Assembly (NCBI GenBank): GCA_018992685.1
Contig: JACVGT010000034.1
Coordinates: 1 to 64,000, forward strand
DNA: 64,000 bases
Reading direction: 5' to 3'
From: Theionarchaea archaeon
GTDB taxonomy: Archaea > Methanobacteriota_B > Thermococci > Methanofastidiosales > SZ-28-30
In this document: positions 1 to 64,000 of the stretch, in pieces
How the letters are laid out: every line of letters starts with the position of its first letter
Position numbering within the stretch: position 1 is the first letter of the stretch
Program-made: the position numbers and the translations under genes
The notes under the pieces: model-generated
What the model saw: only the letters and a program-made list of their open reading frames with translations
Told to the model about the DNA's origin: nothing
Databases searched by the model: none

Positions 1-1213
1 TCTCATCCACATGTTTAATCAGCCTGAAATGGTCTCCCTTGTGGTTATTGAATGCCTGCTCTCCTGGCTGTAAGGGAGGATAACAATACGAGCAGCCGGG
101 AGGATCATCCTCCCATTCAATCTTGTACATACGACCTCCCCATAGATATAGATAGTCATCCGTTATCACTGGGAAGTCAAGCTGCCACCCATTGGCAATT
201 CTCCAGGGTGAACCTTTCTCCGTTGGAGTGTACTCCTGCGGGTCCTGAGCGTCCAATGAGAACAATTGAGGTGTGGTATAAATTCTGGTAACAGTCAAAT
301 CCATCCCTCTCCCGGGTAAATAGAGATCGGTCTGCTGCACTGTTAACCCCCCTGAGGAGGGTGACACGTACTCATTGACATTCTTGAAGTACTGCCCATA
401 CGGTACTAACCCCGATTCTTCCCAGGGATCTGAAAATCCGCCCTGTGTCGTGGAATCCACAATGACAGGATACACTCTTTCCGGGGACTTCAACCAGTCC
501 AGCCCTTCTTTATCAATAATTTTCTCAATGAAATAGGCATCCCCTGTCTTTTTTACCTCGTAGTGTATATTGTAATTCCGTATTCTGGTATCCCCTTCTT
601 CATACATGACGGGTGCAGGGATAAAGAAGACTTTCCTCCCCGTTTCTACATGGCAAAAGGAGATCCCCTCCTCTCTTACTGAATACCACACATTCTGCAT
701 CGAGAACTTCTGAATGACATGAATGTCCTTGAACTCCTGCAACACGAATTCCTCCAGTACTTCATGCGGCGAGAAGGTGTACCGCAAATCAATATCATCA
801 GTAATCTCCTTGTACTCGAAACACTTTGGTGAATATCTATCCTTGGATTCTCTCTCATCAGGAGAACCTCTAACATTCTGTATCGTCCCGAAGGGCTGTT
901 CTTCAGGTAGTTCATAGGCAATCCATGCATCACCCACTTCTATCTTCAAGAAGACACCTGATAACTCTTTGGTGATACTACATGCGTAGTACGCACCCGA
1001 AACAGTGTACCCTTCCTCATCAGGTACAATCACAATGGGTGTATCCTCATATAATATATCACCATCTGAGAAATCCTGTATACCCCTCTGAGGAACCTGG
1101 TAAAAGATCTGCTCAGAAAGAGATTCCTTTCTCCCTTCGCTATCACGAAAACTGCTGGTCCCAGCCACCATGGAAACCAACACAACTGCAACAACCATTG
1201 ATCTTCTCAACAT
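1..1213 (-). CDS. RHS/YD-repeat family secreted protein, N-terminal part (runs off left edge)
   Basis: I translated the minus strand by hand; an uninterrupted frame starts with ATG at 1213 and is still open at base 1, so about 404 residues of the N-terminus are present. It begins with a hydrophobic signal-peptide-like stretch (LRRSMVVAVVLVSMVAGTSS). About 250 residues in, it reads VNEYVSPSSGGLTVQQTDL followed by LPGRGMDLTVTRIY, the typical opening of RHS/YD-repeat proteins just before the repeats. A Shine-Dalgarno (aaaggaggtat) precedes the start and a TATA box lies at 1254-1264. Such proteins are usually large cell-surface or toxin-delivery polypeptides; the repeats and any C-terminal domain lie outside the window, so the role is unknown. 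Confidence 0.75.
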   Translation of the reverse strand, partial: MLRRSMVVAVVLVSMVAGTSSFRDSEGRKESLSEQIFYQVPQRGIQDFSDGDILYEDTPIVIVPDEEGYTVSGAYYACSITKELSGVFLKIEVGDAWIAYELPEEQPFGTIQNVRGSPDERESKDRYSPKCFEYKEITDDIDLRYTFSPHEVLEEFVLQEFKDIHVIQKFSMQNVWYSVREEGISFCHVETGRKVFFIPAPVMYEEGDTRIRNYNIHYEVKKTGDAYFIEKIIDKEGLDWLKSPERVYPVIVDSTTQGGFSDPWEESGLVPYGQYFKNVNEYVSPSSGGLTVQQTDLYLPGRGMDLTVTRIYTTPQLFSLDAQDPQEYTPTEKGSPWRIANGWQLDFPVITDDYLYLWGGRMYKIEWEDDPPGCSYCYPPLQPGEQAFNNHKGDHFRLIKHVDE

Positions 1214-1253
1214 GTAATACCTCCTTTGTCCTACAGCTTTCACTCTTCCATTG

Positions 1254-1264
1254 CTATTTAAGGG
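1254..1264 (-). promoter_or_regulatory. TATA box of the RHS-like gene
   Basis: On the minus strand cccttaaatag lies about 45 nt before the ATG. The start also has a clear Shine-Dalgarno, so this transcript probably carries a short leader. Confidence 0.5.
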
Positions 1265-1624
1265 TTTCGTTCCAAACATGAAGAAATTCTCATGTATGCA
1301 GAATACATTGATTACTTATTCCTGAGATAATATTTGCCCACAGAATACTGAATTGGCATTCAGAAATCTCCTCTGAAATTTCACGATAGAAGATAGTGAG
1401 TTGCTGCTGGAATATGCCCAGGTGAACGAAAAAAGTCCTTCAGTATGTTCGCATTGGTATTGACTTGTCCTCTTCGCTTTGAAGAATCAGTTTCTGGAGA
1501 GGGACAATTGAAACTTCTTTCCCCTCGCCTGAGACAGAGATTCAATTAGTAAAAGCAGTATGTATTCGATGTTTTAGACAGAGGGGGATTATAGGATATG
1601 TTCACCACAGAGTTCCCAGCGGGT
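1265..1624. other. Intergenic region without recognisable gene
   Basis: AT-rich stretch between the RHS-like gene and the next minus-strand gene. I see no open frame with a believable start, no tRNA and no long repeat. It must hold the terminator of the calcium-loop protein gene and sequences upstream of the RHS-like promoter. Confidence 0.5.
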
Positions 1625-2044
1625 CTATTCAATCGCAAGGAAATAAAGGTGATCACTTTTTATCTCCTCGGCAGAATCTGGAATCCCATCTTGGTCCTGA
1701 TCAAGAAGCCACTCTTGTGATTTCTCGTCCCATACATAGATCGTATATCCTTCTGGATTCTCGAAATCGGGGATAAACAACCATTTGGCGATCAAGGTTC
1801 CATTTCTTCTATAGAATTTCTCGATCACATTACCATTCTCTTCCGTCTCTAGTCGATATAGATTTCCAGTTATCATTCTATACTCTGTTACTGTTTCTTT
1901 CACGCCATCGCCATCAACATCCATCTTGTAGGTGTGTCCATCCTCATGGAAAGCTGCATACAGACTGGTGACAATCCACATGATAGTCACGGCAAGAATT
2001 ATACAGTACTGCTTTCTCCTATCAGTTACTCGGGGAAATTTCAT
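1625..2044 (-). CDS. Small membrane-anchored protein with calcium-loop motifs
   Basis: 139 aa with an N-terminal hydrophobic segment (about residues 14-31) that could be a signal peptide or anchor. The exposed part contains two Asp-rich loops, DVDGDGVKETVTE and DQDQDGIPDSAEE, resembling dockerin or thrombospondin type-3 calcium-binding loops. A Shine-Dalgarno (gaggtgaaag) precedes the ATG. Proteins with such loops are often extracellular and calcium-stabilised; the precise role is unknown. It lies next to the RHS-like gene on the same strand but in its own transcription unit, 411 nt away. Confidence 0.7.
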   Translation of the reverse strand: MKFPRVTDRRKQYCIILAVTIMWIVTSLYAAFHEDGHTYKMDVDGDGVKETVTEYRMITGNLYRLETEENGNVIEKFYRRNGTLIAKWLFIPDFENPEGYTIYVWDEKSQEWLLDQDQDGIPDSAEEIKSDHLYFLAIE

Positions 2045-2220
2045 TCTTTCACCTCAAGATATCATATTCTAACTGGTCTTTTAAGTTCAGTGTTCTCGGG
2101 GTGGGAACCACGCAGTAGTCATTGCCTTTCGAGAACAGAGTGTTTTCCTCTCCTCTGTCAAGTCTTGACAGAAGATTGCTTGAATCTCTGAAACACCTCC
2201 GGAAAATCCATCTTTCGATC

Positions 2221-2394
2221 TCACAGGCTAAGAGGTGCAGAAGCTAGAGCAGGTCCAGAAGGAGGTCCCAACCCAAAGGGCAACTCAGAGACTTCAACCT
2301 TTCCAACAGATGAAGGAAGATTGAACCATGAGTAGCCTCCATCTGAGATTTCCAAATTGGGATATATCCAAGGGTCTAGCCTCTTGGCTCATCA
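2221..2394 (-). pseudogene. Open stretch without a start, probable gene remnant
   Basis: The minus strand has an open frame ending with TGA at 2221-2223 that reads like a real protein (SDGGYSWFNLPSSVGKVEV near its middle) but has no start codon before an upstream stop. It may be the tail of a decayed secreted-protein gene. I do not recognise the family. It directly adjoins the methyltransferase remnant, so the whole 2.2-2.6 kb stretch looks like a gene graveyard. Confidence 0.25.
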
Positions 2395-2585
2395 AAACCA
2401 GCAAGAAAGCACCTCATTTCCTCTTACAACCTTCTTTCGACAGCCATCTCACGAGATGAAAGCATCCAGTTCAATTTCCTCTTTTCCTCTGTGGGGTTTC
2501 TTGGACACAGGCATTGTAACCCGAATAAGTTCTCCCACTCTGAAAGACTCAAATGCCCTTTCAAAGGAGATATTGAGATTTTTTG
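2395..2585 (-). pseudogene. Fragment of a SAM-dependent methyltransferase gene
   Basis: The minus-strand reading contains FRVGELIRVTMPVSKKPHRG followed by KEEIELDAFIS and a stop at 2449. This matches, residue for residue with changes, the segment LRVGGLIWVTVPVSKNEPST of the intact methyltransferase at 23328-23942. The DNA match is also visible (tttcttggacacaggcattg versus tcttggacacaggcactg). After the stop the similarity seems to continue in another frame. The SAM-binding N-terminal half is missing, so this is a dead partial copy. Confidence 0.6.
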
Positions 2586-2589
2586 TAGA

Positions 2590-2763
2590 TTAGCGTAAAA
2601 AGAAGTTCCAAATAAAGTAAACTGCAAGGAATATACCAGCAATTGTGAAGACGACAAGACGCATATTTCTCTTGGACTTCATGATAATGACTATTAAGAT
2701 TATTGAGATAAGTGGTAGCAATAACATAATGACCAGCCAAGGTAAGCTTCCGCCATTCACCAT
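2590..2763 (-). CDS. Small two-TM membrane protein
   Basis: 57 aa starting MVNGGSLPWL, with two hydrophobic segments (about residues 9-27 and 36-56) separated by a short basic loop (KSKRNMR). I chose the ATG at 2763 because gaggtg sits a few bases upstream; longer forms in this frame would run into the promoter of the divergent gene. No family recognised. It is divergent from the 3016-4564 operon and may be functionally linked to it. Confidence 0.55.
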   Translation of the reverse strand: MVNGGSLPWLVIMLLLPLISIILIVIIMKSKRNMRLVVFTIAGIFLAVYFIWNFFLR

Positions 2764-2958
2764 TCGTACACCTCTCTTCTGTATCATATGGCTGCTTATA
2801 AAGACTTCTTTTCCGGAACCGAAAACCTCACTGATCACGGAAAGGAGAAGGTTCACGTTGAAGCCGCCCCCAGAAACTAGACCTTCACGTTCGAACACGT
2901 TACCATCTTGATAACTCTGTGCTCGTATCACTACTTCCTCTATTTGTGTTATAAAATA

Positions 2959-2983
2959 CTTTGCGATGCAAAGCTTTATATAT
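2959..2983 (+). promoter_or_regulatory. Palindrome abutting the TATA box of the membrane-protein/regulator operon
   Basis: A 15-bp palindrome, CTTTGC-gat-GCAAAG (2959-2973), is followed at once by the TATA box ctttatatat (about 2974-2983). The operon downstream ends with a winged-helix regulator, so this is a plausible autoregulatory operator. The placement is seen in the sequence; the binding is inferred. Confidence 0.5.
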
Positions 2984-3015
2984 GGCAGAATACTACATCG
3001 TGCAGAGGTGAAGTA

Positions 3016-3621
3016 ATGACACAGAATATCAACATAAAGGAACTTGAAAGGAAGGCCTTCACATCGTACCATGAGGATGGCATCATGGATGTTTTTGCAG
3101 GTGCCTGGCTGCTCTTTTTCGGTCTGTTCAGCATGTGCACAGATAAACCGTGGTTTGCTGGCATGTTTCCCGTGTATGGCCTGCCAATCTATGCCATAGC
3201 CAAGAAAAAAATAACAGTCCCAAGAATCGGGTATGTGAAATTCAGTCAGCAGAGGATGTCATTGATGTTCATAGTCTATCTCTGGATCGTTGTACTGTTC
3301 ACTGTTTTCGGCATAGTATACTACACCGACAACTCCCCTTCCTGGATCTACCCCATCCTGGATAGTTATCCAAAGCTTCTCTTCGGCATCATTGTAGGGC
3401 TGCTTTTCTTTGTGTGTGCTCTGGTGACCAGGATTTCCCGCTTCTACGCCTACGCTGCGTTGATTCTTGCAGTGTCTGTCATTGGTCATCTGTTGGGTCC
3501 TCACATTCGCTACGAATATTTCCCTGTGGGACTCGGGGTCCTCATCCTCAGTGTGGGTATTATTGTGTTGATACAGTTCATCCAGGCATATTCTGTGGAA
3601 GCAGGAGAAATCAGAAGGTGA
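3016..3621 (+). CDS. Multi-TM membrane protein, paralogue of the next gene
   Basis: 201 aa. The ATG at 3016 is preceded by gaggtgaagta, a good Shine-Dalgarno, and gives an N-terminus aligning with the next protein. A soluble start (ELERKAFTSYHEDGIMDVF) precedes about five or six hydrophobic segments. Both this and the following protein share the pattern E-x-KA-[FY]-x2-S/Y-x-x-D-G-x-x-[DE]-[IV]-F-x-G and a K-x3-PR-[IM]-GY-[VM]-K motif after the second TM, so they arose by duplication. The function is unknown. It is the first gene of a three-gene operon ending with a winged-helix regulator. Confidence 0.8.
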   Translation: MTQNINIKELERKAFTSYHEDGIMDVFAGAWLLFFGLFSMCTDKPWFAGMFPVYGLPIYAIAKKKITVPRIGYVKFSQQRMSLMFIVYLWIVVLFTVFGIVYYTDNSPSWIYPILDSYPKLLFGIIVGLLFFVCALVTRISRFYAYAALILAVSVIGHLLGPHIRYEYFPVGLGVLILSVGIIVLIQFIQAYSVEAGEIRR

Positions 3622-3627
3622 TGTAAG

Positions 3628-4251
3628 ATGGAAAAGTCAATAAGTGAGGATAATCTCAGGGAGATGGAGCAAAAAGCGTACAGAGAATCCATGCAGGATG
3701 GTCTTACAGAAATATTTCTGGGCATCCTTCTGATTGGCATGGGAACCTTGTTTGCTGTGAAAATAAGTGCAGCGTTTGCCGTTCTTTTCATGTTATTTGC
3801 ACCTCGAATCCTGGAGAAATTGAAAAGAAAGTACACCTATCCACGGATGGGCTACATGAAGCTGCATTCAGATCCCCCAGGAAAAACTGCACGCGGCATC
3901 TTTTCTTACATGCTGCTAGTGGTTATTGTGATGGCCACAGTAGTGTTCATCGTATTTGGAGACTTTTCTGCTGACATGTTGTACAGATTGACTCCGACAT
4001 TCATGGGTGCCATGCTGGCCGGTGCACTGACCTATCTGGTGGGAAAGTCTGGAGACCACCGGTACTATGGAATTGCTGTCTTTGGACTGGTGGCTGGAAT
4101 CGTACTGTCGATTTACCGGTTTGAATCTATGTGGACAGGTCTCGTTGTCTACTTCTTTCTGATGGGTTCGTGTTTTACTGGATTGGGGGTTGTACGGTTT
4201 TCATACTTCCTTCAGAAATATCCCATTCAGGAGGAGGTTACTGATGAATGA
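3628..4251 (+). CDS. Multi-TM membrane protein, paralogue of the previous gene
   Basis: 207 aa, 6 nt after the previous stop, with aggtgatgtaag as Shine-Dalgarno. It repeats the layout of its neighbour: an acidic/basic N-terminal helix with KAYRESMQDGLTEIF, then hydrophobic segments with the PRMGYMKL motif after the second. The two proteins may form a hetero-oligomer in the membrane, which is inference from duplication and tight spacing. The 3' end overlaps the start of the regulator gene by 8 nt, which suggests translational coupling. Confidence 0.8.
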   Translation: MEKSISEDNLREMEQKAYRESMQDGLTEIFLGILLIGMGTLFAVKISAAFAVLFMLFAPRILEKLKRKYTYPRMGYMKLHSDPPGKTARGIFSYMLLVVIVMATVVFIVFGDFSADMLYRLTPTFMGAMLAGALTYLVGKSGDHRYYGIAVFGLVAGIVLSIYRFESMWTGLVVYFFLMGSCFTGLGVVRFSYFLQKYPIQEEVTDE

Positions 4252-4564
4252 AGGTGGAGATTTCGAGCCTATTGCAGATATCAACCGACTCATTCATGAA
4301 CCAGCCCGGCTCATGATCCTGGCTCATCTGTACGTGGTAGAAAGCGCGGATTTCTTGTTCCTATCACGGCAGACAGGGCTGACAGCAGGGAATCTCTCTT
4401 CACATTTAGGCAAATTGGAAGAAGCTGGATACATCGAAATCAAGAAAGAATTCCTGGACAAGAAACCCCACACCATGCTCAACCTCACTGAAGAAGGTCG
4501 AATTGCCTTCAGGCACTATGTACGGAGCATGAAACAGGTACTCAATGGGTTGGTCGAGGAATGA
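4244..4564 (+). CDS. Winged-helix (ArsR/MarR-like) transcriptional regulator
   Basis: 106 aa. The ATG at 4244 follows a strong Shine-Dalgarno (ggaggttactg). The sequence has the typical order of a PF13601-type winged helix: HEPARLMILAHLY, FLSRQTGLTAGNLSSHLGKL as recognition helix, then EEAGYIEIKKEFLDKKPHT as wing. It is likely a DNA-binding repressor for its own operon; the palindrome at 2959-2973 is a candidate site. No ligand-binding domain is present, so signalling may come through the two membrane proteins encoded upstream. Confidence 0.85.
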   Translation: MNEGGDFEPIADINRLIHEPARLMILAHLYVVESADFLFLSRQTGLTAGNLSSHLGKLEEAGYIEIKKEFLDKKPHTMLNLTEEGRIAFRHYVRSMKQVLNGLVEE

Positions 4565-4612
4565 TTATTATTACTCCTTTCTAGCGGGTTCTGGGAGATC
4601 CAGCTTTTACCA

Positions 4613-4630
4613 GTTTTTCTTTCTTATTTT
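4613..4630 (+). terminator. T-rich terminator after the regulator operon
   Basis: gtttttctttcttatttt, a T-rich tract about 50 nt after the stop codon at 4564, typical of archaeal intrinsic termination. Confidence 0.4.
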
Positions 4631-4760
4631 GTCGACATTATTCTTTTTCGCAACTGCAGTAGAAGATATCAGTATTGACATTCTGAGATCCCAGTGGAGA
4701 TCGCAAGAAACTGATATTCCGTAAGGCAGAAGAGGATTGGATATCTTTAAGAGTAAAAGA

Positions 4761-5468
4761 ATGCCTACCAGTGTCATGTCTGCAGAGATCAAGATCATCA
4801 GACTGGCCCTTCCCTTCAGACTGGGCAGCGTGAATTGCTATCTCGTGAGAACCAACGCCAGCCATGTCCTGATCGACACAGGGTCTTCAACCAAGCGCTC
4901 TGAACTTGAGAAAGAACTTGAAGACGCTGGGTGCAACCCTGGAAATCTCAAGCTCATTATTGTAACCCATGGAGATTTTGATCATACTGGTAATTGCGCC
5001 TATCTCCGTGAGAAGTTCGGTACCACGGTGGCAATGCACCATGATGACAAAGGAATGGCTGAACGAGGCGATATGTTTTGGAACAGACGAAAAGGCAACA
5101 TTTTTCTCAAAAAGATGGTTCCCGTCCTCTCTGGGTTTGGCAAAAAGGAAAGGTTTAAACCTGATCTGTTTATTGATGAAGGATACGATCTCTCCGAATT
5201 CGGATTCGATGCCAGAATTCTTCATCTTCCAGGGCACTCAAACGGTTCCATAGGCATACTGACGGCTGATGGAGCCCTATTTTGTGGTGATTTACTGGAA
5301 AATAGGGACAGACCAGGTCTCGGTTCCATAATGGACGACCCCGATACGGCAAAGATCAGTGTCGAAAAACTGAAGGACATGAGAATTGAAACCATTTATC
5401 CCGGACATGGAAAACCTTTTCTCATGAAGGAGTTTCTGAAAGGCTATTCACAGAGAGCAGAACCATAG
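4761..5468 (+). CDS. MBL-fold metallohydrolase
   Basis: About 235 aa. The metal-binding motif THGDFDHTG (HxDxDH, with Asp in place of the usual second His) lies about 70 residues in, followed by LPGHSNGSIG, CGDLL and PGHGKP, the remaining metal ligands in family order. A TATA-like atctttaa (4742-4750) lies before two candidate ATGs, 4761 and 4776; with a leaderless transcript 4776 (MSAEIKIIRL) is possible. Members of this group include glyoxalase II-like hydrolases and lactonases; the substrate cannot be told from sequence. Confidence 0.88.
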   Translation: MPTSVMSAEIKIIRLALPFRLGSVNCYLVRTNASHVLIDTGSSTKRSELEKELEDAGCNPGNLKLIIVTHGDFDHTGNCAYLREKFGTTVAMHHDDKGMAERGDMFWNRRKGNIFLKKMVPVLSGFGKKERFKPDLFIDEGYDLSEFGFDARILHLPGHSNGSIGILTADGALFCGDLLENRDRPGLGSIMDDPDTAKISVEKLKDMRIETIYPGHGKPFLMKEFLKGYSQRAEP

Positions 5469-5709
5469 GTCTACAATCCGGGTTTTTGGAGGGCGCTGCA
5501 AGGATCACACGAAGTACACGAGCACTGTGTAGGGTTTTCGTCTCTCGCTCTTCTGGACTCAATACTCAGGACATTCTTCAACGTATCACCGCGTCTGGTA
5601 CTTGGTCAATTCCAATCCCTTCGCATGACTCTTCGGGATGAGGGCGCGGTTGAAGGATTCGGTGAGACAGTCTCCTCACTTTTAAGATACGTATCTCTTC
5701 CCGAAAAGA

Positions 5710-5718
5710 TTTATATTA
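5710..5718 (+). promoter_or_regulatory. TATA box of the first tldD/tldE operon
   Basis: tttatatta with its centre 26 nt before the ATG at 5740, so the mRNA is probably leaderless. Confidence 0.6.
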
Positions 5719-5739
5719 TTACCTCGTTTTCTAGGGATT

Positions 5740-7098
5740 ATGCCCACAGAAATGGTAGTCAACAATCTCAGCGAGAAGGGAGCCGATTACTGCGATATCA
5801 GGAAAGAGAAATGGCAGGAGACATTCATAACACTGAAGGACGGGACGCTGGAAACAGTCATTCAGGGAGAAGAAAGGGGTGCCATGGTCAGGGTCCTGTG
5901 GAAAAATGGTTGGGGATATGCTGGAACTTCTGAATTCGAAACTCTTGCCCGCACAGCTGATAGAGCTCTATCTATGGCAAAAGCCCTTAATACATGTAGA
6001 GAAGGAGAGACAGGACTGTCAGAAGTTGAAATATATGACCAGGAGATAAACATACCTATGAAGGAGAATATTTCTGATATTGATTTAGAAGAAAGAATTT
6101 CTTTTCTAAAAGACCTTGAAGACAGGGTTAATGAACCTTTTGTCACATCAATAGAATTGGGATATAGAGATTCCATTATAAAAAAGGAGATTGTCACCAG
6201 TGATGGAAGTCGTGTACGCATGGAAATCCCGAAGGTATTTGTATACATGGCACTGCTCGGCAAGGGTGATTCAATTCAGCACGTGCTGGAGACTGCTGGA
6301 AGTACAGGGGGATTTGAAGTGGCACGCCACATGTATCATAAGACAGATTCGGCTTTGCAAAGGCTGAACCACCTGTTGAAGGCAAAATCCTCACCCAGCG
6401 GGGTAATGCCACTTCTCATTGATCCAATCCTTACAGGATTATTTATTCACGAAGCCTTCGGTCATGCGACTGAAGGAGATATAGTAACCAGCGGGGGCAG
6501 CTGCCTTGAAGGGAAACTGGGGCAAAAGGTAGCTTCGGAACAGGTGATAATTCGAGATGACCCGACTCTCGACGGTTATGGGAGGTTTCCCTTTGATGAT
6601 GAGGGCGTAAAAGCCAGAAACCGAACGCTTGTGAAGAATGGGGTCCTGGTCAGCTACATTGTAGACCGAGAGAACGGATGGAAACTGGGTCTTGAATCCA
6701 ATGGGGGTGCCAGGGCTGAAGATTTCAGAGTCAGGCCTTTGGTGAGAATGAGTAACATGGTAATGGAACCCGGGGACAAGACATTTGAGGAACTTGTGGA
6801 GGATGTAGATAGAGGGATATATGCTCAATCTGTCAAAGGGGGACAGGCGAATCCAGCAAAGGGGACATTCCAGTTTACTGCACAAGTGGCTCACCTCATC
6901 GAGCACGGTGAAATAACCCATCCTCTTTTGAATGTCAGTTTCAGTGGTTCTACATTGAATTCGTTGGAGAATATTAGAGGAATAGGCAAGGACTTCGACC
7001 TGAATGCAAGCCTTTGTAGGAAGCCGCAGACAGTCACAGTTTCAGGTGGGGGACCGCATGTCCTGATTGATGCAGTCACTGTGGGGGGCAGATCATGA
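5740..7098 (+). CDS. tldD: TldD-family metalloprotease subunit
   Basis: 452 aa, full length for TldD. The zinc motif HEAFGH is at residues 237-242, followed by ATEGD as in TldD. The C-terminal block GTFQFTAQVAHLIEHGEITH and the final GGGPHVLIDAVTVGG are also typical. TldD/TldE heterodimers degrade unfolded or flexible peptides and, in microcin B17 and related systems, remove the leader of modified peptides. The tldE partner overlaps by 4 nt (ATGA). The RiPP precursor gene begins 0.8 kb after this pair, so a role in its maturation is plausible. A second TldD/TldE pair lies at 54-57 kb. Confidence 0.93.
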   Translation: MPTEMVVNNLSEKGADYCDIRKEKWQETFITLKDGTLETVIQGEERGAMVRVLWKNGWGYAGTSEFETLARTADRALSMAKALNTCREGETGLSEVEIYDQEINIPMKENISDIDLEERISFLKDLEDRVNEPFVTSIELGYRDSIIKKEIVTSDGSRVRMEIPKVFVYMALLGKGDSIQHVLETAGSTGGFEVARHMYHKTDSALQRLNHLLKAKSSPSGVMPLLIDPILTGLFIHEAFGHATEGDIVTSGGSCLEGKLGQKVASEQVIIRDDPTLDGYGRFPFDDEGVKARNRTLVKNGVLVSYIVDRENGWKLGLESNGGARAEDFRVRPLVRMSNMVMEPGDKTFEELVEDVDRGIYAQSVKGGQANPAKGTFQFTAQVAHLIEHGEITHPLLNVSFSGSTLNSLENIRGIGKDFDLNASLCRKPQTVTVSGGGPHVLIDAVTVGGRS

Positions 7099-8435
7099 AT
7101 TCGGGGATCACAGAGTCTGTCAAACACGCTCTGGAGTGTATACAGAATGCAGGGCACGAAGGAGATGTCTTTGGTGTAAGAAAGAGTACGACTCGCTACA
7201 CCATTATGAAGGGAAACATTGCAGACAGTTCCGACTATGAAGACATGGGACTGGGAATACGAGTCCTGAACAACAGGAGGTCGGGATTTGGGTACTGCAT
7301 CCCGGGAGATGAGGAAAAGGGTGTGAGGGGAGCTTTACAGTCGTCAAGGTTTTCCCCCGAGGTTGAGATGTCACTGCCCACAGAAAAAAAGAGCCATGAA
7401 GTGAAAAAATTCGATAAGAAGATGGAAGAGGGATTTGGTGACGGGAGAGGAGTAGAATTCGTTCAAACGATAATAGATGGTGTCTTATCGCTCAAGAAGG
7501 ACATAACCCCTGCCTCGGGAGAAGTGACTGCAGTCACTGGAGCACGAATTGTGGAGAATACACAGGGTGTATTCCTGGAAGAAGCTTCCACATTTATCTA
7601 TTGCCAGGTAGAAGCAGTTATTCCCAGGGAAACAGGTTCGCTGAAGGCAATGGGAATCGAAAGTTCGCGGAGATTTGACATAGATTTTCATCAGTTGGGT
7701 GTTGAGACAGCCGAGAAAGTGGATTCCATGAGGGAACACTCTCCACGTATGACGAGTGACCTGCCTGTCGTCATGTCTCCTGATGCATTTGCCCAGCTGC
7801 TGGGATATGCATTCCTTCCTGCATTCTATGGTGAGAATGTCAGGAGTGGCAGATCTCCCTACCGGGGAAGACTGGGGGAAGAGATCATTCTCGACCCTCT
7901 CACTATTATCGATAACCCCTGCCAAGACTGGGGTCTGGGAAGCGGTGGATTTGATGATGAAGGTGTTCAGAGTTCTGAAGTTCCCATTCTCCAGGAAGGC
8001 GTCATAACAAGGTTCTTGTATGACCTGAAGGAGGGTGCAAGGAGTGGTGCTGGGAGCACGGCGAACGGAGTGAGAAGGACCTTCAAGACTGCACCCGGAA
8101 CGGCCCACCGGAACGTGTCTGTGAGAGGAGGACACCACTGCACAGACATAGCTCATGGGGACGGGATCTACGTCGATACGATTCTGGGAGTGGGTGCCAG
8201 TAATCCCATGAATGGACATTTCAGCGTGGCAGCCGAGCCTGCATGGCTCCTGGAGAAAGGGGAAAAGAAAGGGAGGATAGATGGTATCATGATTTCTGGA
8301 CATTTTCCAGACATACTGAATCAGATGAACCTTGGAAATGACTACAAGAAAACGTATTTTGCCGTGGGTAGACACAGGGTTGTAATAGAGCTTCCTACTG
8401 TACGGCTGGAAACCATCTCAGTAACCCAGAGATAG
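7095..8435 (+). CDS. tldE: TldE/PmbA-family metalloprotease subunit
   Basis: 446 aa, overlapping the tldD stop by 4 nt. It has the family's domain arrangement without the HExxxH motif, as expected for the non-catalytic TldE partner. Recognisable blocks are DDEGVQSSEVPILQEGVITRF and the C-terminal SNPMNGHFSVAAEPAWL and DGIMISGHFPDILNQM, which close the chamber of the heterodimer. It needs TldD for activity. The gene runs convergently into the flavin reductase gene, 10 nt away. Confidence 0.92.
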   Translation: MNSGITESVKHALECIQNAGHEGDVFGVRKSTTRYTIMKGNIADSSDYEDMGLGIRVLNNRRSGFGYCIPGDEEKGVRGALQSSRFSPEVEMSLPTEKKSHEVKKFDKKMEEGFGDGRGVEFVQTIIDGVLSLKKDITPASGEVTAVTGARIVENTQGVFLEEASTFIYCQVEAVIPRETGSLKAMGIESSRRFDIDFHQLGVETAEKVDSMREHSPRMTSDLPVVMSPDAFAQLLGYAFLPAFYGENVRSGRSPYRGRLGEEIILDPLTIIDNPCQDWGLGSGGFDDEGVQSSEVPILQEGVITRFLYDLKEGARSGAGSTANGVRRTFKTAPGTAHRNVSVRGGHHCTDIAHGDGIYVDTILGVGASNPMNGHFSVAAEPAWLLEKGEKKGRIDGIMISGHFPDILNQMNLGNDYKKTYFAVGRHRVVIELPTVRLETISVTQR

Positions 8436-8445
8436 AGTGTCCGTA

Positions 8446-9030
8446 TCAGCGCGCGACAGGCCACTTCCAGTCAGATACATGACAAATGCCAGCATATTTT
8501 CCACTGACATAAATGAGGGGGGCCACTGTTTCAATCCTTTTGTCTACGTCATCGGGGAGAAGATCAGATGAAGCAGCCACCACCTTTCCAATGAATAAGT
8601 AATCTGACAGTCCACTTTGCCTGGCTTCTTCCAGCACGCATTCAAGATGCAGATAACACTCAGCAATGCGTGGTGGGCTGACCTTCTCTGAAGGGATAAG
8701 TGTGAGTCCAGCAGCTTCAAGCTTATCTGGACTGTGACTCCCTCCTGTTATAGCCACTTTCTCGACCAGGTTGATCCCTGGATAGTTAACCACAAACTCT
8801 TTGGTGGAACGAACATTTTGGCTTGTCATGTGGGTATCAGTGCAACAAAACATGAACAGAGGTGGATCTCTCCCACAGGGAGTTGCCCACGTTTTCGGTG
8901 CTACAGTAGCAGTCCCATCTGCATTCACCGTGGATATGAGAACGACCTGACGGGTGAACACACACTGCTTCCACAAATATCTCTCGGTGTGACCATGCTG
9001 GTCCTTTATCTGCAAAGAGATTTTTTTCAT
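8446..9030 (-). CDS. Flavin reductase-like, FMN-binding split-barrel protein
   Basis: 194 aa. The start at 9030 fits a leaderless mRNA: the TATA box (9051-9060) is 26 nt upstream. The N-terminal half has QVVLISTVNADGTATVAPKT and the later FVVNYPGINLVEKV, the pattern of flavin reductase-like FMN-binding proteins (DIM6/NTAB family), and the C-terminal half has HLECVLEEARQSGLSDYLFIGKVV. Proteins of this group bind FMN and reduce it or transfer electrons to partners. A perfect palindrome sits between TATA and start. It lies within the RiPP region but may be unrelated to it. Confidence 0.85.
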   Translation of the reverse strand: MKKISLQIKDQHGHTERYLWKQCVFTRQVVLISTVNADGTATVAPKTWATPCGRDPPLFMFCCTDTHMTSQNVRSTKEFVVNYPGINLVEKVAITGGSHSPDKLEAAGLTLIPSEKVSPPRIAECYLHLECVLEEARQSGLSDYLFIGKVVAASSDLLPDDVDKRIETVAPLIYVSGKYAGICHVSDWKWPVAR

Positions 9031-9060
9031 GATACCCGTTCGGGTATCACCTTTTATAGG
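9031..9060 (-). promoter_or_regulatory. TATA box and perfect palindrome at the flavin reductase promoter
   Basis: GATACCCG-tt-CGGGTATC (9031-9048) is a perfect palindrome with 8-bp arms lying exactly between the start codon and the TATA box (cctataaaag, 9051-9060). A further gatacc copy lies just beyond the TATA box. A protein bound here would block assembly of the transcription complex, so it is a likely repressor site. Confidence 0.6.
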
Positions 9061-9125
9061 TATCGTTGGGAAAATCGGCTCTAAGTAGTACATCTTTAGC
9101 CCTAAGAGAACTTGATCGAGTTTCT

Positions 9126-9213
9126 TGTTTCGAAAGTGGTAGCCATACCTTTCCCATAGAAAACCTTAAATACTTTCCGAAAGAAAACAAGAGTATACGC
9201 AAAGAGGAGGTGA
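9126..9213 (+). promoter_or_regulatory. Promoter and Shine-Dalgarno of the RiPP precursor gene
   Basis: TATA box ccttaaatac at 9164-9173 and an unusually complete Shine-Dalgarno gaggaggtga at 9204-9213, 4 nt before the ATG. The TATA box is flanked by an imperfect inverted repeat (ttgtttcgaaagt at 9126-9138 and actttccgaaagaaaacaa at about 9172-9190), a possible operator. The strong ribosome site fits a highly produced precursor. Confidence 0.6.
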
Positions 9214-9217
9214 CACC

Positions 9218-9310
9218 ATGAAGTACGTAGAACCTGAGGTATTTGAGTTTGCAGAGGAGAGCATAACCGACAAATGCCTCGCCATGTGGGCTACTTTTAC
9301 ACCTACTTAA
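9218..9310 (+). CDS. Candidate RiPP precursor peptide, 30 aa
   Basis: Short frame from ATG at 9218 to TAA at 9310. Residues 1-18 are MKYVEPEVFEFAEESITD, which looks like a leader: acidic, with a Y-x-x-P motif near the N-terminus like that bound by PqqD-type recognition domains in lasso precursors. Residues 19-30 are KCLAMWATFTPT, a candidate core with one Lys, one Cys, one Trp, several Thr and a C-terminal Thr. It has its own promoter, a very strong Shine-Dalgarno and a terminator, and is followed by a PqqD-fused radical SAM/SPASM gene. I infer that it is the substrate of the enzymes encoded at 9.4-18.4 kb. Cleavage and modification sites are not known. Confidence 0.8.
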   Translation: MKYVEPEVFEFAEESITDKCLAMWATFTPT

Positions 9311-9315
9311 GTAGG
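9302..9315 (+). repeat. Palindrome/stem-loop over the stop codon of the precursor gene
   Basis: CCTACTTAAGTAGG is a perfect 14-bp palindrome containing the TAA stop. In RNA it can form a 5-bp stem (CCUAC/GUAGG) with a UUAA loop. It lies about 27 nt before a T-tract and may protect the 3' end of a short precursor mRNA. Confidence 0.5.
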
Positions 9316-9341
9316 AATGACACCCAGCCAAAAAGGACTTA

Positions 9342-9359
9342 TTTTCTTCTTTTTTTTTT
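9342..9359 (+). terminator. T-rich terminator between precursor and radical SAM gene
   Basis: ttttcttcttttttttt ends 21 nt before the next gene's first ATG. Partial read-through would give abundant precursor mRNA and less enzyme mRNA, a common arrangement in RiPP clusters. Confidence 0.65.
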
Positions 9360-9386
9360 GAAAAGCGCAAGCTGGAGCTGATGACT

Positions 9387-10670
9387 ATGCAGGATCTAGT
9401 TATAAGGAAAAAAAAGGGACGCAGTCTTGTGATAAACCCATGTAATTCAAGATGGGCCTTATTCGGAGGAGTTGCCACCGATATTCTGGACTTACTGGCT
9501 GAAGGACGTGACCAGGAGTACATAGTCTCTGCATTGCTTCGCAAGTATGAAACCACGGGAAATGTCATAGAACGGGATATCAAATGGGTAGAGGAAAAGC
9601 TGCATCTCAGAGGTCTCCTGGGCACTCAAAGCAGAACTGGAAATTCTCATTCCGTCAATAGTCTCCTCATTGAGACCACTCCGCGCTGTAACCTTTCATG
9701 TACATATTGTTATATTGAGCATCGTACAGACAGCACTCCCCTGACGGTCAAAGAGCAAGCATCTGTCATTGACCAGTTTATAGAGATGGGAGGAACCTCC
9801 CTGGCATTCAGTGGAGGAGAACCTCTTCTCTGCCCCTTTCTCTTTGATAGTGCTGAGTACGCTTCCCAGACTACCCTGGAGACAGTCAAGGTTATTACCA
9901 ATGGTACATTGTGGACAGAAAAGGAGGCCTCAAGAGCAGCAGATCTGAACCTCTTCGTCACGATTAGCCTGGATAGCCTCAAAAAGGAGGTTCATGAAAC
10001 CCTCCGTGGAAAAGGTCACGGAAGGGTTATGGAAACCATAGAGATGCTGCTGGACCATGGAATGGGAGGAAAGATGACAATATCCACCACTCCGACTCGG
10101 TTGAACCTGGCTGAAATTCCTGCTGTCATGGACTACTGCATTGAACAGGGTGTGGGAACTTTTGAGTGCCCTGCGTTTGTGAAGCGAGGGAGGGGGAAAA
10201 GAGAGGGTCTTCAGCTAGCTCCTGGCGAAGAAGATGCCCAGCAGCTAATTCACTCTCTCTTGGAATATCACAGGAACCACAACCTGGTCATTGAATCGTA
10301 TTACATTTCCTGCCTCAAAGCCCTGGCGTCCAACAGAGGTGGTGCAGCCCAATGTCCTATAGGGGAATCCATGAGAGTGTCACCTGCAGGAGACGTGTAT
10401 CCCTGTGTGTTTGGGACTGACTTCAGGCTGGGCAATGTAAGAGAGCAGCCTCTTGCAGAGATCCTTGCTGATTCAGAACCCCTGGCCAGGTTGAAAGCAT
10501 TCGAAGTTGATGATGTACAGGAATGCACAGACTGTGTGTTCAAGTATGTGTGTTCTGGAGGGTGCAGAGCAGTCGCCTATGATACGTATGGGACATTGTA
10601 CTCTCAATCTGCTTTCTGTTCTCTCCATAAGGACATGTTCTGGGAAATCTTGTGGAGCCTGGTGGAGTAA
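9387..10670 (+). CDS. Radical SAM/SPASM peptide-modifying enzyme with PqqD-like N-terminus
   Basis: 427 aa from ATG 9387 (ggag 9 nt upstream; ATG 9381 is the alternative). Residues 1-80 (GGVATDILDLLAEGRDQEYI, then a helix and LRGLLG) resemble a PqqD-type leader-binding domain. The [4Fe-4S] motif CNLSCTYC is at 101-108 and the GGEP motif follows about 45 residues later. The C-terminal SPASM part has CPIGESMRVSPAGDVYPC and CTDCVFKYVCSGGC, which bind auxiliary clusters. Such enzymes install thioether or C-C crosslinks in peptides. It follows the precursor gene directly, so it is the prime candidate for core modification. Confidence 0.92.
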   Translation: MQDLVIRKKKGRSLVINPCNSRWALFGGVATDILDLLAEGRDQEYIVSALLRKYETTGNVIERDIKWVEEKLHLRGLLGTQSRTGNSHSVNSLLIETTPRCNLSCTYCYIEHRTDSTPLTVKEQASVIDQFIEMGGTSLAFSGGEPLLCPFLFDSAEYASQTTLETVKVITNGTLWTEKEASRAADLNLFVTISLDSLKKEVHETLRGKGHGRVMETIEMLLDHGMGGKMTISTTPTRLNLAEIPAVMDYCIEQGVGTFECPAFVKRGRGKREGLQLAPGEEDAQQLIHSLLEYHRNHNLVIESYYISCLKALASNRGGAAQCPIGESMRVSPAGDVYPCVFGTDFRLGNVREQPLAEILADSEPLARLKAFEVDDVQECTDCVFKYVCSGGCRAVAYDTYGTLYSQSAFCSLHKDMFWEILWSLVE

Positions 10671-10733
10671 TCTTCACAGAGCACTTTGAAGGAGCGTACC
10701 ACACTCACTTTTCTGGAGTCATTGATGTCAGTG

Positions 10734-12161
10734 CTACACGAGGTTGAACTCTTGGAACATTCTGTGCACGGAGGGGAAGAGCAAACTCCAGGTTTCTTGA
10801 TACTGGAGGAGAGAATGAGGTGAGATGTTCTGGTACAACTGGTACAGGTTCCCAAAAAGACGTGCAGATGACGGGTCCCTTTCTGCAAGAAGCGTCACCA
10901 TATCGGAAGGTGAAAGAGGCAAAAGATTCTTCAGGAGAAGGTACTTTCCGAGACAGCGGCCAAACAGCGAGTACTGGTAGCTTCGCATGAGCGCCAGCTT
11001 TTTATTGGGGTTCAGGTACTCGAATCCAACGAGGGGAGAGGTGAAATGATAGGGGAAAAAATCGTTTTGAGCTTGAGTTTTCAGGGCTTCTGGCTGGGGA
11101 GCAGGCAAGCGATCCAGAAGGGAGCCATCCCCGAAAGCTACAGAACACGTTTCTCTCACAGTTTTAAGTTCCCAGGGCCAGACAGTGCAGTACCCTGCTA
11201 GGTGTTCTTCACAGATGAACTTGGCGTAGGCTCGCTGTTCAAAGGCAGCAAAGAAGTGTGAAGCAAGGCTGCAGAGGGTGTCCTTCAGTGCAGATTCTTG
11301 GGAGGGATCAATAATGAAAAAGACAATTCGCACATCATCGTACGGTAAGGTTGTATGAAGAACACTCTGGACTCCGGTGAGCAGGTGGGTATGGCTTTGA
11401 CAAAAGTCAGAGAAAGCTGAAGGGGGGTTGCGTCTTCTCACGGGCTCAGAAGGGCATGTACTATGTCCAAAGAGACTTTTCCACGCAGAGCACCAGAAGA
11501 GGAGCAGATCGACATAGAACTCCTGTGACTGCTCTCCACGATACTCATTGGAGGAGACCTCCCGTACTCTGTCCCCAACTCTGTCATCACTCATGGACCG
11601 ACCGAGCTCAGAAAGGAAAGAGGTAGGATTGTCATACGCTATCTTGCACACCTGGCGATTCACTTTTTGTGTTCCCTTGGGGGAACCGTGAATGAAGTGC
11701 GGTGCAAGGACACAGATGTTAGCTGCATCATCTCCATGAAATGCATGGGCAACCAGGAGCTTTTGAGCTGCTGTTTTCTCCGCAGAACTATCAGGAGAGG
11801 TCTCTCTCAGTTCCTCGCCGAAGAGTAATTGCCATTTTGACACATACCAGGGATGCATTCTGCAGAACTGATCAAAAGAAGCTCTTGGCAGACAGAAGGG
11901 GGGGTGTTCAACCAGTTTCTTGGCTGGAACTTCTCCCTGCAGACAACTGAGCTCTCGGTAGAGGTTGCCGATGCCCCTATAGAACGTGATATCTTGGAAA
12001 TTCTCTGTAACAAAATAAAAGTCAAGGTCACTAAACCCCTTCCTGAGAGAAGGAAGCGGCTTCTTGATATACACAGAGGTTACAGAGGGATTGGAGGAGA
12101 GCCAGTGAGAAAGGCTGGAGAGGACTTTTCCAGTGTCTTCCATATAATCACCCAACTCCAC
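10734..12161 (-). CDS. Nucleotidyltransferase-like protein of the RiPP locus (unknown function)
   Basis: 475 aa with a GTG start at 12161 (ATG at 12143 is an alternative). Near the N-terminus VTSVYIKKPLPSLRKGFSDL-DFYFV carries a G-x-S-D-L-D pattern like the metal-binding strand of the polymerase-beta nucleotidyltransferase fold. The remaining 400 residues have no motif I recognise; the middle is rich in Cys, His and Phe. It is the last gene of the minus-strand operon headed by pqqD, 36 nt after the B12-type radical SAM gene. With the PF14907-type protein at 17.2 kb the locus would hold two nucleotidyltransferase-like proteins. The assignment rests on one motif. Confidence 0.7.
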   Translation of the reverse strand: MELGDYMEDTGKVLSSLSHWLSSNPSVTSVYIKKPLPSLRKGFSDLDFYFVTENFQDITFYRGIGNLYRELSCLQGEVPAKKLVEHPPFCLPRASFDQFCRMHPWYVSKWQLLFGEELRETSPDSSAEKTAAQKLLVAHAFHGDDAANICVLAPHFIHGSPKGTQKVNRQVCKIAYDNPTSFLSELGRSMSDDRVGDRVREVSSNEYRGEQSQEFYVDLLLFWCSAWKSLFGHSTCPSEPVRRRNPPSAFSDFCQSHTHLLTGVQSVLHTTLPYDDVRIVFFIIDPSQESALKDTLCSLASHFFAAFEQRAYAKFICEEHLAGYCTVWPWELKTVRETCSVAFGDGSLLDRLPAPQPEALKTQAQNDFFPYHFTSPLVGFEYLNPNKKLALMRSYQYSLFGRCLGKYLLLKNLLPLSPSDMVTLLAERDPSSARLFGNLYQLYQNISPHSLLQYQETWSLLFPSVHRMFQEFNLV

Positions 12162-12197
12162 AGAGTAGTGAAGAAAAAAGCATAGGTCGTTGCGTGT

Positions 12198-13742
12198 TCA
12201 TGATGGGAGCTCCCTCCTGTATGAGTCATAGAGTCTGTCATACACAGATTCACAAGAGTCACTCCCCCGGAACTTTTGAATTTCTTCAGTAATGTAGTGC
12301 GAGAGACCTCCCTGGTCTCTGGCCTGTACATGTGGTGTCCCTGCAAGCTTCCCAAGGTTCTGAATGAGGAGTGAACAGACAACGTACCTGAACTGCATGG
12401 TATCGCCGTGCACCTGGGCAGATCTCCACGAATACGTCCCCGCTTTTGAGATATCTGTTCCATCATACAGTGACTCATACGTCATATCATAAATCTGTGG
12501 AGTCTGAAAGATGTCCGAGGCTGATGCAAGGACAAATCGATTGACCATTGCTGTGTCAAAGAGGTCCCTGTTTTCATACAGCCATCGCAAGCTGTTGATA
12601 AAGTCCTGTTTCGTTTCTGTGGGAAAGGCACAAACGACATTAATTCGAAGAGGGATGCCAACTCTCACTGTGTTCTTCAGGACTGTGGTAACCTCCTCCA
12701 GAGTTGTTCTCTTGTTCATCTCGTTGAGAATACGAGGGACAGGAGATTCGAGTCCATACCGGAGTTCAAAACATCCGGCTTTTTTCATCAATTCAAGCAT
12801 GTCCACAGACAGCTTCTCCGGACGTGCATTGCCATACCACCGTATGTCGAGGCCCCTTTCAATGAGCAGTCTGCACAGGTTTTTCAACAGGGGGATATTA
12901 CCATTCAACAGACTATCGTTGAACCGGAACGTCGTGATTCCATACTCTCTATCTCGCTCAATTTCCTTCACCACTGACTCGGGCCTCCTGTACCTGATTT
13001 TCCTTTCCCAGAAGATTCTCTCATTGCAGAAGACGCAGTTTCCAACACATCCCCTGCTCAACGAGACTGGTAACATTCGTTCTGTGTATCGATCCAGTTG
13101 AAAGTCACTGAAATCAGGAAATGGCAGCGTGTTGAGATCAGCTATGGCAGGACGAGGTGAGTTTTTCATCATCGTTCCATTTCGAAAGAGGACGGTACCC
13201 GTGGGAGGATTGAGAAGCTCCCCCTGCTCCAGGGTTTTCACAACCTCCAGGAGGGTTACTTCCCCTTCTCCGCGGACAGCCAGGTCGACAACACCTGTGG
13301 AAGAAACCACCTTCATGACCTCGTCCAGACTACACTCTGGTCCTCCGAATATTGTCATGAGACGAGGATTTTCAGCCTTCAACAGCTGTGCAAGAAAAAG
13401 AGAGGGTGACAGGTTAGAATGATCTACCGTGAATCCCACCACGTCAGGTGCCTCGGCCAAGAGACACTCCTTCCACAGACGGAACAGATCCAGTAGCTTC
13501 TCTCTTTTCTTTGATGCTGCTGGTGATGTCATATCCAGTCTCCTATTCAAACAGAAAGATCTTTCTATCATCTCCAGTAGAAATGCGTCCTTGAGAAATG
13601 GCTCACTTGTGGACAAGTCCAGAACTGTCACGTCCCTTTCGTTTTCCCGCAAGAATGAAGAGAGAGACGCCAGTGATAAAGGCGGGAAAAGAGACCTCTT
13701 CAAAGAAGCATTAACCAGACACACCTTGACATCCTGCGTCAT
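12198..13742 (-). CDS. Radical SAM enzyme with B12-binding-like N-terminal domain
   Basis: 514 aa. Residues 5-200 look like a cobalamin-binding Rossmann domain of the B12-radical SAM class (VCLVNASLKRSLFPPLSLAS at the start, FGGPECSLDEV in the middle, VRGEGEVTLLEV later), but I see no DxHxxG motif for cobalt ligation. The radical SAM motif CVGNCVFC is at 232-239, followed by FRFNDSLLNGN and FELRYGLESP, typical of this class. Such enzymes methylate unactivated carbons, rearrange rings or do other radical chemistry. The start overlaps the upstream transglutaminase-like gene by 4 nt, so they are co-expressed. The target is probably the precursor peptide. Confidence 0.88.
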   Translation of the reverse strand: MTQDVKVCLVNASLKRSLFPPLSLASLSSFLRENERDVTVLDLSTSEPFLKDAFLLEMIERSFCLNRRLDMTSPAASKKREKLLDLFRLWKECLLAEAPDVVGFTVDHSNLSPSLFLAQLLKAENPRLMTIFGGPECSLDEVMKVVSSTGVVDLAVRGEGEVTLLEVVKTLEQGELLNPPTGTVLFRNGTMMKNSPRPAIADLNTLPFPDFSDFQLDRYTERMLPVSLSRGCVGNCVFCNERIFWERKIRYRRPESVVKEIERDREYGITTFRFNDSLLNGNIPLLKNLCRLLIERGLDIRWYGNARPEKLSVDMLELMKKAGCFELRYGLESPVPRILNEMNKRTTLEEVTTVLKNTVRVGIPLRINVVCAFPTETKQDFINSLRWLYENRDLFDTAMVNRFVLASASDIFQTPQIYDMTYESLYDGTDISKAGTYSWRSAQVHGDTMQFRYVVCSLLIQNLGKLAGTPHVQARDQGGLSHYITEEIQKFRGSDSCESVYDRLYDSYRRELPS

Positions 13743-14359
13743 ACTAACAACCTTCCCCGGATCTTTCTACTCCCTCCTGAAGCAAAATCATCATTTTCCA
13801 GATAGTACAGCTCTTTTGTGCCACCTACCATGGTTTCATACTGCTCTTCAGATCCGACATAGTGAAGCAAAGGGTCACAGATGAAACATGGCGTACCCTT
13901 AACTTTGACCCACGCATGAAGTCGAGGAAGATATTCGAATTTTTCCGCAGAAATCCTCTTCCATTTAACAAATCCCACAACGACTTTAGATTCTTTACCA
14001 ATGTGATTTAATAATGCTGAAAGGAGCACTGACATGTGCTTACAGTCTCCATATCGCAGCGCATTCACCTCTTCAGGAGAAAACCATCCTCGAAGCGGGA
14101 GTCTTTTCACCCAGGTTTCAACATAGTTGAACAGGATTCTGATCTTGTCCTCATCTGATTTTGCAGACCCTGTGAGGCCTTCTGCAACACCATCAATTGA
14201 GAGGTGCTTTTTCTGCAGGAAGAAATGAGCACTCCACGTGGACACACGGGAAAGAACTGGTAAGACAATTCTGTAGTAGAGGTAGTAGGGCTTTCCTCCA
14301 GACGTGGACCGGACAAAGAAAAAGCCATCGACACGGGATAAAACGTCCAGCGCATTCAT
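13739..14359 (-). CDS. Transglutaminase-fold cysteine protease-like protein (candidate leader peptidase)
   Basis: 206 aa. The catalytic triad of the transglutaminase core is visible: Cys106 in LRYGDCKHMSVLLSALL, His148 in LPRLHAWVKV and Asp162 in FICDPLLHYVG. In lasso-peptide clusters a protein of this fold (B2) cleaves the leader after PqqD (B1) binds it. This gene sits two genes after pqqD in one operon, with 4 nt to the radical SAM gene and a 4-nt overlap with the next, so leader removal is its most likely job. The N-terminal 60 residues are variable and without recognisable motif. Confidence 0.82.
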   Translation of the reverse strand: MNALDVLSRVDGFFFVRSTSGGKPYYLYYRIVLPVLSRVSTWSAHFFLQKKHLSIDGVAEGLTGSAKSDEDKIRILFNYVETWVKRLPLRGWFSPEEVNALRYGDCKHMSVLLSALLNHIGKESKVVVGFVKWKRISAEKFEYLPRLHAWVKVKGTPCFICDPLLHYVGSEEQYETMVGGTKELYYLENDDFASGGSRKIRGRLLV

Positions 14360-14363
14360 TGAA

Positions 14364-15419
14364 TCATACCTCGAATCCTACTCTTTCTTTGAATTCTTTG
14401 AAGCAGATGGGATCTCTTGCATCAGTTCTCTCGTACAGCGAGAAGCACACGCCGCGACATCCTCCACGACAATACGAGAGATACTCACATTCGGTGCATT
14501 CAGAGGGGAGCTGACATGCAAGGTCCCGGACTCTCTGGGCAGCTGTACTGGCCCATATGGCTTTCAGAGAAGAGTGCCGCACATTCCCAAGAACCACAGG
14601 GAAGTACCCACAGGGCAGAACATTGCCGTTAGCCTGCATGTAACCAGTAAACCCTCCAGCATCGCAGTAATGACTCTTTACTTCTTCCCCTTCCCGTTCC
14701 TTTTTAATGGCAAGCCACGTGCTGACTACTGGGTTATCGGACAGTATTGTTATCGCATTCTTTGCCTCCTCATAGATCTGTTCAAACCCCTGCAGGAACT
14801 CCTGGTACATAGAACATGTGAGAGAGAGTCCATCAGCACCGGCAGCCCTCCCCACGGGGGCTATTCTCATAATGTTGATCAACCTTACCCCGTGCTCAAT
14901 ACACAGGGCAATAACTCCCGGTACCTCCAGGTAGTTCTCCCTGTGCAGAACGTACCCCACTGACGTTGTGACATGGTGTTCGTGTAACAGGCCGAGCGCC
15001 TGCACTGCCTTTTCAAAGGAACCTTCTGCTCTTCTGAATTGTTCATGTGTTCTGGGCGTTGAACCATCAAGGCTGACTGTAACCAGTCCAAGGTTGCACC
15101 TTCTCAGTCTTTCTGCGATGTCTTCATCAATGAAGGAGCCGTTGGTGCTCATGGTAACAGAAATGGTGTTGTCAGACAGTCTCTCTAGAATATCAAAGAT
15201 GTCCTTCCGCATCAAAGGCTCTCCACCAGCAATGAACAGGTCAAAGATACCAATTCTCTTGAATTCATCCAGCAGCTCGAGAGCTTCCTGATGGTTCAAT
15301 TCATCTGCACGCCTCTTACCGGCATCAGCATAACAGTGCTTGCATCTGAAATTGCATTCTGAAGTGACTTCCCAGAAGAGACGGAGAGGAAGCTTGACAA
15401 AATCGCGGAGCTCTTTCAT
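14364..15419 (-). CDS. Radical SAM/SPASM enzyme, PqqE-like
   Basis: 351 aa. The N-terminus LRLFWEVTSECNFRCKHCY places the cluster cysteines at 22, 26 and 29, followed by FIAGGEPLMRKDIFDIL. The C-terminal SPASM region has CDAGGFTGYMQANGNVLPC, then CTECEYLSYCRGGC and a last Cys in DPICFKEF. The gene starts exactly at the stop codon of the separate pqqD gene, an arrangement in which PqqD presents the precursor to the enzyme. It differs from the 9.4-kb enzyme by lacking a fused recognition domain; the two may act in sequence on the same peptide or on different residues. Confidence 0.92.
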   Translation of the reverse strand: MKELRDFVKLPLRLFWEVTSECNFRCKHCYADAGKRRADELNHQEALELLDEFKRIGIFDLFIAGGEPLMRKDIFDILERLSDNTISVTMSTNGSFIDEDIAERLRRCNLGLVTVSLDGSTPRTHEQFRRAEGSFEKAVQALGLLHEHHVTTSVGYVLHRENYLEVPGVIALCIEHGVRLINIMRIAPVGRAAGADGLSLTCSMYQEFLQGFEQIYEEAKNAITILSDNPVVSTWLAIKKEREGEEVKSHYCDAGGFTGYMQANGNVLPCGYFPVVLGNVRHSSLKAIWASTAAQRVRDLACQLPSECTECEYLSYCRGGCRGVCFSLYERTDARDPICFKEFKERVGFEV

Positions 15420-15692
15420 CTACACCACCGTCACCAGATTCTTGCTCTTCAGGTTCTGGATGACTTTATGTACATCTTTGAGAGCCTTGTCTCTGGTGAC
15501 GTTCTCATATTCCTCTACTACTTCATCGGCTATTTCTTCAGCAGTTTTTTCTCCATCGGCGAGTTTCCAGATGAAAGCTGCCGTTTGATTCAGGACAATA
15601 ATCCTGTTGTCAGTGGCAGTATAAAGCACAAGATTTTCATCCTCACTTCGCCATTTCACCTCAGCAATACGCTTCGGGATTACCTCCGACAT
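15420..15692 (-). CDS. PqqD-family leader-peptide-binding protein
   Basis: 90 aa. RIIVLNQTAAFIWKLADGEK followed by TAEEIADEVVEEY is the core PqqD pattern (a hydrophobic strand, LNxTA, W, DG, then a helix). PqqD proteins bind precursor leaders and hand them to radical SAM or ATP-dependent enzymes. I chose ATG 15692; a GTG at 15713 is possible but the TATA box at 15722-15731 leaves little room. It is the first gene of a five-gene operon (pqqD, SPASM, transglutaminase-like, B12-type radical SAM, nucleotidyltransferase-like). Confidence 0.92.
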   Translation of the reverse strand: MSEVIPKRIAEVKWRSEDENLVLYTATDNRIIVLNQTAAFIWKLADGEKTAEEIADEVVEEYENVTRDKALKDVHKVIQNLKSKNLVTVV

Positions 15693-15721
15693 GATATCAC
15701 CAGCATATTTCACTTCTTTAT

Positions 15722-15731
15722 CCTTATAAAG
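15722..15731 (-). promoter_or_regulatory. TATA box of the pqqD operon
   Basis: ctttataagg on the minus strand, preceded by gaaagaaat as a possible B-recognition element, about 30-35 nt before ATG 15692. Confidence 0.6.
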
Positions 15732-15908
15732 ATTTCTTTCGAATCCTATATCGTACAGGTTACTGTCTAAAACCGTGATTTGGAGACATCAATTAACTAG
15801 GAACTCTTACCCACGGAAAACTAGCAGTGTCGGCACAAGGAATTGGAAAAGATATGAGAGGAGGGTTGCGGGTCATGGTGCTCATGGCAAAGGAGATGAA
15901 AAGAGAGA

Positions 15909-16196
15909 GTGAGAGTATCCATGTCATGGCCTGAAAGAATAAGAGACACGATACCTGCGACGGCTTTCTGTATACTCCATCCTGAGGCAATTGGATTCAA
16001 TGAAATGACGCAGGAGTGCAGAAAGACTTTTAAGGTAGTAGGAATTGGGAGACATGGTGAATCTATGGAAAAGGTGTGTCTTCTTGAGGAGCTTTCCAAG
16101 GGACAGATACATGTCAGTGGCCATGTACTCCTAGGACTCTCCAGAATGAAAGAGAACTGCTCCATATGGGCGATACCTGCCCTGAAGAGGGGGTGA
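15909..16196 (+). CDS. 95-aa protein of unknown function, first gene of the kinase operon
   Basis: GTG start at 15909 with a strong Shine-Dalgarno (aaaggagatga) 9 nt upstream; ATG 15921 is an alternative. The stop overlaps the presumed GTG start of the HPr-kinase-like gene (GTGA), which suggests translational coupling and a real gene. Part of it (FKVVGIGRHGESMEKVCLLE) faintly recalls the G-x-S-M core of S24/S26 peptidases, but the following spacing does not fit and no catalytic Lys/Ser dyad is convincing. No family is assigned. Confidence 0.5.
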   Translation: MRVSMSWPERIRDTIPATAFCILHPEAIGFNEMTQECRKTFKVVGIGRHGESMEKVCLLEELSKGQIHVSGHVLLGLSRMKENCSIWAIPALKRG

Positions 16197-17191
16197 AGGT
16201 GGTGGAAGAGACACCTGGAATGACAAGGCTGAATGTCGGGCTCAAGACTGCTCACCTTGGTCCACGAGAATGTGAAAAGCTCCAAAATCTTGATCAAAGA
16301 GTACACACACTGGATATTTACGGAGTTACGATTAATGTCTGCACGAATTCAACCCTCTATTCTGAAGAACTTTCAGGAACCTATGAAAGGTTGATTACCA
16401 GTACATCACAGGACCCCGATGCAGTCATCCGTATTCTCACAGTTCCAGAGGACTTACCTGTTATTCACCAGCTGGGCTATGAGGAGGAGAAAAATGTCCT
16501 CGAATATTCCCATGATGACTCGAGGCTGTATATCATTCCTGAATCGACAGAGCCTGGTAACTTCTTCCTGTCTGTGATGCAGGTTGCTCTTTTCCGCATT
16601 TTGCTGGATCATAACATGTTCTGTGCCCATGCATCTGCTGCATCTCTTGGGAATCATGGGGTCATCTTTTCAGGTGAGTCAAACTCTGGTAAGACCACCC
16701 TGGTCATGGCGTTGCTGGCAGAGGGACACAAGTACTTTTCGGACGACTTTGTTCTCATACATACTGATACCATGATGTTACTGCCCCTGTGTTCTCGATT
16801 GAAGCCACGGGGAAAGACAATCTCGATGTTTCCTGAAATGGAGACAGAAGATGCGAAAATATACATGGAAACAGAAACCCAGGTGAGAAAAATCCTTTCT
16901 GTTGGGCGCACCTTTCCTCATCTTCTGAGCCCCCCCTGTCCCCTGACCCACATCTTTTTTCCAACATTCAATCCAGAAGGGGAGACAGTACTCCAGCCTG
17001 TGTCCCCCTCTGATGGAGTGATAGCCTTTCTGAAATCCTGGATGCTGTACAGGACAGAGCCCACCAGAGTATTTCCCCTGATTTCAAAGATAGTGCGGGC
17101 CTGCAAGACCTATTCACTGGAATATCGAGATGCACGGGAAGCTGTCAAGGACTTGGTCAGAGTCATCTTGGGTGAGGACAGTGTCTCCTGA
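16193..17191 (+). CDS. HPr kinase-like protein (RiPP-associated kinase)
   Basis: 332 aa from GTG 16193 (4-nt overlap with the previous stop); ATG 16220 is possible. A Walker A motif GESNSGKTT is at about residues 161-169, preceded by HASAASLGNHGVIFS and followed by YFSDDFVLIHTD, the arrangement of the HPr kinase/phosphorylase C-terminal domain. There is no HPr or PTS gene nearby. In paeninodin-type lasso clusters a kinase of this family phosphorylates the C-terminal residue of the precursor. The precursor here ends in Thr, so a similar reaction is plausible. It is followed, as in those clusters, by a nucleotidyltransferase gene. Confidence 0.85.
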   Translation: MKVVEETPGMTRLNVGLKTAHLGPRECEKLQNLDQRVHTLDIYGVTINVCTNSTLYSEELSGTYERLITSTSQDPDAVIRILTVPEDLPVIHQLGYEEEKNVLEYSHDDSRLYIIPESTEPGNFFLSVMQVALFRILLDHNMFCAHASAASLGNHGVIFSGESNSGKTTLVMALLAEGHKYFSDDFVLIHTDTMMLLPLCSRLKPRGKTISMFPEMETEDAKIYMETETQVRKILSVGRTFPHLLSPPCPLTHIFFPTFNPEGETVLQPVSPSDGVIAFLKSWMLYRTEPTRVFPLISKIVRACKTYSLEYRDAREAVKDLVRVILGEDSVS

Positions 17192-18413
17192 CCTGTATGA
17201 CGTACCGGCTGCAGTCTCAAAAATAGCTCTCTCAGAAGAGGAGCAGGAAGTCATATCGAGGAAGGTGACCTCGTGGAGTACAAGAGCGTGGAATTCTTTA
17301 TTCAAGAGAGCCCAGGAGGAAGTGGTAATTCCTCAGGTCTACAAGAATCTCAGTGATCTGGAGATAAGGCCCCCCATGTGGAATGATGTCAAAGGACTGT
17401 ACTACAACGCCTGGGTCCACAAGCAGAATCTGCTGTCAGAAGCTAAAAAAGTGGGAGACGTACTTTCTCACCAGGGAATTTCATTTCTCTTTCTGAAAGG
17501 GCTGGCTGTCGACAGCCAGTACCAGGGAAGCTGGAGAGCTATGGCAGATATAGATGTACTCGTGAAAGACTTTGAACCTGCACAAAAATCTCTCTCAGGT
17601 ATCGGGTATATTCTCGACGACATGTGGACTGCTGAACAGGGAAGATTCGGGGTGGGGAACTTATACTGCAGAGAACGCAAGACGAAGATTGATCTTCATT
17701 TCGGCGAATATCCTGTACACTCATTGGGAAGTTTTCATCTCCCTGTATGGGAGAGGTGTAGACCAGGAGAACCAGTCACGTCTCTTGAGGACACTCTGCT
17801 GGTGCTTGCAGCTCATGTGTTCAACCACGGGTTTTATCTCATGCGAGACATCAACGATGTATACGTCATTCTCCAGAATGAGCTAGACTGGCAGTATGTA
17901 ACACAAAATGCCAAGGCCTACCACCTGGAAAAGCCGTTATCCATGCTGCTGAAGGCCGCAGCCTCCGTGTATGGTGTCCATATAAACGACGTGTGTAAGA
18001 GCAGGTTTTCACTTCTCTATCAGTATGGCCGCAGAAGGCACACTTTTCAAGGACTGCTCCAGCTGCACCATCTCGTGGTTCTCTCCCACATGAAGAAACT
18101 GGCATCATACCCTGGGTACTGGTGCGCCTCACATCTCACTACCGCACACCACGTTATTGATCCCCCCTGGATAGGAAGGGCTTCTCCCTCCTGGATCAAT
18201 CGGACAGACCGAAAGCGATTGGGTGACATGAGTAAAGAGGTATTTCATTCCATATTCGGTGGTAATACAGCTGCAGAGCAGGGCATGCACTTCATGTGTG
18301 AACAGGGTGGCGTCTATGTAGAAAAACGAGATCTTCAGGAGAAAGACCTGGAGCGAGCAAAAGGAATTATCAGGTCTTCTGCCCTGAAAGTTGATCGAGA
18401 CATATCAATCTGA
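17172..18413 (+). CDS. Nucleotidyltransferase family protein (PF14907-type)
   Basis: About 413 aa; the GTG at 17172 (or 17181) overlaps the end of the kinase-like gene. FLFLKGLAVDSQYQGSW then MADIDVLVKD is the hallmark of PF14907 nucleotidyltransferases (LKG...Y, R/M-x-D-x-D). Further on are KIDLHFGEYPVHSLGSF and LLVLAAHVFNHGFYLMRDIN, also family-like. In phosphorylated lasso-peptide clusters this family further modifies the C-terminal phosphate. The C-terminal 130 residues are not assigned. It ends a three-gene operon that converges on the ABC exporter genes. Confidence 0.85.
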   Translation: MRTVSPDLYDVPAAVSKIALSEEEQEVISRKVTSWSTRAWNSLFKRAQEEVVIPQVYKNLSDLEIRPPMWNDVKGLYYNAWVHKQNLLSEAKKVGDVLSHQGISFLFLKGLAVDSQYQGSWRAMADIDVLVKDFEPAQKSLSGIGYILDDMWTAEQGRFGVGNLYCRERKTKIDLHFGEYPVHSLGSFHLPVWERCRPGEPVTSLEDTLLVLAAHVFNHGFYLMRDINDVYVILQNELDWQYVTQNAKAYHLEKPLSMLLKAAASVYGVHINDVCKSRFSLLYQYGRRRHTFQGLLQLHHLVVLSHMKKLASYPGYWCASHLTTAHHVIDPPWIGRASPSWINRTDRKRLGDMSKEVFHSIFGGNTAAEQGMHFMCEQGGVYVEKRDLQEKDLERAKGIIRSSALKVDRDISI

Positions 18414-18504
18414 GACACAAGGAACTGGGTCCTCAGGAGGACGTAGTAGATAGCGATTCTTCCTTCATCCAAACACACATGCCCCTTTTAGATTGCACCC
18501 AGGT

Positions 18505-19311
18505 TTAAAAGAAAACAAGTTTTCCACTCTTTTTTGCCAAATGTTCAAAGTAACCCAAGACGAACGAACCGAGACAGAATAGCAGTGCGCCCACTATGAG
18601 CTCACGAGCCAGCAGCATGGGTATGGGTGAGAACTCCTCAATCACGGCGAGGCGAGCAGCTTCTATTCCGTGAGTCAGAGGAATTGCTTTTGAGATATAT
18701 TGAAGAGATTGTGGCAGCATACCAACGGGAAACGTCACTCCACAGAAGAACATCGTAGCAGACAGCATCATGCTGACGATGGGATGAGGCTGTCTGTAAT
18801 ACAGAGCCAGACCAGAAAAAAGCAATCCAAATCCCATCATACTGATAACTGATAGAAATGCGATTACGATCATATACAGGGAGCCCAGAACCGACATTCT
18901 GAGGCCAAACAGGGTGACACCATACAGCAACACGATGAAAATCCCGAATATTCCATCTCCTATGTGGATCGCAGATTTTGCAATATTGAGCAGAGGTCTA
19001 TTCACCGGTGTAGAGAAGAGTAGTTCCAGTGTTCCTTCCCTGCGCTCATTGAAAACAAAGAACATGGGCCCCATCAATGTATTGAACGTAGAAACATACA
19101 GCGCATTTCCCACCACCACGAAATTGATGTAGGACTGTGCATCCTGGCCTGTGAGGGCGGCCCCATAGTCAGATATGAGCACAAATGTCAGGACAAGAAA
19201 GAAGGGAACACCGAGCTTCACAACAACAAAATCTGGTGGGTTGATCCAGGTGAAAAGTGCCCTGTAGGTGAAGATTCCTGTTCTGAACACAAATTTCAAT
19301 GTTCTCATCAT
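18505..19311 (-). CDS. ABC-2 type exporter permease subunit
   Basis: 268 aa with six hydrophobic segments. The motif FNERREGTLELLFSTPVNRP after the second TM is the signature of ABC-2 permeases. It is 9 nt downstream of a second, different permease and in one operon with an ATPase, so the exporter is probably a heterodimer of permeases with ATPase homodimers. Being placed next to the RiPP modification genes suggests export of, or immunity to, the mature peptide. Confidence 0.88.
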   Translation of the reverse strand: MMRTLKFVFRTGIFTYRALFTWINPPDFVVVKLGVPFFLVLTFVLISDYGAALTGQDAQSYINFVVVGNALYVSTFNTLMGPMFFVFNERREGTLELLFSTPVNRPLLNIAKSAIHIGDGIFGIFIVLLYGVTLFGLRMSVLGSLYMIVIAFLSVISMMGFGLLFSGLALYYRQPHPIVSMMLSATMFFCGVTFPVGMLPQSLQYISKAIPLTHGIEAARLAVIEEFSPIPMLLARELIVGALLFCLGSFVLGYFEHLAKKSGKLVFF

Positions 19312-19320
19312 TTTGATCCC

Positions 19321-20115
19321 TCAATAGACTGACAGTTTTCCATCTCTGACTGCTATTTTCCTGATGTACCTGTAGAGGACCACGGCAACCACGAAATACA
19401 CTGCTGTCAGGAATGTAACCATAGCTGCGTCCATCCAGAAGACTGAAGATTCCCAGGCGTTTTGTGACACTGATACCCTTACTGCGTCCAGAGCCCACGT
19501 GAGAGAAAGAGAATAGCTGATAGGCCTCACCCAGAAAGGCAAGACAGATATGGGGAACAACAACCCGCCGAGGACATAGATCATGTACTGCATTAAATTC
19601 ATGAAATACGCAACCCTTCTGGTCAGCATATAGGCTGATGCTAAAACAAGCCCGAATACAGACAGTGTCACGATTGTCATGACGAGAGATACAAGAAACA
19701 GTCCGGGGGATTCAATGTGTATGGGAAGTCGTAGGACGAATTTCCCCACAGCCAGAACGGCTGCAACCGAGACCAGGCCAGTTGCAGCAGAAGAAAGGAT
19801 CTTTCCGAAAGAGAATGTGAAGAGAGAAACAGGTGTCAAGAACATCAACTCCAACGTTCCCTGCATCCGTTCTTGAAAAATAGACTTTCCTCCAAAGGAC
19901 AGCACCATGGCCCAGACTCCAATGAATCCACTGCCAAAGACAACATATGTTGCATAGTCCTGGGAGCTTGTACCTACAAATCTGTAGAGCATTATTACCA
20001 CAAAGGCAACAAACACGGGCTCTACAAACGCATGTATCCCCCACAGGATGTCTGCCCGTTCGTGTTGCAGTTGAGAAATGAACCCACGTCTCAGTGAAAT
20101 CCAGTATGGGTTCAT
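19321..20115 (-). CDS. ABC-2 type exporter permease subunit
   Basis: 264 aa, six TM segments, with IFQERMQGTLELMFLTPVSL as the ABC-2 motif. It starts 1 nt after the ATPase stop, so translation is coupled. It is a distant relative of the permease that follows it. See that entry for the role. Confidence 0.88.
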   Translation of the reverse strand: MNPYWISLRRGFISQLQHERADILWGIHAFVEPVFVAFVVIMLYRFVGTSSQDYATYVVFGSGFIGVWAMVLSFGGKSIFQERMQGTLELMFLTPVSLFTFSFGKILSSAATGLVSVAAVLAVGKFVLRLPIHIESPGLFLVSLVMTIVTLSVFGLVLASAYMLTRRVAYFMNLMQYMIYVLGGLLFPISVLPFWVRPISYSLSLTWALDAVRVSVSQNAWESSVFWMDAAMVTFLTAVYFVVAVVLYRYIRKIAVRDGKLSVY

Positions 20116-20116
20116 T

Positions 20117-21112
20117 CTATGACCTCGTCAGTTCCAAGAATACATCTTCGAGCGTGGGGGACCCCTGTTCCACAGAGATGATTTCATGCGTTTTTTCCAG
20201 CAAAGAAACAATATCCTCCACACACACTTTGTCCTGATCAAGCCCAACCTTGAGTTTAGTTGTATTATCCTGTATTCCTGATTCTACATAGTGTACGCCC
20301 TTTCTACTGGTTAATACATGCTCAACCTGAGGAACAACTCCCCTCAGCAGGATGGTGACGGGTGTGACTGTGCCGAATTGCCGTTTTAGGTTCTCGGGGG
20401 TGTCATTGGCTATCAACGTACCCCTGTGAATGATGGCAACACGATCACAGAGCTCGTCTGCTTCAAACATGTAGTGGGTTGTAAGAAAGACAGTCTTTTT
20501 TTCTCGTGTGCACAAATTCCTGATAGTCTTTCGCAGCTCATGGGCAATGGTGGGGTCGAGTCCAAGTGTCGGTTCATCCAAGAAGAGTATGTCAGGATCA
20601 TGGACCAGACCTCGTGCCAGGTGGAGACGTTGCTTCATTCCTTTTGAATATGTTTCCACCTTGCTGTCCGCTCTGTCAGCAATCCCCACGAGTTCCAGGA
20701 GCATGTCAATTCTGTCCATCCGCTCAGAAGAGTCGAGTCCGTAGAGTTCGGCAAATATACGCATATTGTCTCTCCCACTCAGTCTCCAGTAAAGTCCTCG
20801 TTCCCCCCCGAATACCACACTGATCCGTTTCCTCACTTCGTTTGGAGCCTTCAGAATATCATTACCAAGGATGGTAGCGGTTCCTTTGGTAGGCAATAGG
20901 AGTGTGGACAGCATCTTGATCGTAGTAGTCTTTCCCGCCCCATTTGGCCCCAAGAATCCAAAAAGCTCGCCACGATGTACCGAAATATTCAGGTTGTCGA
21001 CAGCTACAATGATTCTGCTTCCTTCACCTCTAATTCTTTTGAAAAAGGAGGGGTATTCTATATATTCTCTTGAAATATCGTAAGTCTTGATTACTGATTC
21101 CATGAATCTCAT
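20117..21112 (-). CDS. ABC-2 exporter ATPase subunit
   Basis: 331 aa. Walker A GPNGAGKTTT, signature YSKGMKQRLHLARGL, Walker B DILFLDEPTLGLDP and the H-loop TTHYMFEADELCD are all intact. The C-terminal 90 residues (TPVTILLRGVVPQVEHVLTS) form the small domain seen in DrrA/NatA-like ATPases. The start at 21112 lies 26 nt from the TATA box agataaatat (21131-21140), so the mRNA is likely leaderless. It energises the two permeases encoded downstream. Confidence 0.93.
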   Translation of the reverse strand: MRFMESVIKTYDISREYIEYPSFFKRIRGEGSRIIVAVDNLNISVHRGELFGFLGPNGAGKTTTIKMLSTLLLPTKGTATILGNDILKAPNEVRKRISVVFGGERGLYWRLSGRDNMRIFAELYGLDSSERMDRIDMLLELVGIADRADSKVETYSKGMKQRLHLARGLVHDPDILFLDEPTLGLDPTIAHELRKTIRNLCTREKKTVFLTTHYMFEADELCDRVAIIHRGTLIANDTPENLKRQFGTVTPVTILLRGVVPQVEHVLTSRKGVHYVESGIQDNTTKLKVGLDQDKVCVEDIVSLLEKTHEIISVEQGSPTLEDVFLELTRS

Positions 21113-21130
21113 CTCCGATGGCATGCTACG

Positions 21131-21140
21131 AGATAAATAT
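21131..21140 (-). promoter_or_regulatory. TATA box of the ABC exporter operon
   Basis: atatttatct on the minus strand, centred about 24-26 nt from ATG 21112; a second TATA-like tttaaatatt lies further upstream at about 21157-21166. Confidence 0.55.
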
Positions 21141-21517
21141 GTTTTCCTTCGACAAGAATATTTAAATTTTTCGGTGGTTATGGTCCTGGATTTCCTGAAT
21201 TGACAAAGAAATCCCGGAACGCCCATTGAAAAGAAAGAAGCTTTGTGGAGAGAGGTAGAACCCACTGCTCTAGGAGAGCTCAGGGGGCTGTATACGTGTA
21301 GTTGATAGTCCATGAGATGTGTTACAAGAAGTTAGTGTGAAGAATACAGTGCCGTTTTTAATCGTTCTGCAAAATAAAACTCCAATTATGTCTTGGCTTT
21401 CGGGATACGGGAATACTTGAACTCAGAAGCGAAAACCTTTAAATATTCTCGATCAACTCTCCCGCGGTGATCACATAAGACCATCAGTTTTCGCTCTTGA
21501 ACAGTGGACGCACAGAA
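21141..21517. other. Intergenic region with divergent promoters
   Basis: Between the exporter operon (minus) and the PAS gene (plus). I see a second TATA-like box for the minus strand and, on the plus strand, a TATA box acctttaaatatt at 21436-21448 with ggtgatcac 20 nt later. No gene or repeat is evident in the rest. Confidence 0.4.
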
Positions 21518-21672
21518 TGCAGAACCCCGGTTTCAAGAACCCTATCAAGGAAATAAGACATGAAAGAAGGAGGCACACTCCAGCTGAAAGTGCTTTTCTT
21601 TCAATTGATTTGCCAGTTCTCTTCCAGAACTCCTCCATACCCGATGCTTGGACTTCTGAGGTGAATCTGTGA
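21518..21672 (+). CDS. Possible 50-aa upstream ORF
   Basis: ATG at 21518 opens a frame ending in TGA at 21672, overlapping the GTG start of the PAS protein by 4 nt (GTGA). The overlap suggests coupling, but there is no Shine-Dalgarno before the ATG and the protein (MQNPGFKNPIKEI at the start) has no recognisable motif. It could also just be leader sequence. Confidence 0.25.
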
Positions 21673-23279
21673 AAGGAAGATTCTCCGCAGAGAACAGACA
21701 GTGTCGAGCCCTCTTCGAATTAGCATCTGATGCTGTATTCATCTCAAGCCTGGAAGGAGAATATCTTGAGGTCAATGAAAGAGCGTTGGAAATGCTTGGA
21801 TACAAAATCCATGAACTAGTAGGGAAATCCTGCAAAGATATTGTCCTCTCATGTGAATGCCCCGATGAACTACAGAAACGGGAAGTTCTGCTTGCAGGAG
21901 GGAACCTACCCGTATACCAGAGGACGTTTGTCCGCAAGGATGGGGGTGAAATTCCTGCAGAGGTCACAGCTGCCCTGGTTTGCGATGAAGAAGGGAATCC
22001 CTTGTATATTCACAGTATTGTGCGGGACATTTCTGAACGCAAGAACACAGAATTAGCCTTGGAAGAGAGTCAGAGGAAATTCAGACTGTTTTTTGAAAGC
22101 GATTCCGTGTACTCTTACCTCATTTCCCCAGAAGGGCATGTACTGGACATCAACCTGAGCGCTCTGATTACACTGGGGTTCAAGAAGGAAGAGCTTATTG
22201 GAGCATCCTTGATTGAGACAGTCTACTCACCGTCTTCGCGAAAAAAAGCTGGAGAACTGTTCAAGAGACGGAAAGAGGCAGGAAAGGCCAAAAATGAGGA
22301 ATTGAATATAATCACCAAGAATGGAGACGAAAGAACTGTCTTTTCGCGTGTTGATTCGGTGACAACTTCCAACGGTGAAGTGCTCTCATTTATTCTAATC
22401 CAGAGGGACATTACGGAGAAGAAAAGAATTGAAGAGAAGCTCTTCACAATATGCAAACTTTCCAATAAGATGACGTTATCCTTGGATTTTGATGAAATAA
22501 TAAGTACAGCCCTGTACATTGCCAGAAGAGTCATTGAGTTGCGCACAGCTGGCATTACGCTCATTGACGAGGAAAAAAATGAACTCTACATCGCTGGATC
22601 CTATAACGTTGACAGGAGAGTTGACGATCTGAGGTTCCCCCTGAAAAGCGAGGTTGGGATTACAGCGCACGTCGCTAGAACGGGTGAACCATACTACTCC
22701 CCCGATGTCTCAAGGGACACGTTATACCTCAAGGTGACACCAAACATCAGGTCTGAGCTCGCCGTTCCTCTCAAGATAGGAACCAGGGTCTTGGGCGTTT
22801 TTGACGCAGAAAGTACAGAACCAGATGCTTTTTCTGATTCAGACTTTCTCCTGTTGAGCATCCTTGCTTCCCAGACTGCTGGTGCATTGCAGAACTACAG
22901 CCTTTTTAAAGAGGTGTCCGATTTGAAAGATTTTAATGAAAGCATAGTCAAGAATATTGAGGAGGGCATCTTGATAGAGGACAGCAGGGGATTTGTAACC
23001 TTTGTGAATAAAGCATTTGAAGACATGATGGGACGTGTCAGTGAAGAAATTGTGGGAAAGCACTGGAAAGAACTTCCTCCCAAAGAACTGGTGCCCCGAA
23101 TAGAGGACGAAATCGAGAGAGCACCGAAAGGGATCAAGAGACGATATGAAAGTGAAATTGTGAGAAAAGACGGGGAACGGACGCTGGTGGCCATAACGGC
23201 AATACCTCTCTTTGATGATGGAGGATTCAGGGGAGTGTTATCATTCTTTAAGGACCTGGGGAAGAGGAACGAATCCTGA
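21669..23279 (+). CDS. PAS-PAS-GAF-PAS sensor protein without kinase domain
   Basis: 536 aa from GTG 21669 with gaggtgaatct as Shine-Dalgarno. The first PAS (about 10-125, FISSLEGEYLEVNERALEML) and the second (about 130-250) each end in a PAC-like RDI-[ST]-E-[RK]-K motif. A GAF domain (about 255-415, FPLKSEVGITAHVARTGEPY, then ELAVPLKIG) follows, and a third PAS (about 420-530) ends the protein. No histidine kinase, GGDEF or response domain is present, so output must go through a partner. PAS/GAF domains sense redox, light or small molecules. It stands alone next to the RiPP exporter, with no visible partner kinase. Confidence 0.88.
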   Translation: MKGRFSAENRQCRALFELASDAVFISSLEGEYLEVNERALEMLGYKIHELVGKSCKDIVLSCECPDELQKREVLLAGGNLPVYQRTFVRKDGGEIPAEVTAALVCDEEGNPLYIHSIVRDISERKNTELALEESQRKFRLFFESDSVYSYLISPEGHVLDINLSALITLGFKKEELIGASLIETVYSPSSRKKAGELFKRRKEAGKAKNEELNIITKNGDERTVFSRVDSVTTSNGEVLSFILIQRDITEKKRIEEKLFTICKLSNKMTLSLDFDEIISTALYIARRVIELRTAGITLIDEEKNELYIAGSYNVDRRVDDLRFPLKSEVGITAHVARTGEPYYSPDVSRDTLYLKVTPNIRSELAVPLKIGTRVLGVFDAESTEPDAFSDSDFLLLSILASQTAGALQNYSLFKEVSDLKDFNESIVKNIEEGILIEDSRGFVTFVNKAFEDMMGRVSEEIVGKHWKELPPKELVPRIEDEIERAPKGIKRRYESEIVRKDGERTLVAITAIPLFDDGGFRGVLSFFKDLGKRNES

Positions 23280-23327
23280 CGTGTTCTATTGGTGCTTTCA
23301 GCAGTGCGTCCCAATGACTTTCCCTTT

Positions 23328-23942
23328 CTAGGGTTTTCTTGCTGTCAGTGAAAAATGATTTGCTCTGTCAATATGAAGGTCAACGATGCAAAACCCTTCA
23401 AACAGTGAGAGAAGTTCCTCTTTCTTGAAATAATGATGTGGAAATCCTTTTTCGCAGCCATCTAGTGGTACGAACGTATTGGGTTCGATTTCCTCTTGGC
23501 CCGTGCTGGGTTCATTCTTGGACACAGGCACTGTAACCCATATGAGTCCCCCCACTCTGAGAACACGAGTAATCTCCTGGACGGTCTTCCTGATATCTCT
23601 AACCCTGTTGTGATGGATTACCTGTATGCTTATGACTGCATCAAAGTACGCATCATCATATGGCAACGTGGCCATATCATGAAGGGTTACATGTGCTGTC
23701 AGCTTTTGTTCCCCAAGAATTCTAATAGTATGTCCGAGGGCGGTAGGTGATGAATCCAGCCCATAGACATCGAACCCCTTTCGGGCAAGATAAACGACAT
23801 GTCTCCCCGCCCCGCTTCCCAAGTCCAGGATGCGGTTTACCCTTTCTTCTGTGAACATACCAGCAATCACATCAATTCCAACATGAGGTTCCAGGGACAA
23901 AAACTCACCCCTCTTGTAGATTTCTTCCCAGACATTCTTCAT
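23328..23942 (-). CDS. Class I SAM-dependent methyltransferase
   Basis: 204 aa. Motif I ILDLGSGAGRHVVYLA at about 39-54, an acidic residue ending strand 2 (DVYGLDSS), then YFDAVISIQVIHHN and VLRVGGLIWVTVPVS as motifs IV and V. It resembles TehB-like/methyltransf_11 enzymes acting on small molecules. The substrate is unknown. A dead partial copy of this gene lies at 2395-2585. It converges on the PAS gene. Confidence 0.9.
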   Translation of the reverse strand: MKNVWEEIYKRGEFLSLEPHVGIDVIAGMFTEERVNRILDLGSGAGRHVVYLARKGFDVYGLDSSPTALGHTIRILGEQKLTAHVTLHDMATLPYDDAYFDAVISIQVIHHNRVRDIRKTVQEITRVLRVGGLIWVTVPVSKNEPSTGQEEIEPNTFVPLDGCEKGFPHHYFKKEELLSLFEGFCIVDLHIDRANHFSLTARKP

Positions 23943-24094
23943 ACGAATTCTTTTTCCCAGCTCTTATAAAGGGTTTTGATGAGATCTATTCTCGTAGGGT
24001 GAGGCTTTGTACTTCGTTTTCGGAAAGAAGTCATCTCTTGGAATTGGAACAGTCTTCATGCACGGCCAAGATCTGCTGCAAAGCTAGTAGAAAT

Positions 24095-24104
24095 GTTTTT
24101 ATGA
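24095..24104 (+). promoter_or_regulatory. TATA box of the beta-propeller gene
   Basis: gtttttatga centred 26 nt before ATG 24126; leaderless transcript likely. Confidence 0.6.
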
Positions 24105-24125
24105 TATCTCTCGATATTTGTCATC

Positions 24126-25712
24126 ATGCAGAGGCTGACAAAGCTTTCTTTGGGGATGGTCTCAATAGGGATCATGTTTTTTCTTACCGTAGCACCGTAT
24201 CCTACAGCAGCTGTTGATAGACCTGGTGAGGTTCAAATAACGTCGTGTTCAACCAACTTTGACCCTGCACTCTATGAGGATATGGTTGTATGGATAACAA
24301 AGATAAATGGCACGTATGGGGTTTATGGACTGAACCTTGAAACAGGGAGAAGCTTCTTCAACACCGCAGACCCGTGCAGGAAGAAGAACCCCCAGATCTA
24401 CCAGGACGTTGTGGTCTGGGAAGACATGAGGAATGGCAACTGGGACATCTATGGATATGATCTGGCCACCTATCAAGAATTCCAGATCACCAAAGACGAG
24501 AAGGACCAGACACACCCTGCAATTTACGGAGACATTGTGGTATGGGAGGACAGAAGAAACGGTGAGTCAGATATTTATGGATATAATTTGAAGACGCATG
24601 AGGAGTTCCTTATTTCCAAGAGTGAAGGCTCTCATTACACTCCCGATATTTTCGAAGACCTTGTGGTGTGGCATGGCTACAGGAATTCTGGCAATGCTAT
24701 CTATGGGTATGATCTTCTCACAGGACAGGAGTTTCAGATTGTTGATGTCACGTGGAGTTTTGATTTGGTCTTGTCAGGGAAGTATGTGGTCTGGCAAGAC
24801 TACGACAGCGGGAACCAGGAGATCTATGCCTATAACCTCTCTTCCTCAGAAAGGACCACGGTATTCAGGGATCTATGGCGATGGGAGTGGTCATGCAGGT
24901 CGGATCCCATGACACTGCGCAAGATTGCGGCCTATGATGACACGGTCTTGTGGGCTAGCTACCGTGACTGTAACTACGACATCTACGGGTATAATCTTGC
25001 CACAGGGAATCAGGTTCAGATCACCTCTGATCTTCATGATCAATTCTTTCCTGCTCTTTACAAGAATACTGCTGTGTGGATGGATGATAGAGACGGGAAC
25101 TATAATGTCTATGGATATGACCTTGACTTTCCCGTTGTACCCGTATGGCTGACCTATGAAAAAAAGGTCACACTGCTCAGACTCTCATATGCAGCATTCC
25201 TTGTTTTCTTTGCCATTGGTGCTGGAATCATAGGACGGAAGGTGAAACCTCTTCAGAACCTGTCAGAGAAACCAGTTCAAGTATTGAAAAGGGGACCTGT
25301 ATCTGTTGTGGCACCAGCTGTTGTGTCTCTGATGTTTGCAGCCTTTTCACTGTATTTCTTCGAGAGTTTGGTCCTGTATGAGGCTAATTTTTCCATTATC
25401 GTTACTATTCTCTCTTTTGCACTCATATCATTGCTCCCTGTCTATATTACTGACTGGTGTGCAAGAACGCCGTACATCTTGATGACTGACACGGGTGTTA
25501 CAGTCCTGGGAGTGTGGGGCAACGTCCAAAGGGTAAAGTGGAATGACATTCAAGAGGTCAGTGTGCAAAAGAAAAAGATTGATATCTTCACAGAAAAGCG
25601 AGAAATCATAGTCTGGCTATCCGTACTCTCTGAAAAAGAAAAAGAACAGTTCGTTCGGAGAATCAAGGATCTTTCTGAGAGTGCTGACATACCCCTGCAT
25701 GAAGAAACATGA
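24126..25712 (+). CDS. Membrane-anchored surface protein with TolB-like beta-propeller
   Basis: 528 aa. A signal peptide (about 1-30, ending PTAAVD) is followed by six or so repeats of about 45 residues of the form VVWEDxRNGxxDIYGYDLxT-x2-[EQ]-x-QIT (for example VVWEDRRNGESDIYGYNLKT), which build a TolB-like propeller outside the cell. After residue 345 come three or four TM segments and a C-terminal domain (VKWNDIQEVSVQKKKIDIF) resembling a PH-like domain in the cytoplasm. A propeller linked through TMs to a cytoplasmic domain suggests a surface receptor or scaffold. No catalytic motif was seen. Confidence 0.85.
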   Translation: MQRLTKLSLGMVSIGIMFFLTVAPYPTAAVDRPGEVQITSCSTNFDPALYEDMVVWITKINGTYGVYGLNLETGRSFFNTADPCRKKNPQIYQDVVVWEDMRNGNWDIYGYDLATYQEFQITKDEKDQTHPAIYGDIVVWEDRRNGESDIYGYNLKTHEEFLISKSEGSHYTPDIFEDLVVWHGYRNSGNAIYGYDLLTGQEFQIVDVTWSFDLVLSGKYVVWQDYDSGNQEIYAYNLSSSERTTVFRDLWRWEWSCRSDPMTLRKIAAYDDTVLWASYRDCNYDIYGYNLATGNQVQITSDLHDQFFPALYKNTAVWMDDRDGNYNVYGYDLDFPVVPVWLTYEKKVTLLRLSYAAFLVFFAIGAGIIGRKVKPLQNLSEKPVQVLKRGPVSVVAPAVVSLMFAAFSLYFFESLVLYEANFSIIVTILSFALISLLPVYITDWCARTPYILMTDTGVTVLGVWGNVQRVKWNDIQEVSVQKKKIDIFTEKREIIVWLSVLSEKEKEQFVRRIKDLSESADIPLHEET

Positions 25713-25734
25713 AATGAAAAGCACAAAATGAGAA

Positions 25735-25760
25735 TGAAAAGAAAACCAAATCAAAAGAAA
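25735..25760 (-). terminator. T-rich tract after the DUF885 gene
   Basis: On the minus strand the sequence after the stop is rich in T runs (tttcttttgatttggttttc), fitting an archaeal terminator; it is shared with the convergent propeller gene. Confidence 0.4.
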
Positions 25761-27731
25761 CTATTGCTGTCTTTGGACCATTCTGAATTCTGTGCACATG
25801 AGTGTATCAGTATTGAAGTATGACATCAGTTGGGGAGTCCTGGATTGTATTCTGACAGTACCAAGAGCACACGTCTTCAGTTGAATAGTGGCACCCATCC
25901 TGGAATCAATATACTCCTCTACTCTCTTTTCAAGAAGCGTCAGAGGCACACCGCCACTGCTCAAGACCACGTGGTGGAACTCCTTTATATTGAACGCGTC
26001 ACCCAGTTCATCCATGGCTTTCTGGCGCAATTCCAACATTTTGAGCTTGCCCACCATATACCCTGTGGCCTGGGCAGGCAGCACAATGTACCGGTCCACC
26101 TCGTGAGAAGAATCATCATTTCCCATGGCCTCTTTCATGTAGGCTCTGGCTTCTTCTCGTGTCCACTGTTTATAGTGAATACCGGTATCTGCCACCAATC
26201 TCACAGCACGTAGTAATTCCATGTGCAGGCGTCCAATATTCCCATAGGGATCGTCTTCATACAGCCCCATCTCATAGACCAATTGCTCTGCATATAAGGC
26301 CCACCCTTCTACAAATCCGTTGTTGACTATGTCCCTACGGAATAGTGGCAAGTCCAATTCCTGAGCGATGGAAATCTGGAAGTAGTGACCTGGGATCGCC
26401 TCGTGGTAGGCAATAGTTGGCATCCGGTACGTGGGAACATATGAATTTCCTATGCCTGTATGGAATGCACCAGGACGGGAGCCGTCCAGAGAAGCCTGTA
26501 CGTAGAATCCACCCCCGCCGCCAAAGGAAGGTTCTCCAACAACGATTAGTTCAGCAGCAGGACGTATGTCAAATACTTCATCCAACCGTGAATCCACATC
26601 ATCCAGGATGTCCTCATACGTTGAAATGACCTCTTCCTTCCCCGATTGAGTGTATGTATTTATGAACCCCCGTTCCATGATGGCCCTGTCAATAAGTGTA
26701 TTCATGCTCTCGTCTTGGGGGTACCCTAGTCCATCAAAGACTTCACGCATTTCCTGTTGAATTCGATCTACTTCTGCAAGGCCCATCTGATGAATTTCCT
26801 CCGGGGTCAACACGGTGGATGTCTCATGACGGAGCATGTACTGGTAGTACTCATCTCCTTCAGGAAACCTCCATACGCCAGCTGTACTGGTGGCAACTGT
26901 CTCCAGGTACTCAACATACTCCAGAAGATCAGCATAGGCAGGGAGGACAGACTCTTCAACGGCCTTCAAAGCTTCTTCACGAAGCACATCTCTCTCCTCA
27001 TCTGACAGGTCAACCTCTTCGACTTTATCAGCAAAATAGGTGTAGAAAAGGATCGACCTGCCGCTGATGGTTGAAGGATCCCTGGAACTTGAGCCGAGGA
27101 ATTCCATCAGCATCTGCCTGGTCATTGTGAGGATATAGGTGGGCGGGATGACTCCCAATTCTTCTCGCTTTTTCAATCCTGTGAGCAACTGTGCAACCTG
27201 TGTATCCACGCTGGAAAGACGAGCAACGTAATCCTCACAGTCTTCTTCATCAGTAAGGGTATGGTACTCCGTGAACAGACGAATAAGCTCGTCATGATAG
27301 CTGAGGAGGAAGTGGTGTATGGGATAGTTATAGTACATGAATTTCCGGCCACGCACGAGGTCGTCCAGGTACCATTCGTAGGTATCATAGGAAATCTGCT
27401 GATCCTCGGTTAATGAAGAGCGATCGTACTCCCTCAATAACCTCAAGATGGCGCTTTCCAGTTCCTGGGTTTCCCTGATGTACTCATCTGATAGATCATT
27501 CAAGGTATTGTTCCGAAGTCCAACCTCTTCAGAGATTCCCAGTGCTGTGACCCATTCAGGATATCTCAGCAGTAGTTGCTTGAAGGATGCGTCAAAGAAC
27601 TCATCAATGGACAATCCTTTCAAGTCAGACACGATATCATCCACTGTCGAAGATTGTACGGACGATTGTGAACTCTGGCCAATACAACCCGACAGTGCTA
27701 GTACTACAACAAGGGCCATGATTTTCCGCAT
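25761..27731 (-). CDS. DUF885-family lipoprotein, probable metallopeptidase
   Basis: 656 aa from ATG 27731 (the ggagatgat before it fits a Shine-Dalgarno 10 nt away; ATG 27746 is an alternative). The N-terminus VVVLALSGCIGQSS is a lipoprotein signal with lipobox Cys, so the protein is anchored outside. The motif YHEAIPGHYFQ (HExxxH) about 440 residues in is the putative zinc site of DUF885 proteins, related to carboxypeptidase Taq/M32-like folds. EGWALYAEQLVYEMGLYEDD downstream supplies the third ligand region. It probably degrades external peptides. A 17-bp palindrome lies in its upstream region. Confidence 0.88.
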   Translation of the reverse strand: MRKIMALVVVLALSGCIGQSSQSSVQSSTVDDIVSDLKGLSIDEFFDASFKQLLLRYPEWVTALGISEEVGLRNNTLNDLSDEYIRETQELESAILRLLREYDRSSLTEDQQISYDTYEWYLDDLVRGRKFMYYNYPIHHFLLSYHDELIRLFTEYHTLTDEEDCEDYVARLSSVDTQVAQLLTGLKKREELGVIPPTYILTMTRQMLMEFLGSSSRDPSTISGRSILFYTYFADKVEEVDLSDEERDVLREEALKAVEESVLPAYADLLEYVEYLETVATSTAGVWRFPEGDEYYQYMLRHETSTVLTPEEIHQMGLAEVDRIQQEMREVFDGLGYPQDESMNTLIDRAIMERGFINTYTQSGKEEVISTYEDILDDVDSRLDEVFDIRPAAELIVVGEPSFGGGGGFYVQASLDGSRPGAFHTGIGNSYVPTYRMPTIAYHEAIPGHYFQISIAQELDLPLFRRDIVNNGFVEGWALYAEQLVYEMGLYEDDPYGNIGRLHMELLRAVRLVADTGIHYKQWTREEARAYMKEAMGNDDSSHEVDRYIVLPAQATGYMVGKLKMLELRQKAMDELGDAFNIKEFHHVVLSSGGVPLTLLEKRVEEYIDSRMGATIQLKTCALGTVRIQSRTPQLMSYFNTDTLMCTEFRMVQRQQ

Positions 27732-27787
27732 TTTCGTGGTAATCATCTCCTTACTTCTATATCACGCGTGTTTGAATGCTCTTTTCT

Positions 27788-27804
27788 TACTATAGTCTAT
27801 AGTA
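27788..27804. promoter_or_regulatory. 17-bp palindrome upstream of the DUF885 gene
   Basis: TACTATAG-t-CTATAGTA is perfect in both arms, 57-73 nt upstream of ATG 27731, between divergent promoters. It is a likely operator; the regulator is unknown. Confidence 0.5.
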
Positions 27805-27924
27805 GCTATTACTGTGACGGAGATATGTTAAATACTTTTGGGTTTCTTATTCGTACGGAATGAGCACATCTTCTCAGAATCCAAAGAAGGCAAACCATAA
27901 AAGTGTGAGTTCCAATGTGAGGCA

Positions 27925-28755
27925 ATGACTAGAATTTTCACTCTGGTTGAAGATTATTCTGGATATGAGAGTCCCTTTCTCGCTCACCATGGAGTGAGCT
28001 TTCTCATCGAAGGTACAAGGACCATACTCTTCGATGCAGGACAGAAAGCATTCCCCCTCCTGTACAACATGGAAAGGCTGGGACGTGACCCATCCACGAT
28101 AGACTGTGTCTTCCTTTCTCACTGTCATTATGACCATACAGGTGGGTTACTCGATGTTCTGAGAGCTATCAACGAGAGGATACCTGTCATCGCACATTCC
28201 ACCGTTTTTAGACCCCATTTTTCTGAAAAAGAGTCAGAGAATGTAGGGATCCCCTTCGGACAGGAAGTGGTTCAGGAGTACTGTCAGCTTGTCCTGAGAG
28301 ACAGTCCCTTTGAGATCATGGAAAATGTGTATTCCACAGGAGAGATCGTTCACAGAGAAGGGTTTGAGACGGAGGCGCTGCAGAACATGAGGTTATACAC
28401 GTTGGAAAAGGGTAATCCAGTGAAGGATTGGCTCATGGATGACATGAGTATTGTCATGAAGACTCCTGAAGGGTTGGTGATTGTTACTGGCTGCTCCCAT
28501 GCAGGAATCGTGAGCATCATTGACCATGCTGTTTCTCTGATGCATGAGAAGAGAATTAAGGCGGTGATAGGGGGGTTCCATCTCATTGAAGCAGGGAAAG
28601 AGCACATTGAAAAGACAGTAGACGCATTGAGGGCCCGGAACGTACAGGGGCTGTACACAGGACACTGTACGGGACTGAGAGCGGAAGCGCTGTTCCTGGA
28701 TTCATGGGGAGAACAGTTTCATAAACTACATTCAGGGATGGTAATAGAGATTTGA
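27925..28755 (+). CDS. MBL-fold protein of the 7,8-dihydropterin synthase-like group
   Basis: 276 aa. HCHYDHTGG carries the metal ligands, with ILFDAGQKAFPLLYNM before it, GCSHAGIVSIIDHAV and GGFHLI after it and YTGHCTG near the C-terminus, the pattern of the archaeal 7,8-dihydropterin-6-methyl-4-(beta-D-ribofuranosyl)aminobenzene 5'-phosphate synthase-related MBL group. Many proteins so annotated have other hydrolase functions, so a role in methanopterin synthesis is only possible. A TATA box ccataaaagt (27896-27905) is 24-26 nt upstream of the ATG, indicating a leaderless mRNA. Confidence 0.88.
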   Translation: MTRIFTLVEDYSGYESPFLAHHGVSFLIEGTRTILFDAGQKAFPLLYNMERLGRDPSTIDCVFLSHCHYDHTGGLLDVLRAINERIPVIAHSTVFRPHFSEKESENVGIPFGQEVVQEYCQLVLRDSPFEIMENVYSTGEIVHREGFETEALQNMRLYTLEKGNPVKDWLMDDMSIVMKTPEGLVIVTGCSHAGIVSIIDHAVSLMHEKRIKAVIGGFHLIEAGKEHIEKTVDALRARNVQGLYTGHCTGLRAEALFLDSWGEQFHKLHSGMVIEI

Positions 28756-28778
28756 TCCGTCCTGCCAGAGGATGAGGA

Positions 28779-29777
28779 TCAGCCGTAGTATCGTTTGAAG
28801 ATCCGACAGATTGCCAGTGAAACCCAGAGCTGCATTTCTCTGTTTTTTGGACTGTCTTTATACCCTTTCTTCTGGTATGACAGTCTCCATAATCCGTTGT
28901 CCTCCTGGCTGTCAATGAACCACTGGAGTGCTTTTTTCACGTCCGGGTCCTCTTCAGGAATTCCGATGAGCGAAATGGAGTCCATGGCAGACACCAGGTT
29001 GTTCCACCAGAAGGGGAACTCAAATCGAACCCAGTATTCCTCTGATTGATAGGAGGTGTAAGAATCCTTCTTGAAAAACCGAGATTTCAGCAGGGTGGCT
29101 GCTGCCACAGCTTCTTCTGAGTGTCTGTAGCGAGGGTGAGAGGCGAAAGCGCGCAACACCATACCGGTGCAAGTGTGAGAAAAAGGCTGTGACCTATCAG
29201 GGCTGAGCGGTTCAGCATACTGACTGGTTAGCTGGATTTGTTCGTTCCAGGATATGTCTCTGGTAAGGAGAGGGATGGTCCACCCGTTGTCATGCTGCCT
29301 CATAGACAACAACCACTGAAGCCCTTTTTTGACTCTGGGGTCTTCTGTATAGCCTGCTGTAATGAGCAGGGACAGGATAGCACCTGTGTAGTAGGTGGCA
29401 TACTGGTTGCCAATCATTCCACGGACGTCTCCCTGTTCAGTCTGACAGGAAAACAGGAACTCTGCAGCTTTCTGGATTGAAGGGTGTTCGTTGGTGAACT
29501 GGTACATATCTACAAGGAATCTGAATTGCCTCCACGTCTCAACCAGAGGATAGTGATGGTCAGGATAAACGTTCTTTCGCGCTCCAGGGTATTTCCACGA
29601 CCCATCACGCAGTTGGGATTGTATTATTTTCTGCGGTTCTGGCAATTCCCAGACATTCTGTATGGATGGCACTGGGCTGGACAGCAAATCTCGTTCGGTA
29701 AAATACTTCAGTGCGGGGCCAGATGATAGGAGAAGAGGAGTGGGGTCATGCTGAAGATAGAGGTTCCATGAAGACAT
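28779..29777 (-). CDS. Prenyltransferase/squalene-cyclase-like repeat protein
   Basis: 332 aa from ATG 29777. Several alpha/alpha repeats of the form [IL]-x-x-Q-x-x-DGSW are visible: IIQSQLRDGSWKYPG, LLSMRQHDNGWTIPLL, FIDSQEDNGLWRLSY. This QW-like pattern folds into an alpha6-alpha6 barrel as in squalene cyclases and prenyltransferase beta subunits. There is no DxDD catalytic motif, so it is probably not a cyclase. Proteins of this group in archaea are mostly uncharacterised. It lies downstream of ubiD on the same strand with 94 nt between. Confidence 0.8.
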   Translation of the reverse strand: MSSWNLYLQHDPTPLLLSSGPALKYFTERDLLSSPVPSIQNVWELPEPQKIIQSQLRDGSWKYPGARKNVYPDHHYPLVETWRQFRFLVDMYQFTNEHPSIQKAAEFLFSCQTEQGDVRGMIGNQYATYYTGAILSLLITAGYTEDPRVKKGLQWLLSMRQHDNGWTIPLLTRDISWNEQIQLTSQYAEPLSPDRSQPFSHTCTGMVLRAFASHPRYRHSEEAVAAATLLKSRFFKKDSYTSYQSEEYWVRFEFPFWWNNLVSAMDSISLIGIPEEDPDVKKALQWFIDSQEDNGLWRLSYQKKGYKDSPKNREMQLWVSLAICRIFKRYYG

Positions 29778-29871
29778 GATATCGACCTGGTTCTTTCGGT
29801 GTATGATTTTTCTTTTCTTATGAGGTTGATGGTTCTTTGCAGTCGTGGAAGAGATTTCACTGTACTGTGGT

Positions 29872-31122
29872 TTAAATGACTTTCTCGAAATCCTTCCTCT
29901 CTTTGTCCAGAGGGATGGTGCAGTCAAATCCAGCTTTGCAGGTTTTTCTCCTGTCCTCTCCAGGGTCTGAGCTGGGGTCGAGGCTTGATCCAGGGGAATC
30001 CGGATATGAGTATACATCCTTGTCTGCCTGGAACCGCGTTGAGAATGCCCAGAGTCTATCATCTGGATTCAGAATATCAATGTCTTCGTCAAAGACAAAG
30101 ACATGCTTCAGGCTCTTATGTGCATCCAGTGCAGTCTCAATCACGTTTCCTGGGTCGTCATTGCTGTGTTTTACAATGGACACTGAACAACCAAGCCAGT
30201 CGATACCACCATCCGTGAAGGCCAGATCCTTCACTGTGCACATCTTCCGGAGTTCCCGGTAGATGAGGGGCAGCTTTCCGAATCCCATCAAGAATGAGTG
30301 CTCCCCTCTACCCGGAGTCAACGCGTAGTAAATGGGGGTTTTCTGCTGCAGGATTTTCGTGATTTTGAGCACCGGCTGTTGCCGTACGAGATCCAGTGTT
30401 CCTGTCATATCAACAAAAGGTCCTTCTTTCCCCTGTTCTGGAGTGAGTTCTCCCAGCAGGACAATCTCACTGCTTGCAGGCACCGACAACCCATTCTCTA
30501 CTGTCACCATTTCAATAGGGGTCTCGTAGAACCCACCCGCGAGAGAGGTCTCGTCCACAGGGTCTGGAGTGGAAATTGCGGCAGCAAATAGTAGGGCGGG
30601 ATCGAGACCCAGGCAGATAGCTACATCAATGTGCCTGTTGTTCCTGGTGTAACAGTTCCACGTATGCCTGTGGCAGATTCTGGTGGTGCACATATTCTTT
30701 CCCTTGACCAGAATTCTGTGATAGGAGAGGTTACGTGTCTCACACTCTGTCACAAAAACACCGGCTGTTATGTAGGGTCCTGGGTCAGAATCGTAGTACG
30801 TCAGAATTGGTAGCTTTCCAAGGTCTGCTTCGACTTCCTCAAAGGGCTGCTTTTCAACAATAACTGGATCTACAGGGTGATCCAGAGCTCTCACAACTTT
30901 TTCCTGAAGTTCTTTCCAGTTCATGTCGAAGATTGCACAAAAATTCTCTCGTGTACACAGGTTCGAAGCAATCCTGTAATCCATCCCTGTGTTTTCGAAA
31001 AGGAAGGCTGTGTCAGACTTCCGGATTATCTGGGAAATCTCATCCAGCGAAACTGCTTTTGTCACTCGCTCAAGTCTGCCTTTTGAGGCAAGCTTTCCGA
31101 GTGCCTGGCTGAAGGTGTACAT
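29872..31122 (-). CDS. UbiD-family decarboxylase, candidate anhydromevalonate-phosphate decarboxylase
   Basis: 416 aa, the length of the archaeal UbiD group. ILTYYDSDPGPYITAGVFVT, then NLSYHRILVKGKNMCTTRIC and a conserved FGKLPLIYRELRKM segment fit the family, which uses prenylated FMN to decarboxylate unsaturated acids. In the archaeal mevalonate pathway a UbiD of this length makes isopentenyl phosphate from trans-anhydromevalonate 5-phosphate; that role is likely but not proven. A Shine-Dalgarno (gtggaggtgaactc) precedes the ATG. No UbiX or phosphomevalonate dehydratase gene is in the window. Confidence 0.9.
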   Translation of the reverse strand: MYTFSQALGKLASKGRLERVTKAVSLDEISQIIRKSDTAFLFENTGMDYRIASNLCTRENFCAIFDMNWKELQEKVVRALDHPVDPVIVEKQPFEEVEADLGKLPILTYYDSDPGPYITAGVFVTECETRNLSYHRILVKGKNMCTTRICHRHTWNCYTRNNRHIDVAICLGLDPALLFAAAISTPDPVDETSLAGGFYETPIEMVTVENGLSVPASSEIVLLGELTPEQGKEGPFVDMTGTLDLVRQQPVLKITKILQQKTPIYYALTPGRGEHSFLMGFGKLPLIYRELRKMCTVKDLAFTDGGIDWLGCSVSIVKHSNDDPGNVIETALDAHKSLKHVFVFDEDIDILNPDDRLWAFSTRFQADKDVYSYPDSPGSSLDPSSDPGEDRRKTCKAGFDCTIPLDKERKDFEKVI

Positions 31123-31292
31123 GAGTTCACCTCCACTACCTGAAGAACCAGTTGTATTAAGCTTTACTGTTCCAGGACGTCATTTTGATTACATGGATAT
31201 AAACGAAAGGTATCTGTGTCATGCCAATCGAGAGAAGGTCTGTATTGCCCAGGCGACAAGATACCAGTACCCTTTGAAACATGTGGGAATGG

Positions 31293-32408
31293 TCAGTCCC
31301 TTCTTCTCAAAGACAGTACTGCTATCATCAAGAAGAGAGATGCAAACCCGACCAGAGCGACAATATCTATCCATATCTTTTCCAGCCCCCATCCTCGCAG
31401 CATGACATCACGGCACGCATCTACAGCATATGTGGGAGGAATCATGTATGATGCAGGTCGCAGCCATGAGGGGATAGCCTCAATGGGCCAGAAAATCCCT
31501 GACAGCAGAAAGGCTGGCAATACTACAAAGGGGAAGAACTGGATAGCCTGTACTTCCCTCTTGGCAAGGCCTGACAACAAAATTCCCAGAGACTGGCTCA
31601 CAACTGCCAGAAGGGCAATGACTACAAAGGCCACAGCCACATTTCCCACAACAGTGACCTTGAACACAAGGACACCAACCGTCAAAAGGAATGCAGACTG
31701 CAGTGTGCCCAGCAGACCGAAAGCCAGAGCGTATCCTGTCACGATTTCACTCTCCCGAAGGGGAGTTGCCAACAATCGATCCAGTGTACCTGAAACGCGC
31801 TCCCCCACAAAAGTTATGAGTGTCAAAAGAATGGTGAGAAGATACGCAACAAATGACAGAATTCCGGGAAAGAAATAATCCATGAAACTAGCATTCTTCC
31901 CGAATATGGAATCTTCATGTATGGTGATTGGTGCCTCTTGTCCGATTTCTTGCATGGTGCCTGTCATAGCAGCGGTTATGCTCTTCAGGACGGGATTTGC
32001 CACATTGGGATTGCTCCTGTCAATAATGACCTGAATTTCACCCGGGAACGAGGCAGTTATAACCTCCTGTGTGAAATGCTCAGGGAACACAATTGCTGCA
32101 AGAGCTCTTCCATGTTCTACATCATTCCGAGCTTCATCTGCACTTTTCAGTGTGGTTATGTCAAGCATCTGCCTGTCAAGCTGGGATATGATTTCTTCTG
32201 ACAAGGAAATCCAGACACCCTGGGCTGTAGATCCTTCATCAGCATTCACAACAATCACAGGAACATCTTTGACATCTCCACTGAATGCTACTCCAAACAC
32301 GAACATGGCAAAAAGAGGAGCCAGAAACATAAGGGCAGGCGTCCGCCTGTCATTCTTGAGGTCCCTGAACACACGTTTTGTCACTGCAAGACAGCGATAG
32401 ATCTTCAT
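31293..32408 (-). CDS. ABC-2 type transporter permease (NatB/YhfI-like)
   Basis: 371 aa: one N-terminal TM (APLFAMFVFGVAFSG), an extracellular domain of about 150 residues (VPVIVVNADEGSTAQGVWIS), then five C-terminal TMs with VGERVSGTLDRLLATPLRES as ABC-2 motif. This layout (1 TM, large outside loop, 5 TM) is typical of drug- or lipid-exporting ABC-2 permeases. It overlaps the ATPase gene by 4 nt. It is unrelated in layout to the exporter of the RiPP locus. Confidence 0.9.
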   Translation of the reverse strand: MKIYRCLAVTKRVFRDLKNDRRTPALMFLAPLFAMFVFGVAFSGDVKDVPVIVVNADEGSTAQGVWISLSEEIISQLDRQMLDITTLKSADEARNDVEHGRALAAIVFPEHFTQEVITASFPGEIQVIIDRSNPNVANPVLKSITAAMTGTMQEIGQEAPITIHEDSIFGKNASFMDYFFPGILSFVAYLLTILLTLITFVGERVSGTLDRLLATPLRESEIVTGYALAFGLLGTLQSAFLLTVGVLVFKVTVVGNVAVAFVVIALLAVVSQSLGILLSGLAKREVQAIQFFPFVVLPAFLLSGIFWPIEAIPSWLRPASYMIPPTYAVDACRDVMLRGWGLEKIWIDIVALVGFASLFLMIAVLSLRRRD

Positions 32409-33133
32409 GGTGTCACCTCCTGTCTGGAGAACTCTACGAAGGCATCTTCCAGCGAGGTTGTTTCTGTCTTTTCAAGGAGCTCAGTGGGGCTTCCCTCCGC
32501 AATGATTCTCCCTCTTCTGATAAACCCGATCTTGTCGCAACGCCTGGCTTCATCCATGTAGTGCGTGGTAATCAGAATTGTAGTTCCCGTATCTTTGAGG
32601 GCATGGAAGTGATCCCAGAAGGCAAGTCTCAACTCTGGGTCCACGCCCACGGTGGGTTCATCCAGAAAGAGGAGACACGGGTCATGAATGAGGGCACACG
32701 CCAGAGAGACTCTGTGTTTCATCCCGCCACTCAGGTGTGCGATAAGTGTATTCTTCCACGCTTCCAGGTCTACAAATCTCAGGAGCTCATTTTCTTTCTC
32801 AATAATGGCCGAACGTGGGAGTCCAAAGATTTCGCCATAGAACTCCAGGAGTTCAGTGACTTTCAACCCCGTGTCAAGTGCTGTCTCCTGGGGCATGTAC
32901 CCGATATTGGATGCTATGCTCTTGTCAGGAACTCTTCTCTCCAGGACGTATGCTTCCCCCGAAGTTGGGACCAGGAGACTTGATAATATCCGGATGATAG
33001 TGGTCTTTCCTGCCCCATTGGGACCGAGTAATCCATATATTTCGCCTTCTGATACGGTCAGGTCCAATCTGTCCACTGCGGTGACTGTCCCGAACTTCTT
33101 GACCAGTTGCATAGTCCGAATGATATTTCCCAC
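32405..33133 (-). CDS. ABC-2 transporter ATPase
   Basis: 242 aa with a GTG start at 33133 (gaggtgaaaag upstream); ATG 33112 would give MQLVKKFG. Walker A GPNGAGKTTI, signature LSGGMKHRVSLACALI, Walker B CLLFLDEPTVGVDP and H-loop TTHYMDEARRCD are intact. It forms an exporter with the permease gene that overlaps its end by 4 nt. Confidence 0.93.
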   Translation of the reverse strand: MGNIIRTMQLVKKFGTVTAVDRLDLTVSEGEIYGLLGPNGAGKTTIIRILSSLLVPTSGEAYVLERRVPDKSIASNIGYMPQETALDTGLKVTELLEFYGEIFGLPRSAIIEKENELLRFVDLEAWKNTLIAHLSGGMKHRVSLACALIHDPCLLFLDEPTVGVDPELRLAFWDHFHALKDTGTTILITTHYMDEARRCDKIGFIRRGRIIAEGSPTELLEKTETTSLEDAFVEFSRQEVTP

Positions 33134-33380
33134 CTTTTCACCTCGTCGAGCTATGCAGCACGCCTCTTAAACTTTATGATACGTGAGAGGTATGACAGAC
33201 GCTTCTTGTTTTTGTGTCTTCATCAGCACAGTTCCCTGCAGGCCAGCTATGGTGTGCAGAGATCACGAATCTGTTACAACGAGGGGAAAGAGAAGAAAGA
33301 GCCCCCGACCCGGCAAAATGGGAGATTTTGCAGAATGAATCAGAACGATGAAATACCCACCGCACATGTTAGGTAGTATT

Positions 33381-33388
33381 ATTATAAG
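33381..33388 (+). promoter_or_regulatory. TATA box of the ECF S-component gene
   Basis: attataag about 26 nt before ATG 33411; leaderless start. Confidence 0.6.
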
Positions 33389-33410
33389 AAAGAACAGGAT
33401 ACACTGTTTC

Positions 33411-33923
33411 ATGACAGAAACCCCCAAAAAAATGCTGGAGCCCCGTCAACTTGCACTTTCAGCAATATTTGCAGCTGTGGTATGCGCAGCCACGCTTGTC
33501 ATCCGGATTCCCGTCCCCGCCACCAGTGGGTATATCAACCTGGGAGATTCCATGATCTTTGTTTCAGCTCTCCTCTTCGGCAGCAGAATCGGAGGAGTGG
33601 CTGGTGGTGTAGGAAGTGCGCTGGCCGACATTCTGGGAGGATTCGGAAGTTGGGCTCCGTTCACCTTAATCATAAAAGGAACAGAAGGATTCATAACCGG
33701 AAAACTGGCAAAATCTGGGAAGATTCCTGCATCTATTATAGCAGTCATTGTTGGAGGATGTATCATGGTTGCAGGATATTTCGTGGTAGAGGCGTATCTC
33801 TACGGGATCCCCGCCGCCATTGCAGAACTACCGGGAAACCTATTTCAGGCGGGATCAGGACTTCTAATTGCCATTCCACTGTCGAAAGCCGTCCAAAAAG
33901 CCATGCCAGAAAGATTTTTATAG
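33411..33923 (+). CDS. ECF transporter S component
   Basis: 170 aa with five or six TM segments. ALSAIFAAVVCAATLVIRIP and GYINLGDSMIFVSALLFGSR, then GSALADILGG and FTLIIKGTEGFITGKLA, are the pattern of PF07155-type (ThiW/HmpT-like) vitamin-binding S components. The ligand is unknown; thiamine precursors or pantothenate are typical. EcfA and EcfT are not nearby, so a shared energising module is expected elsewhere. The leaderless ATG at 33411 is preferred to the upstream in-frame one. Confidence 0.88.
   Translation: MTETPKKMLEPRQLALSAIFAAVVCAATLVIRIPVPATSGYINLGDSMIFVSALLFGSRIGGVAGGVGSALADILGGFGSWAPFTLIIKGTEGFITGKLAKSGKIPASIIAVIVGGCIMVAGYFVVEAYLYGIPAAIAELPGNLFQAGSGLLIAIPLSKAVQKAMPERFL
33914..33922 (+). 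promoter_or_regulatory. TATA box of the HTH_10 gene, overlapping the preceding stop codon
   Basis: tttttatag spans the end of the S-component gene and lies 26 nt before ATG 33944. Confidence 0.55.
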
Positions 33924-33943
33924 AAATCCGTTGATACAGTGGC

Positions 33944-34564
33944 ATGATCGAGGTCGAGCTCAGCGTCAGTATCCAAGGGAACTACGGCTGTGACATCACG
34001 AATCGCCACCAGGATCTCATCTTGGAAGTTGTCTCAGGGTACAATGAAGAAGGAACGGTCTCTGGATTACTCAAGACCAACTACCCTCCCGAGGAGCTAC
34101 AGAATCTCCGTGAGGAGTTTTTGACCTTTCCGTATGTCAAGGAATATGAGGTTTTGGAGTCAGGATATGTTAGAATAGCAGTGGATTCCTCTGATTTTCC
34201 TCTTTCCCAGTTGATCCATACAGCAGGAGCTTTCTATATTTACCCCATCAGATTTCAGAAAGGGAGAGAACTGTGCACTCTCATCTTTGAAAACAAGAAG
34301 AGACTTCAATCTGTGCTTCAACACCTGGAAGACTGGAAGATTATACGAATCGGAAATGTGAACCTTCAGTTTGATCTGGAAGATCTAACTCCTCAGCAGT
34401 TGAAAGCAGTCAACCTGGCTATTGAACGAGGGTATTTCGAAATCCCCAAGAAAGTCAACCTGGAAGAGCTGTCAACCCAGATGAAACTATCAAGAACGAC
34501 CTTCTTGGAACACTTGCGAAAGGCTGAAAAGAAAATACTGTCACGATACTTCGAGATGGACTGA
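33944..34564 (+). CDS. HTH_10 (bacterio-opsin activator-like) transcription regulator
   Basis: 206 aa. The C-terminal 60 residues (LTPQQLKAVNLAIERGYFEI then PKKVNLEELSTQMKLSRTTF and EHLRKAEKKILSRYF) are the PF04967 helix-turn-helix. The N-terminal 140 residues form a ligand- or partner-binding domain of the usual length. Such proteins are archaeal activators. Its gene follows the S component closely and could control it. Confidence 0.9.
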   Translation: MIEVELSVSIQGNYGCDITNRHQDLILEVVSGYNEEGTVSGLLKTNYPPEELQNLREEFLTFPYVKEYEVLESGYVRIAVDSSDFPLSQLIHTAGAFYIYPIRFQKGRELCTLIFENKKRLQSVLQHLEDWKIIRIGNVNLQFDLEDLTPQQLKAVNLAIERGYFEIPKKVNLEELSTQMKLSRTTFLEHLRKAEKKILSRYFEMD

Positions 34565-34738
34565 GAACGGAATCTTCCTGGTACAAAAGTCATACATGAA
34601 GGTTTCATGCTCTCGAGTATCTCCTGGGCCCTGTGTACGTGCATTCAATTATTGTGGTTCCTTTGAGCATGCAGTACCCATTCATTCCCCTCTTGTGGAT
34701 GGAATGGTGAGGAAGCATCAAGCGTCGCCCTGGATGGA

Positions 34739-35068
34739 TCAACATGTGAGATGAAAAGCTGCCGCCTTCTTTCCAGTCAATGTGTTAAAAACGGTCACAG
34801 CCTCCCCTGTCTTCTTTACGATTAGAGTTATCCCCTTATTTTCTAGAAATTCCCTGGTCTTATCAAGTACTTTCATGAACCCATGGGCTCCTGTACCCAC
34901 CACCAGGACCTCAGGGGATTCGTCGACAATCACATCCAGATCTTCAGGCCCCACTGCATGACCCTGCTTTCTCCACCAACTGTGCACCTTCCCTGCAACA
35001 ATTATAATGTCTGAAGTGTATTCCTTTCCATCAATACCAATATGTCCAAAAGAGTACTGCTCGATCAT
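34739..35068 (-). CDS. Mth938-like domain protein
   Basis: 109 aa, full length for PF04430. IEQYSFGHIGIDGKEYTSDI, SWWRKQGHAVGPEDLD and VLVVGTGAHGFMKV are characteristic of this small Rossmann-like fold. Eukaryotic relatives are complex I assembly factors; the archaeal role is unknown. It is downstream of DUF35 but has its own start region. Confidence 0.88.
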   Translation of the reverse strand: MIEQYSFGHIGIDGKEYTSDIIIVAGKVHSWWRKQGHAVGPEDLDVIVDESPEVLVVGTGAHGFMKVLDKTREFLENKGITLIVKKTGEAVTVFNTLTGKKAAAFHLTC

Positions 35069-35137
35069 TGCTCCTCATCGTTGTGAACTCTCTTAAACAT
35101 TTCTTCTCCGACAAATCCGGTCTACACCAATTCACAA

Positions 35138-35156
35138 CAAAAAAGAAAAAAAGAAG
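35138..35156 (-). terminator. T-rich terminator of the thiolase/DUF35 operon
   Basis: On the minus strand cttctttttttcttttttgt directly follows the DUF35 stop codon. Confidence 0.6.
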
Positions 35157-35158
35157 TG

Positions 35159-35887
35159 TTATCTCTTCCATCTCTTCTCAATGTCTTCCTTCTTCATGCC
35201 AAACCGTTTCTCAAGATAGGCATAGGTTCCCTGCAGGTCCCGCTCCATGTCCTTCAAATAGTCTGGGTTATTGAGGCAAGAATTCTCGGGGATCTTTTGC
35301 CCCTTTACCGGGACAGCGTACATGTCCATCAATTCGCCCATTCTCTTGTCTCTGAACTTGATTTCCACTTTCTGTCCCACAAAGATATCAGTAGGAGCAG
35401 TAATGACTTGCATGGGGATAGTGGTGTCACTACCCTCTATTTGTACGTATGCCAGAACAAACGGCAGCATCTCCAGGAAGGCATCAGCCGAAAATAGCAT
35501 TACAGAGAAGGTGTGTACTTCACCTTTCAGAGGCAATTCTACCCATTCAGTTTCAGCAACCTTACACGTGGGGTTCCAGCAGTGCATCCGTGGGGGGCAA
35601 TACGTCGTACCACACACAGGACACCGTGTTCCGTACAAGGTCTTCTCAATTAGTCCCCTGAAGAATTTCGAGACCAACCCGTAGGAATGGGTAAACAGTG
35701 CTCCATGGGGTCTATTCACCAGCATGAAGTCTCCCACTTTGGCATCCTCGATCTTTCCCGGACCACACGGTGCCTTGATAAACTGGTATCCTTCAACTCT
35801 GAAGTTTCCTTTCCTCGCCCAGGCTTCCCACTCCTTGTAAATGGGGGTGGATTCATCTTTCTCCACTTTGATTTTTTCATCTGCCAT
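35159..35887 (-). CDS. DUF35 zinc-ribbon/OB-fold protein, thiolase partner
   Basis: 242 aa. The zinc ribbon CPVCGTTYCPPRMHC with a later NPTC precedes an OB-fold (TFSVMLFSADAFLEMLPFVL, then DTTIPMQVITAPTDIFVGQK). In archaea DUF35 proteins hold thiolase and HMG-CoA synthase together to channel acetoacetyl-CoA. Here the ATG follows the thiolase stop by 5 nt with gaggtgattgca as Shine-Dalgarno. An N-terminal extension of about 80 residues makes it longer than the usual 130-aa form. Since the partner thiolase lacks its nucleophile, the pair may have another role. Confidence 0.88.
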   Translation of the reverse strand: MADEKIKVEKDESTPIYKEWEAWARKGNFRVEGYQFIKAPCGPGKIEDAKVGDFMLVNRPHGALFTHSYGLVSKFFRGLIEKTLYGTRCPVCGTTYCPPRMHCWNPTCKVAETEWVELPLKGEVHTFSVMLFSADAFLEMLPFVLAYVQIEGSDTTIPMQVITAPTDIFVGQKVEIKFRDKRMGELMDMYAVPVKGQKIPENSCLNNPDYLKDMERDLQGTYAYLEKRFGMKKEDIEKRWKR

Positions 35888-35892
35888 TGCAA

Positions 35893-37173
35893 TCACCTCG
35901 AGTACACAATCACGCCGCCCTGGCACCCGGTACCACCGTGTCCTGTGGTAAGGGCTTTTTCAGCGTCTGGGATCTGCAGCGTAGAATCACCGAATTTCTC
36001 TGGAATTCTCCCCGAAAGCTGCCAGTACAGAAACAGCGACTGCATCAACGAGGTAGCCCCAACAGGATGTGCAAAGGACGTCAATCCGCCACTTGCCTGA
36101 CAGGGTAGTTCTCCGGACCGCTCTACGATTCCCTCCCGGATCATGGTCTTACCTTCACCTCGCTTGCAGAACTTCAAATCCTCATAGAGAGTCAGTTCCA
36201 CGCCGTCATATGGTGCAAAGATTTCTGCCAGATCGATTTCTCTTACAGGGTTCTTGATGTCGGCTTCCTTATAGGCAGTGACTGCTCCTTCCCTCAGGGA
36301 GCCGAAGTTTGCCATATCGGGATAGGGAGTTTTGGGTTTCTTGACAGTATCAGGATAGATCTTCTCGTCTTCAGGGTATACACCATGATATGCCCAGTCC
36401 ACGAGCCTGTCACCCGGTCGCATTGAGTCAGTTCCCAACCCCACTCCTTCAAACCACATGGGAGTGTCACTGTATTTTTTGGCGACCTTTTCAGATGCCA
36501 TCAATAAACAGCAGGCGCCCTCAGAGATTAAGGCACAGTTCATTCTCCTGTAGGGCCAGGCCACAATTCTGTCTTTGTAGTAGTCCTCAAGCGTTATGTA
36601 GCCTGTTCCGTGCTCACTTCTCCACTGAGAATACGGGTTGTGGGTAGCATTATTGTGGTTTTTCACTGCAATTTTCCCAAGGTCTTCAATCGTTTCGCCG
36701 TACAGCTGCATGTGTCTCGTTTCCAGGCAGGCATAGTACCCATTATAGTATCCACCAACAGTGAAATCCCAGTCCGTATCTGATGCCGATGCGATAAATT
36801 CATTGGTTGTGGCAGTGTCAACCTCAGACATCCATTCCCAACCAGGAACAAGTACCAAATCATAGTATCCAGATTTGATCAGGTAATATGCATTGATAAT
36901 GGCATCCAAGGGAGTGCTTCCTCCGGATTCAACCCGGTATCCTGGTTTTCTGTGTAATCCTAAATAGTCTTGGATAATCCACCCCATGCATAGCTGCTGG
37001 TTCAAGTGATCACTGAAATAGGACATCATGACAAACTCAATGTCCTGGGGGTCCAGTTCCGGTGTGTCATTCATGAGGTCTCGGAATGCAATAGCCACTC
37101 CTTCCTCGGCATTCTCGTATCTGAATCTGTCTCCACGAAAGATACCACCACCGACTATAGCTACTCTACTCAT
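35893..37173 (-). CDS. Thiolase-like protein lacking the nucleophilic cysteine
   Basis: 426 aa from ATG 37173 (gaggaggtacatca upstream). The fold motifs are present: VAIVGGGIF start, GYYDLVLVPGWEWMS, TSFAHPVGATSLMQ near the C-terminus and GHGGTGCQGG at the end. At the position where thiolases have (G/A)-C-A-S-S-G this one reads RVESGGSTPLDA, so the acyl-accepting Cys is replaced by Gly. It may be a non-catalytic subunit or act only in binding. A truncated second thiolase precedes it and DUF35 follows, which suggests an originally heteromeric complex. Confidence 0.85.
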   Translation of the reverse strand: MSRVAIVGGGIFRGDRFRYENAEEGVAIAFRDLMNDTPELDPQDIEFVMMSYFSDHLNQQLCMGWIIQDYLGLHRKPGYRVESGGSTPLDAIINAYYLIKSGYYDLVLVPGWEWMSEVDTATTNEFIASASDTDWDFTVGGYYNGYYACLETRHMQLYGETIEDLGKIAVKNHNNATHNPYSQWRSEHGTGYITLEDYYKDRIVAWPYRRMNCALISEGACCLLMASEKVAKKYSDTPMWFEGVGLGTDSMRPGDRLVDWAYHGVYPEDEKIYPDTVKKPKTPYPDMANFGSLREGAVTAYKEADIKNPVREIDLAEIFAPYDGVELTLYEDLKFCKRGEGKTMIREGIVERSGELPCQASGGLTSFAHPVGATSLMQSLFLYWQLSGRIPEKFGDSTLQIPDAEKALTTGHGGTGCQGGVIVYSR

Positions 37174-37189
37174 TGATGTACCTCCTCTT

Positions 37190-37467
37190 ATCATAGATAA
37201 CGAAGCCACTGTGGCGTACTATGGTTTGCGGATGGAGAATGATGTGACCTGCAGCATTCACCCTGGTCTCCCGGGCGAGTGTGGCTGCTGGCTGCAGATG
37301 GTGGGGTTCAATACATATAATGAACCAATCAACATGCCGGCCGGATTGATTCCTGCACCATCCCCTGCGCATGAGGTTGCCCTGTACACGACATCCTTCC
37401 ATGATGCATCGGAAGTCACAGATAGAGAATCTGTGTACCCAACTCCCACGATTGCAGCTCTGATCAT
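37190..37467 (-). pseudogene. Truncated thiolase gene (N-terminal remnant)
   Basis: From ATG 37467 the frame reads IRAAIVGVGYTDSLSVTSDA and SWKDVVYRATSCAGDGAGIN, a clear thiolase N-terminus, and then GMLIGSLYVLNPTICS before a stop near 37258. The other 320 residues are missing. Its promoter (TATA-like cttttaaagg at about 37541-37550) and Shine-Dalgarno (gaaagaggtgaatga) are intact and now drive the next thiolase gene. It could be a deletion remnant of the catalytic partner. Confidence 0.7.
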
Positions 37468-37556
37468 TCATTCACCTCTTTCAGGTCTTGCAGGCAGATT
37501 TGTTCTACCACAGTAACCTCTGCTAGACTTTACGGGCTTCCTTTAAAAGCATAACC

Positions 37557-37570
37557 TTTACATATGTAAA
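37557..37570. promoter_or_regulatory. 14-bp palindrome in the divergent promoter region
   Basis: TTTACATATGTAAA is perfect. It lies upstream of the TATA box of the thiolase operon and 90 nt upstream of the AF1577-type gene, and so could control both. Confidence 0.45.
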
Positions 37571-37630
37571 TAATGGGATGAGTAGAAGGTGGGACAGGAT
37601 AGGGTGTGTACAAGGAAGGTGGCATCGGTA

Positions 37631-37640
37631 TGTTTTAATG
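37631..37640 (+). promoter_or_regulatory. TATA box of the AF1577-type radical SAM gene
   Basis: tgttttaatg centred 26 nt before ATG 37662, which decides the start as leaderless. Confidence 0.5.
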
Positions 37641-37661
37641 TACAGAAGAGCTGGAGTCTTC

Positions 37662-38759
37662 ATGCACTACCACCTGATTCTGACAGATCAGTGTAATCTA
37701 AAATGCAGGTATTGCTATGAGAAATCAATACTAGACAGTGGGACTCCTTCACGGTTTACGTATGATTTTTCAGCACCCTCTACGTTTTCCGTGAGTATTG
37801 AAAGACTGAAACGGTTTCTGGAAAAGGATGAGAATCCCATCATTATATTTTATGGAGGAGAGCCCTTGCTGGAACTGGAAAAGATGATGAAAATCATGGA
37901 CTCCCTTGACGTGCCATACAGGATACAGACGAATGGGTTGCTCCTGGACAGGGTTCCCCGAGAGTATGTGAAGAGGGTTGGGAGAATTTTGGTTTCTCTG
38001 GATGGGGACAGAGACAGGACTGATCATAATAGGGGGGAACATACATTCGACACAGTGATGGGGAATATTCGCACTATTCTCCCCTGGTATCCTGGCGAGA
38101 TTGTTGCACGAATCACCATTGCGCAGGATTGCCCTGACATTTGTGAGCAGGTTCAGTTCTTGGTTGGAGAGGGGTTCAGGTCAATTCACTGGCAGCTGGA
38201 TGCAGGATTCTATGGGTTTGATTTTGATGAGCGTAGGTTTGCAGAGTTTGTGGAGAAGTATAATGAGAGTATTGGGAGGTTGGTCACGTTCTGGGTTAGA
38301 AATCTCGAAAAGGGTAATTTCCTACGGTTGTATCCTTTTGTGGGCATTATTTCTTCGTTGCTAGATGGAGAGACAACGAGAGTACGATGTGGAGCGGGCC
38401 ATGCAGGGTACTGTATTACCACTGATGGGAAAGTTGTGGCCTGCCCCATTGGGTGTTTTGCAACGGAGTTAGTGGCAGGTAACCTGGAGACGCATCCGGA
38501 GGATTTGAAGAAGTTCGACGTTTCTGGCAGATGTCTGGAATGTGTATCAAGGGATATATGTGGGGGAAGGTGTTTGTACTGGAATAAAACGAGGTTGTGG
38601 CCAGAAGAAGGGGACAACCTGATCTGCAACACAGTTTCTCACCTCATCAGAGAATTGAAGGAAGTGATACCTGTAATTGAGAAAATGATCTCTTGTGGTG
38701 TAGTCAGGAAAGAAGATTTTGCGTACGAAAAGTATTTTGGTCCAGAGATCATTCCTTAG
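37662..38759 (+). CDS. AF1577-family radical SAM enzyme, putative peptide-modifying
   Basis: 365 aa, the length of TIGR04084 proteins. The motif CNLKCRYC is at 11-18, right at the N-terminus (MHYHLILTDQ before it), then FYGGEPLLELEKMM. A SPASM-like region has CGAGHAGYCITTDGKVVAC and CLECVSRDICGGRCLY. This family is restricted to archaea and predicted to modify peptides, but its substrates are not known. No short peptide gene is evident beside it. It is a stand-alone gene, divergent from the thiolase operon. Confidence 0.9.
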   Translation: MHYHLILTDQCNLKCRYCYEKSILDSGTPSRFTYDFSAPSTFSVSIERLKRFLEKDENPIIIFYGGEPLLELEKMMKIMDSLDVPYRIQTNGLLLDRVPREYVKRVGRILVSLDGDRDRTDHNRGEHTFDTVMGNIRTILPWYPGEIVARITIAQDCPDICEQVQFLVGEGFRSIHWQLDAGFYGFDFDERRFAEFVEKYNESIGRLVTFWVRNLEKGNFLRLYPFVGIISSLLDGETTRVRCGAGHAGYCITTDGKVVACPIGCFATELVAGNLETHPEDLKKFDVSGRCLECVSRDICGGRCLYWNKTRLWPEEGDNLICNTVSHLIRELKEVIPVIEKMISCGVVRKEDFAYEKYFGPEIIP

Positions 38760-38791
38760 GTGAAATCTGCGAATCTTCCTGGAGAACACTC

Positions 38792-39157
38792 TTACTCTCT
38801 CATGGTTCTGAGACGGTCCAGAGCCTCACGATATTGTCCTCCCTGCTCGGCCTGCTTTTCGAGGTTTCCGCAAGGAAAGTCGTCACACTCATGACACCCT
38901 TCATACCCTTTCTTGTCGATACAACACACCAGAATGGGACATTCAGGTGACCAGTGAACAGAACGATCACCACGGCATCCCTTGCAATACATGTTCCGAC
39001 TGATAATTTCTTCGGTGCCCTCATTCTCCCCAATCAACCCTTGAGTCTGAAACCACTTTACAATTCGCTCAGCAGCTTCTGAGTCAAAGGGGATTCTTCT
39101 GATATCACAGACTTCACAATCCAATCCACAAACAGCAATCATTTCTTCACATGTCAT
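38792..39157 (-). CDS. DUF3795 Cys-rich protein
   Basis: 121 aa. CGLDCEVCDI near the N-terminus, YCKGCRGD, CPILVCCIDKKGYEGCHEC and DDFPCGNLEK follow the cysteine pattern of DUF3795, probably binding zinc or an iron-sulfur cluster. The function is unknown. A TATA box (gtttttaact) lies about 25 nt upstream. Confidence 0.88.
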   Translation of the reverse strand: MTCEEMIAVCGLDCEVCDIRRIPFDSEAAERIVKWFQTQGLIGENEGTEEIISRNMYCKGCRGDRSVHWSPECPILVCCIDKKGYEGCHECDDFPCGNLEKQAEQGGQYREALDRLRTMRE

Positions 39158-39389
39158 TACTTCTCTTTGGCTTCTGTAGTTAAAAACCTGTCAGTCAATC
39201 AGGTGGGAACGCGGCATTCGATTTACGGTGGATAATTTGTAACTCAGGAAATTCGAAGAAGACAGGTTTCATGGGTTCAGAAAGCTGTCTCAGTCTTGAA
39301 CGACTCTTTGCCTTGCATTCTTAGAAAGAGTTGATATCTCTCCTCGACCGAACCGCCTGTCGCTCGACCGTGACATCCATTGGTTGGGG

Positions 39390-40115
39390 TTATTTCTGAC
39401 AGCTCACAACCTGTTCTACAGGATACTCTACTCCACAGCAGTTAATCTCTGCCGAATAGTCTTCAAAGAACTCTGGCTTCAGGACCCATTCCTTCAAGTG
39501 GCAAAGAGCAGCATCTCCCGAGAGTTTTACAGGGGTCAGAAAATATTCCACCGTGATTCCAGAGAATCCAGCAGAATGAAGCACTCCCGCCAGTTCATCT
39601 GCAGGAGGAGAAAACCAGTCGTGGTCAAAGAGAGGGTCAGCTGAATACGCGTCAGCTATTATAACCAATTCTTGAGCCCTGGTTTCCGGGTAAGGACTCA
39701 AACACCCGTGGACAAAGGTTCCACCCTCTCTTAGAATTCGATGGAATTCATTAATCGTTTTCTGGGTATCATTTCTCGAGAGATCACACAGCAATTCATT
39801 ACTGACAATGAAGTCCACAGATCCAGTATGAATGCACATATCCCTCACATCTCCCTTGATGATACTGATGTTCAGTGCCCTCTCTTTCAGTGTGTTCAGG
39901 TCTCTCTCATAGACACCACGATATAGATCGTAGCATAGAATTCTCGACTCCTGCAGCAAGTGAGAAAGATGTGTTGTCAGTGCACCATCACCACACCCTG
40001 CCTCCAGAATGACAGCATGTTCTGGAATTTCAGCCAGGCCAACCATGAACTGAGCTAGGGCATCATAATACTTTGCAAGCACTGGTTCAATTTCCTCTCG
40101 CGTTCTGGCTATCAT
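39390..40115 (-). CDS. Class I SAM-dependent methyltransferase
   Basis: 241 aa. Motif I VILEAGCGDGALTTHLSHLL, then DLYRGVYERDL, IIKGDVRDMCIHTGSVDFIV and FHRILREGGTFVHGCLSPY as later motifs. About 80 C-terminal residues after the core carry WFSPPADELAGVLHSAGFSG. It belongs to the general methyltransf_11/25 group; the substrate is unknown. It has no operon partner. Confidence 0.88.
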   Translation of the reverse strand: MIARTREEIEPVLAKYYDALAQFMVGLAEIPEHAVILEAGCGDGALTTHLSHLLQESRILCYDLYRGVYERDLNTLKERALNISIIKGDVRDMCIHTGSVDFIVSNELLCDLSRNDTQKTINEFHRILREGGTFVHGCLSPYPETRAQELVIIADAYSADPLFDHDWFSPPADELAGVLHSAGFSGITVEYFLTPVKLSGDAALCHLKEWVLKPEFFEDYSAEINCCGVEYPVEQVVSCQK

Positions 40116-40201
40116 GTCTGATGAAGAGCATACGAGAATATCAATCTTTTTGTGAATTCAACTCAGATCAGGGTGCTGGGACAGTGTCATACTGCACTCT
40201 T

Positions 40202-41326
40202 TCATCCTTCAATTCTGGAAATATATTGGGGCGGAATGTGATCTGCCACATACACTATGTTGCTGGCCTTCTGGATGGAGACACCATTCTCCAGCGCCTT
40301 TTTAGCATCCACTTTCAGAAGGACAGGAACCTCACAGTGCCTTTTCCCCACCTCATGAGCAACCTCAATGGTTGGCGACAAATGGACTTTCTGTCTGCCT
40401 TTGGGGTTCAGCCCTTCTCTCAGAATGCGAGCTGCCGCTTTCTCTGTTGTCCCATGGTACAAAACGTGAATGTCAGCTGGATTAAGATCTATTGAGACGG
40501 GGTAGGAATGTCCATAGACTGCCCGTATCTTCTCGTGAGAAATCTCAAATCTCCCCTTACTGTCACTATCTGCCACAGACTGAACAACTTGACCACCCAC
40601 TCCAAGTTTCTTTCGCACCATTCTGGTCACTTCATTGAGGGGGACAAACCCACTTTCTGAAATGCTGGGAGGAGGATGATGTCTTAGTATGTAGCTTATG
40701 TACTTGGACACCTCTTCTCGTGTGATCGTCATGAGAACCCGTGTGGGAGTGATTATGCTGTCAACGGTGAAGTCCCAGGCATCCTGAGGAACCCAATCAA
40801 CAACCTGCATGTCATGGACAGTGACTACAATGGGTGAAGCAGGAATTTTACCGTTGGTTCTCAGAATTTGAATCTCTCTGTCTCCATATCCACCCCCCTT
40901 TCCGATTCTCCCTCCCATAAGATCAACTGCCACTGCTCCCTGGACCACCAGGTCTACTGCAGGAATATTGTCCTCAGGCAGTGACATACCCTGAGTAAGA
41001 GCACCTCTAATGGTCGATGCCTTTGCCTCAGTTCCTTTCACGGGGTTGACTTGGAGGAATCCTGATCTCAACCGAGGAGTTGGCATTATCAGAGTCTTTC
41101 CCTGTCGCAGCACCAATTCCCGGACGGGTGTTTGAGGTGAATCGGGAGCTACAAAAACGGTGCGGGCATTCTTGAATATGTCCAGCGTTCCAAGGCGTGA
41201 AGCTGCCCTTTCAGCTCCTTCAAAGTTAGGAATTCTCCCCCATGCGTAAGGAAATCGTTCTACACCTGCCATTTTCATTTTTTTCCAGATACTCTCTCGC
41301 ATGACCTGTTTATCCGGACTCTTCAT
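40202..41326 (-). CDS. Fusion of 5-formyltetrahydrofolate cyclo-ligase-like domain and KptA/Tpt1 RNA 2'-phosphotransferase
   Basis: 374 aa in one uninterrupted frame. Residues 1-200 are 5-FCL-like, with the ATP-binding GGRIGKGGGYGDREI at about 138-152. Residues 201-374 are KptA/Tpt1: EVSKYISYILRHHP, GFVPLNEVTR, VLYHGTTEKAAARILREGLN, KVHLSPTIEVAHEV. Tpt1 removes 2'-phosphates from RNA or ADP-ribosylates phosphate groups using NAD+; archaeal tRNA splicing does not leave such phosphates. The start at 41326 lies 26-27 nt from a TATA box (41351-41360). I do not know this domain pair as a common fusion. Confidence 0.88.
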   Translation of the reverse strand: MKSPDKQVMRESIWKKMKMAGVERFPYAWGRIPNFEGAERAASRLGTLDIFKNARTVFVAPDSPQTPVRELVLRQGKTLIMPTPRLRSGFLQVNPVKGTEAKASTIRGALTQGMSLPEDNIPAVDLVVQGAVAVDLMGGRIGKGGGYGDREIQILRTNGKIPASPIVVTVHDMQVVDWVPQDAWDFTVDSIITPTRVLMTITREEVSKYISYILRHHPPPSISESGFVPLNEVTRMVRKKLGVGGQVVQSVADSDSKGRFEISHEKIRAVYGHSYPVSIDLNPADIHVLYHGTTEKAAARILREGLNPKGRQKVHLSPTIEVAHEVGKRHCEVPVLLKVDAKKALENGVSIQKASNIVYVADHIPPQYISRIEG

Positions 41327-41350
41327 GTAATCACGTTTCCTCAGGCAGCC

Positions 41351-41360
41351 ATAAAAAGTG
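41351..41360 (-). promoter_or_regulatory. TATA box of the cyclo-ligase/KptA fusion gene
   Basis: cactttttat on the minus strand, about 27 nt before ATG 41326; leaderless start. Confidence 0.5.
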
Positions 41361-41490
41361 TTTGTGAACCCCGCTTTCGAAGTTCCCGTGTGTCTTTCAG
41401 CATACAGGAAAAGGTAATCACTCTTTGAACAGAGTCTCACCGCATCTGTCAGCAAGAATGATCTCCTCAGAATTCAGGTTGAACATGTTC

Positions 41491-41511
41491 CAAAAAAGAA
41501 AAGAAAGAAGG
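41491..41511 (-). terminator. T-rich terminator of the nfeD-stomatin operon
   Basis: On the minus strand ccttctttcttttcttttttg follows the stomatin stop codon directly. Confidence 0.55.
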
Positions 41512-41513
41512 AA

Positions 41514-42284
41514 TTACTTTTTCTGTTCCTTGGGTAAGAACGCACGCAGTATCTCAATGGGGAAGGGCAGCACGACAGTGCTGGCATTCTCTGCACTGAC
41601 CTCACTGATTGTCCGCAGTGTTCTCAGCTGCAGTGCTATGGGCTCTGCTGCCATTACGTGAGCTGCCTCAGCGAGTTTCTGAGCAGCCTGGAACTCACCT
41701 TCTGCGTTGATGATCTTTGCTCGTCTATCTCGCTCTGCTTCTGCTTGAGCAGCCATTGCTCTCTGCATGGTTTTGGGGATTTCTACGTCTTTAATTTCCA
41801 CAGTAGATACTTTGATTCCCCAAGGATCTGTGGCTTCATCAATAATCTCCTGGAGCTTGGTGTTGAGCTGCTCTCTCTCTGCAAGCAACTGGTCCAGATG
41901 AGCCTGACCAATCACACTTCTCAAGGTAGTCTGTGAGATCTGCTGCGTGGCTGCAATGAAGTTCTGAACCTGGACAATGGACTTTTCAGGGTCCATTACC
42001 CTGAAGTACACCACAGCATTCACCCGCACAGGGACATTGTCCTTGGTGATTACCTCCTGCACAGGAACATCAATGACAGCAGTTCGCAGATCAATCCTGA
42101 ACATCTTATCAACGAGGGGAATGATGAGAAACAGACCGGGGCCCTTGGCACCCAGCAGTCTCCCCAGCCTAAAGATGACACCCCGTTCATATTCTTTCAC
42201 GATCTTAATTGCGTTGCTCAGGAAGATTACTATTATGAAGAATACAATGAAAATCGCCGGAAACAATGAACCGATATCGACCAT
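41514..42284 (-). CDS. Stomatin/prohibitin (SPFH) family protein
   Basis: 256 aa. An N-terminal TM (about 7-27) is followed by the SPFH domain: KIVKEYERGVIFRLGRLLGA, GPGLFLIIPLVDKMFRIDLR, VYFRVMDPEKSIVQVQNF and a long helix AMAAQAEAERDRRAKIINAE. SPFH proteins scaffold membrane microdomains and are often cleaved by, or work with, NfeD proteases. The nfeD gene lies immediately upstream with 13 nt between, as in many archaea. The Shine-Dalgarno is aggtgataaa. Confidence 0.95.
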   Translation of the reverse strand: MVDIGSLFPAIFIVFFIIVIFLSNAIKIVKEYERGVIFRLGRLLGAKGPGLFLIIPLVDKMFRIDLRTAVIDVPVQEVITKDNVPVRVNAVVYFRVMDPEKSIVQVQNFIAATQQISQTTLRSVIGQAHLDQLLAEREQLNTKLQEIIDEATDPWGIKVSTVEIKDVEIPKTMQRAMAAQAEAERDRRAKIINAEGEFQAAQKLAEAAHVMAAEPIALQLRTLRTISEVSAENASTVVLPFPIEILRAFLPKEQKK

Positions 42285-42297
42285 TTTATCACCTCCA

Positions 42298-43626
42298 TTA
42301 TGTTTCTTTCTCCACAATCAGGAGAAGACCCTCCCGGTCTATTACTCTCACTTTGTCACCTTTTTTGATCTTTTGCCTGGATTCGGCCTTCCACCGTTCT
42401 CCTCTGATCTTGATCTGTCCTTCAGGGTCCAGATCCTCCACCGCCTTTCCTACCATGCCCAGGATTTCTTCTCCCCCCGTCTTTGCTTTGGAAAGGCGTA
42501 GCTTAACTACCTTGTATAGAGCAAAGGCGAAGAAGGTTGCGGTCACAATGGTTACAGCTATGATCACGTATCTGAACTCCACGTACCATTCCCTGGATAC
42601 GAATCGAGACAACGTCTCCGTATCGCCGACGCCGACTCTGAACAACATCAAAGAGCCGAAGAACAAGCAGACTGCTCCTGCTGAAACAAATAACCCAAAG
42701 GTTGGAGTTGCTGCTTCAATAATGAAGAATATAAATGCTGCTATAATCAGAATAATGCCTCCCGCATTCAGATTTACGTATCCAAATCCGATTATGGCCA
42801 AAATCAGGCAGATGGCTCCCACCGTCTCTGGGACATGCCATCCAGGTGAAAGAAATCCGAAAATCAACCCATAGATCCCAATCATGAACAGCACATATGT
42901 GATGGTGGGGCTTGTTATTACGGAAAGGATTTTCTCGACGAGACCCATCTGGATCTCCACGATTTCGGCACCCTCAAGATGGAGCACCTGCACTTCACCA
43001 AATACAGGACCCCTGGTTTTCATCCCATCCGATTTCTCCAGAACCTCTGTTAAATCAGAGGCAATGACATCTGCCATGTCGGCCTCCAGCGCTTCTTCTG
43101 CAGTCAGGGTGAGGTTCTCCAACACGAATTTCTCAGCGAGTTCCGCATCCCGTCCATGGGATTCGGCCAGAGAACGCATGACACCTGCATAGAACCTCTT
43201 GTACTTTTCGGGGGCTTCCTGTATCTGCCCCGTCATGGGGTCATAACCAATGATAGGTTCACAGGCCCCCATGGATGTTCCAGGTGCCATAGCCACTAGA
43301 TGAGCCCCCATGGAGATGAACGTCCCTGCAGACGCTGCAATCGCTCCCTGAGGAGCTACATAAATGAGCACAGGAATCTGAGACTGGTCGATAAGCTGGA
43401 TGATGCGCATCATGGCATCTCCTGCCCCCCCTGGCGTGTCAAGTTGAATAATGAGAGCGGACGCATCTTCTGAGACTGCAGTCTTAATTGCATCTTCAAA
43501 AACACGTTCCGTAGAAGGATTGATCTCTGCTGAAATCTTGATTAAATAGACTTGCTTGGACTGAGCTCCGGCCTGGCAAGCCAAGAAGAGCATTGCAATG
43601 AAAAAATACAGATACACTTTTCTCAT
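42298..43626 (-). CDS. NfeD-family membrane serine protease (ClpP-like)
   Basis: 442 aa. Signal peptide 1-21; ClpP-like domain with IIQLDTPGGAGDAM and catalytic Ser99 in GAIAASAGTFISMGAH, with Lys141/143 in EKYKRFYAGVMRSLAE as partner base. Four TM segments follow, then a C-terminal OB-fold (GKAVEDLDPEGQIKIRGERW). This is the long NfeD form that cleaves hydrophobic stretches of stomatin. The TATA box atatttaaagg-like sequence at 43645-43655 is about 25 nt from the start. It is cotranscribed with stomatin. Confidence 0.94.
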   Translation of the reverse strand: MRKVYLYFFIAMLFLACQAGAQSKQVYLIKISAEINPSTERVFEDAIKTAVSEDASALIIQLDTPGGAGDAMMRIIQLIDQSQIPVLIYVAPQGAIAASAGTFISMGAHLVAMAPGTSMGACEPIIGYDPMTGQIQEAPEKYKRFYAGVMRSLAESHGRDAELAEKFVLENLTLTAEEALEADMADVIASDLTEVLEKSDGMKTRGPVFGEVQVLHLEGAEIVEIQMGLVEKILSVITSPTITYVLFMIGIYGLIFGFLSPGWHVPETVGAICLILAIIGFGYVNLNAGGIILIIAAFIFFIIEAATPTFGLFVSAGAVCLFFGSLMLFRVGVGDTETLSRFVSREWYVEFRYVIIAVTIVTATFFAFALYKVVKLRLSKAKTGGEEILGMVGKAVEDLDPEGQIKIRGERWKAESRQKIKKGDKVRVIDREGLLLIVEKET

Positions 43627-43644
43627 GGGGAGATGTGATTCTAG

Positions 43645-43655
43645 AAATATTTAAA
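43645..43655 (-). promoter_or_regulatory. TATA box of the nfeD-stomatin operon
   Basis: ctttaaatatt on the minus strand, centred 24-25 nt before ATG 43626; leaderless start. Confidence 0.55.
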
Positions 43656-43716
43656 GGTTGTGGTTTTCACAGAAGAGATCGTTCTTGAGAGCTGGCAATA
43701 GTCTCGCGAAAAAAAG

Positions 43717-43809
43717 TGGACTGGGAGGGATTTGAACCCCCGGCCCCCTCCATTTTGGCTACCATTGATGTTGCCAAGGAGGTGCGCTTCCGAACTGCGC
43801 TACCAGCCC
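43717..43809 (-). tRNA. tRNA-Ala (GGC) with a 19-nt intron
   Basis: Folding by hand gives acceptor GGGCTGG/CCAGTCC with the G3:U70 pair that identifies alanine tRNA and discriminator A, D stem GCGC/GCGC, anticodon stem CCTCC/GGAGG, variable loop GGGCC and T stem GGGGG/CCCTC with loop TTCAAAT. The loop is TTGGCA plus a 19-nt intron (43753-43771), then T38, so the anticodon is GGC. The intron is at the usual position 37/38. CCA is not encoded. A T-run follows the 3' end. Confidence 0.9.
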
Positions 43810-43895
43810 TTACTATCACCGTGACATTATCGTATATAAAGATTGTGGTAAAGTCTTCACAGCAGCAAGATGTCTCTGTCCCTAACCATGGAGTC

Positions 43896-44654
43896 CTAAT
43901 AATTCTGACGCTTCTGGAGTTCTTGGGTGATTTTCACAATTCTCAGCATATCCAAGGCTTCTTCCCGGCTGGCTGCTGCAATATATCCACAGGAGACCAT
44001 GATGCTGCCTTCCAGGTTCAGCCGCTTGATGGCCACATCAATATCCTCGTTTCGGGGAGAAGGACTGCCTGAAATCTCCTTCCACAATTCATCCAGGGGA
44101 AAAGAAAGTAAGTCCTTAGTCTCAATATCATCGAAGTCATGCTTTTCTCTTCTGATGATCTTTATCTCTCTCCTGAGGTCTTGTACAGTACGTTTCAAAT
44201 GCTCAGATTCCTCCAAGATCTTCTCCAGGAAGATCTCTTTCTCTTTCAGTTCGGCGTATTCAGTTCGCATCTCCAGGTATTCTTCCTCCTTTGCCTTGAG
44301 GTTCTCTGCCTCTTCTTCAAGTTCTATCAGGCGAGACAGCATGCCGATGCAGTGCATGGCTGATCTGATCATCCCATCTCTCAACGCCTTCTTGATTTTT
44401 GATGTGTCGTCGCTACCAGGAAGTTGTACGTGTTCCACATGACCCACCGACAGATCGGACAGCTCATTCTCCAAATTCTCTGATGCTACCAGGAGAATGT
44501 CTGCTCCCTTTGCAGCTTTTCTCACCACCTGTGGATCAGTAGTGGGTATAATGGAGGAAATGCTAACATCAATATCCATGAATGAGGAATCTTTCAGAAT
44601 CTTGGACAGAATTTCAACCTTTTCAGGATCTGTGGCAATTCTGATATCGATCAT
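43896..44654 (-). CDS. Coiled-coil protein of unknown function
   Basis: 252 aa. The N-terminal part (about 1-85) looks like an alpha/beta domain ([37 protein letters not shown]). Residues 105-175 are a charged coiled coil ([20 protein letters not shown]). The C-terminal part ([20 protein letters not shown]) is again globular. I do not recognise the family. Confidence 0.75.
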
Positions 44655-44827
44655 GACCTCTTACTCCATACGTACCCCCTGATTTTCCGTGATCTCCCGA
44701 AACCACAGCTAGAGCACCTTCGTTTCCGTATATGATAAGAATGATTGCCACATCGTCTGCACCTGACATGGGTTCGTTTATTCTTCTTTCCAAAAGAAGG
44801 GGTACCTTTTCCCATACATACCACCCG

Positions 44828-45055
44828 CTATCTGATGGTAGGTGAAATCAGAACGACGTTGTCTCCGCGGACCACCACATGACCCAGGCTTCGCACAGCT
44901 TCACCATTGTTCAATTCCTCTGCTTCTTCAAGCACCAGATTCATGTGAATGTCATAACCAACCAGCTTTCCACGAAATTCTCGTGATCCTTTCAACTCCA
45001 CGATTACATTACTGTCTAAGGCTTTGTGTATCACATCAAGCGGTTTTTCTGCCAA
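44828..45055 (-). CDS. Sm/Lsm-like RNA-binding protein
   Basis: 75 aa, the usual size for archaeal Lsm. Sm1 is [31 protein letters not shown] and Sm2 is [16 protein letters not shown]. These proteins form heptameric rings that bind U-rich RNA. The start is TTG at 45055, supported by the Shine-Dalgarno gaggtgattct; no ATG is possible. Confidence 0.94.
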
Positions 45056-45275
45056 AGAATCACCTCTGCCGACTCTAGGAAAAGGTAAGTATTTAAAGTT
45101 AACGGAAGGCCTCGTTCACGCAGGTTCTGTGAAAGTAAATGAGGTCAAAGATGGAACCAAGTTGCCTGTAACGCTGTTCTGGACACGCTCGATGCAGTTG
45201 GTGCTGTCGAGAGTGCCAGCTTTCACGCGTCAATTCCTACGAAGCATTTTTATATTCTAATGAGGATTTTCAGTG

Positions 45276-45770
45276 ATGGAAATAAAGAAGAGGCATGATC
45301 TGAAATCTTCAAAAGTCAAGGATCTCAAGAATCAGGTGAAGGAGGAGCTTGGTGAAGAATTCTCACATCTTCTGGACGGCACTCGATTTGAGGTCTGCAC
45401 CACCGACACTGACATCAGCCTCATTGTGGTTGACGGGACTCCCGTACTCATGCGGAAAAAAGTGCTATTCCCAACCCTGAAAGCATTTGTGGATGTTGAC
45501 TGCAGAACCATCAAACATCATGTCACCGTGGACATGGGGGCAGTTCCCTATGTCACGAATGGTGCAGATGTCATGCGTCCGGGCATCATCGAAATCGATG
45601 AATCTCTAGAGGCGGGAGATTTCGTGATCATCACTGAAGAGCGACACGGGAAGCCTCTGGCTGTAGGGGAGACACTGTACAGCAGCAGGGAAATCATTGA
45701 CATGGACCAGGGAAAGATGATAAAGACCATCCATTACGTGGGAGATAAAATGTGGAAGCTCACTCTATAG
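45276..45770 (+). CDS. PUA-domain RNA-binding protein
   Basis: 164 aa from ATG 45276, 26 nt after the centre of a TATA box (catttttata, about 45245-45254). The C-terminal half is a PUA domain (HVTVDMGAVPYVTNGADVMR-PGIIEIDESL, then DFVIITEERHGKPLAVGETL). The N-terminal half (MEIKKRHDLKSSKVKDLKNQ) matches the archaeal MCT-1/Tma20-like arrangement. It probably acts in translation initiation or RNA modification. Confidence 0.9.
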   Translation: MEIKKRHDLKSSKVKDLKNQVKEELGEEFSHLLDGTRFEVCTTDTDISLIVVDGTPVLMRKKVLFPTLKAFVDVDCRTIKHHVTVDMGAVPYVTNGADVMRPGIIEIDESLEAGDFVIITEERHGKPLAVGETLYSSREIIDMDQGKMIKTIHYVGDKMWKLTL

Positions 45771-46298
45771 CTATTCCGTCCTCATGGCCTCAACCATCCT
45801 GAATAACTCATCTATTTCAGGGGAGAAGTCCTTTCTGTTCCAATCGTTTTTCCAGAAGTGTTCAAGCCCCCGATACCCTGCTTTTTCATATCGAAGAGCC
45901 TGCATATACAGTTCCAATTTGTCGCATGCAGCCACAATGTGGGCTTCTCGTGTTGAACGTCCAGCAAATTCCTTCCAGAGCTCAAGATATTCACCCGAGA
46001 GCATATCCCTGGCTGCGCGTTCCTCCGCTTTGTGTAGCACCGCCCTGCCCAGGTACTCTTGACTTTCATAGTGAATGTCTCCCAATTTAGATTCAGTGAT
46101 GTCATGGATGAGTGCCATTTTGATCATTCTTTCAGTGTTCAGATGGAGTTGGTCTCCCAAGAGCATACTGAGAAGAGCCACTCCAAACGTGTGATCTGCA
46201 ACACTTTCTGGCCTGTCTACTCCAGAAAGCTTCCATCCTGTCCTGAAGACATCCTTCAGCTTTTCAGCTATCATCATAAACTGTATTACCTGGTTCAT
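45771..46298 (-). CDS. HD-domain hydrolase (YfbR/HDDC2-like 5'-nucleotidase)
   Basis: 175 aa from ATG 46298 with agaggagc as Shine-Dalgarno. The metal-binding residues are in SVADHTFGVALLSMLLGDQL (first His), MALIHDITESKLGDI (HD and E) and AACDKLELYMQAL (last Asp). This group dephosphorylates 5'-deoxynucleotides. An upstream in-frame ATG at 46418 would add 40 residues without homology. It converges on the PUA gene. Confidence 0.9.
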   Translation of the reverse strand: MNQVIQFMMIAEKLKDVFRTGWKLSGVDRPESVADHTFGVALLSMLLGDQLHLNTERMIKMALIHDITESKLGDIHYESQEYLGRAVLHKAEERAARDMLSGEYLELWKEFAGRSTREAHIVAACDKLELYMQALRYEKAGYRGLEHFWKNDWNRKDFSPEIDELFRMVEAMRTE

Positions 46299-46527
46299 GC
46301 TCCTCTTGACACCAGAGCTCTTAAGTAGTTGTTGACCTATGCACTCTTCCTTGGAGAGTTCCACGATTATCTGGCTCTGACTGTCTCCTCGTGTGGGCGT
46401 GGTGGGGCGTACCAACACAAAAAATCAAATGGGTTATTACTCACGTTGCCAGAGACACGAACTGCGAAGGATATCTAGTCCATCTTCACCATAATTTTTA
46501 CCTTGAGTTGCCGACAAAACCGAAAAG

Positions 46528-46589
46528 TTTATAAAGGAGTATTCTGTTGTTACAGTGACAACAAAAAACCAAAATCAAAAGGTGATAAA
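46528..46589 (+). promoter_or_regulatory. Promoter, inverted repeat and Shine-Dalgarno of the 46.6-kb operon
   Basis: TATA box tttataaag at about 46528-46536; TGTTGT...ACAACA inverted repeat at 46545-46563 over the likely transcription start; Shine-Dalgarno aaggtgata at 46579-46587. The repeat is either an operator or a leader hairpin. Confidence 0.45.
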
Positions 46590-46910
46590 ATGGACGAATT
46601 GACAGAAGAAAAAGCAGAAATCAGGATAGTGGCGGACAAGGGATCGCTTCAAGCTATAGAATATACTGTAGAATTGTTGCGAGAACTGATTCCCACACTT
46701 CCTGAGATCTCCAAGGAACAAGTAGAAGAGACAATTGAGCTGATAAGTCAGGCCAAAGAGAAGATTCTCCCCGAGTTACCCACCTTCAAGGAGATGGTGG
46801 ATACTCTGGGTGAACGGGAAGCAGAAGTGCGGATCAGATTCAACAATCTTACAGTGGATGGCGAGACGCACGTGGTGGTCACTCCCTTCAAAAAGGTACA
46901 CATCGCATGA
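46590..46910 (+). CDS. Small unknown protein, first gene of a TrmB-like operon
   Basis: 106 aa. Mostly helical and acidic (KGSLQAIEYTVELLRELIPT, then ISKEQVEETIELISQAKEKI), with a final strand-rich part (AEVRIRFNNLTVDGETHVVV). No family recognised. It overlaps the next gene by 4 nt (ATGA). The three genes of this operon overlap one after another, so their products probably work together. Confidence 0.75.
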   Translation: MDELTEEKAEIRIVADKGSLQAIEYTVELLRELIPTLPEISKEQVEETIELISQAKEKILPELPTFKEMVDTLGEREAEVRIRFNNLTVDGETHVVVTPFKKVHIA

Positions 46911-47299
46911 TTCCGGTAAGTTCGCTGCTCCGGATGACTGACCTCATTCAGCAGGGGTCAGTGGAAATCCACATTGGCGAAAGCTCCATAGTGGTGGAAC
47001 GTGATGTCATTACTGTTGATCTGTGTGGACTCAAGGATTCCTTGCTGATCAGCAGACAGGACATCCTTCCCCAGTTGAGACAGCTCTCAGAATTGTTCTC
47101 TCAGGAGGGCAAGACACTGGTGATAAAGTACGAGCATTCAAAAATGTTGAAATTGGGTGCGCATACAGACTCTGTGCTCCTGCGTCTGATCGGGCTGGAC
47201 CGTGTTGCCATCAGAAACCCTGTGACTGTGTATCGATTCTTGAGAAGCCAGGGAAAGGGGGAGCTGCGCTACCCTCTCTTTCGTGAGGGATGCACATGA
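46907..47299 (+). CDS. Unknown protein, middle gene of the TrmB-like operon
   Basis: 130 aa. Strand-rich first half (VEIHIGESSIVVERDVITVD) and a helical second half with ILPQLRQLSELFSQEGKTLV and LGAHTDSVLLRLIGLDRVAI. No family recognised. Its start overlaps the stop of the previous gene by 4 nt and its stop overlaps the start of the regulator gene by 4 nt. Confidence 0.72.
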   Translation: MIPVSSLLRMTDLIQQGSVEIHIGESSIVVERDVITVDLCGLKDSLLISRQDILPQLRQLSELFSQEGKTLVIKYEHSKMLKLGAHTDSVLLRLIGLDRVAIRNPVTVYRFLRSQGKGELRYPLFREGCT

Positions 47300-47820
47300 C
47301 AGAAGAAGAGGATCTGAGAAGAGAGGTCTTGCGGCTGAGAGAAGAGATCGACGAGCTAAAGTCGGACAAGAAGCATGAGGAAGAGGAGCGCATCATGAAG
47401 GCTCTGCAGTGGCTGAACCTGGGAGAGGCAAAAGCCAAAGCGTACATATACCTGGTGAGAAAGGGGAAAGCCACAGCAGACGATGTTGCAGAAGGCGCAC
47501 AGCTCTACCCCACCACAGCCAGGGAAGTCCTGAACAGTCTCACAGCCACAGGAATTGTCGAGAGGGAGAAGCTGGAAACAGACAGTGCAGGGAGAAAACC
47601 CTTTGTTTATACTCCCCTGCCCCCCTCAGAGCTTCTGAGGAAACAGGCTCACCATATTGAACAGACCCTCTCTGAGCTCTTACGACTGGAATTTGTTAAG
47701 AAAGAAGGGGAAATACAATTCAAGACACCCCTTCTTCCTATTAGAATTGAAATAAAGAGAGTACGGGGAGAAAAGGACAGGGAGTCTCAGGAACAGCAAT
47801 CAAAAAAAGAAAGAGAATAG
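47296..47820 (+). CDS. TrmB-like winged-helix regulator with coiled coil
   Basis: 174 aa from ATG 47296 (ATGA overlap). A short coiled coil (LRREVLRLREEIDELKSDKK) precedes a TrmB-type winged helix: WLNLGEAKAKAYIYLVRKGK, TADDVAEGAQLYPTTAREVL and LTATGIVEREKLETDSAGRK. The typical TrmB sugar-binding domain is missing. It likely controls its own operon or acts with the two small proteins encoded upstream. Confidence 0.82.
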   Translation: MTEEEDLRREVLRLREEIDELKSDKKHEEEERIMKALQWLNLGEAKAKAYIYLVRKGKATADDVAEGAQLYPTTAREVLNSLTATGIVEREKLETDSAGRKPFVYTPLPPSELLRKQAHHIEQTLSELLRLEFVKKEGEIQFKTPLLPIRIEIKRVRGEKDRESQEQQSKKERE

Positions 47821-47823
47821 AGA

Positions 47824-48000
47824 TCAATCTTTGCCTAGAAAGATTGCTAAACCACCCAAGATGATGAGGAGCAGACCGATTCCTCCCTTTATGAGGATTA
47901 TGAGCTCCTTGTACCATCCGAGTCCTGGGGACGGGAGCAAGGTCCATGCACCGATAATGATAGCGATGATCCCTCCCAACAAGATGACATACTTGTTCAT
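47824..48000 (-). CDS. 58-aa two-TM membrane protein
   Basis: Translated by hand: MNKYVILLGGIIAIIIGAWT, a short loop with PSPGLGWYKEL, and a second TM ending FLGKD. An ATG at 48000 with ggtgacctag upstream. Two-TM proteins of this size are common in archaeal genomes; the function is unknown. It is convergent with the TrmB-like gene. Confidence 0.6.
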   Translation of the reverse strand: MNKYVILLGGIIAIIIGAWTLLPSPGLGWYKELIILIKGGIGLLLIILGGLAIFLGKD

Positions 48001-48252
48001 CTAGGTCACCATATGGAAGTATGACAGATACTCTTAAAAAGTTTTCGAATAAGAGAAAAGGAATTCTAAAAAGAAGGAAAATTCGTGCCACCAGTGCATC
48101 ATTCTCAATTCAGTTTTGCCTTCTCATTCTTCTCGGGTTAATCAGAGGGAATGGATGTCCAGAATTTCGAGGAGATTGAGAGAGATCGGGGTTCGGTGGG
48201 TGATCTGATGGCGTACCATGAAAGGAGAGGGTTCAACGAACCTGAGTGCAAA

Positions 48253-48261
48253 CCTTTTTTA
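48253..48261 (+). promoter_or_regulatory. TATA box of the OB-fold gene
   Basis: ctttttta about 26-28 nt before ATG 48285, which argues for that start over ATG 48261 and 48273. Confidence 0.5.
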
Positions 48262-48284
48262 TGATACCCATCATGGATGTAGTG

Positions 48285-49043
48285 ATGACTGCGGTCAAGC
48301 TGAGAATCCAAGACCTCATAGAGGGTACTTTTGACGGTACAAGTGTTCACACCCCTTTTGGTGAGGTTTCAGAAGCCAGAGTTCTGGGCACTCTTATTGA
48401 CATTTTCACAACGGATGATGACAATTATATATCATTGACACTCGATGATGGGACAGAGACGATTCGGATAAAAGCATGGCGACAGGATGTCAAGAAGCTG
48501 AAACAGTTTTCACGGGGGGACTTCATTGAGGTGGTGGGCAAGATCAGAGAGTACAATGAGGAGATCTACCTGACGCCAGAGGTTGTCTCAATTGTTTCTC
48601 CCAACCGATGGATTTTGCGGGAGCTTGAATTGATGAAGATATATCTTGAAGCTGGCGGACCCTTGAAGAGAATGGAACCCAGGACGCAGAATGCACCACC
48701 AGGACAGCCAGCAATCTCAGAGGCAGAAGAGGAGCGTGACATATCCGGGGAATCTGTATCTCACCCCGGCGCAGTGCAGCCTGAAAAAAAGCTGCCGCCT
48801 TCGTTGCCCCCATCTGAAACGTCTGCGCCCGAAGTGGAGATTGGCCAGATTGAGGAATTCGAAATACTGGGAGAAGACGAGGTGGTGGAGACGGTGCTTG
48901 GTCTTCTGGAAGAGGCCATGACCAAAGAGGACCTCATAGAGCAATCTGGACTTGATGAAATAGACATTGAACTGTCACTGAGAGAGCTTCTGGATGAAAA
49001 GAAGATACAGAAAGAGGGAGATAAATATCGCAGGGTGAAATGA
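48285..49043 (+). CDS. RPA-like OB-fold protein with winged-helix C-terminus
   Basis: 252 aa from ATG 48285. An OB-fold (about 10-105: FGEVSEARVLGTLIDIFTTD, YISLTLDDGTETIRIKAWRQ, FIEVVGKIREYNEEIYLTPE) is followed by a Pro/Glu-rich linker (about 125-180) and a C-terminal winged helix (VVETVLGLLEEAMTKEDLIE, LSLRELLDEKKIQKEGDKYR). This is the architecture of RPA32-like single-strand DNA-binding subunits. The partner RPA70-like protein is not in the window. Confidence 0.88.
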   Translation: MTAVKLRIQDLIEGTFDGTSVHTPFGEVSEARVLGTLIDIFTTDDDNYISLTLDDGTETIRIKAWRQDVKKLKQFSRGDFIEVVGKIREYNEEIYLTPEVVSIVSPNRWILRELELMKIYLEAGGPLKRMEPRTQNAPPGQPAISEAEEERDISGESVSHPGAVQPEKKLPPSLPPSETSAPEVEIGQIEEFEILGEDEVVETVLGLLEEAMTKEDLIEQSGLDEIDIELSLRELLDEKKIQKEGDKYRRVK

Positions 49044-49088
49044 ATACGCTCCCCAGAAAAGATCAAAGGAGATTGGAAATCGCGAATG

Positions 49089-49577
49089 TCATGAGGTTTT
49101 TCGTGCAAAGTATATGATCAGGTAAATCCCCAGCGCCACAAGAACCAGGGCAAAGACATCTACGTCTTCCACAATGTGCTGTGACACCCCATAGATGATT
49201 GCCACGATTCCCAGGCCAACAGTAGCCTTGCTGATGGGGATGCCTATTCTCGAACGAGCAAAGTTCAAGGACAGCCATATGATTCCCACACCAATGGGAA
49301 TAGCTCCCTCCAGGTTCGTGTGATATACATTTTGTATTGTCCACACAAGCCCGATAAGTATGAAAAATGCTGCCCATGCTATGCCTTCAAGATTTCTACC
49401 CTGAGAACGATCTACCTCAACTCTGCCCTCAGAAACACTCAGGGGTCCAACTCGCACTTTTTCTTCTCCTTTTTTGCCTTTCACTTCGATCGGCCCAACT
49501 CTGACATATGAGCCTTCTTCGTCTTCCCTCACTTTGAGGAAAGGAAGATCAACATCAACTTTTTTCTTCTCTGCCAC
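49089..49577 (-). CDS. Membrane protein with N-terminal soluble domain
   Basis: 162 aa, GTG start at 49577 with aggtgagaat upstream. The first 60 residues are strand-rich and charged (VDVDLPFLKVREDEEGSYVR, VRVGPLSVSEGRVEVD); four TM segments follow. Similar layouts occur in LiaF/PspC-like envelope-stress proteins, but I cannot show homology. It converges on the RPA-like gene. Confidence 0.7.
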   Translation of the reverse strand: MAEKKKVDVDLPFLKVREDEEGSYVRVGPIEVKGKKGEEKVRVGPLSVSEGRVEVDRSQGRNLEGIAWAAFFILIGLVWTIQNVYHTNLEGAIPIGVGIIWLSLNFARSRIGIPISKATVGLGIVAIIYGVSQHIVEDVDVFALVLVALGIYLIIYFARKTS

Positions 49578-49777
49578 ATTCTCACCTGGCAGAACATGGA
49601 TTCAACATATAAAAGCCTTTTCACTTTCCACTTCTCCTCTCGTGGCACCCCATGGGTGACTCCACATACTCATGGAATGAACTGTTGACTTTCTGGAAGG
49701 GGAACTGCAGAATGATACTCTTTGAAATGACAATTCACACTGAAAAACTTTTTAAACCCCGGTGGAGTCTTCCACAC

Positions 49778-49876
49778 ATGGAGAACTATCTCGTCCTCCT
49801 GGCGCTCTATATTGTAGCTGCTTTTGCTCTCTTTCTCTTTGTAGTATGGGATGAGTATGGTGGGTCCTATGAATGA
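49778..49876 (+). CDS. 32-aa single-TM protein, probable small partner of the symporter
   Basis: MENYLVLLALYIVAAFALFL and a short acidic tail with VVWDEYGGSYE. A TATA box actttttaaacc (49748-49759) and ggtggagt lie upstream; the stop overlaps the symporter start by a few bases. Small membrane partners encoded before SSS symporters are known (for example YhdT next to PanF). Too short to assign by homology. Confidence 0.55.
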   Translation: MENYLVLLALYIVAAFALFLFVVWDEYGGSYE

Positions 49877-51233
49877 ATTCACCATCATGCTGGGAGTGTA
49901 CTTGCTGTTCATGGTCTTCCTCGGGGCGATGGCATCCAGAACCCTAAAGAACGTGGATGATTTTCTGGTTGCGGGGAGGAATTTGAATCTTCCTCTTACT
50001 GCAGGCTCTCTCATGGCCACCTGGACGGGCGCTGCAGCCGTTACAGGGTATACTGCCTGGATTTATGAGGCTGGATACTCCATGATGTGGATAGCAGTCT
50101 TTACCACTACCTCGCTTTTGCTGATTGCTCTGGTATTGTCAAGGAGACTGCAGAAGCTGGGCTATCTCACGGTGTGTGATATCCTGCGAGATCATTATGA
50201 TAAGAGAACAAAGACCGTTGGGGCAGTCCTCATTTCAGTGTACTGTATCGGTGTAGTTTCAGGAGAATTTCTGGGTGGGGCATATATCTTGAGTGCAGGA
50301 CTGGGATATGATTTTTCTGTTGCTCTCCTTCTAACGGCAGGCATCGTTCTGAGCTACTGCCTCCTTGGAGGGTTATGGGCTGTCGCGCTAACTGACCTGG
50401 TGCAGTTTTGCCTCTTGGCTGCAGGGTTGGCCATAGCTGTTCCATCAGTGCTGAGAATGGCTGGAGGATGGACCGTTCTCCATCATACGGTGGCTGAGAT
50501 TGATCCCGGTCACCTTGATATCTTTGCATATGCCTCCTCTGATGTAATCATTGCCTGGGCTGTCATTATTTTCGCCTCTAACCTCATCGCTCCAGATATC
50601 TACCAGAGAATGTATGCAGCCAGATCTGGCAGGATAGCGCGGATGGCCACAGGCATAACGGGATTGTGGGATGTTTTCCTGACGGTGGCTGCTATAATTC
50701 TGGGGTTGTCAGCGTTTCTCCGATTTCAAGGGGAGCCATTGGGTGATATGGTCCTTCCCCGACTGATCATGGATGTCTTCCCTCGCGGGTTTACCTGGTT
50801 TTTCATGGTGGTGCTGGTTGCTGTCATAATGTCTACAGCAGACTCTCTCCTGGTGGTAGCAGGGGGGACCCTCTATCATGATGTATTAGGGAAGGAAGAA
50901 TCTTCCTCTGTGGCCTCAATCAGGGTGTTGACGCTGGGATCAGGAGTCGTCTCGTTGGGGCTGTGCTTTTACTTTGAGTCTATCATGGACTCCATTCTGT
51001 TTTCTTCTTCTGTATATGCTGCAGGATTATTCATCCCCGTTATCAGTGCTCTTGTATGGAAAAAGGGAACAAAAGACGCAGCATTCTATGGATGTGTGTG
51101 TGGTGGAGGAGTAACCATTGCCTGGAGGATACTCAATCTGTGGCCAGACCCCGTCATCCCCGGTATTGCCGTGTGCCTTTTGGTATTTGTGATACTCTCC
51201 TACTTAAGGCCATATCCAGTATACAGCATGTAA
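49869..51233 (+). CDS. Sodium:solute symporter (SSS) family transporter
   Basis: 454 aa from ATG 49869 (ATG 49851 is an alternative). About 12-13 TM segments. Family motifs: RTLKNVDDFLVAGRNLNLPL and LMATWTGAAAVTGYTAWIYE near the N-terminus, LLGGLWAVALTDLVQFCLLA in TM5-6, DIYQRMYAARSGRIARMATG and MSTADSLLVVAGGTLYHDVL in TM8-9. The Na+ site residues are consistent with the family. The substrate (amino acid, pantothenate, organic acid) cannot be told. Confidence 0.92.
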   Translation: MNEFTIMLGVYLLFMVFLGAMASRTLKNVDDFLVAGRNLNLPLTAGSLMATWTGAAAVTGYTAWIYEAGYSMMWIAVFTTTSLLLIALVLSRRLQKLGYLTVCDILRDHYDKRTKTVGAVLISVYCIGVVSGEFLGGAYILSAGLGYDFSVALLLTAGIVLSYCLLGGLWAVALTDLVQFCLLAAGLAIAVPSVLRMAGGWTVLHHTVAEIDPGHLDIFAYASSDVIIAWAVIIFASNLIAPDIYQRMYAARSGRIARMATGITGLWDVFLTVAAIILGLSAFLRFQGEPLGDMVLPRLIMDVFPRGFTWFFMVVLVAVIMSTADSLLVVAGGTLYHDVLGKEESSSVASIRVLTLGSGVVSLGLCFYFESIMDSILFSSSVYAAGLFIPVISALVWKKGTKDAAFYGCVCGGGVTIAWRILNLWPDPVIPGIAVCLLVFVILSYLRPYPVYSM

Positions 51234-51238
51234 GAAAG

Positions 51239-51247
51239 AATATAAGG
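51239..51247 (+). promoter_or_regulatory. TATA box of the flavoprotein pair
   Basis: aatataagg centred 26 nt before ATG 51269; leaderless start. Confidence 0.6.
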
Positions 51248-51268
51248 CCTCACGAGAAATCATAGGGA

Positions 51269-51883
51269 ATGGCCAATACAACGTTGAGAATATTCGGTAT
51301 TTGTGGGAGTCCACGCATTGCATCTACTGATTCTGCAGTTCGGAAGGCGTTGGGGTATGCTGAGATGACACATTCAGCTGAAATCAGGTATTTTTCATGT
51401 CACAAGAAAGAACTCAATTTCTGCATCCACTGTGACTACTGTGTGAAGAAGAGGGAGGGCTGCTGTTTCAAAGACGATATGGAGGAAGTTTATGCGTCAC
51501 TGGAGTGGGCAGATGCTCTCATTGTGGGTACCCCTGTGTACCAGGGGACAGTCTCCGGCCAGATGAAGGTGTTGATGGATCGGTGCAGGGCACTGCTGGC
51601 CAGGAATCCTCATGTTCTTTCCCGAAAAGTGGGGGCTGCACTTGCAGTGGGCGGTGATCGCACGGGAGGGCAGGAAGTGGCTCTCCAGACCATTCTCGAG
51701 TTCTATGTTATTAATGAAATTCTTCCAGTAGGTGGAGGTTCCTTTGGGGCAAACCTGGGGAGTACCTTTTGGTCCAGGGACCTGGGTGCCGCTGGTGTTG
51801 AACAGGATGAGGAGGGTATAAGAACATTGCAGAAGACAGTGGATAGACTCGTACAGGTTGCTCGCGTCATCAGGAGAGTGTAA
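51269..51883 (+). CDS. Flavodoxin-fold, NADPH-dependent FMN reductase-like protein
   Basis: 204 aa. IFGICGSPRIASTDSAVRKA binds the flavin phosphate, CIHCDYCVKKREGC is the Cys-rich segment of the iron-sulfur flavoprotein group, and ADALIVGTPVYQGTVSGQMK carries the FMN ring loop. Most ISF proteins have the compact cluster motif CxxCxxCxxxxxC; here the order is shorter, so a 4Fe-4S cluster is possible but unproven. The AfpA gene follows by 1 nt, so the two flavoproteins probably pass electrons to each other. Confidence 0.88.
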   Translation: MANTTLRIFGICGSPRIASTDSAVRKALGYAEMTHSAEIRYFSCHKKELNFCIHCDYCVKKREGCCFKDDMEEVYASLEWADALIVGTPVYQGTVSGQMKVLMDRCRALLARNPHVLSRKVGAALAVGGDRTGGQEVALQTILEFYVINEILPVGGGSFGANLGSTFWSRDLGAAGVEQDEEGIRTLQKTVDRLVQVARVIRRV

Positions 51884-51884
51884 C

Positions 51885-52433
51885 ATGGAAAAACTTGCAT
51901 GGGGTATTACAGGGTCTGGAGATTACATGAGAGAGTCTCTGGACATGATGAAAGATATCCGCGAAACATGTGATGTACGAATTGATGTATTTCTCTCACG
52001 GGAAGGAGAACTTGTCCTGAACTACTATAAGTACATGCAGGAGGTCAGAAGGTCCTTTGAAAACGTTCACATGGAAAAAGGGCCCAATATTCCGTTTTTA
52101 TCAGGAAAACTTCAGATGGGAAAATATCGACTCTTCATGATTTGCCCCGCCACTGCCAATACGGTGGCCAAGCTGGCTCACGGGATTGCAGATTCCCTAA
52201 TCACGAATTCGGCTGCTCAGGCCATGAAAGTTTCTTGCCCCGTGTACATTTATCCAGTAGATCAGACCCTGGGAGACATAGTGACCACGTTGCCTGATGG
52301 CAGTGAGATGACCCTCCACGTGAGAGAGGTTGATGTGAAGAATGTGGAAATCTTGGAGAAAATGGAGGGGATAACTGTGGTGAAACACGTGGAAGACATT
52401 GAAGAAATCATCAGGGCATGGTGCAGCAGGTAA
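51885..52433 (+). CDS. afpA: Archaeoflavoprotein AfpA / DmrB-like
   Basis: 182 aa. WGITGSGDYMRESLDMMKDI begins the flavoprotein fold (HFCD/PPCDC-like), and FMICPATANTVAKLAHGIAD is the FMN-binding signature. AfpA of Archaeoglobus takes electrons from an iron-sulfur flavoprotein or ferredoxin, and DmrB-like relatives reduce dihydromethanopterin. The immediately upstream gene encodes an ISF-like flavodoxin, the expected electron partner. Confidence 0.88.
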   Translation: MEKLAWGITGSGDYMRESLDMMKDIRETCDVRIDVFLSREGELVLNYYKYMQEVRRSFENVHMEKGPNIPFLSGKLQMGKYRLFMICPATANTVAKLAHGIADSLITNSAAQAMKVSCPVYIYPVDQTLGDIVTTLPDGSEMTLHVREVDVKNVEILEKMEGITVVKHVEDIEEIIRAWCSR

Positions 52434-52480
52434 CCCAGGAAGGATGGATGGCCTCCGTGAATGTGTACCTTTCCTTCCCA

Positions 52481-52490
52481 TAAACTATAA
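52481..52490 (+). promoter_or_regulatory. TATA box of the amrS gene
   Basis: aactataaat about 28 nt before ATG 52516. Confidence 0.5.
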
Positions 52491-52515
52491 ATGCAGTCAT
52501 TCCCAATGAAAATCA

Positions 52516-53505
52516 ATGAAAGAAGCTCGCTTCTATGAACCCCTTCCAAGTGACGTCATTCAATGTCATCTGTGTCCTCACGAGTGTGTCATCAAACACG
52601 GGAAGCGAGGAATGTGCGGAATTCGCGAGAATCAAAAGGGAATTCTTTATTCAACCAGTTATGAGCAGGTAACTTCCCGGGGGGTAGACCCTGTGGAGAA
52701 GAAGCCCCTGTATCACTTCCACCCGGGCAGTGAGACGTATTCTGTAGGTACACTGGGATGCAATTTATCATGTTCTTTCTGCCAGAACTGGGAGATTTCT
52801 CAGGAACGTGTTCCTACTTACAGGATGACCTCGCGACAGATTGTTGAAGCAGCGGAAACCCGGAGGTGTATCAGTATTGCCTATACCTATAATGAACCCT
52901 CAATCTGGTATGAATTTGTCTCTGATACAGCAGCTCTGGCCAGAGAGCACGGAATAAACAATATTCTGGTAACGAATGGATACCTTAATGAAGAACCCTT
53001 GAAGGAGCTGCTACCTTTCATTGATGCCCTAAATATTGATGTAAAAGCCTTCACTGATTCATTTTACAAAGAACTGTGCCACGGAAAGCTGGACCCTGTC
53101 CTTAAAACCGCAGAGATGGCCAGGCAGCATGCATGGGTGGAAATTACTACCCTCATAATCCCTGGAAAAAATGACAGCGATGAGGAAATCAAGGCCCTGG
53201 TCAACTGGATAGCGTCTTCTCTGGGAGAAGACACTCCTCTCCACTTCTCCCGGTACTATCCCAGTTATCACCTCAACATTCCTCCAACAGAGGTGAAAAC
53301 GTTAGAGAGAGCCCGTTCACTTGCGCTTGAGAAGCTGCGCTACTGCTACATCGGCAACGTGTGGGGCCATGAGGGTGACAACACGTATTGTTACCGGTGC
53401 GGGAATACCCTCATTGCCAGACACGGGTTCTCTGCATCAATGGTGGGAATTACGGAAGATGCTCTCTGCAGCAACTGTGGAACCCAGATTGACATTATAT
53501 TGTGA
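52516..53505 (+). CDS. amrS: AmmeMemoRadiSam system radical SAM enzyme
   Basis: 329 aa. An N-terminal Cys cluster (C17-x2-C20-x3-C24 and C34) precedes the radical SAM motif CNLSCSFC at 82-89. YTYNEPSIWYEFVSDTA and ALNIDVKAFTDSFYKELCHG are typical of AmrS. A C-terminal zinc ribbon (CYRCGNTLIARHG, CSNCGTQIDI) ends the protein. The AMMECR1 and Memo partner genes are not in the window. The function of the system is unknown, perhaps nucleic-acid or protein modification. Confidence 0.92.
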   Translation: MKEARFYEPLPSDVIQCHLCPHECVIKHGKRGMCGIRENQKGILYSTSYEQVTSRGVDPVEKKPLYHFHPGSETYSVGTLGCNLSCSFCQNWEISQERVPTYRMTSRQIVEAAETRRCISIAYTYNEPSIWYEFVSDTAALAREHGINNILVTNGYLNEEPLKELLPFIDALNIDVKAFTDSFYKELCHGKLDPVLKTAEMARQHAWVEITTLIIPGKNDSDEEIKALVNWIASSLGEDTPLHFSRYYPSYHLNIPPTEVKTLERARSLALEKLRYCYIGNVWGHEGDNTYCYRCGNTLIARHGFSASMVGITEDALCSNCGTQIDIIL

Positions 53506-53509
53506 TACC

Positions 53510-54148
53510 ATGGACCGAAAGACTGTTACAGCAATGCTGAAGAAATACGGGTACATAACCTCCCCCGAGGTGGAGAAAGCCTTTCTGACAGTGCCACGGG
53601 AGTTGTTTGTCCTCCCTGGATACAGGGATCGTGCGTATGCTGACACCCCTTTGCCCATCTTATTCGGGCAAACGATATCAGCCCCCTCCATGATTGCCAT
53701 CATGCTGGAAGTTTCTCAGCTGAGTCAGGGGCTTTCTGTTCTGGAAATTGGATGCGGCTCCGGGTACAATGTGGCATTGATTGCTGAAATCGTGGGGGAA
53801 GACAACGTCTTATCAATAGAACGAATTCCAGAGCTGGCTGACTGGGGAAAAGAAAATCTGAAATCTGCAGGATACCATGTTACAGTAATAACAGGTGACG
53901 GGACTCTGGGGTATCCTGAAAAGGCCCCTTATCACAGGATCATCTCGACTGCTGCAGCCCCCAGGATTCCCTCACCCTGGGTGGACCAGCTTGAGCCGGG
54001 TGGCCTGATTGTGTGTCCTGTGGGTTCAAGGCACTGGTACCAGGAACTGGAAGTGGCCCAGAAGACTGATAAGAACGATCTGGTTGTCACGCATCATGGT
54101 GGGTGCGCCTTTGTCCCTCTCATTGGAGAGGAAGGGTTCAGGCAGTGA
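53510..54148 (+). CDS. pcm: Protein-L-isoaspartate O-methyltransferase
   Basis: 212 aa, full length. VPRELFVLPGYRDRAYADTP, the substrate loop GQTISAPSMIAIMLE, motif I VLEIGCGSGYNVALIAEIV and IISTAAAPRIPSPWVDQLEP are the PCMT signature. The enzyme repairs isoaspartyl damage in proteins using SAM. ATG 53510 lies 4 nt after the amrS stop, so they are probably cotranscribed. Confidence 0.93.
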   Translation: MDRKTVTAMLKKYGYITSPEVEKAFLTVPRELFVLPGYRDRAYADTPLPILFGQTISAPSMIAIMLEVSQLSQGLSVLEIGCGSGYNVALIAEIVGEDNVLSIERIPELADWGKENLKSAGYHVTVITGDGTLGYPEKAPYHRIISTAAAPRIPSPWVDQLEPGGLIVCPVGSRHWYQELEVAQKTDKNDLVVTHHGGCAFVPLIGEEGFRQ

Positions 54149-55457
54149 TCCTCAATGAGTCCACAAGGGCATACCCTGTGTCTACATAGGTGGGATAGAC
54201 AAAGGACCTGTGAAGCTCTCTTTCTGTGCTGACAAAGCTCACTCTTGGAAGTAAATCTTCAAATGCCAGTCCAGAGATCATGCATCCTTTAACAGGAGTC
54301 ATTATCTCCCCTTTCTTGATGATAAACCCTGAAGTCACCCCGATGGAAAACAGGCCGGACTGTGACTTAGAGGCGTGAGAATTTGTCTCCTCAACTACCA
54401 GGATGCCATCCCGTATTTCGCTGATGAGCTCCTCAACTGGTGCCGCATCCCCGGTGACACACAAAGATGTGGTGCAGGGCTTGGGAGGGTCTCTGAGATT
54501 CCGGCCACGATACCGATTGTATCTGATGCCCCCTGCTGTTGTCTCCCCATAGTAGGTGTCATAAATAAAGGATTTTACAGACGCATCAGCGATGAGGTCC
54601 ACTGGTCGGGAAGGTATTCCCTCATCATCAAACTGACGTCCCTGGGGGCCTTCCACCAGAGGGTTCTCCCTGACGGTGAGGTGTTCTGCTGCAACTGTCT
54701 GTCCTATCTTCAGGGAAGAACGTCCTTCTTCCATGTTGTGTCCCAGAAAGGACGGAACCGCTGCACACACCAGAAGGTTGGCGAACACCCTGGGGGCAAG
54801 CAGTACTTTCTTCTCTCCCGATTCTGGTTTCACTTTTCCCAGCTGTCTCACTGCCTGCTGTTCAGCATGTTTTCCTATGTCACAGAAATCGAAATCATAT
54901 CCCAATGAGTATCCGTGAGCATAACCCATTCCAGAATCACCATCTTCAGCTCTGCACATGACTCTGAGGGCAGCCAGTGAATCAATGCCTTTTTTCGAAA
55001 TCCCTGATGTGTTGGCAATTTCCGTCTGAGAGTGTCCAAGCTGGCAATATACGTTGGAGGCAACAATCCGCGGATCCTCGATAGCCTCGCAGATAACCTT
55101 CATGTCCTGCATGACCTGATCGATGGATGCGTTGGCAACAGACTCTCTATACAGGTTCAGTGAGGGACCAGGTCTTTCAGGAGCAAACGATTTCCACTTC
55201 TCATTCTTCTCCCGTTTTCTGGCAAGGGCAACTGCTTCTTCCACAGCTTCTTTCCAAGACTGGGTGAAGTAAGAGAACCCCACCCTGTGGTCAACAACGA
55301 CTCGTAGGGCGTACTCAGTGATTCTAGCCTGGAATACCTGTCGTGGCTCACCCAATTCAAACTTGGCATAGGCGTAATCAGATTCTTCGCAGACAACTTC
55401 TGCTTCATCAGCCCCTTGCTTCTCTGCATAGCCCAGTATCCTATCGACCTCGCCCAC
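54138..55457 (-). CDS. tldE: TldE/PmbA-family subunit (second pair)
   Basis: 439 aa, non-catalytic partner of the following TldD. Recognisable blocks: EARITEYALRVVVDHRVGFS-like region near the N-terminus, GRQFDDEGIPSRPVDLIADA in the middle and SGLFSIGVTSGFIIKKGEIM and PVKGCMISGLAFEDLLPRVS near the C-terminus. It has no HExxxH motif. The start overlaps the tldD stop by 17 nt. The end overlaps the pcm gene by 11 nt on the other strand. Confidence 0.9.
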   Translation of the reverse strand: MGEVDRILGYAEKQGADEAEVVCEESDYAYAKFELGEPRQVFQARITEYALRVVVDHRVGFSYFTQSWKEAVEEAVALARKREKNEKWKSFAPERPGPSLNLYRESVANASIDQVMQDMKVICEAIEDPRIVASNVYCQLGHSQTEIANTSGISKKGIDSLAALRVMCRAEDGDSGMGYAHGYSLGYDFDFCDIGKHAEQQAVRQLGKVKPESGEKKVLLAPRVFANLLVCAAVPSFLGHNMEEGRSSLKIGQTVAAEHLTVRENPLVEGPQGRQFDDEGIPSRPVDLIADASVKSFIYDTYYGETTAGGIRYNRYRGRNLRDPPKPCTTSLCVTGDAAPVEELISEIRDGILVVEETNSHASKSQSGLFSIGVTSGFIIKKGEIMTPVKGCMISGLAFEDLLPRVSFVSTERELHRSFVYPTYVDTGYALVDSLRITA

Positions 55458-56796
55458 CTATCATCACCTCCCGCAGTCTGATCTTGGGTACCAGTCTCCC
55501 CTGGTAGTCCATCTGACCTTTGCCACATCCTCCAGACGCCACGTCCACCTCTTTTCCCACGGCGTCCACCTTTTTCATGGTCTCGAGGACATTTCCTGAA
55601 AGGGAGCATCCCCGTAAGTACTTTCCCAGTTCACCATTGGAAATCTCTCGCGTGTACTGTGTGCCAAAAGAAAAGGTGCCCTCTCCCACATTTACCTGCC
55701 CACCTGCAGAATCTCCCAGAAAGAGACCTCCTCTCACATCCAGGAGTTCAGGCAGAGCATACTCTCCAGGATCAAGAATGGTATTCCCCTGCCGCACGAT
55801 AGGAGTCCTGGAGAAGTATTCTGCTTTGCAGTGTCCCGTCAAAGCTGCATTGAGAAGAGCAGCAGTTTCTCTGGAATGCAGGTAGGAGGTGAGCACCCCC
55901 TCATTGATCACTGTGGTAGGACGGGCAGCAACCCCCTCATGGTCATACGGGCTGAATCCCATCAATTCCCGCGTGGGATCATCTCTCATAGTAATGCAGT
56001 CTGCAGCCACCTTCTCCCCAATTCTTCCTGCCAGTATGGACTCATTGGAAACGACGAGGTCGGCCTCCACTGCGTGACCGAATGCTTCATGCAGTAAGGT
56101 GCCGGTCAGCGTGTTGCTCAGGACACAATCCATGACTGATGACGGGGAGTGTTCTGCCTCTACCAGGACGTCTGCCTCCCGCGCAAGCTTCGCCGTGGTC
56201 TCCATGATATTCTCCTCGTTGGTCAGGAGGTACTCCATTCCTCCCACACCTCCCCAGGTCTGTGCTCGGGACTCAATGCTGGTTCCTTCCTTGCAGGTAA
56301 TACTCGCTCGGAGGTAGATGCGATCAACTCTGGTGGTAACGCTTCTTTCTTCTGATGTGGTAATATGTATGAAACGCTCAAGAGCAATCAGGCTGATGCT
56401 GAGAGAGGAAATCCTTTTGCTCTGTTCATGTGCCCTTTCCTCCATGGAAGAAAGATATTCCGTAACATTTTCATCGACAACTCTCTTTTCAGCCTTTTTC
56501 TCAACAGTGACCGTCTCAGCATCCGTCTCTCTGACACAGACCTCATTCTTTCTGGTTTGAGCCCTGGCTGATTTCATTACCCTGTCCAGAAGAGAAGGAA
56601 GATCAGATTCGGAGGTCACCATGCCAGTCCCCCAGGATCCATTGACCAGGCATCTCAAACAGAACCCTTCATTTATTTGTACTTCACTGCTGTTGGTCTT
56701 TCGGTTTTCCCGCACCACCGTATAGACTCTTTTATTGTCATGACGAAGATCAGCGTAGGTTGCACTGCGTTCTGACGCTTGATCAATAACGTTCAT
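55441..56796 (-). CDS. tldD: TldD-family metalloprotease subunit (second pair)
   Basis: 451 aa. HEAFGH at about residues 236-241 and EADLVVSNESILAGRIGEKV downstream, then YDHEGVAARPTTVINEGVLT and the C-terminal QMDYQGRLVPKIRLREVMIG. It is a different paralogue from the one at 5.7 kb, with an N-terminal half that differs clearly. Having two TldD/TldE pairs in 64 kb suggests separate substrates. The TATA box (56817-56826) lies 26 nt before ATG 56796. Confidence 0.92.
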   Translation of the reverse strand: MNVIDQASERSATYADLRHDNKRVYTVVRENRKTNSSEVQINEGFCLRCLVNGSWGTGMVTSESDLPSLLDRVMKSARAQTRKNEVCVRETDAETVTVEKKAEKRVVDENVTEYLSSMEERAHEQSKRISSLSISLIALERFIHITTSEERSVTTRVDRIYLRASITCKEGTSIESRAQTWGGVGGMEYLLTNEENIMETTAKLAREADVLVEAEHSPSSVMDCVLSNTLTGTLLHEAFGHAVEADLVVSNESILAGRIGEKVAADCITMRDDPTRELMGFSPYDHEGVAARPTTVINEGVLTSYLHSRETAALLNAALTGHCKAEYFSRTPIVRQGNTILDPGEYALPELLDVRGGLFLGDSAGGQVNVGEGTFSFGTQYTREISNGELGKYLRGCSLSGNVLETMKKVDAVGKEVDVASGGCGKGQMDYQGRLVPKIRLREVMIGGRGR

Positions 56797-56816
56797 TGCT
56801 GCTACTTTCCTCGCAG

Positions 56817-56826
56817 CATTAAAAGG
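56817..56826 (-). promoter_or_regulatory. TATA box of the second tldD/tldE operon
   Basis: cccttttaat on the minus strand, centred 26 nt before ATG 56796; leaderless start. Confidence 0.6.
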
Positions 56827-57019
56827 GTTTGCTCATCCTGTGGACAATTCTTCTGCAGACTGATTCTCAGGAACTCCAACCATTCTGAAAATCAGAAGAA
56901 AGCTCACCCGGGCAGGAAAACAGTTACTTCAAGAGGGTATTGGGAAGTGCGATCTAACTCCCCGAGGCTTGAGCGAAGGGTTTGGTGAATGGCAACCAGA
57001 TCGATCCGGTACGCAATAT

Positions 57020-57799
57020 TTATCGTCCTGGCACTTTCAATTGCCCTACGACCGGGATTTCACCTTCCATCCCATGGTGGGAGGTACCCACCCCCGCTTT
57101 TTCCGCCAGCACCAGGTGTGAGATCGTCTCCGGGTTTATGCCCACTGCTCTGCAGGCACAAGAATCAACAGCAACCGGGTCAGTCCCTGCCAGAAGAAGG
57201 TCCAGTTCAACCATGGTACCTTCAAGGGGTCCCTGTCCCTCCATGGCGTAGAACCCATCCAGCAGGTAGTAATGACAGGGGAAAACGACGTTTGCATCTA
57301 CTATTATCTTATCAAGGAATTTGTGGAAAATCCTCTTGTCGGGAAAAGGTATCAACCCGTACTGGTTCTTCACAGCTCCTGTGTATATGGTGAGAATATG
57401 GGTCTTCAGCTTGGCAAACGAGATGAGTACGCTCTCTTTGAGAACGTCGGGATACGGGAACGACTTGAAAAAGGTGGTATGTCCGGGATATATGGTTGTA
57501 CACGGGGTCTCTGATGTATTGATAAGTTCTGCGTCCAGAGAGCTGTACCCAAACGCATCGTACGTGTCCCAGATACGCCTTAAATCCGTGTCTGATTCTA
57601 CAATCATGATCTTTCTGGGGGAAAACTCAGCAACATATTCAACCAACCAGCTCACGAACTGGAAATCCGTGCAGGCTTCTTGACCATGGATACTCAGATT
57701 GGGCTTTATGGCTACCGTAGATCCCTTTTCAATATACAGATCGGCAACAGCCCTGGTAAAAGCCTTTCTCTTGTCTTTTTCCTGGACGAATACAACCAC
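57020..57799 (-). CDS. DUF362 protein without ferredoxin domain
   Basis: 259 aa. GSTVAIKPNLSIHGQEACTD, LISFAKLKTHILTIYTGAVK-NQYGLIPFPDKRIFHKFLD, FYAMEGQGPLEGTMVELDLL and GTDPVAVDSCACRAVGINPE are DUF362 motifs. The start is GTG 57799, fixed by a TATA box (attaaaaggt reversed, 57821-57830) 26 nt upstream and the absence of an earlier ATG. DUF362 proteins may be iron-sulfur-related oxidoreductase components. A second one, with a ferredoxin domain, lies at 58.4 kb. Confidence 0.88.
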   Translation of the reverse strand: MVVFVQEKDKRKAFTRAVADLYIEKGSTVAIKPNLSIHGQEACTDFQFVSWLVEYVAEFSPRKIMIVESDTDLRRIWDTYDAFGYSSLDAELINTSETPCTTIYPGHTTFFKSFPYPDVLKESVLISFAKLKTHILTIYTGAVKNQYGLIPFPDKRIFHKFLDKIIVDANVVFPCHYYLLDGFYAMEGQGPLEGTMVELDLLLAGTDPVAVDSCACRAVGINPETISHLVLAEKAGVGTSHHGMEGEIPVVGQLKVPGR

Positions 57800-57905
57800 A
57801 AGTCGTACTCTGATCGTGACATTAAAAGGTTGAGCCTAGAACCCACAGCCTGAAGATGAGCTGAACTAACACAGGCAGTGAGATCATGACGGTGGGCTGA
57901 GAAAA

Positions 57906-57915
57906 CCTTTTAAAA
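57906..57915 (+). promoter_or_regulatory. TATA box of the ferritin-like gene
   Basis: ccttttaaaa centred 26 nt before ATG 57936; leaderless start. Confidence 0.6.
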
Positions 57916-57935
57916 CTCCACTTGTGGGACGAATT

Positions 57936-58382
57936 ATGGAAAATAAAGAGCACATTCTGGGGACTGCTTTAGAGCTGGAAGATAAGGGGTTTAGATTCTA
58001 TTCTGAAGCAGCAAGAAAGACAGAAAATGAGACTGGTAGAAAAATGTTTGCTCAATTGGCCAAAGAAGAACAGGAACATATTGAAAGTCTCCGTGAAAAG
58101 TTCTCCACATTGTATCCAGAGAGAGCACACAAGGATATACCTGTATTTGAAACAGAAGTCTCCAAGTATTCGGGTGAGGTGGAAGCACTCAAGATAGGAA
58201 GAGACATGGAGAAGGAATCCATCGCGTTCTACTCTGAATGGGCGAAGGGGGATTTGCAGCCACTGTTTGCTTCATTGATTGAGTTCGAGAAGAAACATCT
58301 CGAAGTGCTGGAAGCAGAGCTGGACTATGTGCTGAGAACTGGATACTGGTTTGATTATTTTGAGTCTTCACTGGAGGATTAG
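57936..58382 (+). CDS. Ferritin-like/rubrerythrin-type diiron protein
   Basis: 148 aa, four-helix bundle. The metal ligands are visible as E in ALELEDKGFRFYSEAARK, E and H in LAKEEQEHIESL, E in IGRDMEKESIAFYSEW and E-x2-H in LIEFEKKHLEVLEAELD. No rubredoxin domain follows. Such proteins act in iron handling or peroxide defence. It lies between two DUF362 genes. Confidence 0.9.
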   Translation: MENKEHILGTALELEDKGFRFYSEAARKTENETGRKMFAQLAKEEQEHIESLREKFSTLYPERAHKDIPVFETEVSKYSGEVEALKIGRDMEKESIAFYSEWAKGDLQPLFASLIEFEKKHLEVLEAELDYVLRTGYWFDYFESSLED

Positions 58383-58409
58383 AGCCAGGTCCTGGAAGAG
58401 TGATGGAGA

Positions 58410-59489
58410 ATGAGTTCTGTCCTTATCTTCGATTCTGAATATCCTGTTTCGAGGGCTGCAATAAGCTTGATTTTCTCTCATTTCACTCCTCCTACAGTCA
58501 GAACACTCGTAAAGCCAAACCTACTGGGAGGATTCGAATGTGACCGACATGTTACCACACATCCATCGCTTATTCAGGCCTTGGTGGAGTACCTTGAACA
58601 GGCCGGAATACCTCTCACTGTGGGGGATAATCCTGCTGGCAAGAAGAACCTTATGGAAAGGGCGAAAAGAGCAGGTATCTACCAGGCCAGCAAAGGCTAC
58701 TTCGAGGATATTTCAGATGGTACAAAAGTCACAACGAGATCAAATTACTTTTCAGAGCTAGTAGTCTCAAGGAAGGTCATGGAATCTCCCTATATTGTGA
58801 ACGTTCCGAAATTTAAGACTCACATGCAGACTATTATTACCGGGGCAGTCAAGAACATGTTTGGCATACTGCCTGGAGAAGAAAAGTCCATGGTGCATTG
58901 TGCTGCTCGCTCTCTGGATCAGTTTTCCCGGGCACTGGTAGATGTGTATGCAATTCGTCCTCCCCACCTGAATGTTATGGATGCAATCATGGTCATGGAG
59001 GGAAACGGGCCTTCATCTGGAACTCCCCGGCACCTTGGAAAGATACTGGCTTCAGACAATGGAGTAGAACTGGACGCCGTCATGGCATATATGATGGGCC
59101 TTGACCCTCACGAAGTCCCCATGCTTGAATATGCACACCGCCAGGGACTGGGCGCCATTGACATTGATGAGATTGACATTATAGGAGACATCAAGAAAAT
59201 ACCCCATTTCAGGGTTCCCTCCAGGACGCTGGTCACGGTTATTACCCCGGTGAGCTCACGGTACTATGACTTCATGGCAGTAAAGCCCACACTGAACAGG
59301 AACAAATGTACACGATGTTATGAGTGTGTTGAGAAGTGTCCCGTTTCAGCCCTCCAGCGTAACCACTATCCCCGTCTCAACAGAGAGAAATGCGTGTCCT
59401 GCTTTTGCTGTGTAGAAATCTGTGAGAATCAGGCCATGGAAGTCCCCTCGCGGGCCAGAGATCTATTTAACAGACTTCTTAAAATGTAG
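58410..59489 (+). CDS. DUF362 protein with 2x[4Fe-4S] ferredoxin domain
   Basis: 359 aa. VRTLVKPNLLGGFECDRHVT, IVNVPKFKTHMQTIITGAVK-NMFGILPGEEK and VMEGNGPSSGTPRHLGKILA are DUF362 motifs. The last 65 residues contain two CxxCxxCxxxCP-type sequences (CTRCYECVEKCPVSAL and CVSCFCCVEICENQAM). It is probably an electron-transfer or maturation protein. It starts 27 nt after the ferritin-like gene, likely in one operon. The 3' end overlaps the convergent gene by 27 nt. Confidence 0.9.
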   Translation: MSSVLIFDSEYPVSRAAISLIFSHFTPPTVRTLVKPNLLGGFECDRHVTTHPSLIQALVEYLEQAGIPLTVGDNPAGKKNLMERAKRAGIYQASKGYFEDISDGTKVTTRSNYFSELVVSRKVMESPYIVNVPKFKTHMQTIITGAVKNMFGILPGEEKSMVHCAARSLDQFSRALVDVYAIRPPHLNVMDAIMVMEGNGPSSGTPRHLGKILASDNGVELDAVMAYMMGLDPHEVPMLEYAHRQGLGAIDIDEIDIIGDIKKIPHFRVPSRTLVTVITPVSSRYYDFMAVKPTLNRNKCTRCYECVEKCPVSALQRNHYPRLNREKCVSCFCCVEICENQAMEVPSRARDLFNRLLKM

Positions 59490-59903
59490 AGTACATTCTT
59501 TTTCGCCCTGGCACATATGGGTTTCAAAGGTGACTGTGTAGGGAGCCTTGTATTCTTTCGCCCATTCGTTGTACAGCATAGGACAGATTGTCGCACCAAC
59601 TCTTCCAGCAGTGTTTTCTCTTCCCGAGCTTTTCATGATTTCCCACCAGGGGCACTGTTCAATGATTACACCATATTTTTCAAGACGGTACGTATATTCC
59701 TCAGAATCCCATTTCAGTCTCAGGCTTTCAAAGAAATCTTTTCCTAATTTCATGGCAGTCCTGGCCTGGATCTTGGCCACAATCTTCCACACTCTCTTAT
59801 CCAGTTCCAGAGCGTATTCAAACGAACTCTCCTCTTCCACCATGATAAACCACAGACCATCTACTGCAAAATAGGATTTCTTGAAATACTCGAGACTGTC
59901 CAT
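59463..59903 (-). CDS. ATC-hydrolase-like/DUF6125-type protein
   Basis: 146 aa from ATG 59903, 26 nt from a TATA box (caattaaaag, 59924-59933). FAVDGLWFIMVEEESSFEYA, VWKIVAKIQARTAMKL, YGVIIEQCPWWEIMKSSGRE and ATICPMLYNEWAKEY resemble the L-2-amino-thiazoline-4-carboxylic acid hydrolase fold (PF14196). Cys residues at about 100 and 120 could be functional. The role in archaea is not known. Assignment is by pattern only. Confidence 0.7.
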   Translation of the reverse strand: MDSLEYFKKSYFAVDGLWFIMVEEESSFEYALELDKRVWKIVAKIQARTAMKLGKDFFESLRLKWDSEEYTYRLEKYGVIIEQCPWWEIMKSSGRENTAGRVGATICPMLYNEWAKEYKAPYTVTFETHMCQGEKECTLHFKKSVK

Positions 59904-59933
59904 GGATTGGGTTGGCGTTTGCTCTTTTAATTG

Positions 59934-60310
59934 TTTGGGTTGGTCCCACAATAGGATAACCTGGAGAGCACATTGCTCGGCACCTTGAATCCTGAATCCC
60001 CTGTTCCTGAGGGTGACTTCTTCAAGAGCTCCCCCACCAGATATGCTGTCACGTGGACCTTGAATCTTCGTGTCGGTGTACACATATACGCACCTGTGTT
60101 CCACAGCCCTTTGACCGTCCTGATTGTCTACCTAAATCATCTGGTTGATCACCTGGTTGCCAGGCCGTACCCTCACGACAAGTACATTCTTATATGTCGA
60201 CTTGACAGTCATACAAGAGTCACTGAACGTTGACTTTTCGTCCTGGAGGACAAAAAAGATTGTAGAAGTGAAAGAACCGGTTCGGGACAGGCACAGGAGG
60301 AGGAATAACC
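59934..60310. other. Intergenic region without recognisable gene
   Basis: A plus-strand frame (59973-60233) is open but has no Shine-Dalgarno, TATA box or recognisable motif, so I do not call it. A TATA-like cttatatgt lies at about 60189-60197 and the Shine-Dalgarno of the DUF3788 gene at about 60297-60305 (aggaggaat). Confidence 0.4.
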
Positions 60311-60748
60311 ATGAGATTTGAAAGGATGTTGGACCAAGACCAAGAGCCCACCCGCGAAGACATGCTCAGAGCCGTTGGAGAAAACGCAGGGCTGTGGCAA
60401 GATCTTCTGGAATACCTTGAAACACACTATGATCATGTCTCCGACCTGGATTTCGGAGGAAAAAAGTACGGTTGGGCTATGCGATATCGTAAGAGTGGCA
60501 AAACACTCGTCACGCTTTTTCCTGAGAAAGGAGCATTCACGGCCCTTGTTGTACTGGGCCGAAAGGAAGTAGAAAAGGCACAGGCCCTTCTGGACGATTT
60601 GAGTCCGGATGTGCGTGCGTTGTTAGAAAATACGCAGCAGCTTCATGACGGCCGCTGGCTCTGGATCAGACCTGGTTGTCAGGCGGACATTGAGTCCATA
60701 AAGGCCCTTCTGAGTACAAAACGTAAGCCAAGACCAAAAAACCCTTGA
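60311..60748 (+). CDS. DUF3788 protein
   Basis: 145 aa. FGGKKYGWAMRYRKSGKTLV, LFPEKGAFTALVVLGRKEVE and HDGRWLWIRPGCQADIESIK are DUF3788 motifs. It has an N-terminal helical half and a strand-rich middle, like YdhG/DUF1801-type proteins. The function is unknown. The Shine-Dalgarno is aggaggaat. Confidence 0.88.
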   Translation: MRFERMLDQDQEPTREDMLRAVGENAGLWQDLLEYLETHYDHVSDLDFGGKKYGWAMRYRKSGKTLVTLFPEKGAFTALVVLGRKEVEKAQALLDDLSPDVRALLENTQQLHDGRWLWIRPGCQADIESIKALLSTKRKPRPKNP

Positions 60749-61107
60749 AAAAGAGCTTTTTATTCCATTTTTGCCATTATCGCCTCTTTTTAATTGTATG
60801 TGGGAAAAGAGATGCTAGGTATCTTTGTATCTATGGAGTCTTTCTAAGCTGGGGATAGATGGTTCAATCTAATCGCATTCAGCAGTTTTCTTAGCAGAGT
60901 GAGATCGTAGACAAATCTATGGCAATTGAGGTGTATTCCAAGGTACGTTGGATCGAATCTAATCCAATGACCTGCAACGTACCATTTCCACTTTATGTCC
61001 GCCAAGAATCTGGCCGGTAGAAACCTTCTCTCATTCCTCAGCTCGACCCATAAAGACTTTAAGCAAACCTTTTCTCAGTACAGCAACAAGAAACGGGAAG
61101 TGAAATT
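60749..61107. other. Intergenic region with nested inverted repeats
   Basis: Contains GGTACGTT (60942-60949) and AACGTACC (60976-60983), plus TTGGAT (60948-60953) and ATCCAA (60962-60967). The two stems share bases and so exclude each other. A related tctaatcg motif lies about 90 nt earlier. It may encode a small RNA or a leader structure; a TATA box for the next gene is not clear. No protein-coding frame is convincing. Confidence 0.35.
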
Positions 61108-61251
61108 ATGACACTAGAAGCAGGAGAAAAACCTGGAAAAGGAAAGTACAAATGCACGAACTGTGCTGAGGTCATTACGCTAGAAGATCCTTCAGATGTC
61201 TTACCTGCATGCCCGGCATGCACGCAGACAGAGTGGAAGAAGCATGAATGA
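61108..61251 (+). CDS. 47-aa zinc-ribbon/rubredoxin-like protein
   Basis: Translated by hand: an ATG at 61108, then MTLEAGEKPGKGKYKCTNC, AEVITLEDPSDVLPACPACT and a final TEWKKHE. Two CxxC pairs (CTNC and CPAC) 20 residues apart would bind zinc or iron. Proteins like this are known as zinc-ribbon low-redox-potential or desulforedoxin-like proteins. The Shine-Dalgarno is weak (gggaagtgaaatt). Confidence 0.75.
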   Translation: MTLEAGEKPGKGKYKCTNCAEVITLEDPSDVLPACPACTQTEWKKHE

Positions 61252-61705
61252 TTCACCACTCATTTCTCCTTTTTTTCTTTCAGTGTGACTCTCAGTCTGA
61301 AATCAATGATTATCGTTTCCACTTCTCCAGTTTTCAGCCTCTGTCACACAGTTGTCCCCTTCGCTCCTAAATGAAGGAGCTGGACATCAGCCCAGCTCCC
61401 AGGTGATATCCGCCTTCTGCAAGATCTGTGCATCGTGCTGCGTTCTGATGTCACAACTCAGCAGTCTGTCAGGTCAACCCCGACAGATAAAGGCCGATAT
61501 CTCTTCTGCGCAGGTCCAGATATTAACATGCCGAGATTTTATGTGAGCATTTCCCCACAGAGATCACACTCTTTCATGAAAATCACAGGGAATCAAATTC
61601 AAGCACGGCCACAGTACACTCTTCTCCTACAGCTCAAATGGAAGATGTAAATCTTTATAAGCTTCTTCAGCAAAGAGGCCGAAATCATGAACCGAGGTTG
61701 ATAAG
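61252..61705. other. Intergenic region; possible decayed Cys-rich gene on the minus strand
   Basis: It begins with a T-rich tract (61264-61280) that could end the zinc-ribbon transcript. On the minus strand, with one frameshift and two stops, I can read KECDLCGEML, NIWTCAEEISAFICRG and SCDIRTQHDAQIL, which looks like a decayed small zinc-binding protein at about 61370-61580. A TATA box (ctttataagc) at 61653-61662 and gaggttgat at 61697 serve the next gene. Low certainty. Confidence 0.3.
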
Positions 61706-61951
61706 ATGGATCCCTTATATGTTGTGAATCTGGTCCTCTGTATCATTATCGTGGCTCTCGGATACTGGGGTTCCAAGAAAAGTGGCGATTCAGTACCGCT
61801 CTACATTGGCATTGCCTTTGGACTTTTCGGTATATCACATTTGTCAATCCTTTTGGGGCTGAAGGACACCCTCGAAACCCCTCTGATTATTGTCAGATTG
61901 TTGGCATACCTGGTAGTGATATTCGCCCTGTACAAAGTTGCCAAGAAATAA
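61706..61951 (+). CDS. 81-aa three-TM membrane protein
   Basis: Three hydrophobic segments (about 5-21, 31-50 and 58-78). SVPLYIGIAFGLFGISHLSI and PLIIVRLLAYLVVIFALYKV are the last two. The Shine-Dalgarno ccgaggttgataag precedes the ATG. Small proteins with this pattern are widespread in archaea; the function is unknown. Confidence 0.7.
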   Translation: MDPLYVVNLVLCIIIVALGYWGSKKSGDSVPLYIGIAFGLFGISHLSILLGLKDTLETPLIIVRLLAYLVVIFALYKVAKK

Positions 61952-61956
61952 GTATT

Positions 61957-61975
61957 CCTCTTTTCTTTTTTTTTC
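61957..61975 (+). terminator. T-rich terminator
   Basis: cctcttttctttttttttc right after the stop codon of the 81-aa membrane protein. Confidence 0.55.
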
Positions 61976-62028
61976 GCGTCCTCAGAAGCAAAAAGCATAT
62001 TCCCACATCGACGGAAGAAAGAAGTACT

Positions 62029-63003
62029 TCATCCAACGACTGACGGATCTTTTCTCCAGTAGCATTGTACTAATGCATGTGCTTCACTCTGGATGATCTT
62101 TCTCTTGAGAAGGTCTCGAAGAAGCAGTGGAATGTGCAGCCTGTTGATGTCCTGCATCACATAGTCATCACTCTTCATGGAGCCCCTGTCCAGCCACACA
62201 TCCATGAACAGGTTGTCTGAAACCCTGTAGAACCAGGTAGTGGTGGGTAGGTGAGAAAAGAGCTCAATGACGAAATCTTCATAGTCGGTCTCCACCATGA
62301 AGACATAGGGGTCGTATGCAGGGACAGTCTCGGGGAAGTAGCACGTGAAGATGGTGCAGCATTCAGGAAGGCGTTCCAGCCACTGGTACGCACTTCCACT
62401 CCAGATATTGTGTTTGGCCTTGACGATGGGCTCCAGTGGTTTCCTGAGATTGTATTTCAATTCTCTGAAGAGTATTTCATCCGTCTCATTCCATTCTATG
62501 GATTCTGACCAGTGTGTGTTGATGAGCCCCTGGGGTAAGTATGTCTCTGGATCAAAGGTGTCCACCATTTCCTGCATGGTCTTGATGGAGTGTTCCCACG
62601 AGTGGTCTGGAGCATATGAGATATAGTAGTCCGAACGACGTCCTCCCACCACAACCCCATCCAGGTCAAGCTCTTTCAGAGAGATAATGCGCAGATTTGA
62701 AAACCCATCCATGAGGGTGTGGTAGACGACATCACTGTCTTGAGTGTATGTGCGGAATAACCCGATGGGATCATCACTGCGAATAAAGTAGACATATTCT
62801 GCAAAACTCGAAAATGATCTCTTTCTGATCTGTGGCCCCACAATGTATCCTTTCTCAACTGCGTCTCTTAACCTGGCGCCTGCCGTATTACGGTTTATCC
62901 CTAATGCGCTGGCAGCGTCTTTAACCTTGACCCGGGGGGACCTGTCCAACAGCTGGTATATGATCCTGTATTCTCTTTTGAGGCGTTTTTCAGTGAACTT
63001 CAT
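62029..63003 (-). CDS. Lrp/AsnC-like HTH regulator with long effector domain, copy 1
   Basis: 324 aa from ATG 63003 (aaggtaagag upstream). The N-terminal helix-turn-helix is EYRIIYQLLDRSPRVKVKDA-ASALGINRNTAGARLRDAVE with a wing GYIVGPQIRKRSF. The remaining 260 residues (TTTWFYRVSDNLFMDVWLDR, SDDYVMQDINRLHIPLLLRD) form a domain I do not recognise. A second copy with nearly identical C-terminal half lies at the right edge, and a small secreted-peptide gene lies between. The two copies are probably a recent duplication. Confidence 0.78.
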   Translation of the reverse strand: MKFTEKRLKREYRIIYQLLDRSPRVKVKDAASALGINRNTAGARLRDAVEKGYIVGPQIRKRSFSSFAEYVYFIRSDDPIGLFRTYTQDSDVVYHTLMDGFSNLRIISLKELDLDGVVVGGRRSDYYISYAPDHSWEHSIKTMQEMVDTFDPETYLPQGLINTHWSESIEWNETDEILFRELKYNLRKPLEPIVKAKHNIWSGSAYQWLERLPECCTIFTCYFPETVPAYDPYVFMVETDYEDFVIELFSHLPTTTWFYRVSDNLFMDVWLDRGSMKSDDYVMQDINRLHIPLLLRDLLKRKIIQSEAHALVQCYWRKDPSVVG

Positions 63004-63299
63004 GTCTCTTACCTTTTCGATTTGCAAGATCCTCCAACCAGTCACACGTAGCTCTGGTTGAACAGAGATGCCTTTCCGAGGTGGGTTCTCGTTTCACCCT
63101 TAAAAGATTTTCTGCTTTCAAAGGGATCACTTGAGTCTTAGTCCAAGAAAAATTGCAGGAATCATTCATAGCTGCTTTAGATTCACTCGGGAGTCTCTAG
63201 ATTCTGAAATCTTGAAGTATGGCCTGGTAAGGCTGAAAGCTTGCCTAGAAGAGTCGTGAAGCGACTTTACATTTCGGATTTGCCGTGTTTGATGGCAAC
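63004..63299. other. Intergenic region between the duplicated regulators
   Basis: Contains a TATA-like tcttttaagg on the minus strand (63098-63107) for copy 1 and a short stem (AGTCG-tgaag-CGACT, about 63250-63265). No open frame is convincing. Confidence 0.4.
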
Positions 63300-63342
63300 A
63301 TTTTTAAAGTAGGCATGAGAATTGAGTAACGAGGTGGAAGAG
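63300..63342 (+). promoter_or_regulatory. TATA box and Shine-Dalgarno of the secreted-peptide gene
   Basis: atttttaaa at 63300-63308 and gaggtgg at 63331-63337, 5 nt before ATG 63343. Confidence 0.55.
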
Positions 63343-63534
63343 ATGAAAAAGATCTTGGTTCTCCTGCTCTTGGTAGGGGTTTTCATAGGAACCTCAGTGA
63401 CGGCTGCTGAAGCTTGTGGAGACGTCTTCTCTGACGACACTGAACCAGAAGATCCCGCACCAGGGAATGCAGCTCCTGATAACCCGCTGCCTCTTGGTGG
63501 AGGCGGTGGAAACGGTGGAGGCGCTCCAGGTTAG
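63343..63534 (+). CDS. Small secreted Gly/Pro/Asp-rich peptide
   Basis: 63 aa. MKKILVLLLLVGVFIGTSVT with AAEA is a clear Sec signal peptide. The predicted mature part of about 38 residues begins CGDVFSDDTEPEDPAPGN, has a single Cys, is acidic and Pro-rich, and ends with a Gly-rich tail (LPLGGGGGNGGGAPG). Alternatively the Cys could be a lipidation site, but the residues before it (AEA-C) are a poor lipobox. It lies between two near-identical regulators on the other strand. The function is unknown; a signal or bacteriocin-like peptide is possible. Confidence 0.7.
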   Translation: MKKILVLLLLVGVFIGTSVTAAEACGDVFSDDTEPEDPAPGNAAPDNPLPLGGGGGNGGGAPG

Positions 63535-63536
63535 AT

Positions 63537-64000
63537 TCATGTGAGGTCTTTTCTCCAGTAGCATTGTACTAATGCATGTGCTTCACTCTGGATGATCTCT
63601 CTTTTGAGCAGGTCTCGAACCAGCAGTGGAATGTGCAACCTGTTGATGTCCTGCATCACATAGTCATCACTCTTCATGGAGCCCCTGTCCAGCCACACAT
63701 CCATGAACAGGGTGTCTGAAACCCTGTAGAACCAGGTAGTGGTGGGCAGGTGAGAAAAGAGCTCAATGACGAAATCTTCATAGTCGGTCTCCACCATGAA
63801 GACATAGGGGTCGTATGCAGGGACAGTCTCGGGGAAGTAGCACGTGAAGATGGTGCAGCATTCAGGAAGGCGTTCCAGCCAGCCACTGATGTCGCCTGCA
63901 GAAATATGATGGGCTTTCATGAGGGGAGTCAGTGGTTTCCTGAGATTGTATTTCAATTCTCTGAAGAGTATTTCATCCGTCTCACTCCATTCTACAGATT
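63537..64000 (-). CDS. Lrp/AsnC-like regulator, copy 2 (C-terminal part, runs off right edge)
   Basis: The minus strand is open from 64000 to a stop at 63537; about 154 residues are visible. From WLERLPECCTIFTCYFPETV to the end it is nearly identical to copy 1, also in DNA (the last 370 bases differ in few places). In between, KYNLRKPLTPLMKAHHISAG versus KYNLRKPLEPIVKAKHNIWS shows where the copies have diverged. The HTH part must lie beyond the window. It stops 3 nt from the secreted-peptide gene. Confidence 0.8.
   Translation of the reverse strand, partial: SVEWSETDEILFRELKYNLRKPLTPLMKAHHISAGDISGWLERLPECCTIFTCYFPETVPAYDPYVFMVETDYEDFVIELFSHLPTTTWFYRVSDTLFMDVWLDRGSMKSDDYVMQDINRLHIPLLVRDLLKREIIQSEAHALVQCYWRKDLT

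Follow-up and report, generated by a model that had tools for sequence, protein, structure and literature searches.

A probable radical-SAM RiPP gene cluster, one of a dozen or more alike in the genome of an uncultured archaeon

The window analysed here is a stretch of 64,000 nucleotides from a Theionarchaea archaeon (contig JACVGT010000034.1). In it, a short gene lies among genes for radical SAM enzymes, PqqD-type proteins, candidate proteases, a HprK-like kinase, a nucleotidyltransferase and an exporter. The features are as follows, with strands given as + or −.

5740–7098, +: TldD metallopeptidase, candidate leader-trimming protease (PF19289, 225.9 bits)
7095–8435, +: TldE/PmbA partner subunit (PF19289, 177.9 bits)
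9160–9217, +: upstream signals of the short gene (promoter and ribosome-binding site), GAAAACCTTAAATAC and GAGGAGGTGACACC (read directly)
9218–9310, +: candidate precursor peptide MKYVEPEVFEFAEESITDKCLAMWATFTPT, 30 aa (read as an ORF)
9341–9362, +: T-rich, terminator-like tract with T10, 3′ of the short gene
9381–10670, +: PqqD (RRE)–radical SAM–SPASM fusion enzyme (PF04055, SPASM, PqqD)
10734–12161, −: 475-aa protein with a GFSDLD motif, nucleotidyltransferase-like by motif only
12198–13742, −: cobalamin-binding radical SAM enzyme, candidate C-methyltransferase (PF02310 and PF04055)
13739–14359, −: transglutaminase-like cysteine protease candidate, C106/H148/D162 (PF01841)
14364–15419, −: radical SAM/SPASM enzyme (family models)
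15420–15713, −: discrete PqqD-type protein, predicted to bind leaders (RRE; PF05402, 65.4 bits)
16166–17191, +: HprK-like kinase with H155, P-loop GESNSGKT and SDD (TIGR04352, motifs)
17130–18413, +: NTP_transf_5 nucleotidyltransferase (PF14907, 103.9 bits)
18505–19311, −: ABC-2 permease (PF01061)
19321–20115, −: ABC-2 permease (PF01061)
20117–21313, −: ABC transporter ATPase, DrrA type (PF00005)

A sequence-only reading had proposed a RiPP-type locus in an archaeon, and this is well supported. Its 30-aa peptide with a Y-x-x-P leader is indeed encoded at 9218–9310, and family models recognise its two SPASM radical SAM enzymes (one fused to a PqqD domain, one beside a PqqD protein), its B12-type radical SAM enzyme and its ABC-2 exporter of two permeases and an ATPase.

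The short gene carries its own expression signals. A TATA-like box (9166–9173) lies within GAAAACCTTAAATAC, the Shine–Dalgarno (SD) match is 9 nt long, and a T10 run follows the gene. In dinucleotide shuffles of the 287-nt gap, a 9-nt SD with a short ORF arises in 0.07% of cases, and SD≥7 together with an aromatic-xxP motif in 0.03%. Given the box, the SD, the T10 run and the shuffle frequency of 0.07%, we consider it very probable that the ORF is a real gene; from 5 to 22 kb, no other candidate precursor has SD≥7. The leader motif is YxxPxV (YVEPEV at residues 3–8), an x-D-K-x-hydrophobic element is common to the 30-mer and two other YxxP precursors, and the core holds one cysteine (C20). A tblastn match to the precursor at locus L071 sits within a long ORF and was rejected. 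It is highly improbable that the 30-mer is not the substrate at all, as a chance ORF or as a bystander in a decayed remnant cluster that has lost its precursor. Such a view draws on the fact that an orthologue of the ORF was not found, but it has to contend with the SD, the TATA-like box, the T tract and the position of the gene, and with enzymes whose checked catalytic motifs are all intact.

The gene for the fused radical SAM enzyme starts 71 nt after the short gene. This enzyme matches PF04055 (80.5 bits), SPASM (40.4 bits) and PqqD (22.6 bits, slightly below the Pfam cut-off of 23.4); the PqqD call is backed by its position and by an NCBIfam StsB match over residues 4–404. A phylum-wide search for an orthologue of the fused enzyme gave matches in the sister genome that reach only 29–30%, and a GTDB-220 scan returned two generic radical SAM matches and no orthologue. 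In IMG/VR scans, neither the fused nor the cobalamin-binding enzyme had a match. The latter is closest to the NCBIfam models ApyD and rSAM_ocin_1. CxxxCxxC is intact in all three radical SAM enzymes of the locus.

The transglutaminase-fold protease candidate of the sequence-only reading passes PF01841 (34.5 bits; cut-off 23) and fails PF13471 (20.5 bits; cut-off 26), with C106/H148/D162 intact; searches of PLSDB and of PDB sequences gave no match. The proposed HPr-kinase-like protein is likewise borne out, with TIGR04352 at 63.9 bits (cut-off 200), an intact H155, P-loop lysine and SDD, and a weak match to 3tqf among PDB sequences. As for the two nucleotidyltransferase-like proteins that had been proposed, PF14907 supports the one at 17130–18413 (+), and the assignment of the other, at 10734–12161 (−), follows from its GFSDLD motif only; searches against Pfam, NCBIfam and PDB gave no match to this 475-aa protein. 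The NTP_transf_5 gene overlaps the preceding gene, and its start codon is uncertain. AlphaFold models built from single sequences reached a pLDDT of 37 for the 475-aa protein and 35 for the protease, and were left out of fold searches. The start of the exporter ATPase gene is probably nearer 21112; its two nearest paralogues in the genome (46% and 49%) adjoin the RiPP loci C7 and C3.

Upstream of the short gene, the TldD protein contains HExxxH (HEAFGH at 237), which is absent from TldE. The TldD of the window has no close orthologue in G020, the other genus genome examined (best 32%), and the same holds for the TldD/E inside RiPP locus L044; 4 of the 6 remaining TldD/E pairs are 79–90% identical in G020. 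In view of its position and this lack of an orthologue, the pair probably belongs to the cluster. TldD/E proteins are widespread in general, which weighs against inclusion. The pair at 5740–8435 was missing from the earlier gene list.

Taken as a unit, the ~15 kb from 5740 to 21313 probably form one radical-SAM RiPP cluster that makes a single modified peptide from the 30-mer. That all genes serve one product had been argued from position; the argument now gains independent support from a correlation between PqqD proteins and leaders, from the gene layout of a G020 locus, and from the recurrence of the exporter ATPase and TldD/E at further RiPP loci. Independent evidence of this comparative sort ties together the two halves of the locus. 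The PqqDs closest to the free PqqD (15420–15713) in the two genus genomes are those of loci with Y/F-x-x-P leaders, namely L037 (MYKPPMM..), L040/L051 (MYAKP[MR]LEE..) and L048/L039 (..FEKPDIREI..). After merging, the three aromatic-x-x-P loci occupy ranks 1–3 of 27 (p about 3e-4; p 0.004 under looser labelling), in small rank tests of about 27 loci with labels taken from short regular expressions. In the second species, locus G020:C24 has the same divergent layout, NTase<-HprK | precursor->PqqD->SPASM->SPASM, with a YxxP precursor; the HprK-like proteins of the window and G020 are too diverged for mutual detection by phmmer.

The alternation of three transcription blocks between the strands, together with two PqqD/RREs and two protease systems, could instead point to two neighbouring systems on opposite strands. 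The + strand TldD/E, 30-mer and PqqD-fused radical SAM enzyme would then constitute a small radical-SAM RiPP system, and the minus-strand PqqD/SPASM/protease/B12 radical SAM operon, with HprK and NTase, would act on another substrate. The fused PqqD, which is not near the YxxP-type PqqDs, fits this arrangement. The free PqqD of the minus-strand operon, however, is the very one whose relatives accompany YxxP leaders; a second precursor with SD≥7 was not found near that operon, and loci with several radical SAM enzymes and few precursors are common in both genomes (L045, L050). We therefore regard two separate systems as unlikely.

The single-cluster reading can be set against systems already described. 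The earlier statement that no described class has this set of genes was too strong: related sets exist, and what stands is that the window falls short of every membership cut-off they set. The SynChlorMet (SCM) cassette (NCBIfam TIGR04248–TIGR04251, ScmC–ScmF) has a PqqD-like ScmD and the SPASM radical SAM enzymes ScmE/F, as the window has a PqqD-type chaperone, two SPASM enzymes and, via a match between L037 and ScmC, a HprK-like protein. Membership was rejected on scores of 37.9/100 (ScmD), 130.7/400 (ScmE) and 105.8/400 bits (ScmF), and ScmC had no match in G000 at E≤0.01; unlike SynChlorMet, the window adds a B12 radical SAM enzyme, a transglutaminase-like protease, TldD/E and an ABC-2 exporter. 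With the HPr-rel-A system (TIGR04352 kinase, TIGR04353 PqqD) it shares a HprK-related kinase and a PqqD protein, but the kinase falls below the family cut-off, there are three radical SAM enzymes, and a TIGR04353 search did not match the window PqqD.

These likenesses raise the prospect of a SynChlorMet or HPr-rel-A type cassette with a small cofactor-like or intracellular product, comparable to PQQ or mycofactocin, instead of a bioactive peptide that is exported. The parts are of similar kinds; ScmD is among the best NCBIfam matches of the window PqqD, and at L037 the HprK-like protein matches ScmC (22.3 bits) and the PqqD matches TIGR04353 (25.5 bits). Yet every score lies far under the family cut-offs, and the locus comes with an ABC-2 exporter and is missing from the sister species, unlike what is expected of a core cofactor pathway; a cassette of this type is improbable.

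Tailored lasso peptides (paeninodin, pseudomycoidin, BsfA) share still other features: a YxxPx-hydrophobic leader, a PqqD/RRE, a transglutaminase-fold protease, a HprK-like kinase, a nucleotidyltransferase and an ABC exporter. The window leader differs from the lasso YxxPxL in having V for L, and a threonine stands 14 residues past the tyrosine. That the locus is itself a lasso cluster is nevertheless hardly credible: the asparagine-synthetase-like macrolactam synthetase, the defining feature, is absent from the cluster, as is the SGGxDS motif from the whole window; past residue 18 there is no Asp or Glu for ring closure; PF13471 stays under its cut-off; and three radical SAM enzymes are present. 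Lasso membership was rejected on the features tested, the missing synthetase being a defining one.

The PqqD–radical SAM–SPASM fusion adjoining a short Cys-containing precursor recalls RRE-fused sactipeptide/ranthipeptide maturases (StsB, AlbA, SkfB), but the core has one Cys only, and the StsB model scores 126.6 bits against a cut-off of 625. With TldD/E-processed RiPPs such as microcin B17 and klebsazolicin the window shares a TldD/E pair, here a candidate leader protease; it lacks their YcaO azoline chemistry, and its TldD/E lies directly upstream of the precursor rather than elsewhere in the genome.

For the single cluster, the following pathway is proposed. Strong signals of its own would drive transcription and translation of the short gene, and the N-terminal YxxPxV leader would dock on the PqqD domains, both the free one and the fused one. 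The two SPASM enzymes may install cross-links in the C-terminal half of the 30-mer, likely around C20–W24 (thioether or C–C), and the B12 radical SAM enzyme could C-methylate or otherwise alkylate the core. The HprK-like kinase might phosphorylate a hydroxyl, most simply the one on the C-terminal threonine, and the phosphate might receive a nucleotide- or sugar-type group from the NTP_transf_5 protein; a kinase followed by a nucleotidyltransferase on a leader-bearing precursor is documented in lasso peptides (PMC9266682, PMC10368454). The transglutaminase-like protease would remove the leader near T17–K19, and/or TldD/E would shave it, as leader trimming by TldD/E is documented for microcin B17 (PMC10885120). 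The ABC-2 pump would export the product. What the sequences show are the genes with their motifs, the expression signals of the short gene, the return of the parts at sister loci and the tie between PqqD and leader; each chemical step, the point at which the leader is cut, the sequence of events and the role of the product are inferred.

No orthologous locus was found in G020 or in GTDB-220 or IMG/VR scans; G020 (88% complete) lacks the 9218 precursor, the orthologous enzymes and the set as a whole, and the sensor gene at 21669 on the right flank had no match there at 1e-50. Since the locus is not common to the two genus species, the product is most likely a secreted antagonist or signal.

The locus is best filed as a new variant of radical-SAM RiPP, with a precursor beside its maturase, CxxxCxxC, SPASM and RRE domains. 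It is conceivable, though on balance we doubt it, that it represents a new class of RiPP, with a lasso-like leader/RRE/protease/kinase/NTase module coupled to radical SAM cross-linking and B12-dependent methylation. If so, the module would work without a macrolactam synthetase, the product would be a cross-linked peptide, phosphorylated and also nucleotidylated or glycosylated, and each genome of an archaeal genus would have at least about a dozen loci given over to peptides of this kind. The set also hints at a portable module in the kinase/nucleotidyltransferase pair that tailors lasso peptides.

The same genome holds a dozen or more clusters of this kind, the present one included. Experimentally characterised archaeal RiPPs have so far been mainly haloarchaeal lanthipeptides (PMC12144867); radical SAM RiPPs have been predicted in archaea with antiSMASH, and reported BGCs number 1–14 per archaeal genome (PMC12144867, PMC10105419); a literature search found no papers on RiPPs in Theionarchaea. 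In the two genus genomes, PqqD loci alone number roughly 11 and 15. PqqD domains number 17 and 19, against ≤4 in each of 113 other genomes of the phylum, and the two genomes together hold about 30 short candidate precursor genes. This is an unusually rich and apparently undescribed archaeal store of modified peptides. A TATA-like box precedes 22/32 candidate precursors, as against 10% of random intergenic 45-mers, and short ORFs with SD≥7 are 6x denser close to radical SAM/PqqD genes than at a distance (p 8e-10, two genomes). Five SD≥7 precursors, at sister loci, are conserved between both species with a pN/pS of 0.23 (p 2e-15). Judged by this ratio, some candidate precursors are clearly under purifying selection, and short ORFs of such kind are therefore real genes here. 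With 17–19 PqqD domains per genome and about 30 candidate precursors with recognisable promoters, leader-to-RRE pairing, radical SAM cross-linking and peptide phosphorylation become testable in archaea with small, clean gene sets.

The window covers the opening 64 kb of contig C17, part of a 3.03-Mb genome that is 91% complete; the closest relatives of its Sm-like protein are archaeal Sm proteins, which backs the archaeal assignment. The cluster that it carries belongs among the radical-SAM RiPPs, apparently in a variant not described before. All the genes that the sequence-only reading had named are present where it placed them, and the main features are as follows.

5740-8435: TldD/TldE pair, immediately upstream of the 30-aa ORF region
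9218-9310 (+): 30-aa ORF, candidate precursor
9381-10670 (+): PqqD-rSAM-SPASM fusion
10734-12161: 475-aa protein
15420-15713 (-): free PqqD of the minus-strand operon

The nucleotidyltransferase label of the 475-aa protein is weak, being suggested by a GFSDLD motif alone. A possible ORF of 93-95 aa without a family match (15909-16196) overlaps the start of the HprK-like gene, and may be an extra small cluster gene or a chance occurrence.

The start of the 30-aa ORF is directly preceded by a 9-nt match to the Shine-Dalgarno (SD) consensus (GAGGAGGTGA), with TTAAATAC about 50 nt upstream of the ORF and a T10 run downstream. Shuffling the 287-nt gap by dinucleotides yields a short ORF behind an SD of this strength in 0.07% of cases, and an SD of at least 7 nt with an aromatic-xxP N terminus in 0.03%. 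An orthologue of this ORF was looked for and not found; in its place, other short ORFs of the same genus served as partial controls. Short ORFs with SD>=7 number 1.27 per kb of intergenic DNA near rSAM/PqqD genes versus 0.21 far away (p 8e-10), and five that are common to both species of the genus have pS 0.52 and pN 0.12 (p 2e-15). A TATA-like box precedes 22 of 32 candidate precursors but only 10% of stretches drawn at random from intergenic DNA (p 5e-15).

Do the 30-aa ORF with its fused enzyme and the minus-strand operon with the adjoining HprK-like and NTP_transf_5 genes belong together? Three observations from sequence comparison suggest that they do. The first concerns the free PqqD, whose closest other PqqDs in the two genomes (the window's, G000, and that of the second species, G020) are those of loci with Y/F-x-x-P leaders:

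L037: MYKPPMMVDL...
L040/L051: MYAKP[MR]LEEITVRITADKWLISLPA[LV]PY
L048/L039: M[NS]DEKQPFEKPDIREIEVLMVSYES

These take ranks 1-3 of 27 merged loci by closeness (p 3e-4; 0.004 with two weaker FxxP peptides also labelled). The labels of L037, L040, L051 and L048 were set before the PqqD comparison, and L039 was added later through its 96% identical peptide. Secondly, contig C24 of G020 has the divergent layout NTP_transf_5<-HprK-like, then kinase, YxxP precursor->PqqD->SPASM->SPASM, which the window's SPASM<-PqqD and HprK->NTP_transf_5 match in order and orientation, with very diverged HprK-like proteins. Thirdly, the two closest paralogues of the exporter ATPase in the genome adjoin RiPP loci (on C7 and C3). 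Three YxxP precursors also have x-D-K-x-hydrophobic in common on the C-terminal side of the leader motif (ITDKCL, TADKWL, SPDKMV), plausibly the leader-core boundary. In the sister cluster, a eukaryotic-type Ser/Thr protein kinase gene (L037 11791-12918; PF00069, 159 bits) separates the YxxP precursor from the HprK-like gene.

The pair at 5740-8435 is included as a probable part of the cluster, since TldD/E is known in bacteria as a trimming protease for RiPP leaders (PMC10885120). Each genome has 16 TldD/E genes (about eight pairs), an unusual expansion; a second window pair lies at 54138-56796. Compared with six of the eight G020 pairs (the two on C99 being left out), four of eight G000 pairs have orthologues at 79-90%, two match at 43-61%, and two reach at most 32%, namely the 5740-8435 pair and one within RiPP locus L044.

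The lasso clusters of paeninodin, pseudomycoidin and BsfA resemble the present one in leader, RRE, transglutaminase-like protease, HprK-like kinase and nucleotidyltransferase; there, the kinase phosphorylates the precursor, and a nucleotidyltransferase homologue is needed for decorating the phosphate (PMC9266682, PMC10368454). The present cluster, however, has no lasso cyclase and the core of its peptide no ring-closing acid, and it is therefore not a lasso cluster. The reading as a RiPP locus stands as first proposed, while the claim that no described class has this set needs qualifying, since the NCBIfam entries SynChlorMet and HPr-rel-A name similar sets; the window scores far under their cut-offs. 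All the chemistry in our working model is what we infer.

More striking than this cluster is the RiPP wealth of the genus. At E<=0.001 the two genomes have 17 and 19 PqqD matches, versus 0 to 4 in the phylum's other 113 genomes. Counted by position, these make up about 11 and 15 distinct loci, the majority combining SPASM and/or B12 rSAM enzymes with one to four short candidate precursors; a survey predicted 1-14 clusters of all kinds per archaeal genome (PMC10105419). No paper describing RiPPs in this archaeal group was found in a literature search that was thin on subscription journals.

There are many more precursor families, some conserved across species (L042 11155-11637, L052 7390-7862; L053, L054, L055, L086). 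They include a CMCC family (..EIDQCMCCAAAPIDNIGVVA) and one with an ..NKKxW start and Cys/Gly-rich cores at the end (e.g. CGCGGGCC). L050 (5358-5724) and L074 (5864-7112) encode 2 and 4 tandem copies of near-identical peptides of 24-27 aa (MEPRVEDYLDATCVASTGG..) whose C termini vary; a strong SD precedes each copy. L039 and L048 combine four B12-binding rSAM enzymes and PqqD with a 25-aa peptide, MxDEKQPFEKPDIREIEVLMVSYES, 96% conserved between species. Finally, the window has a solitary radical SAM gene at 37578-38759. In the sister genome, where L054 shows synteny (66-80% identity) to 38792-41455 of the window, the same place holds a locus of PqqD, SPASM and B12-rSAM genes and a Cys-rich precursor; RiPP loci may come and go at this site.
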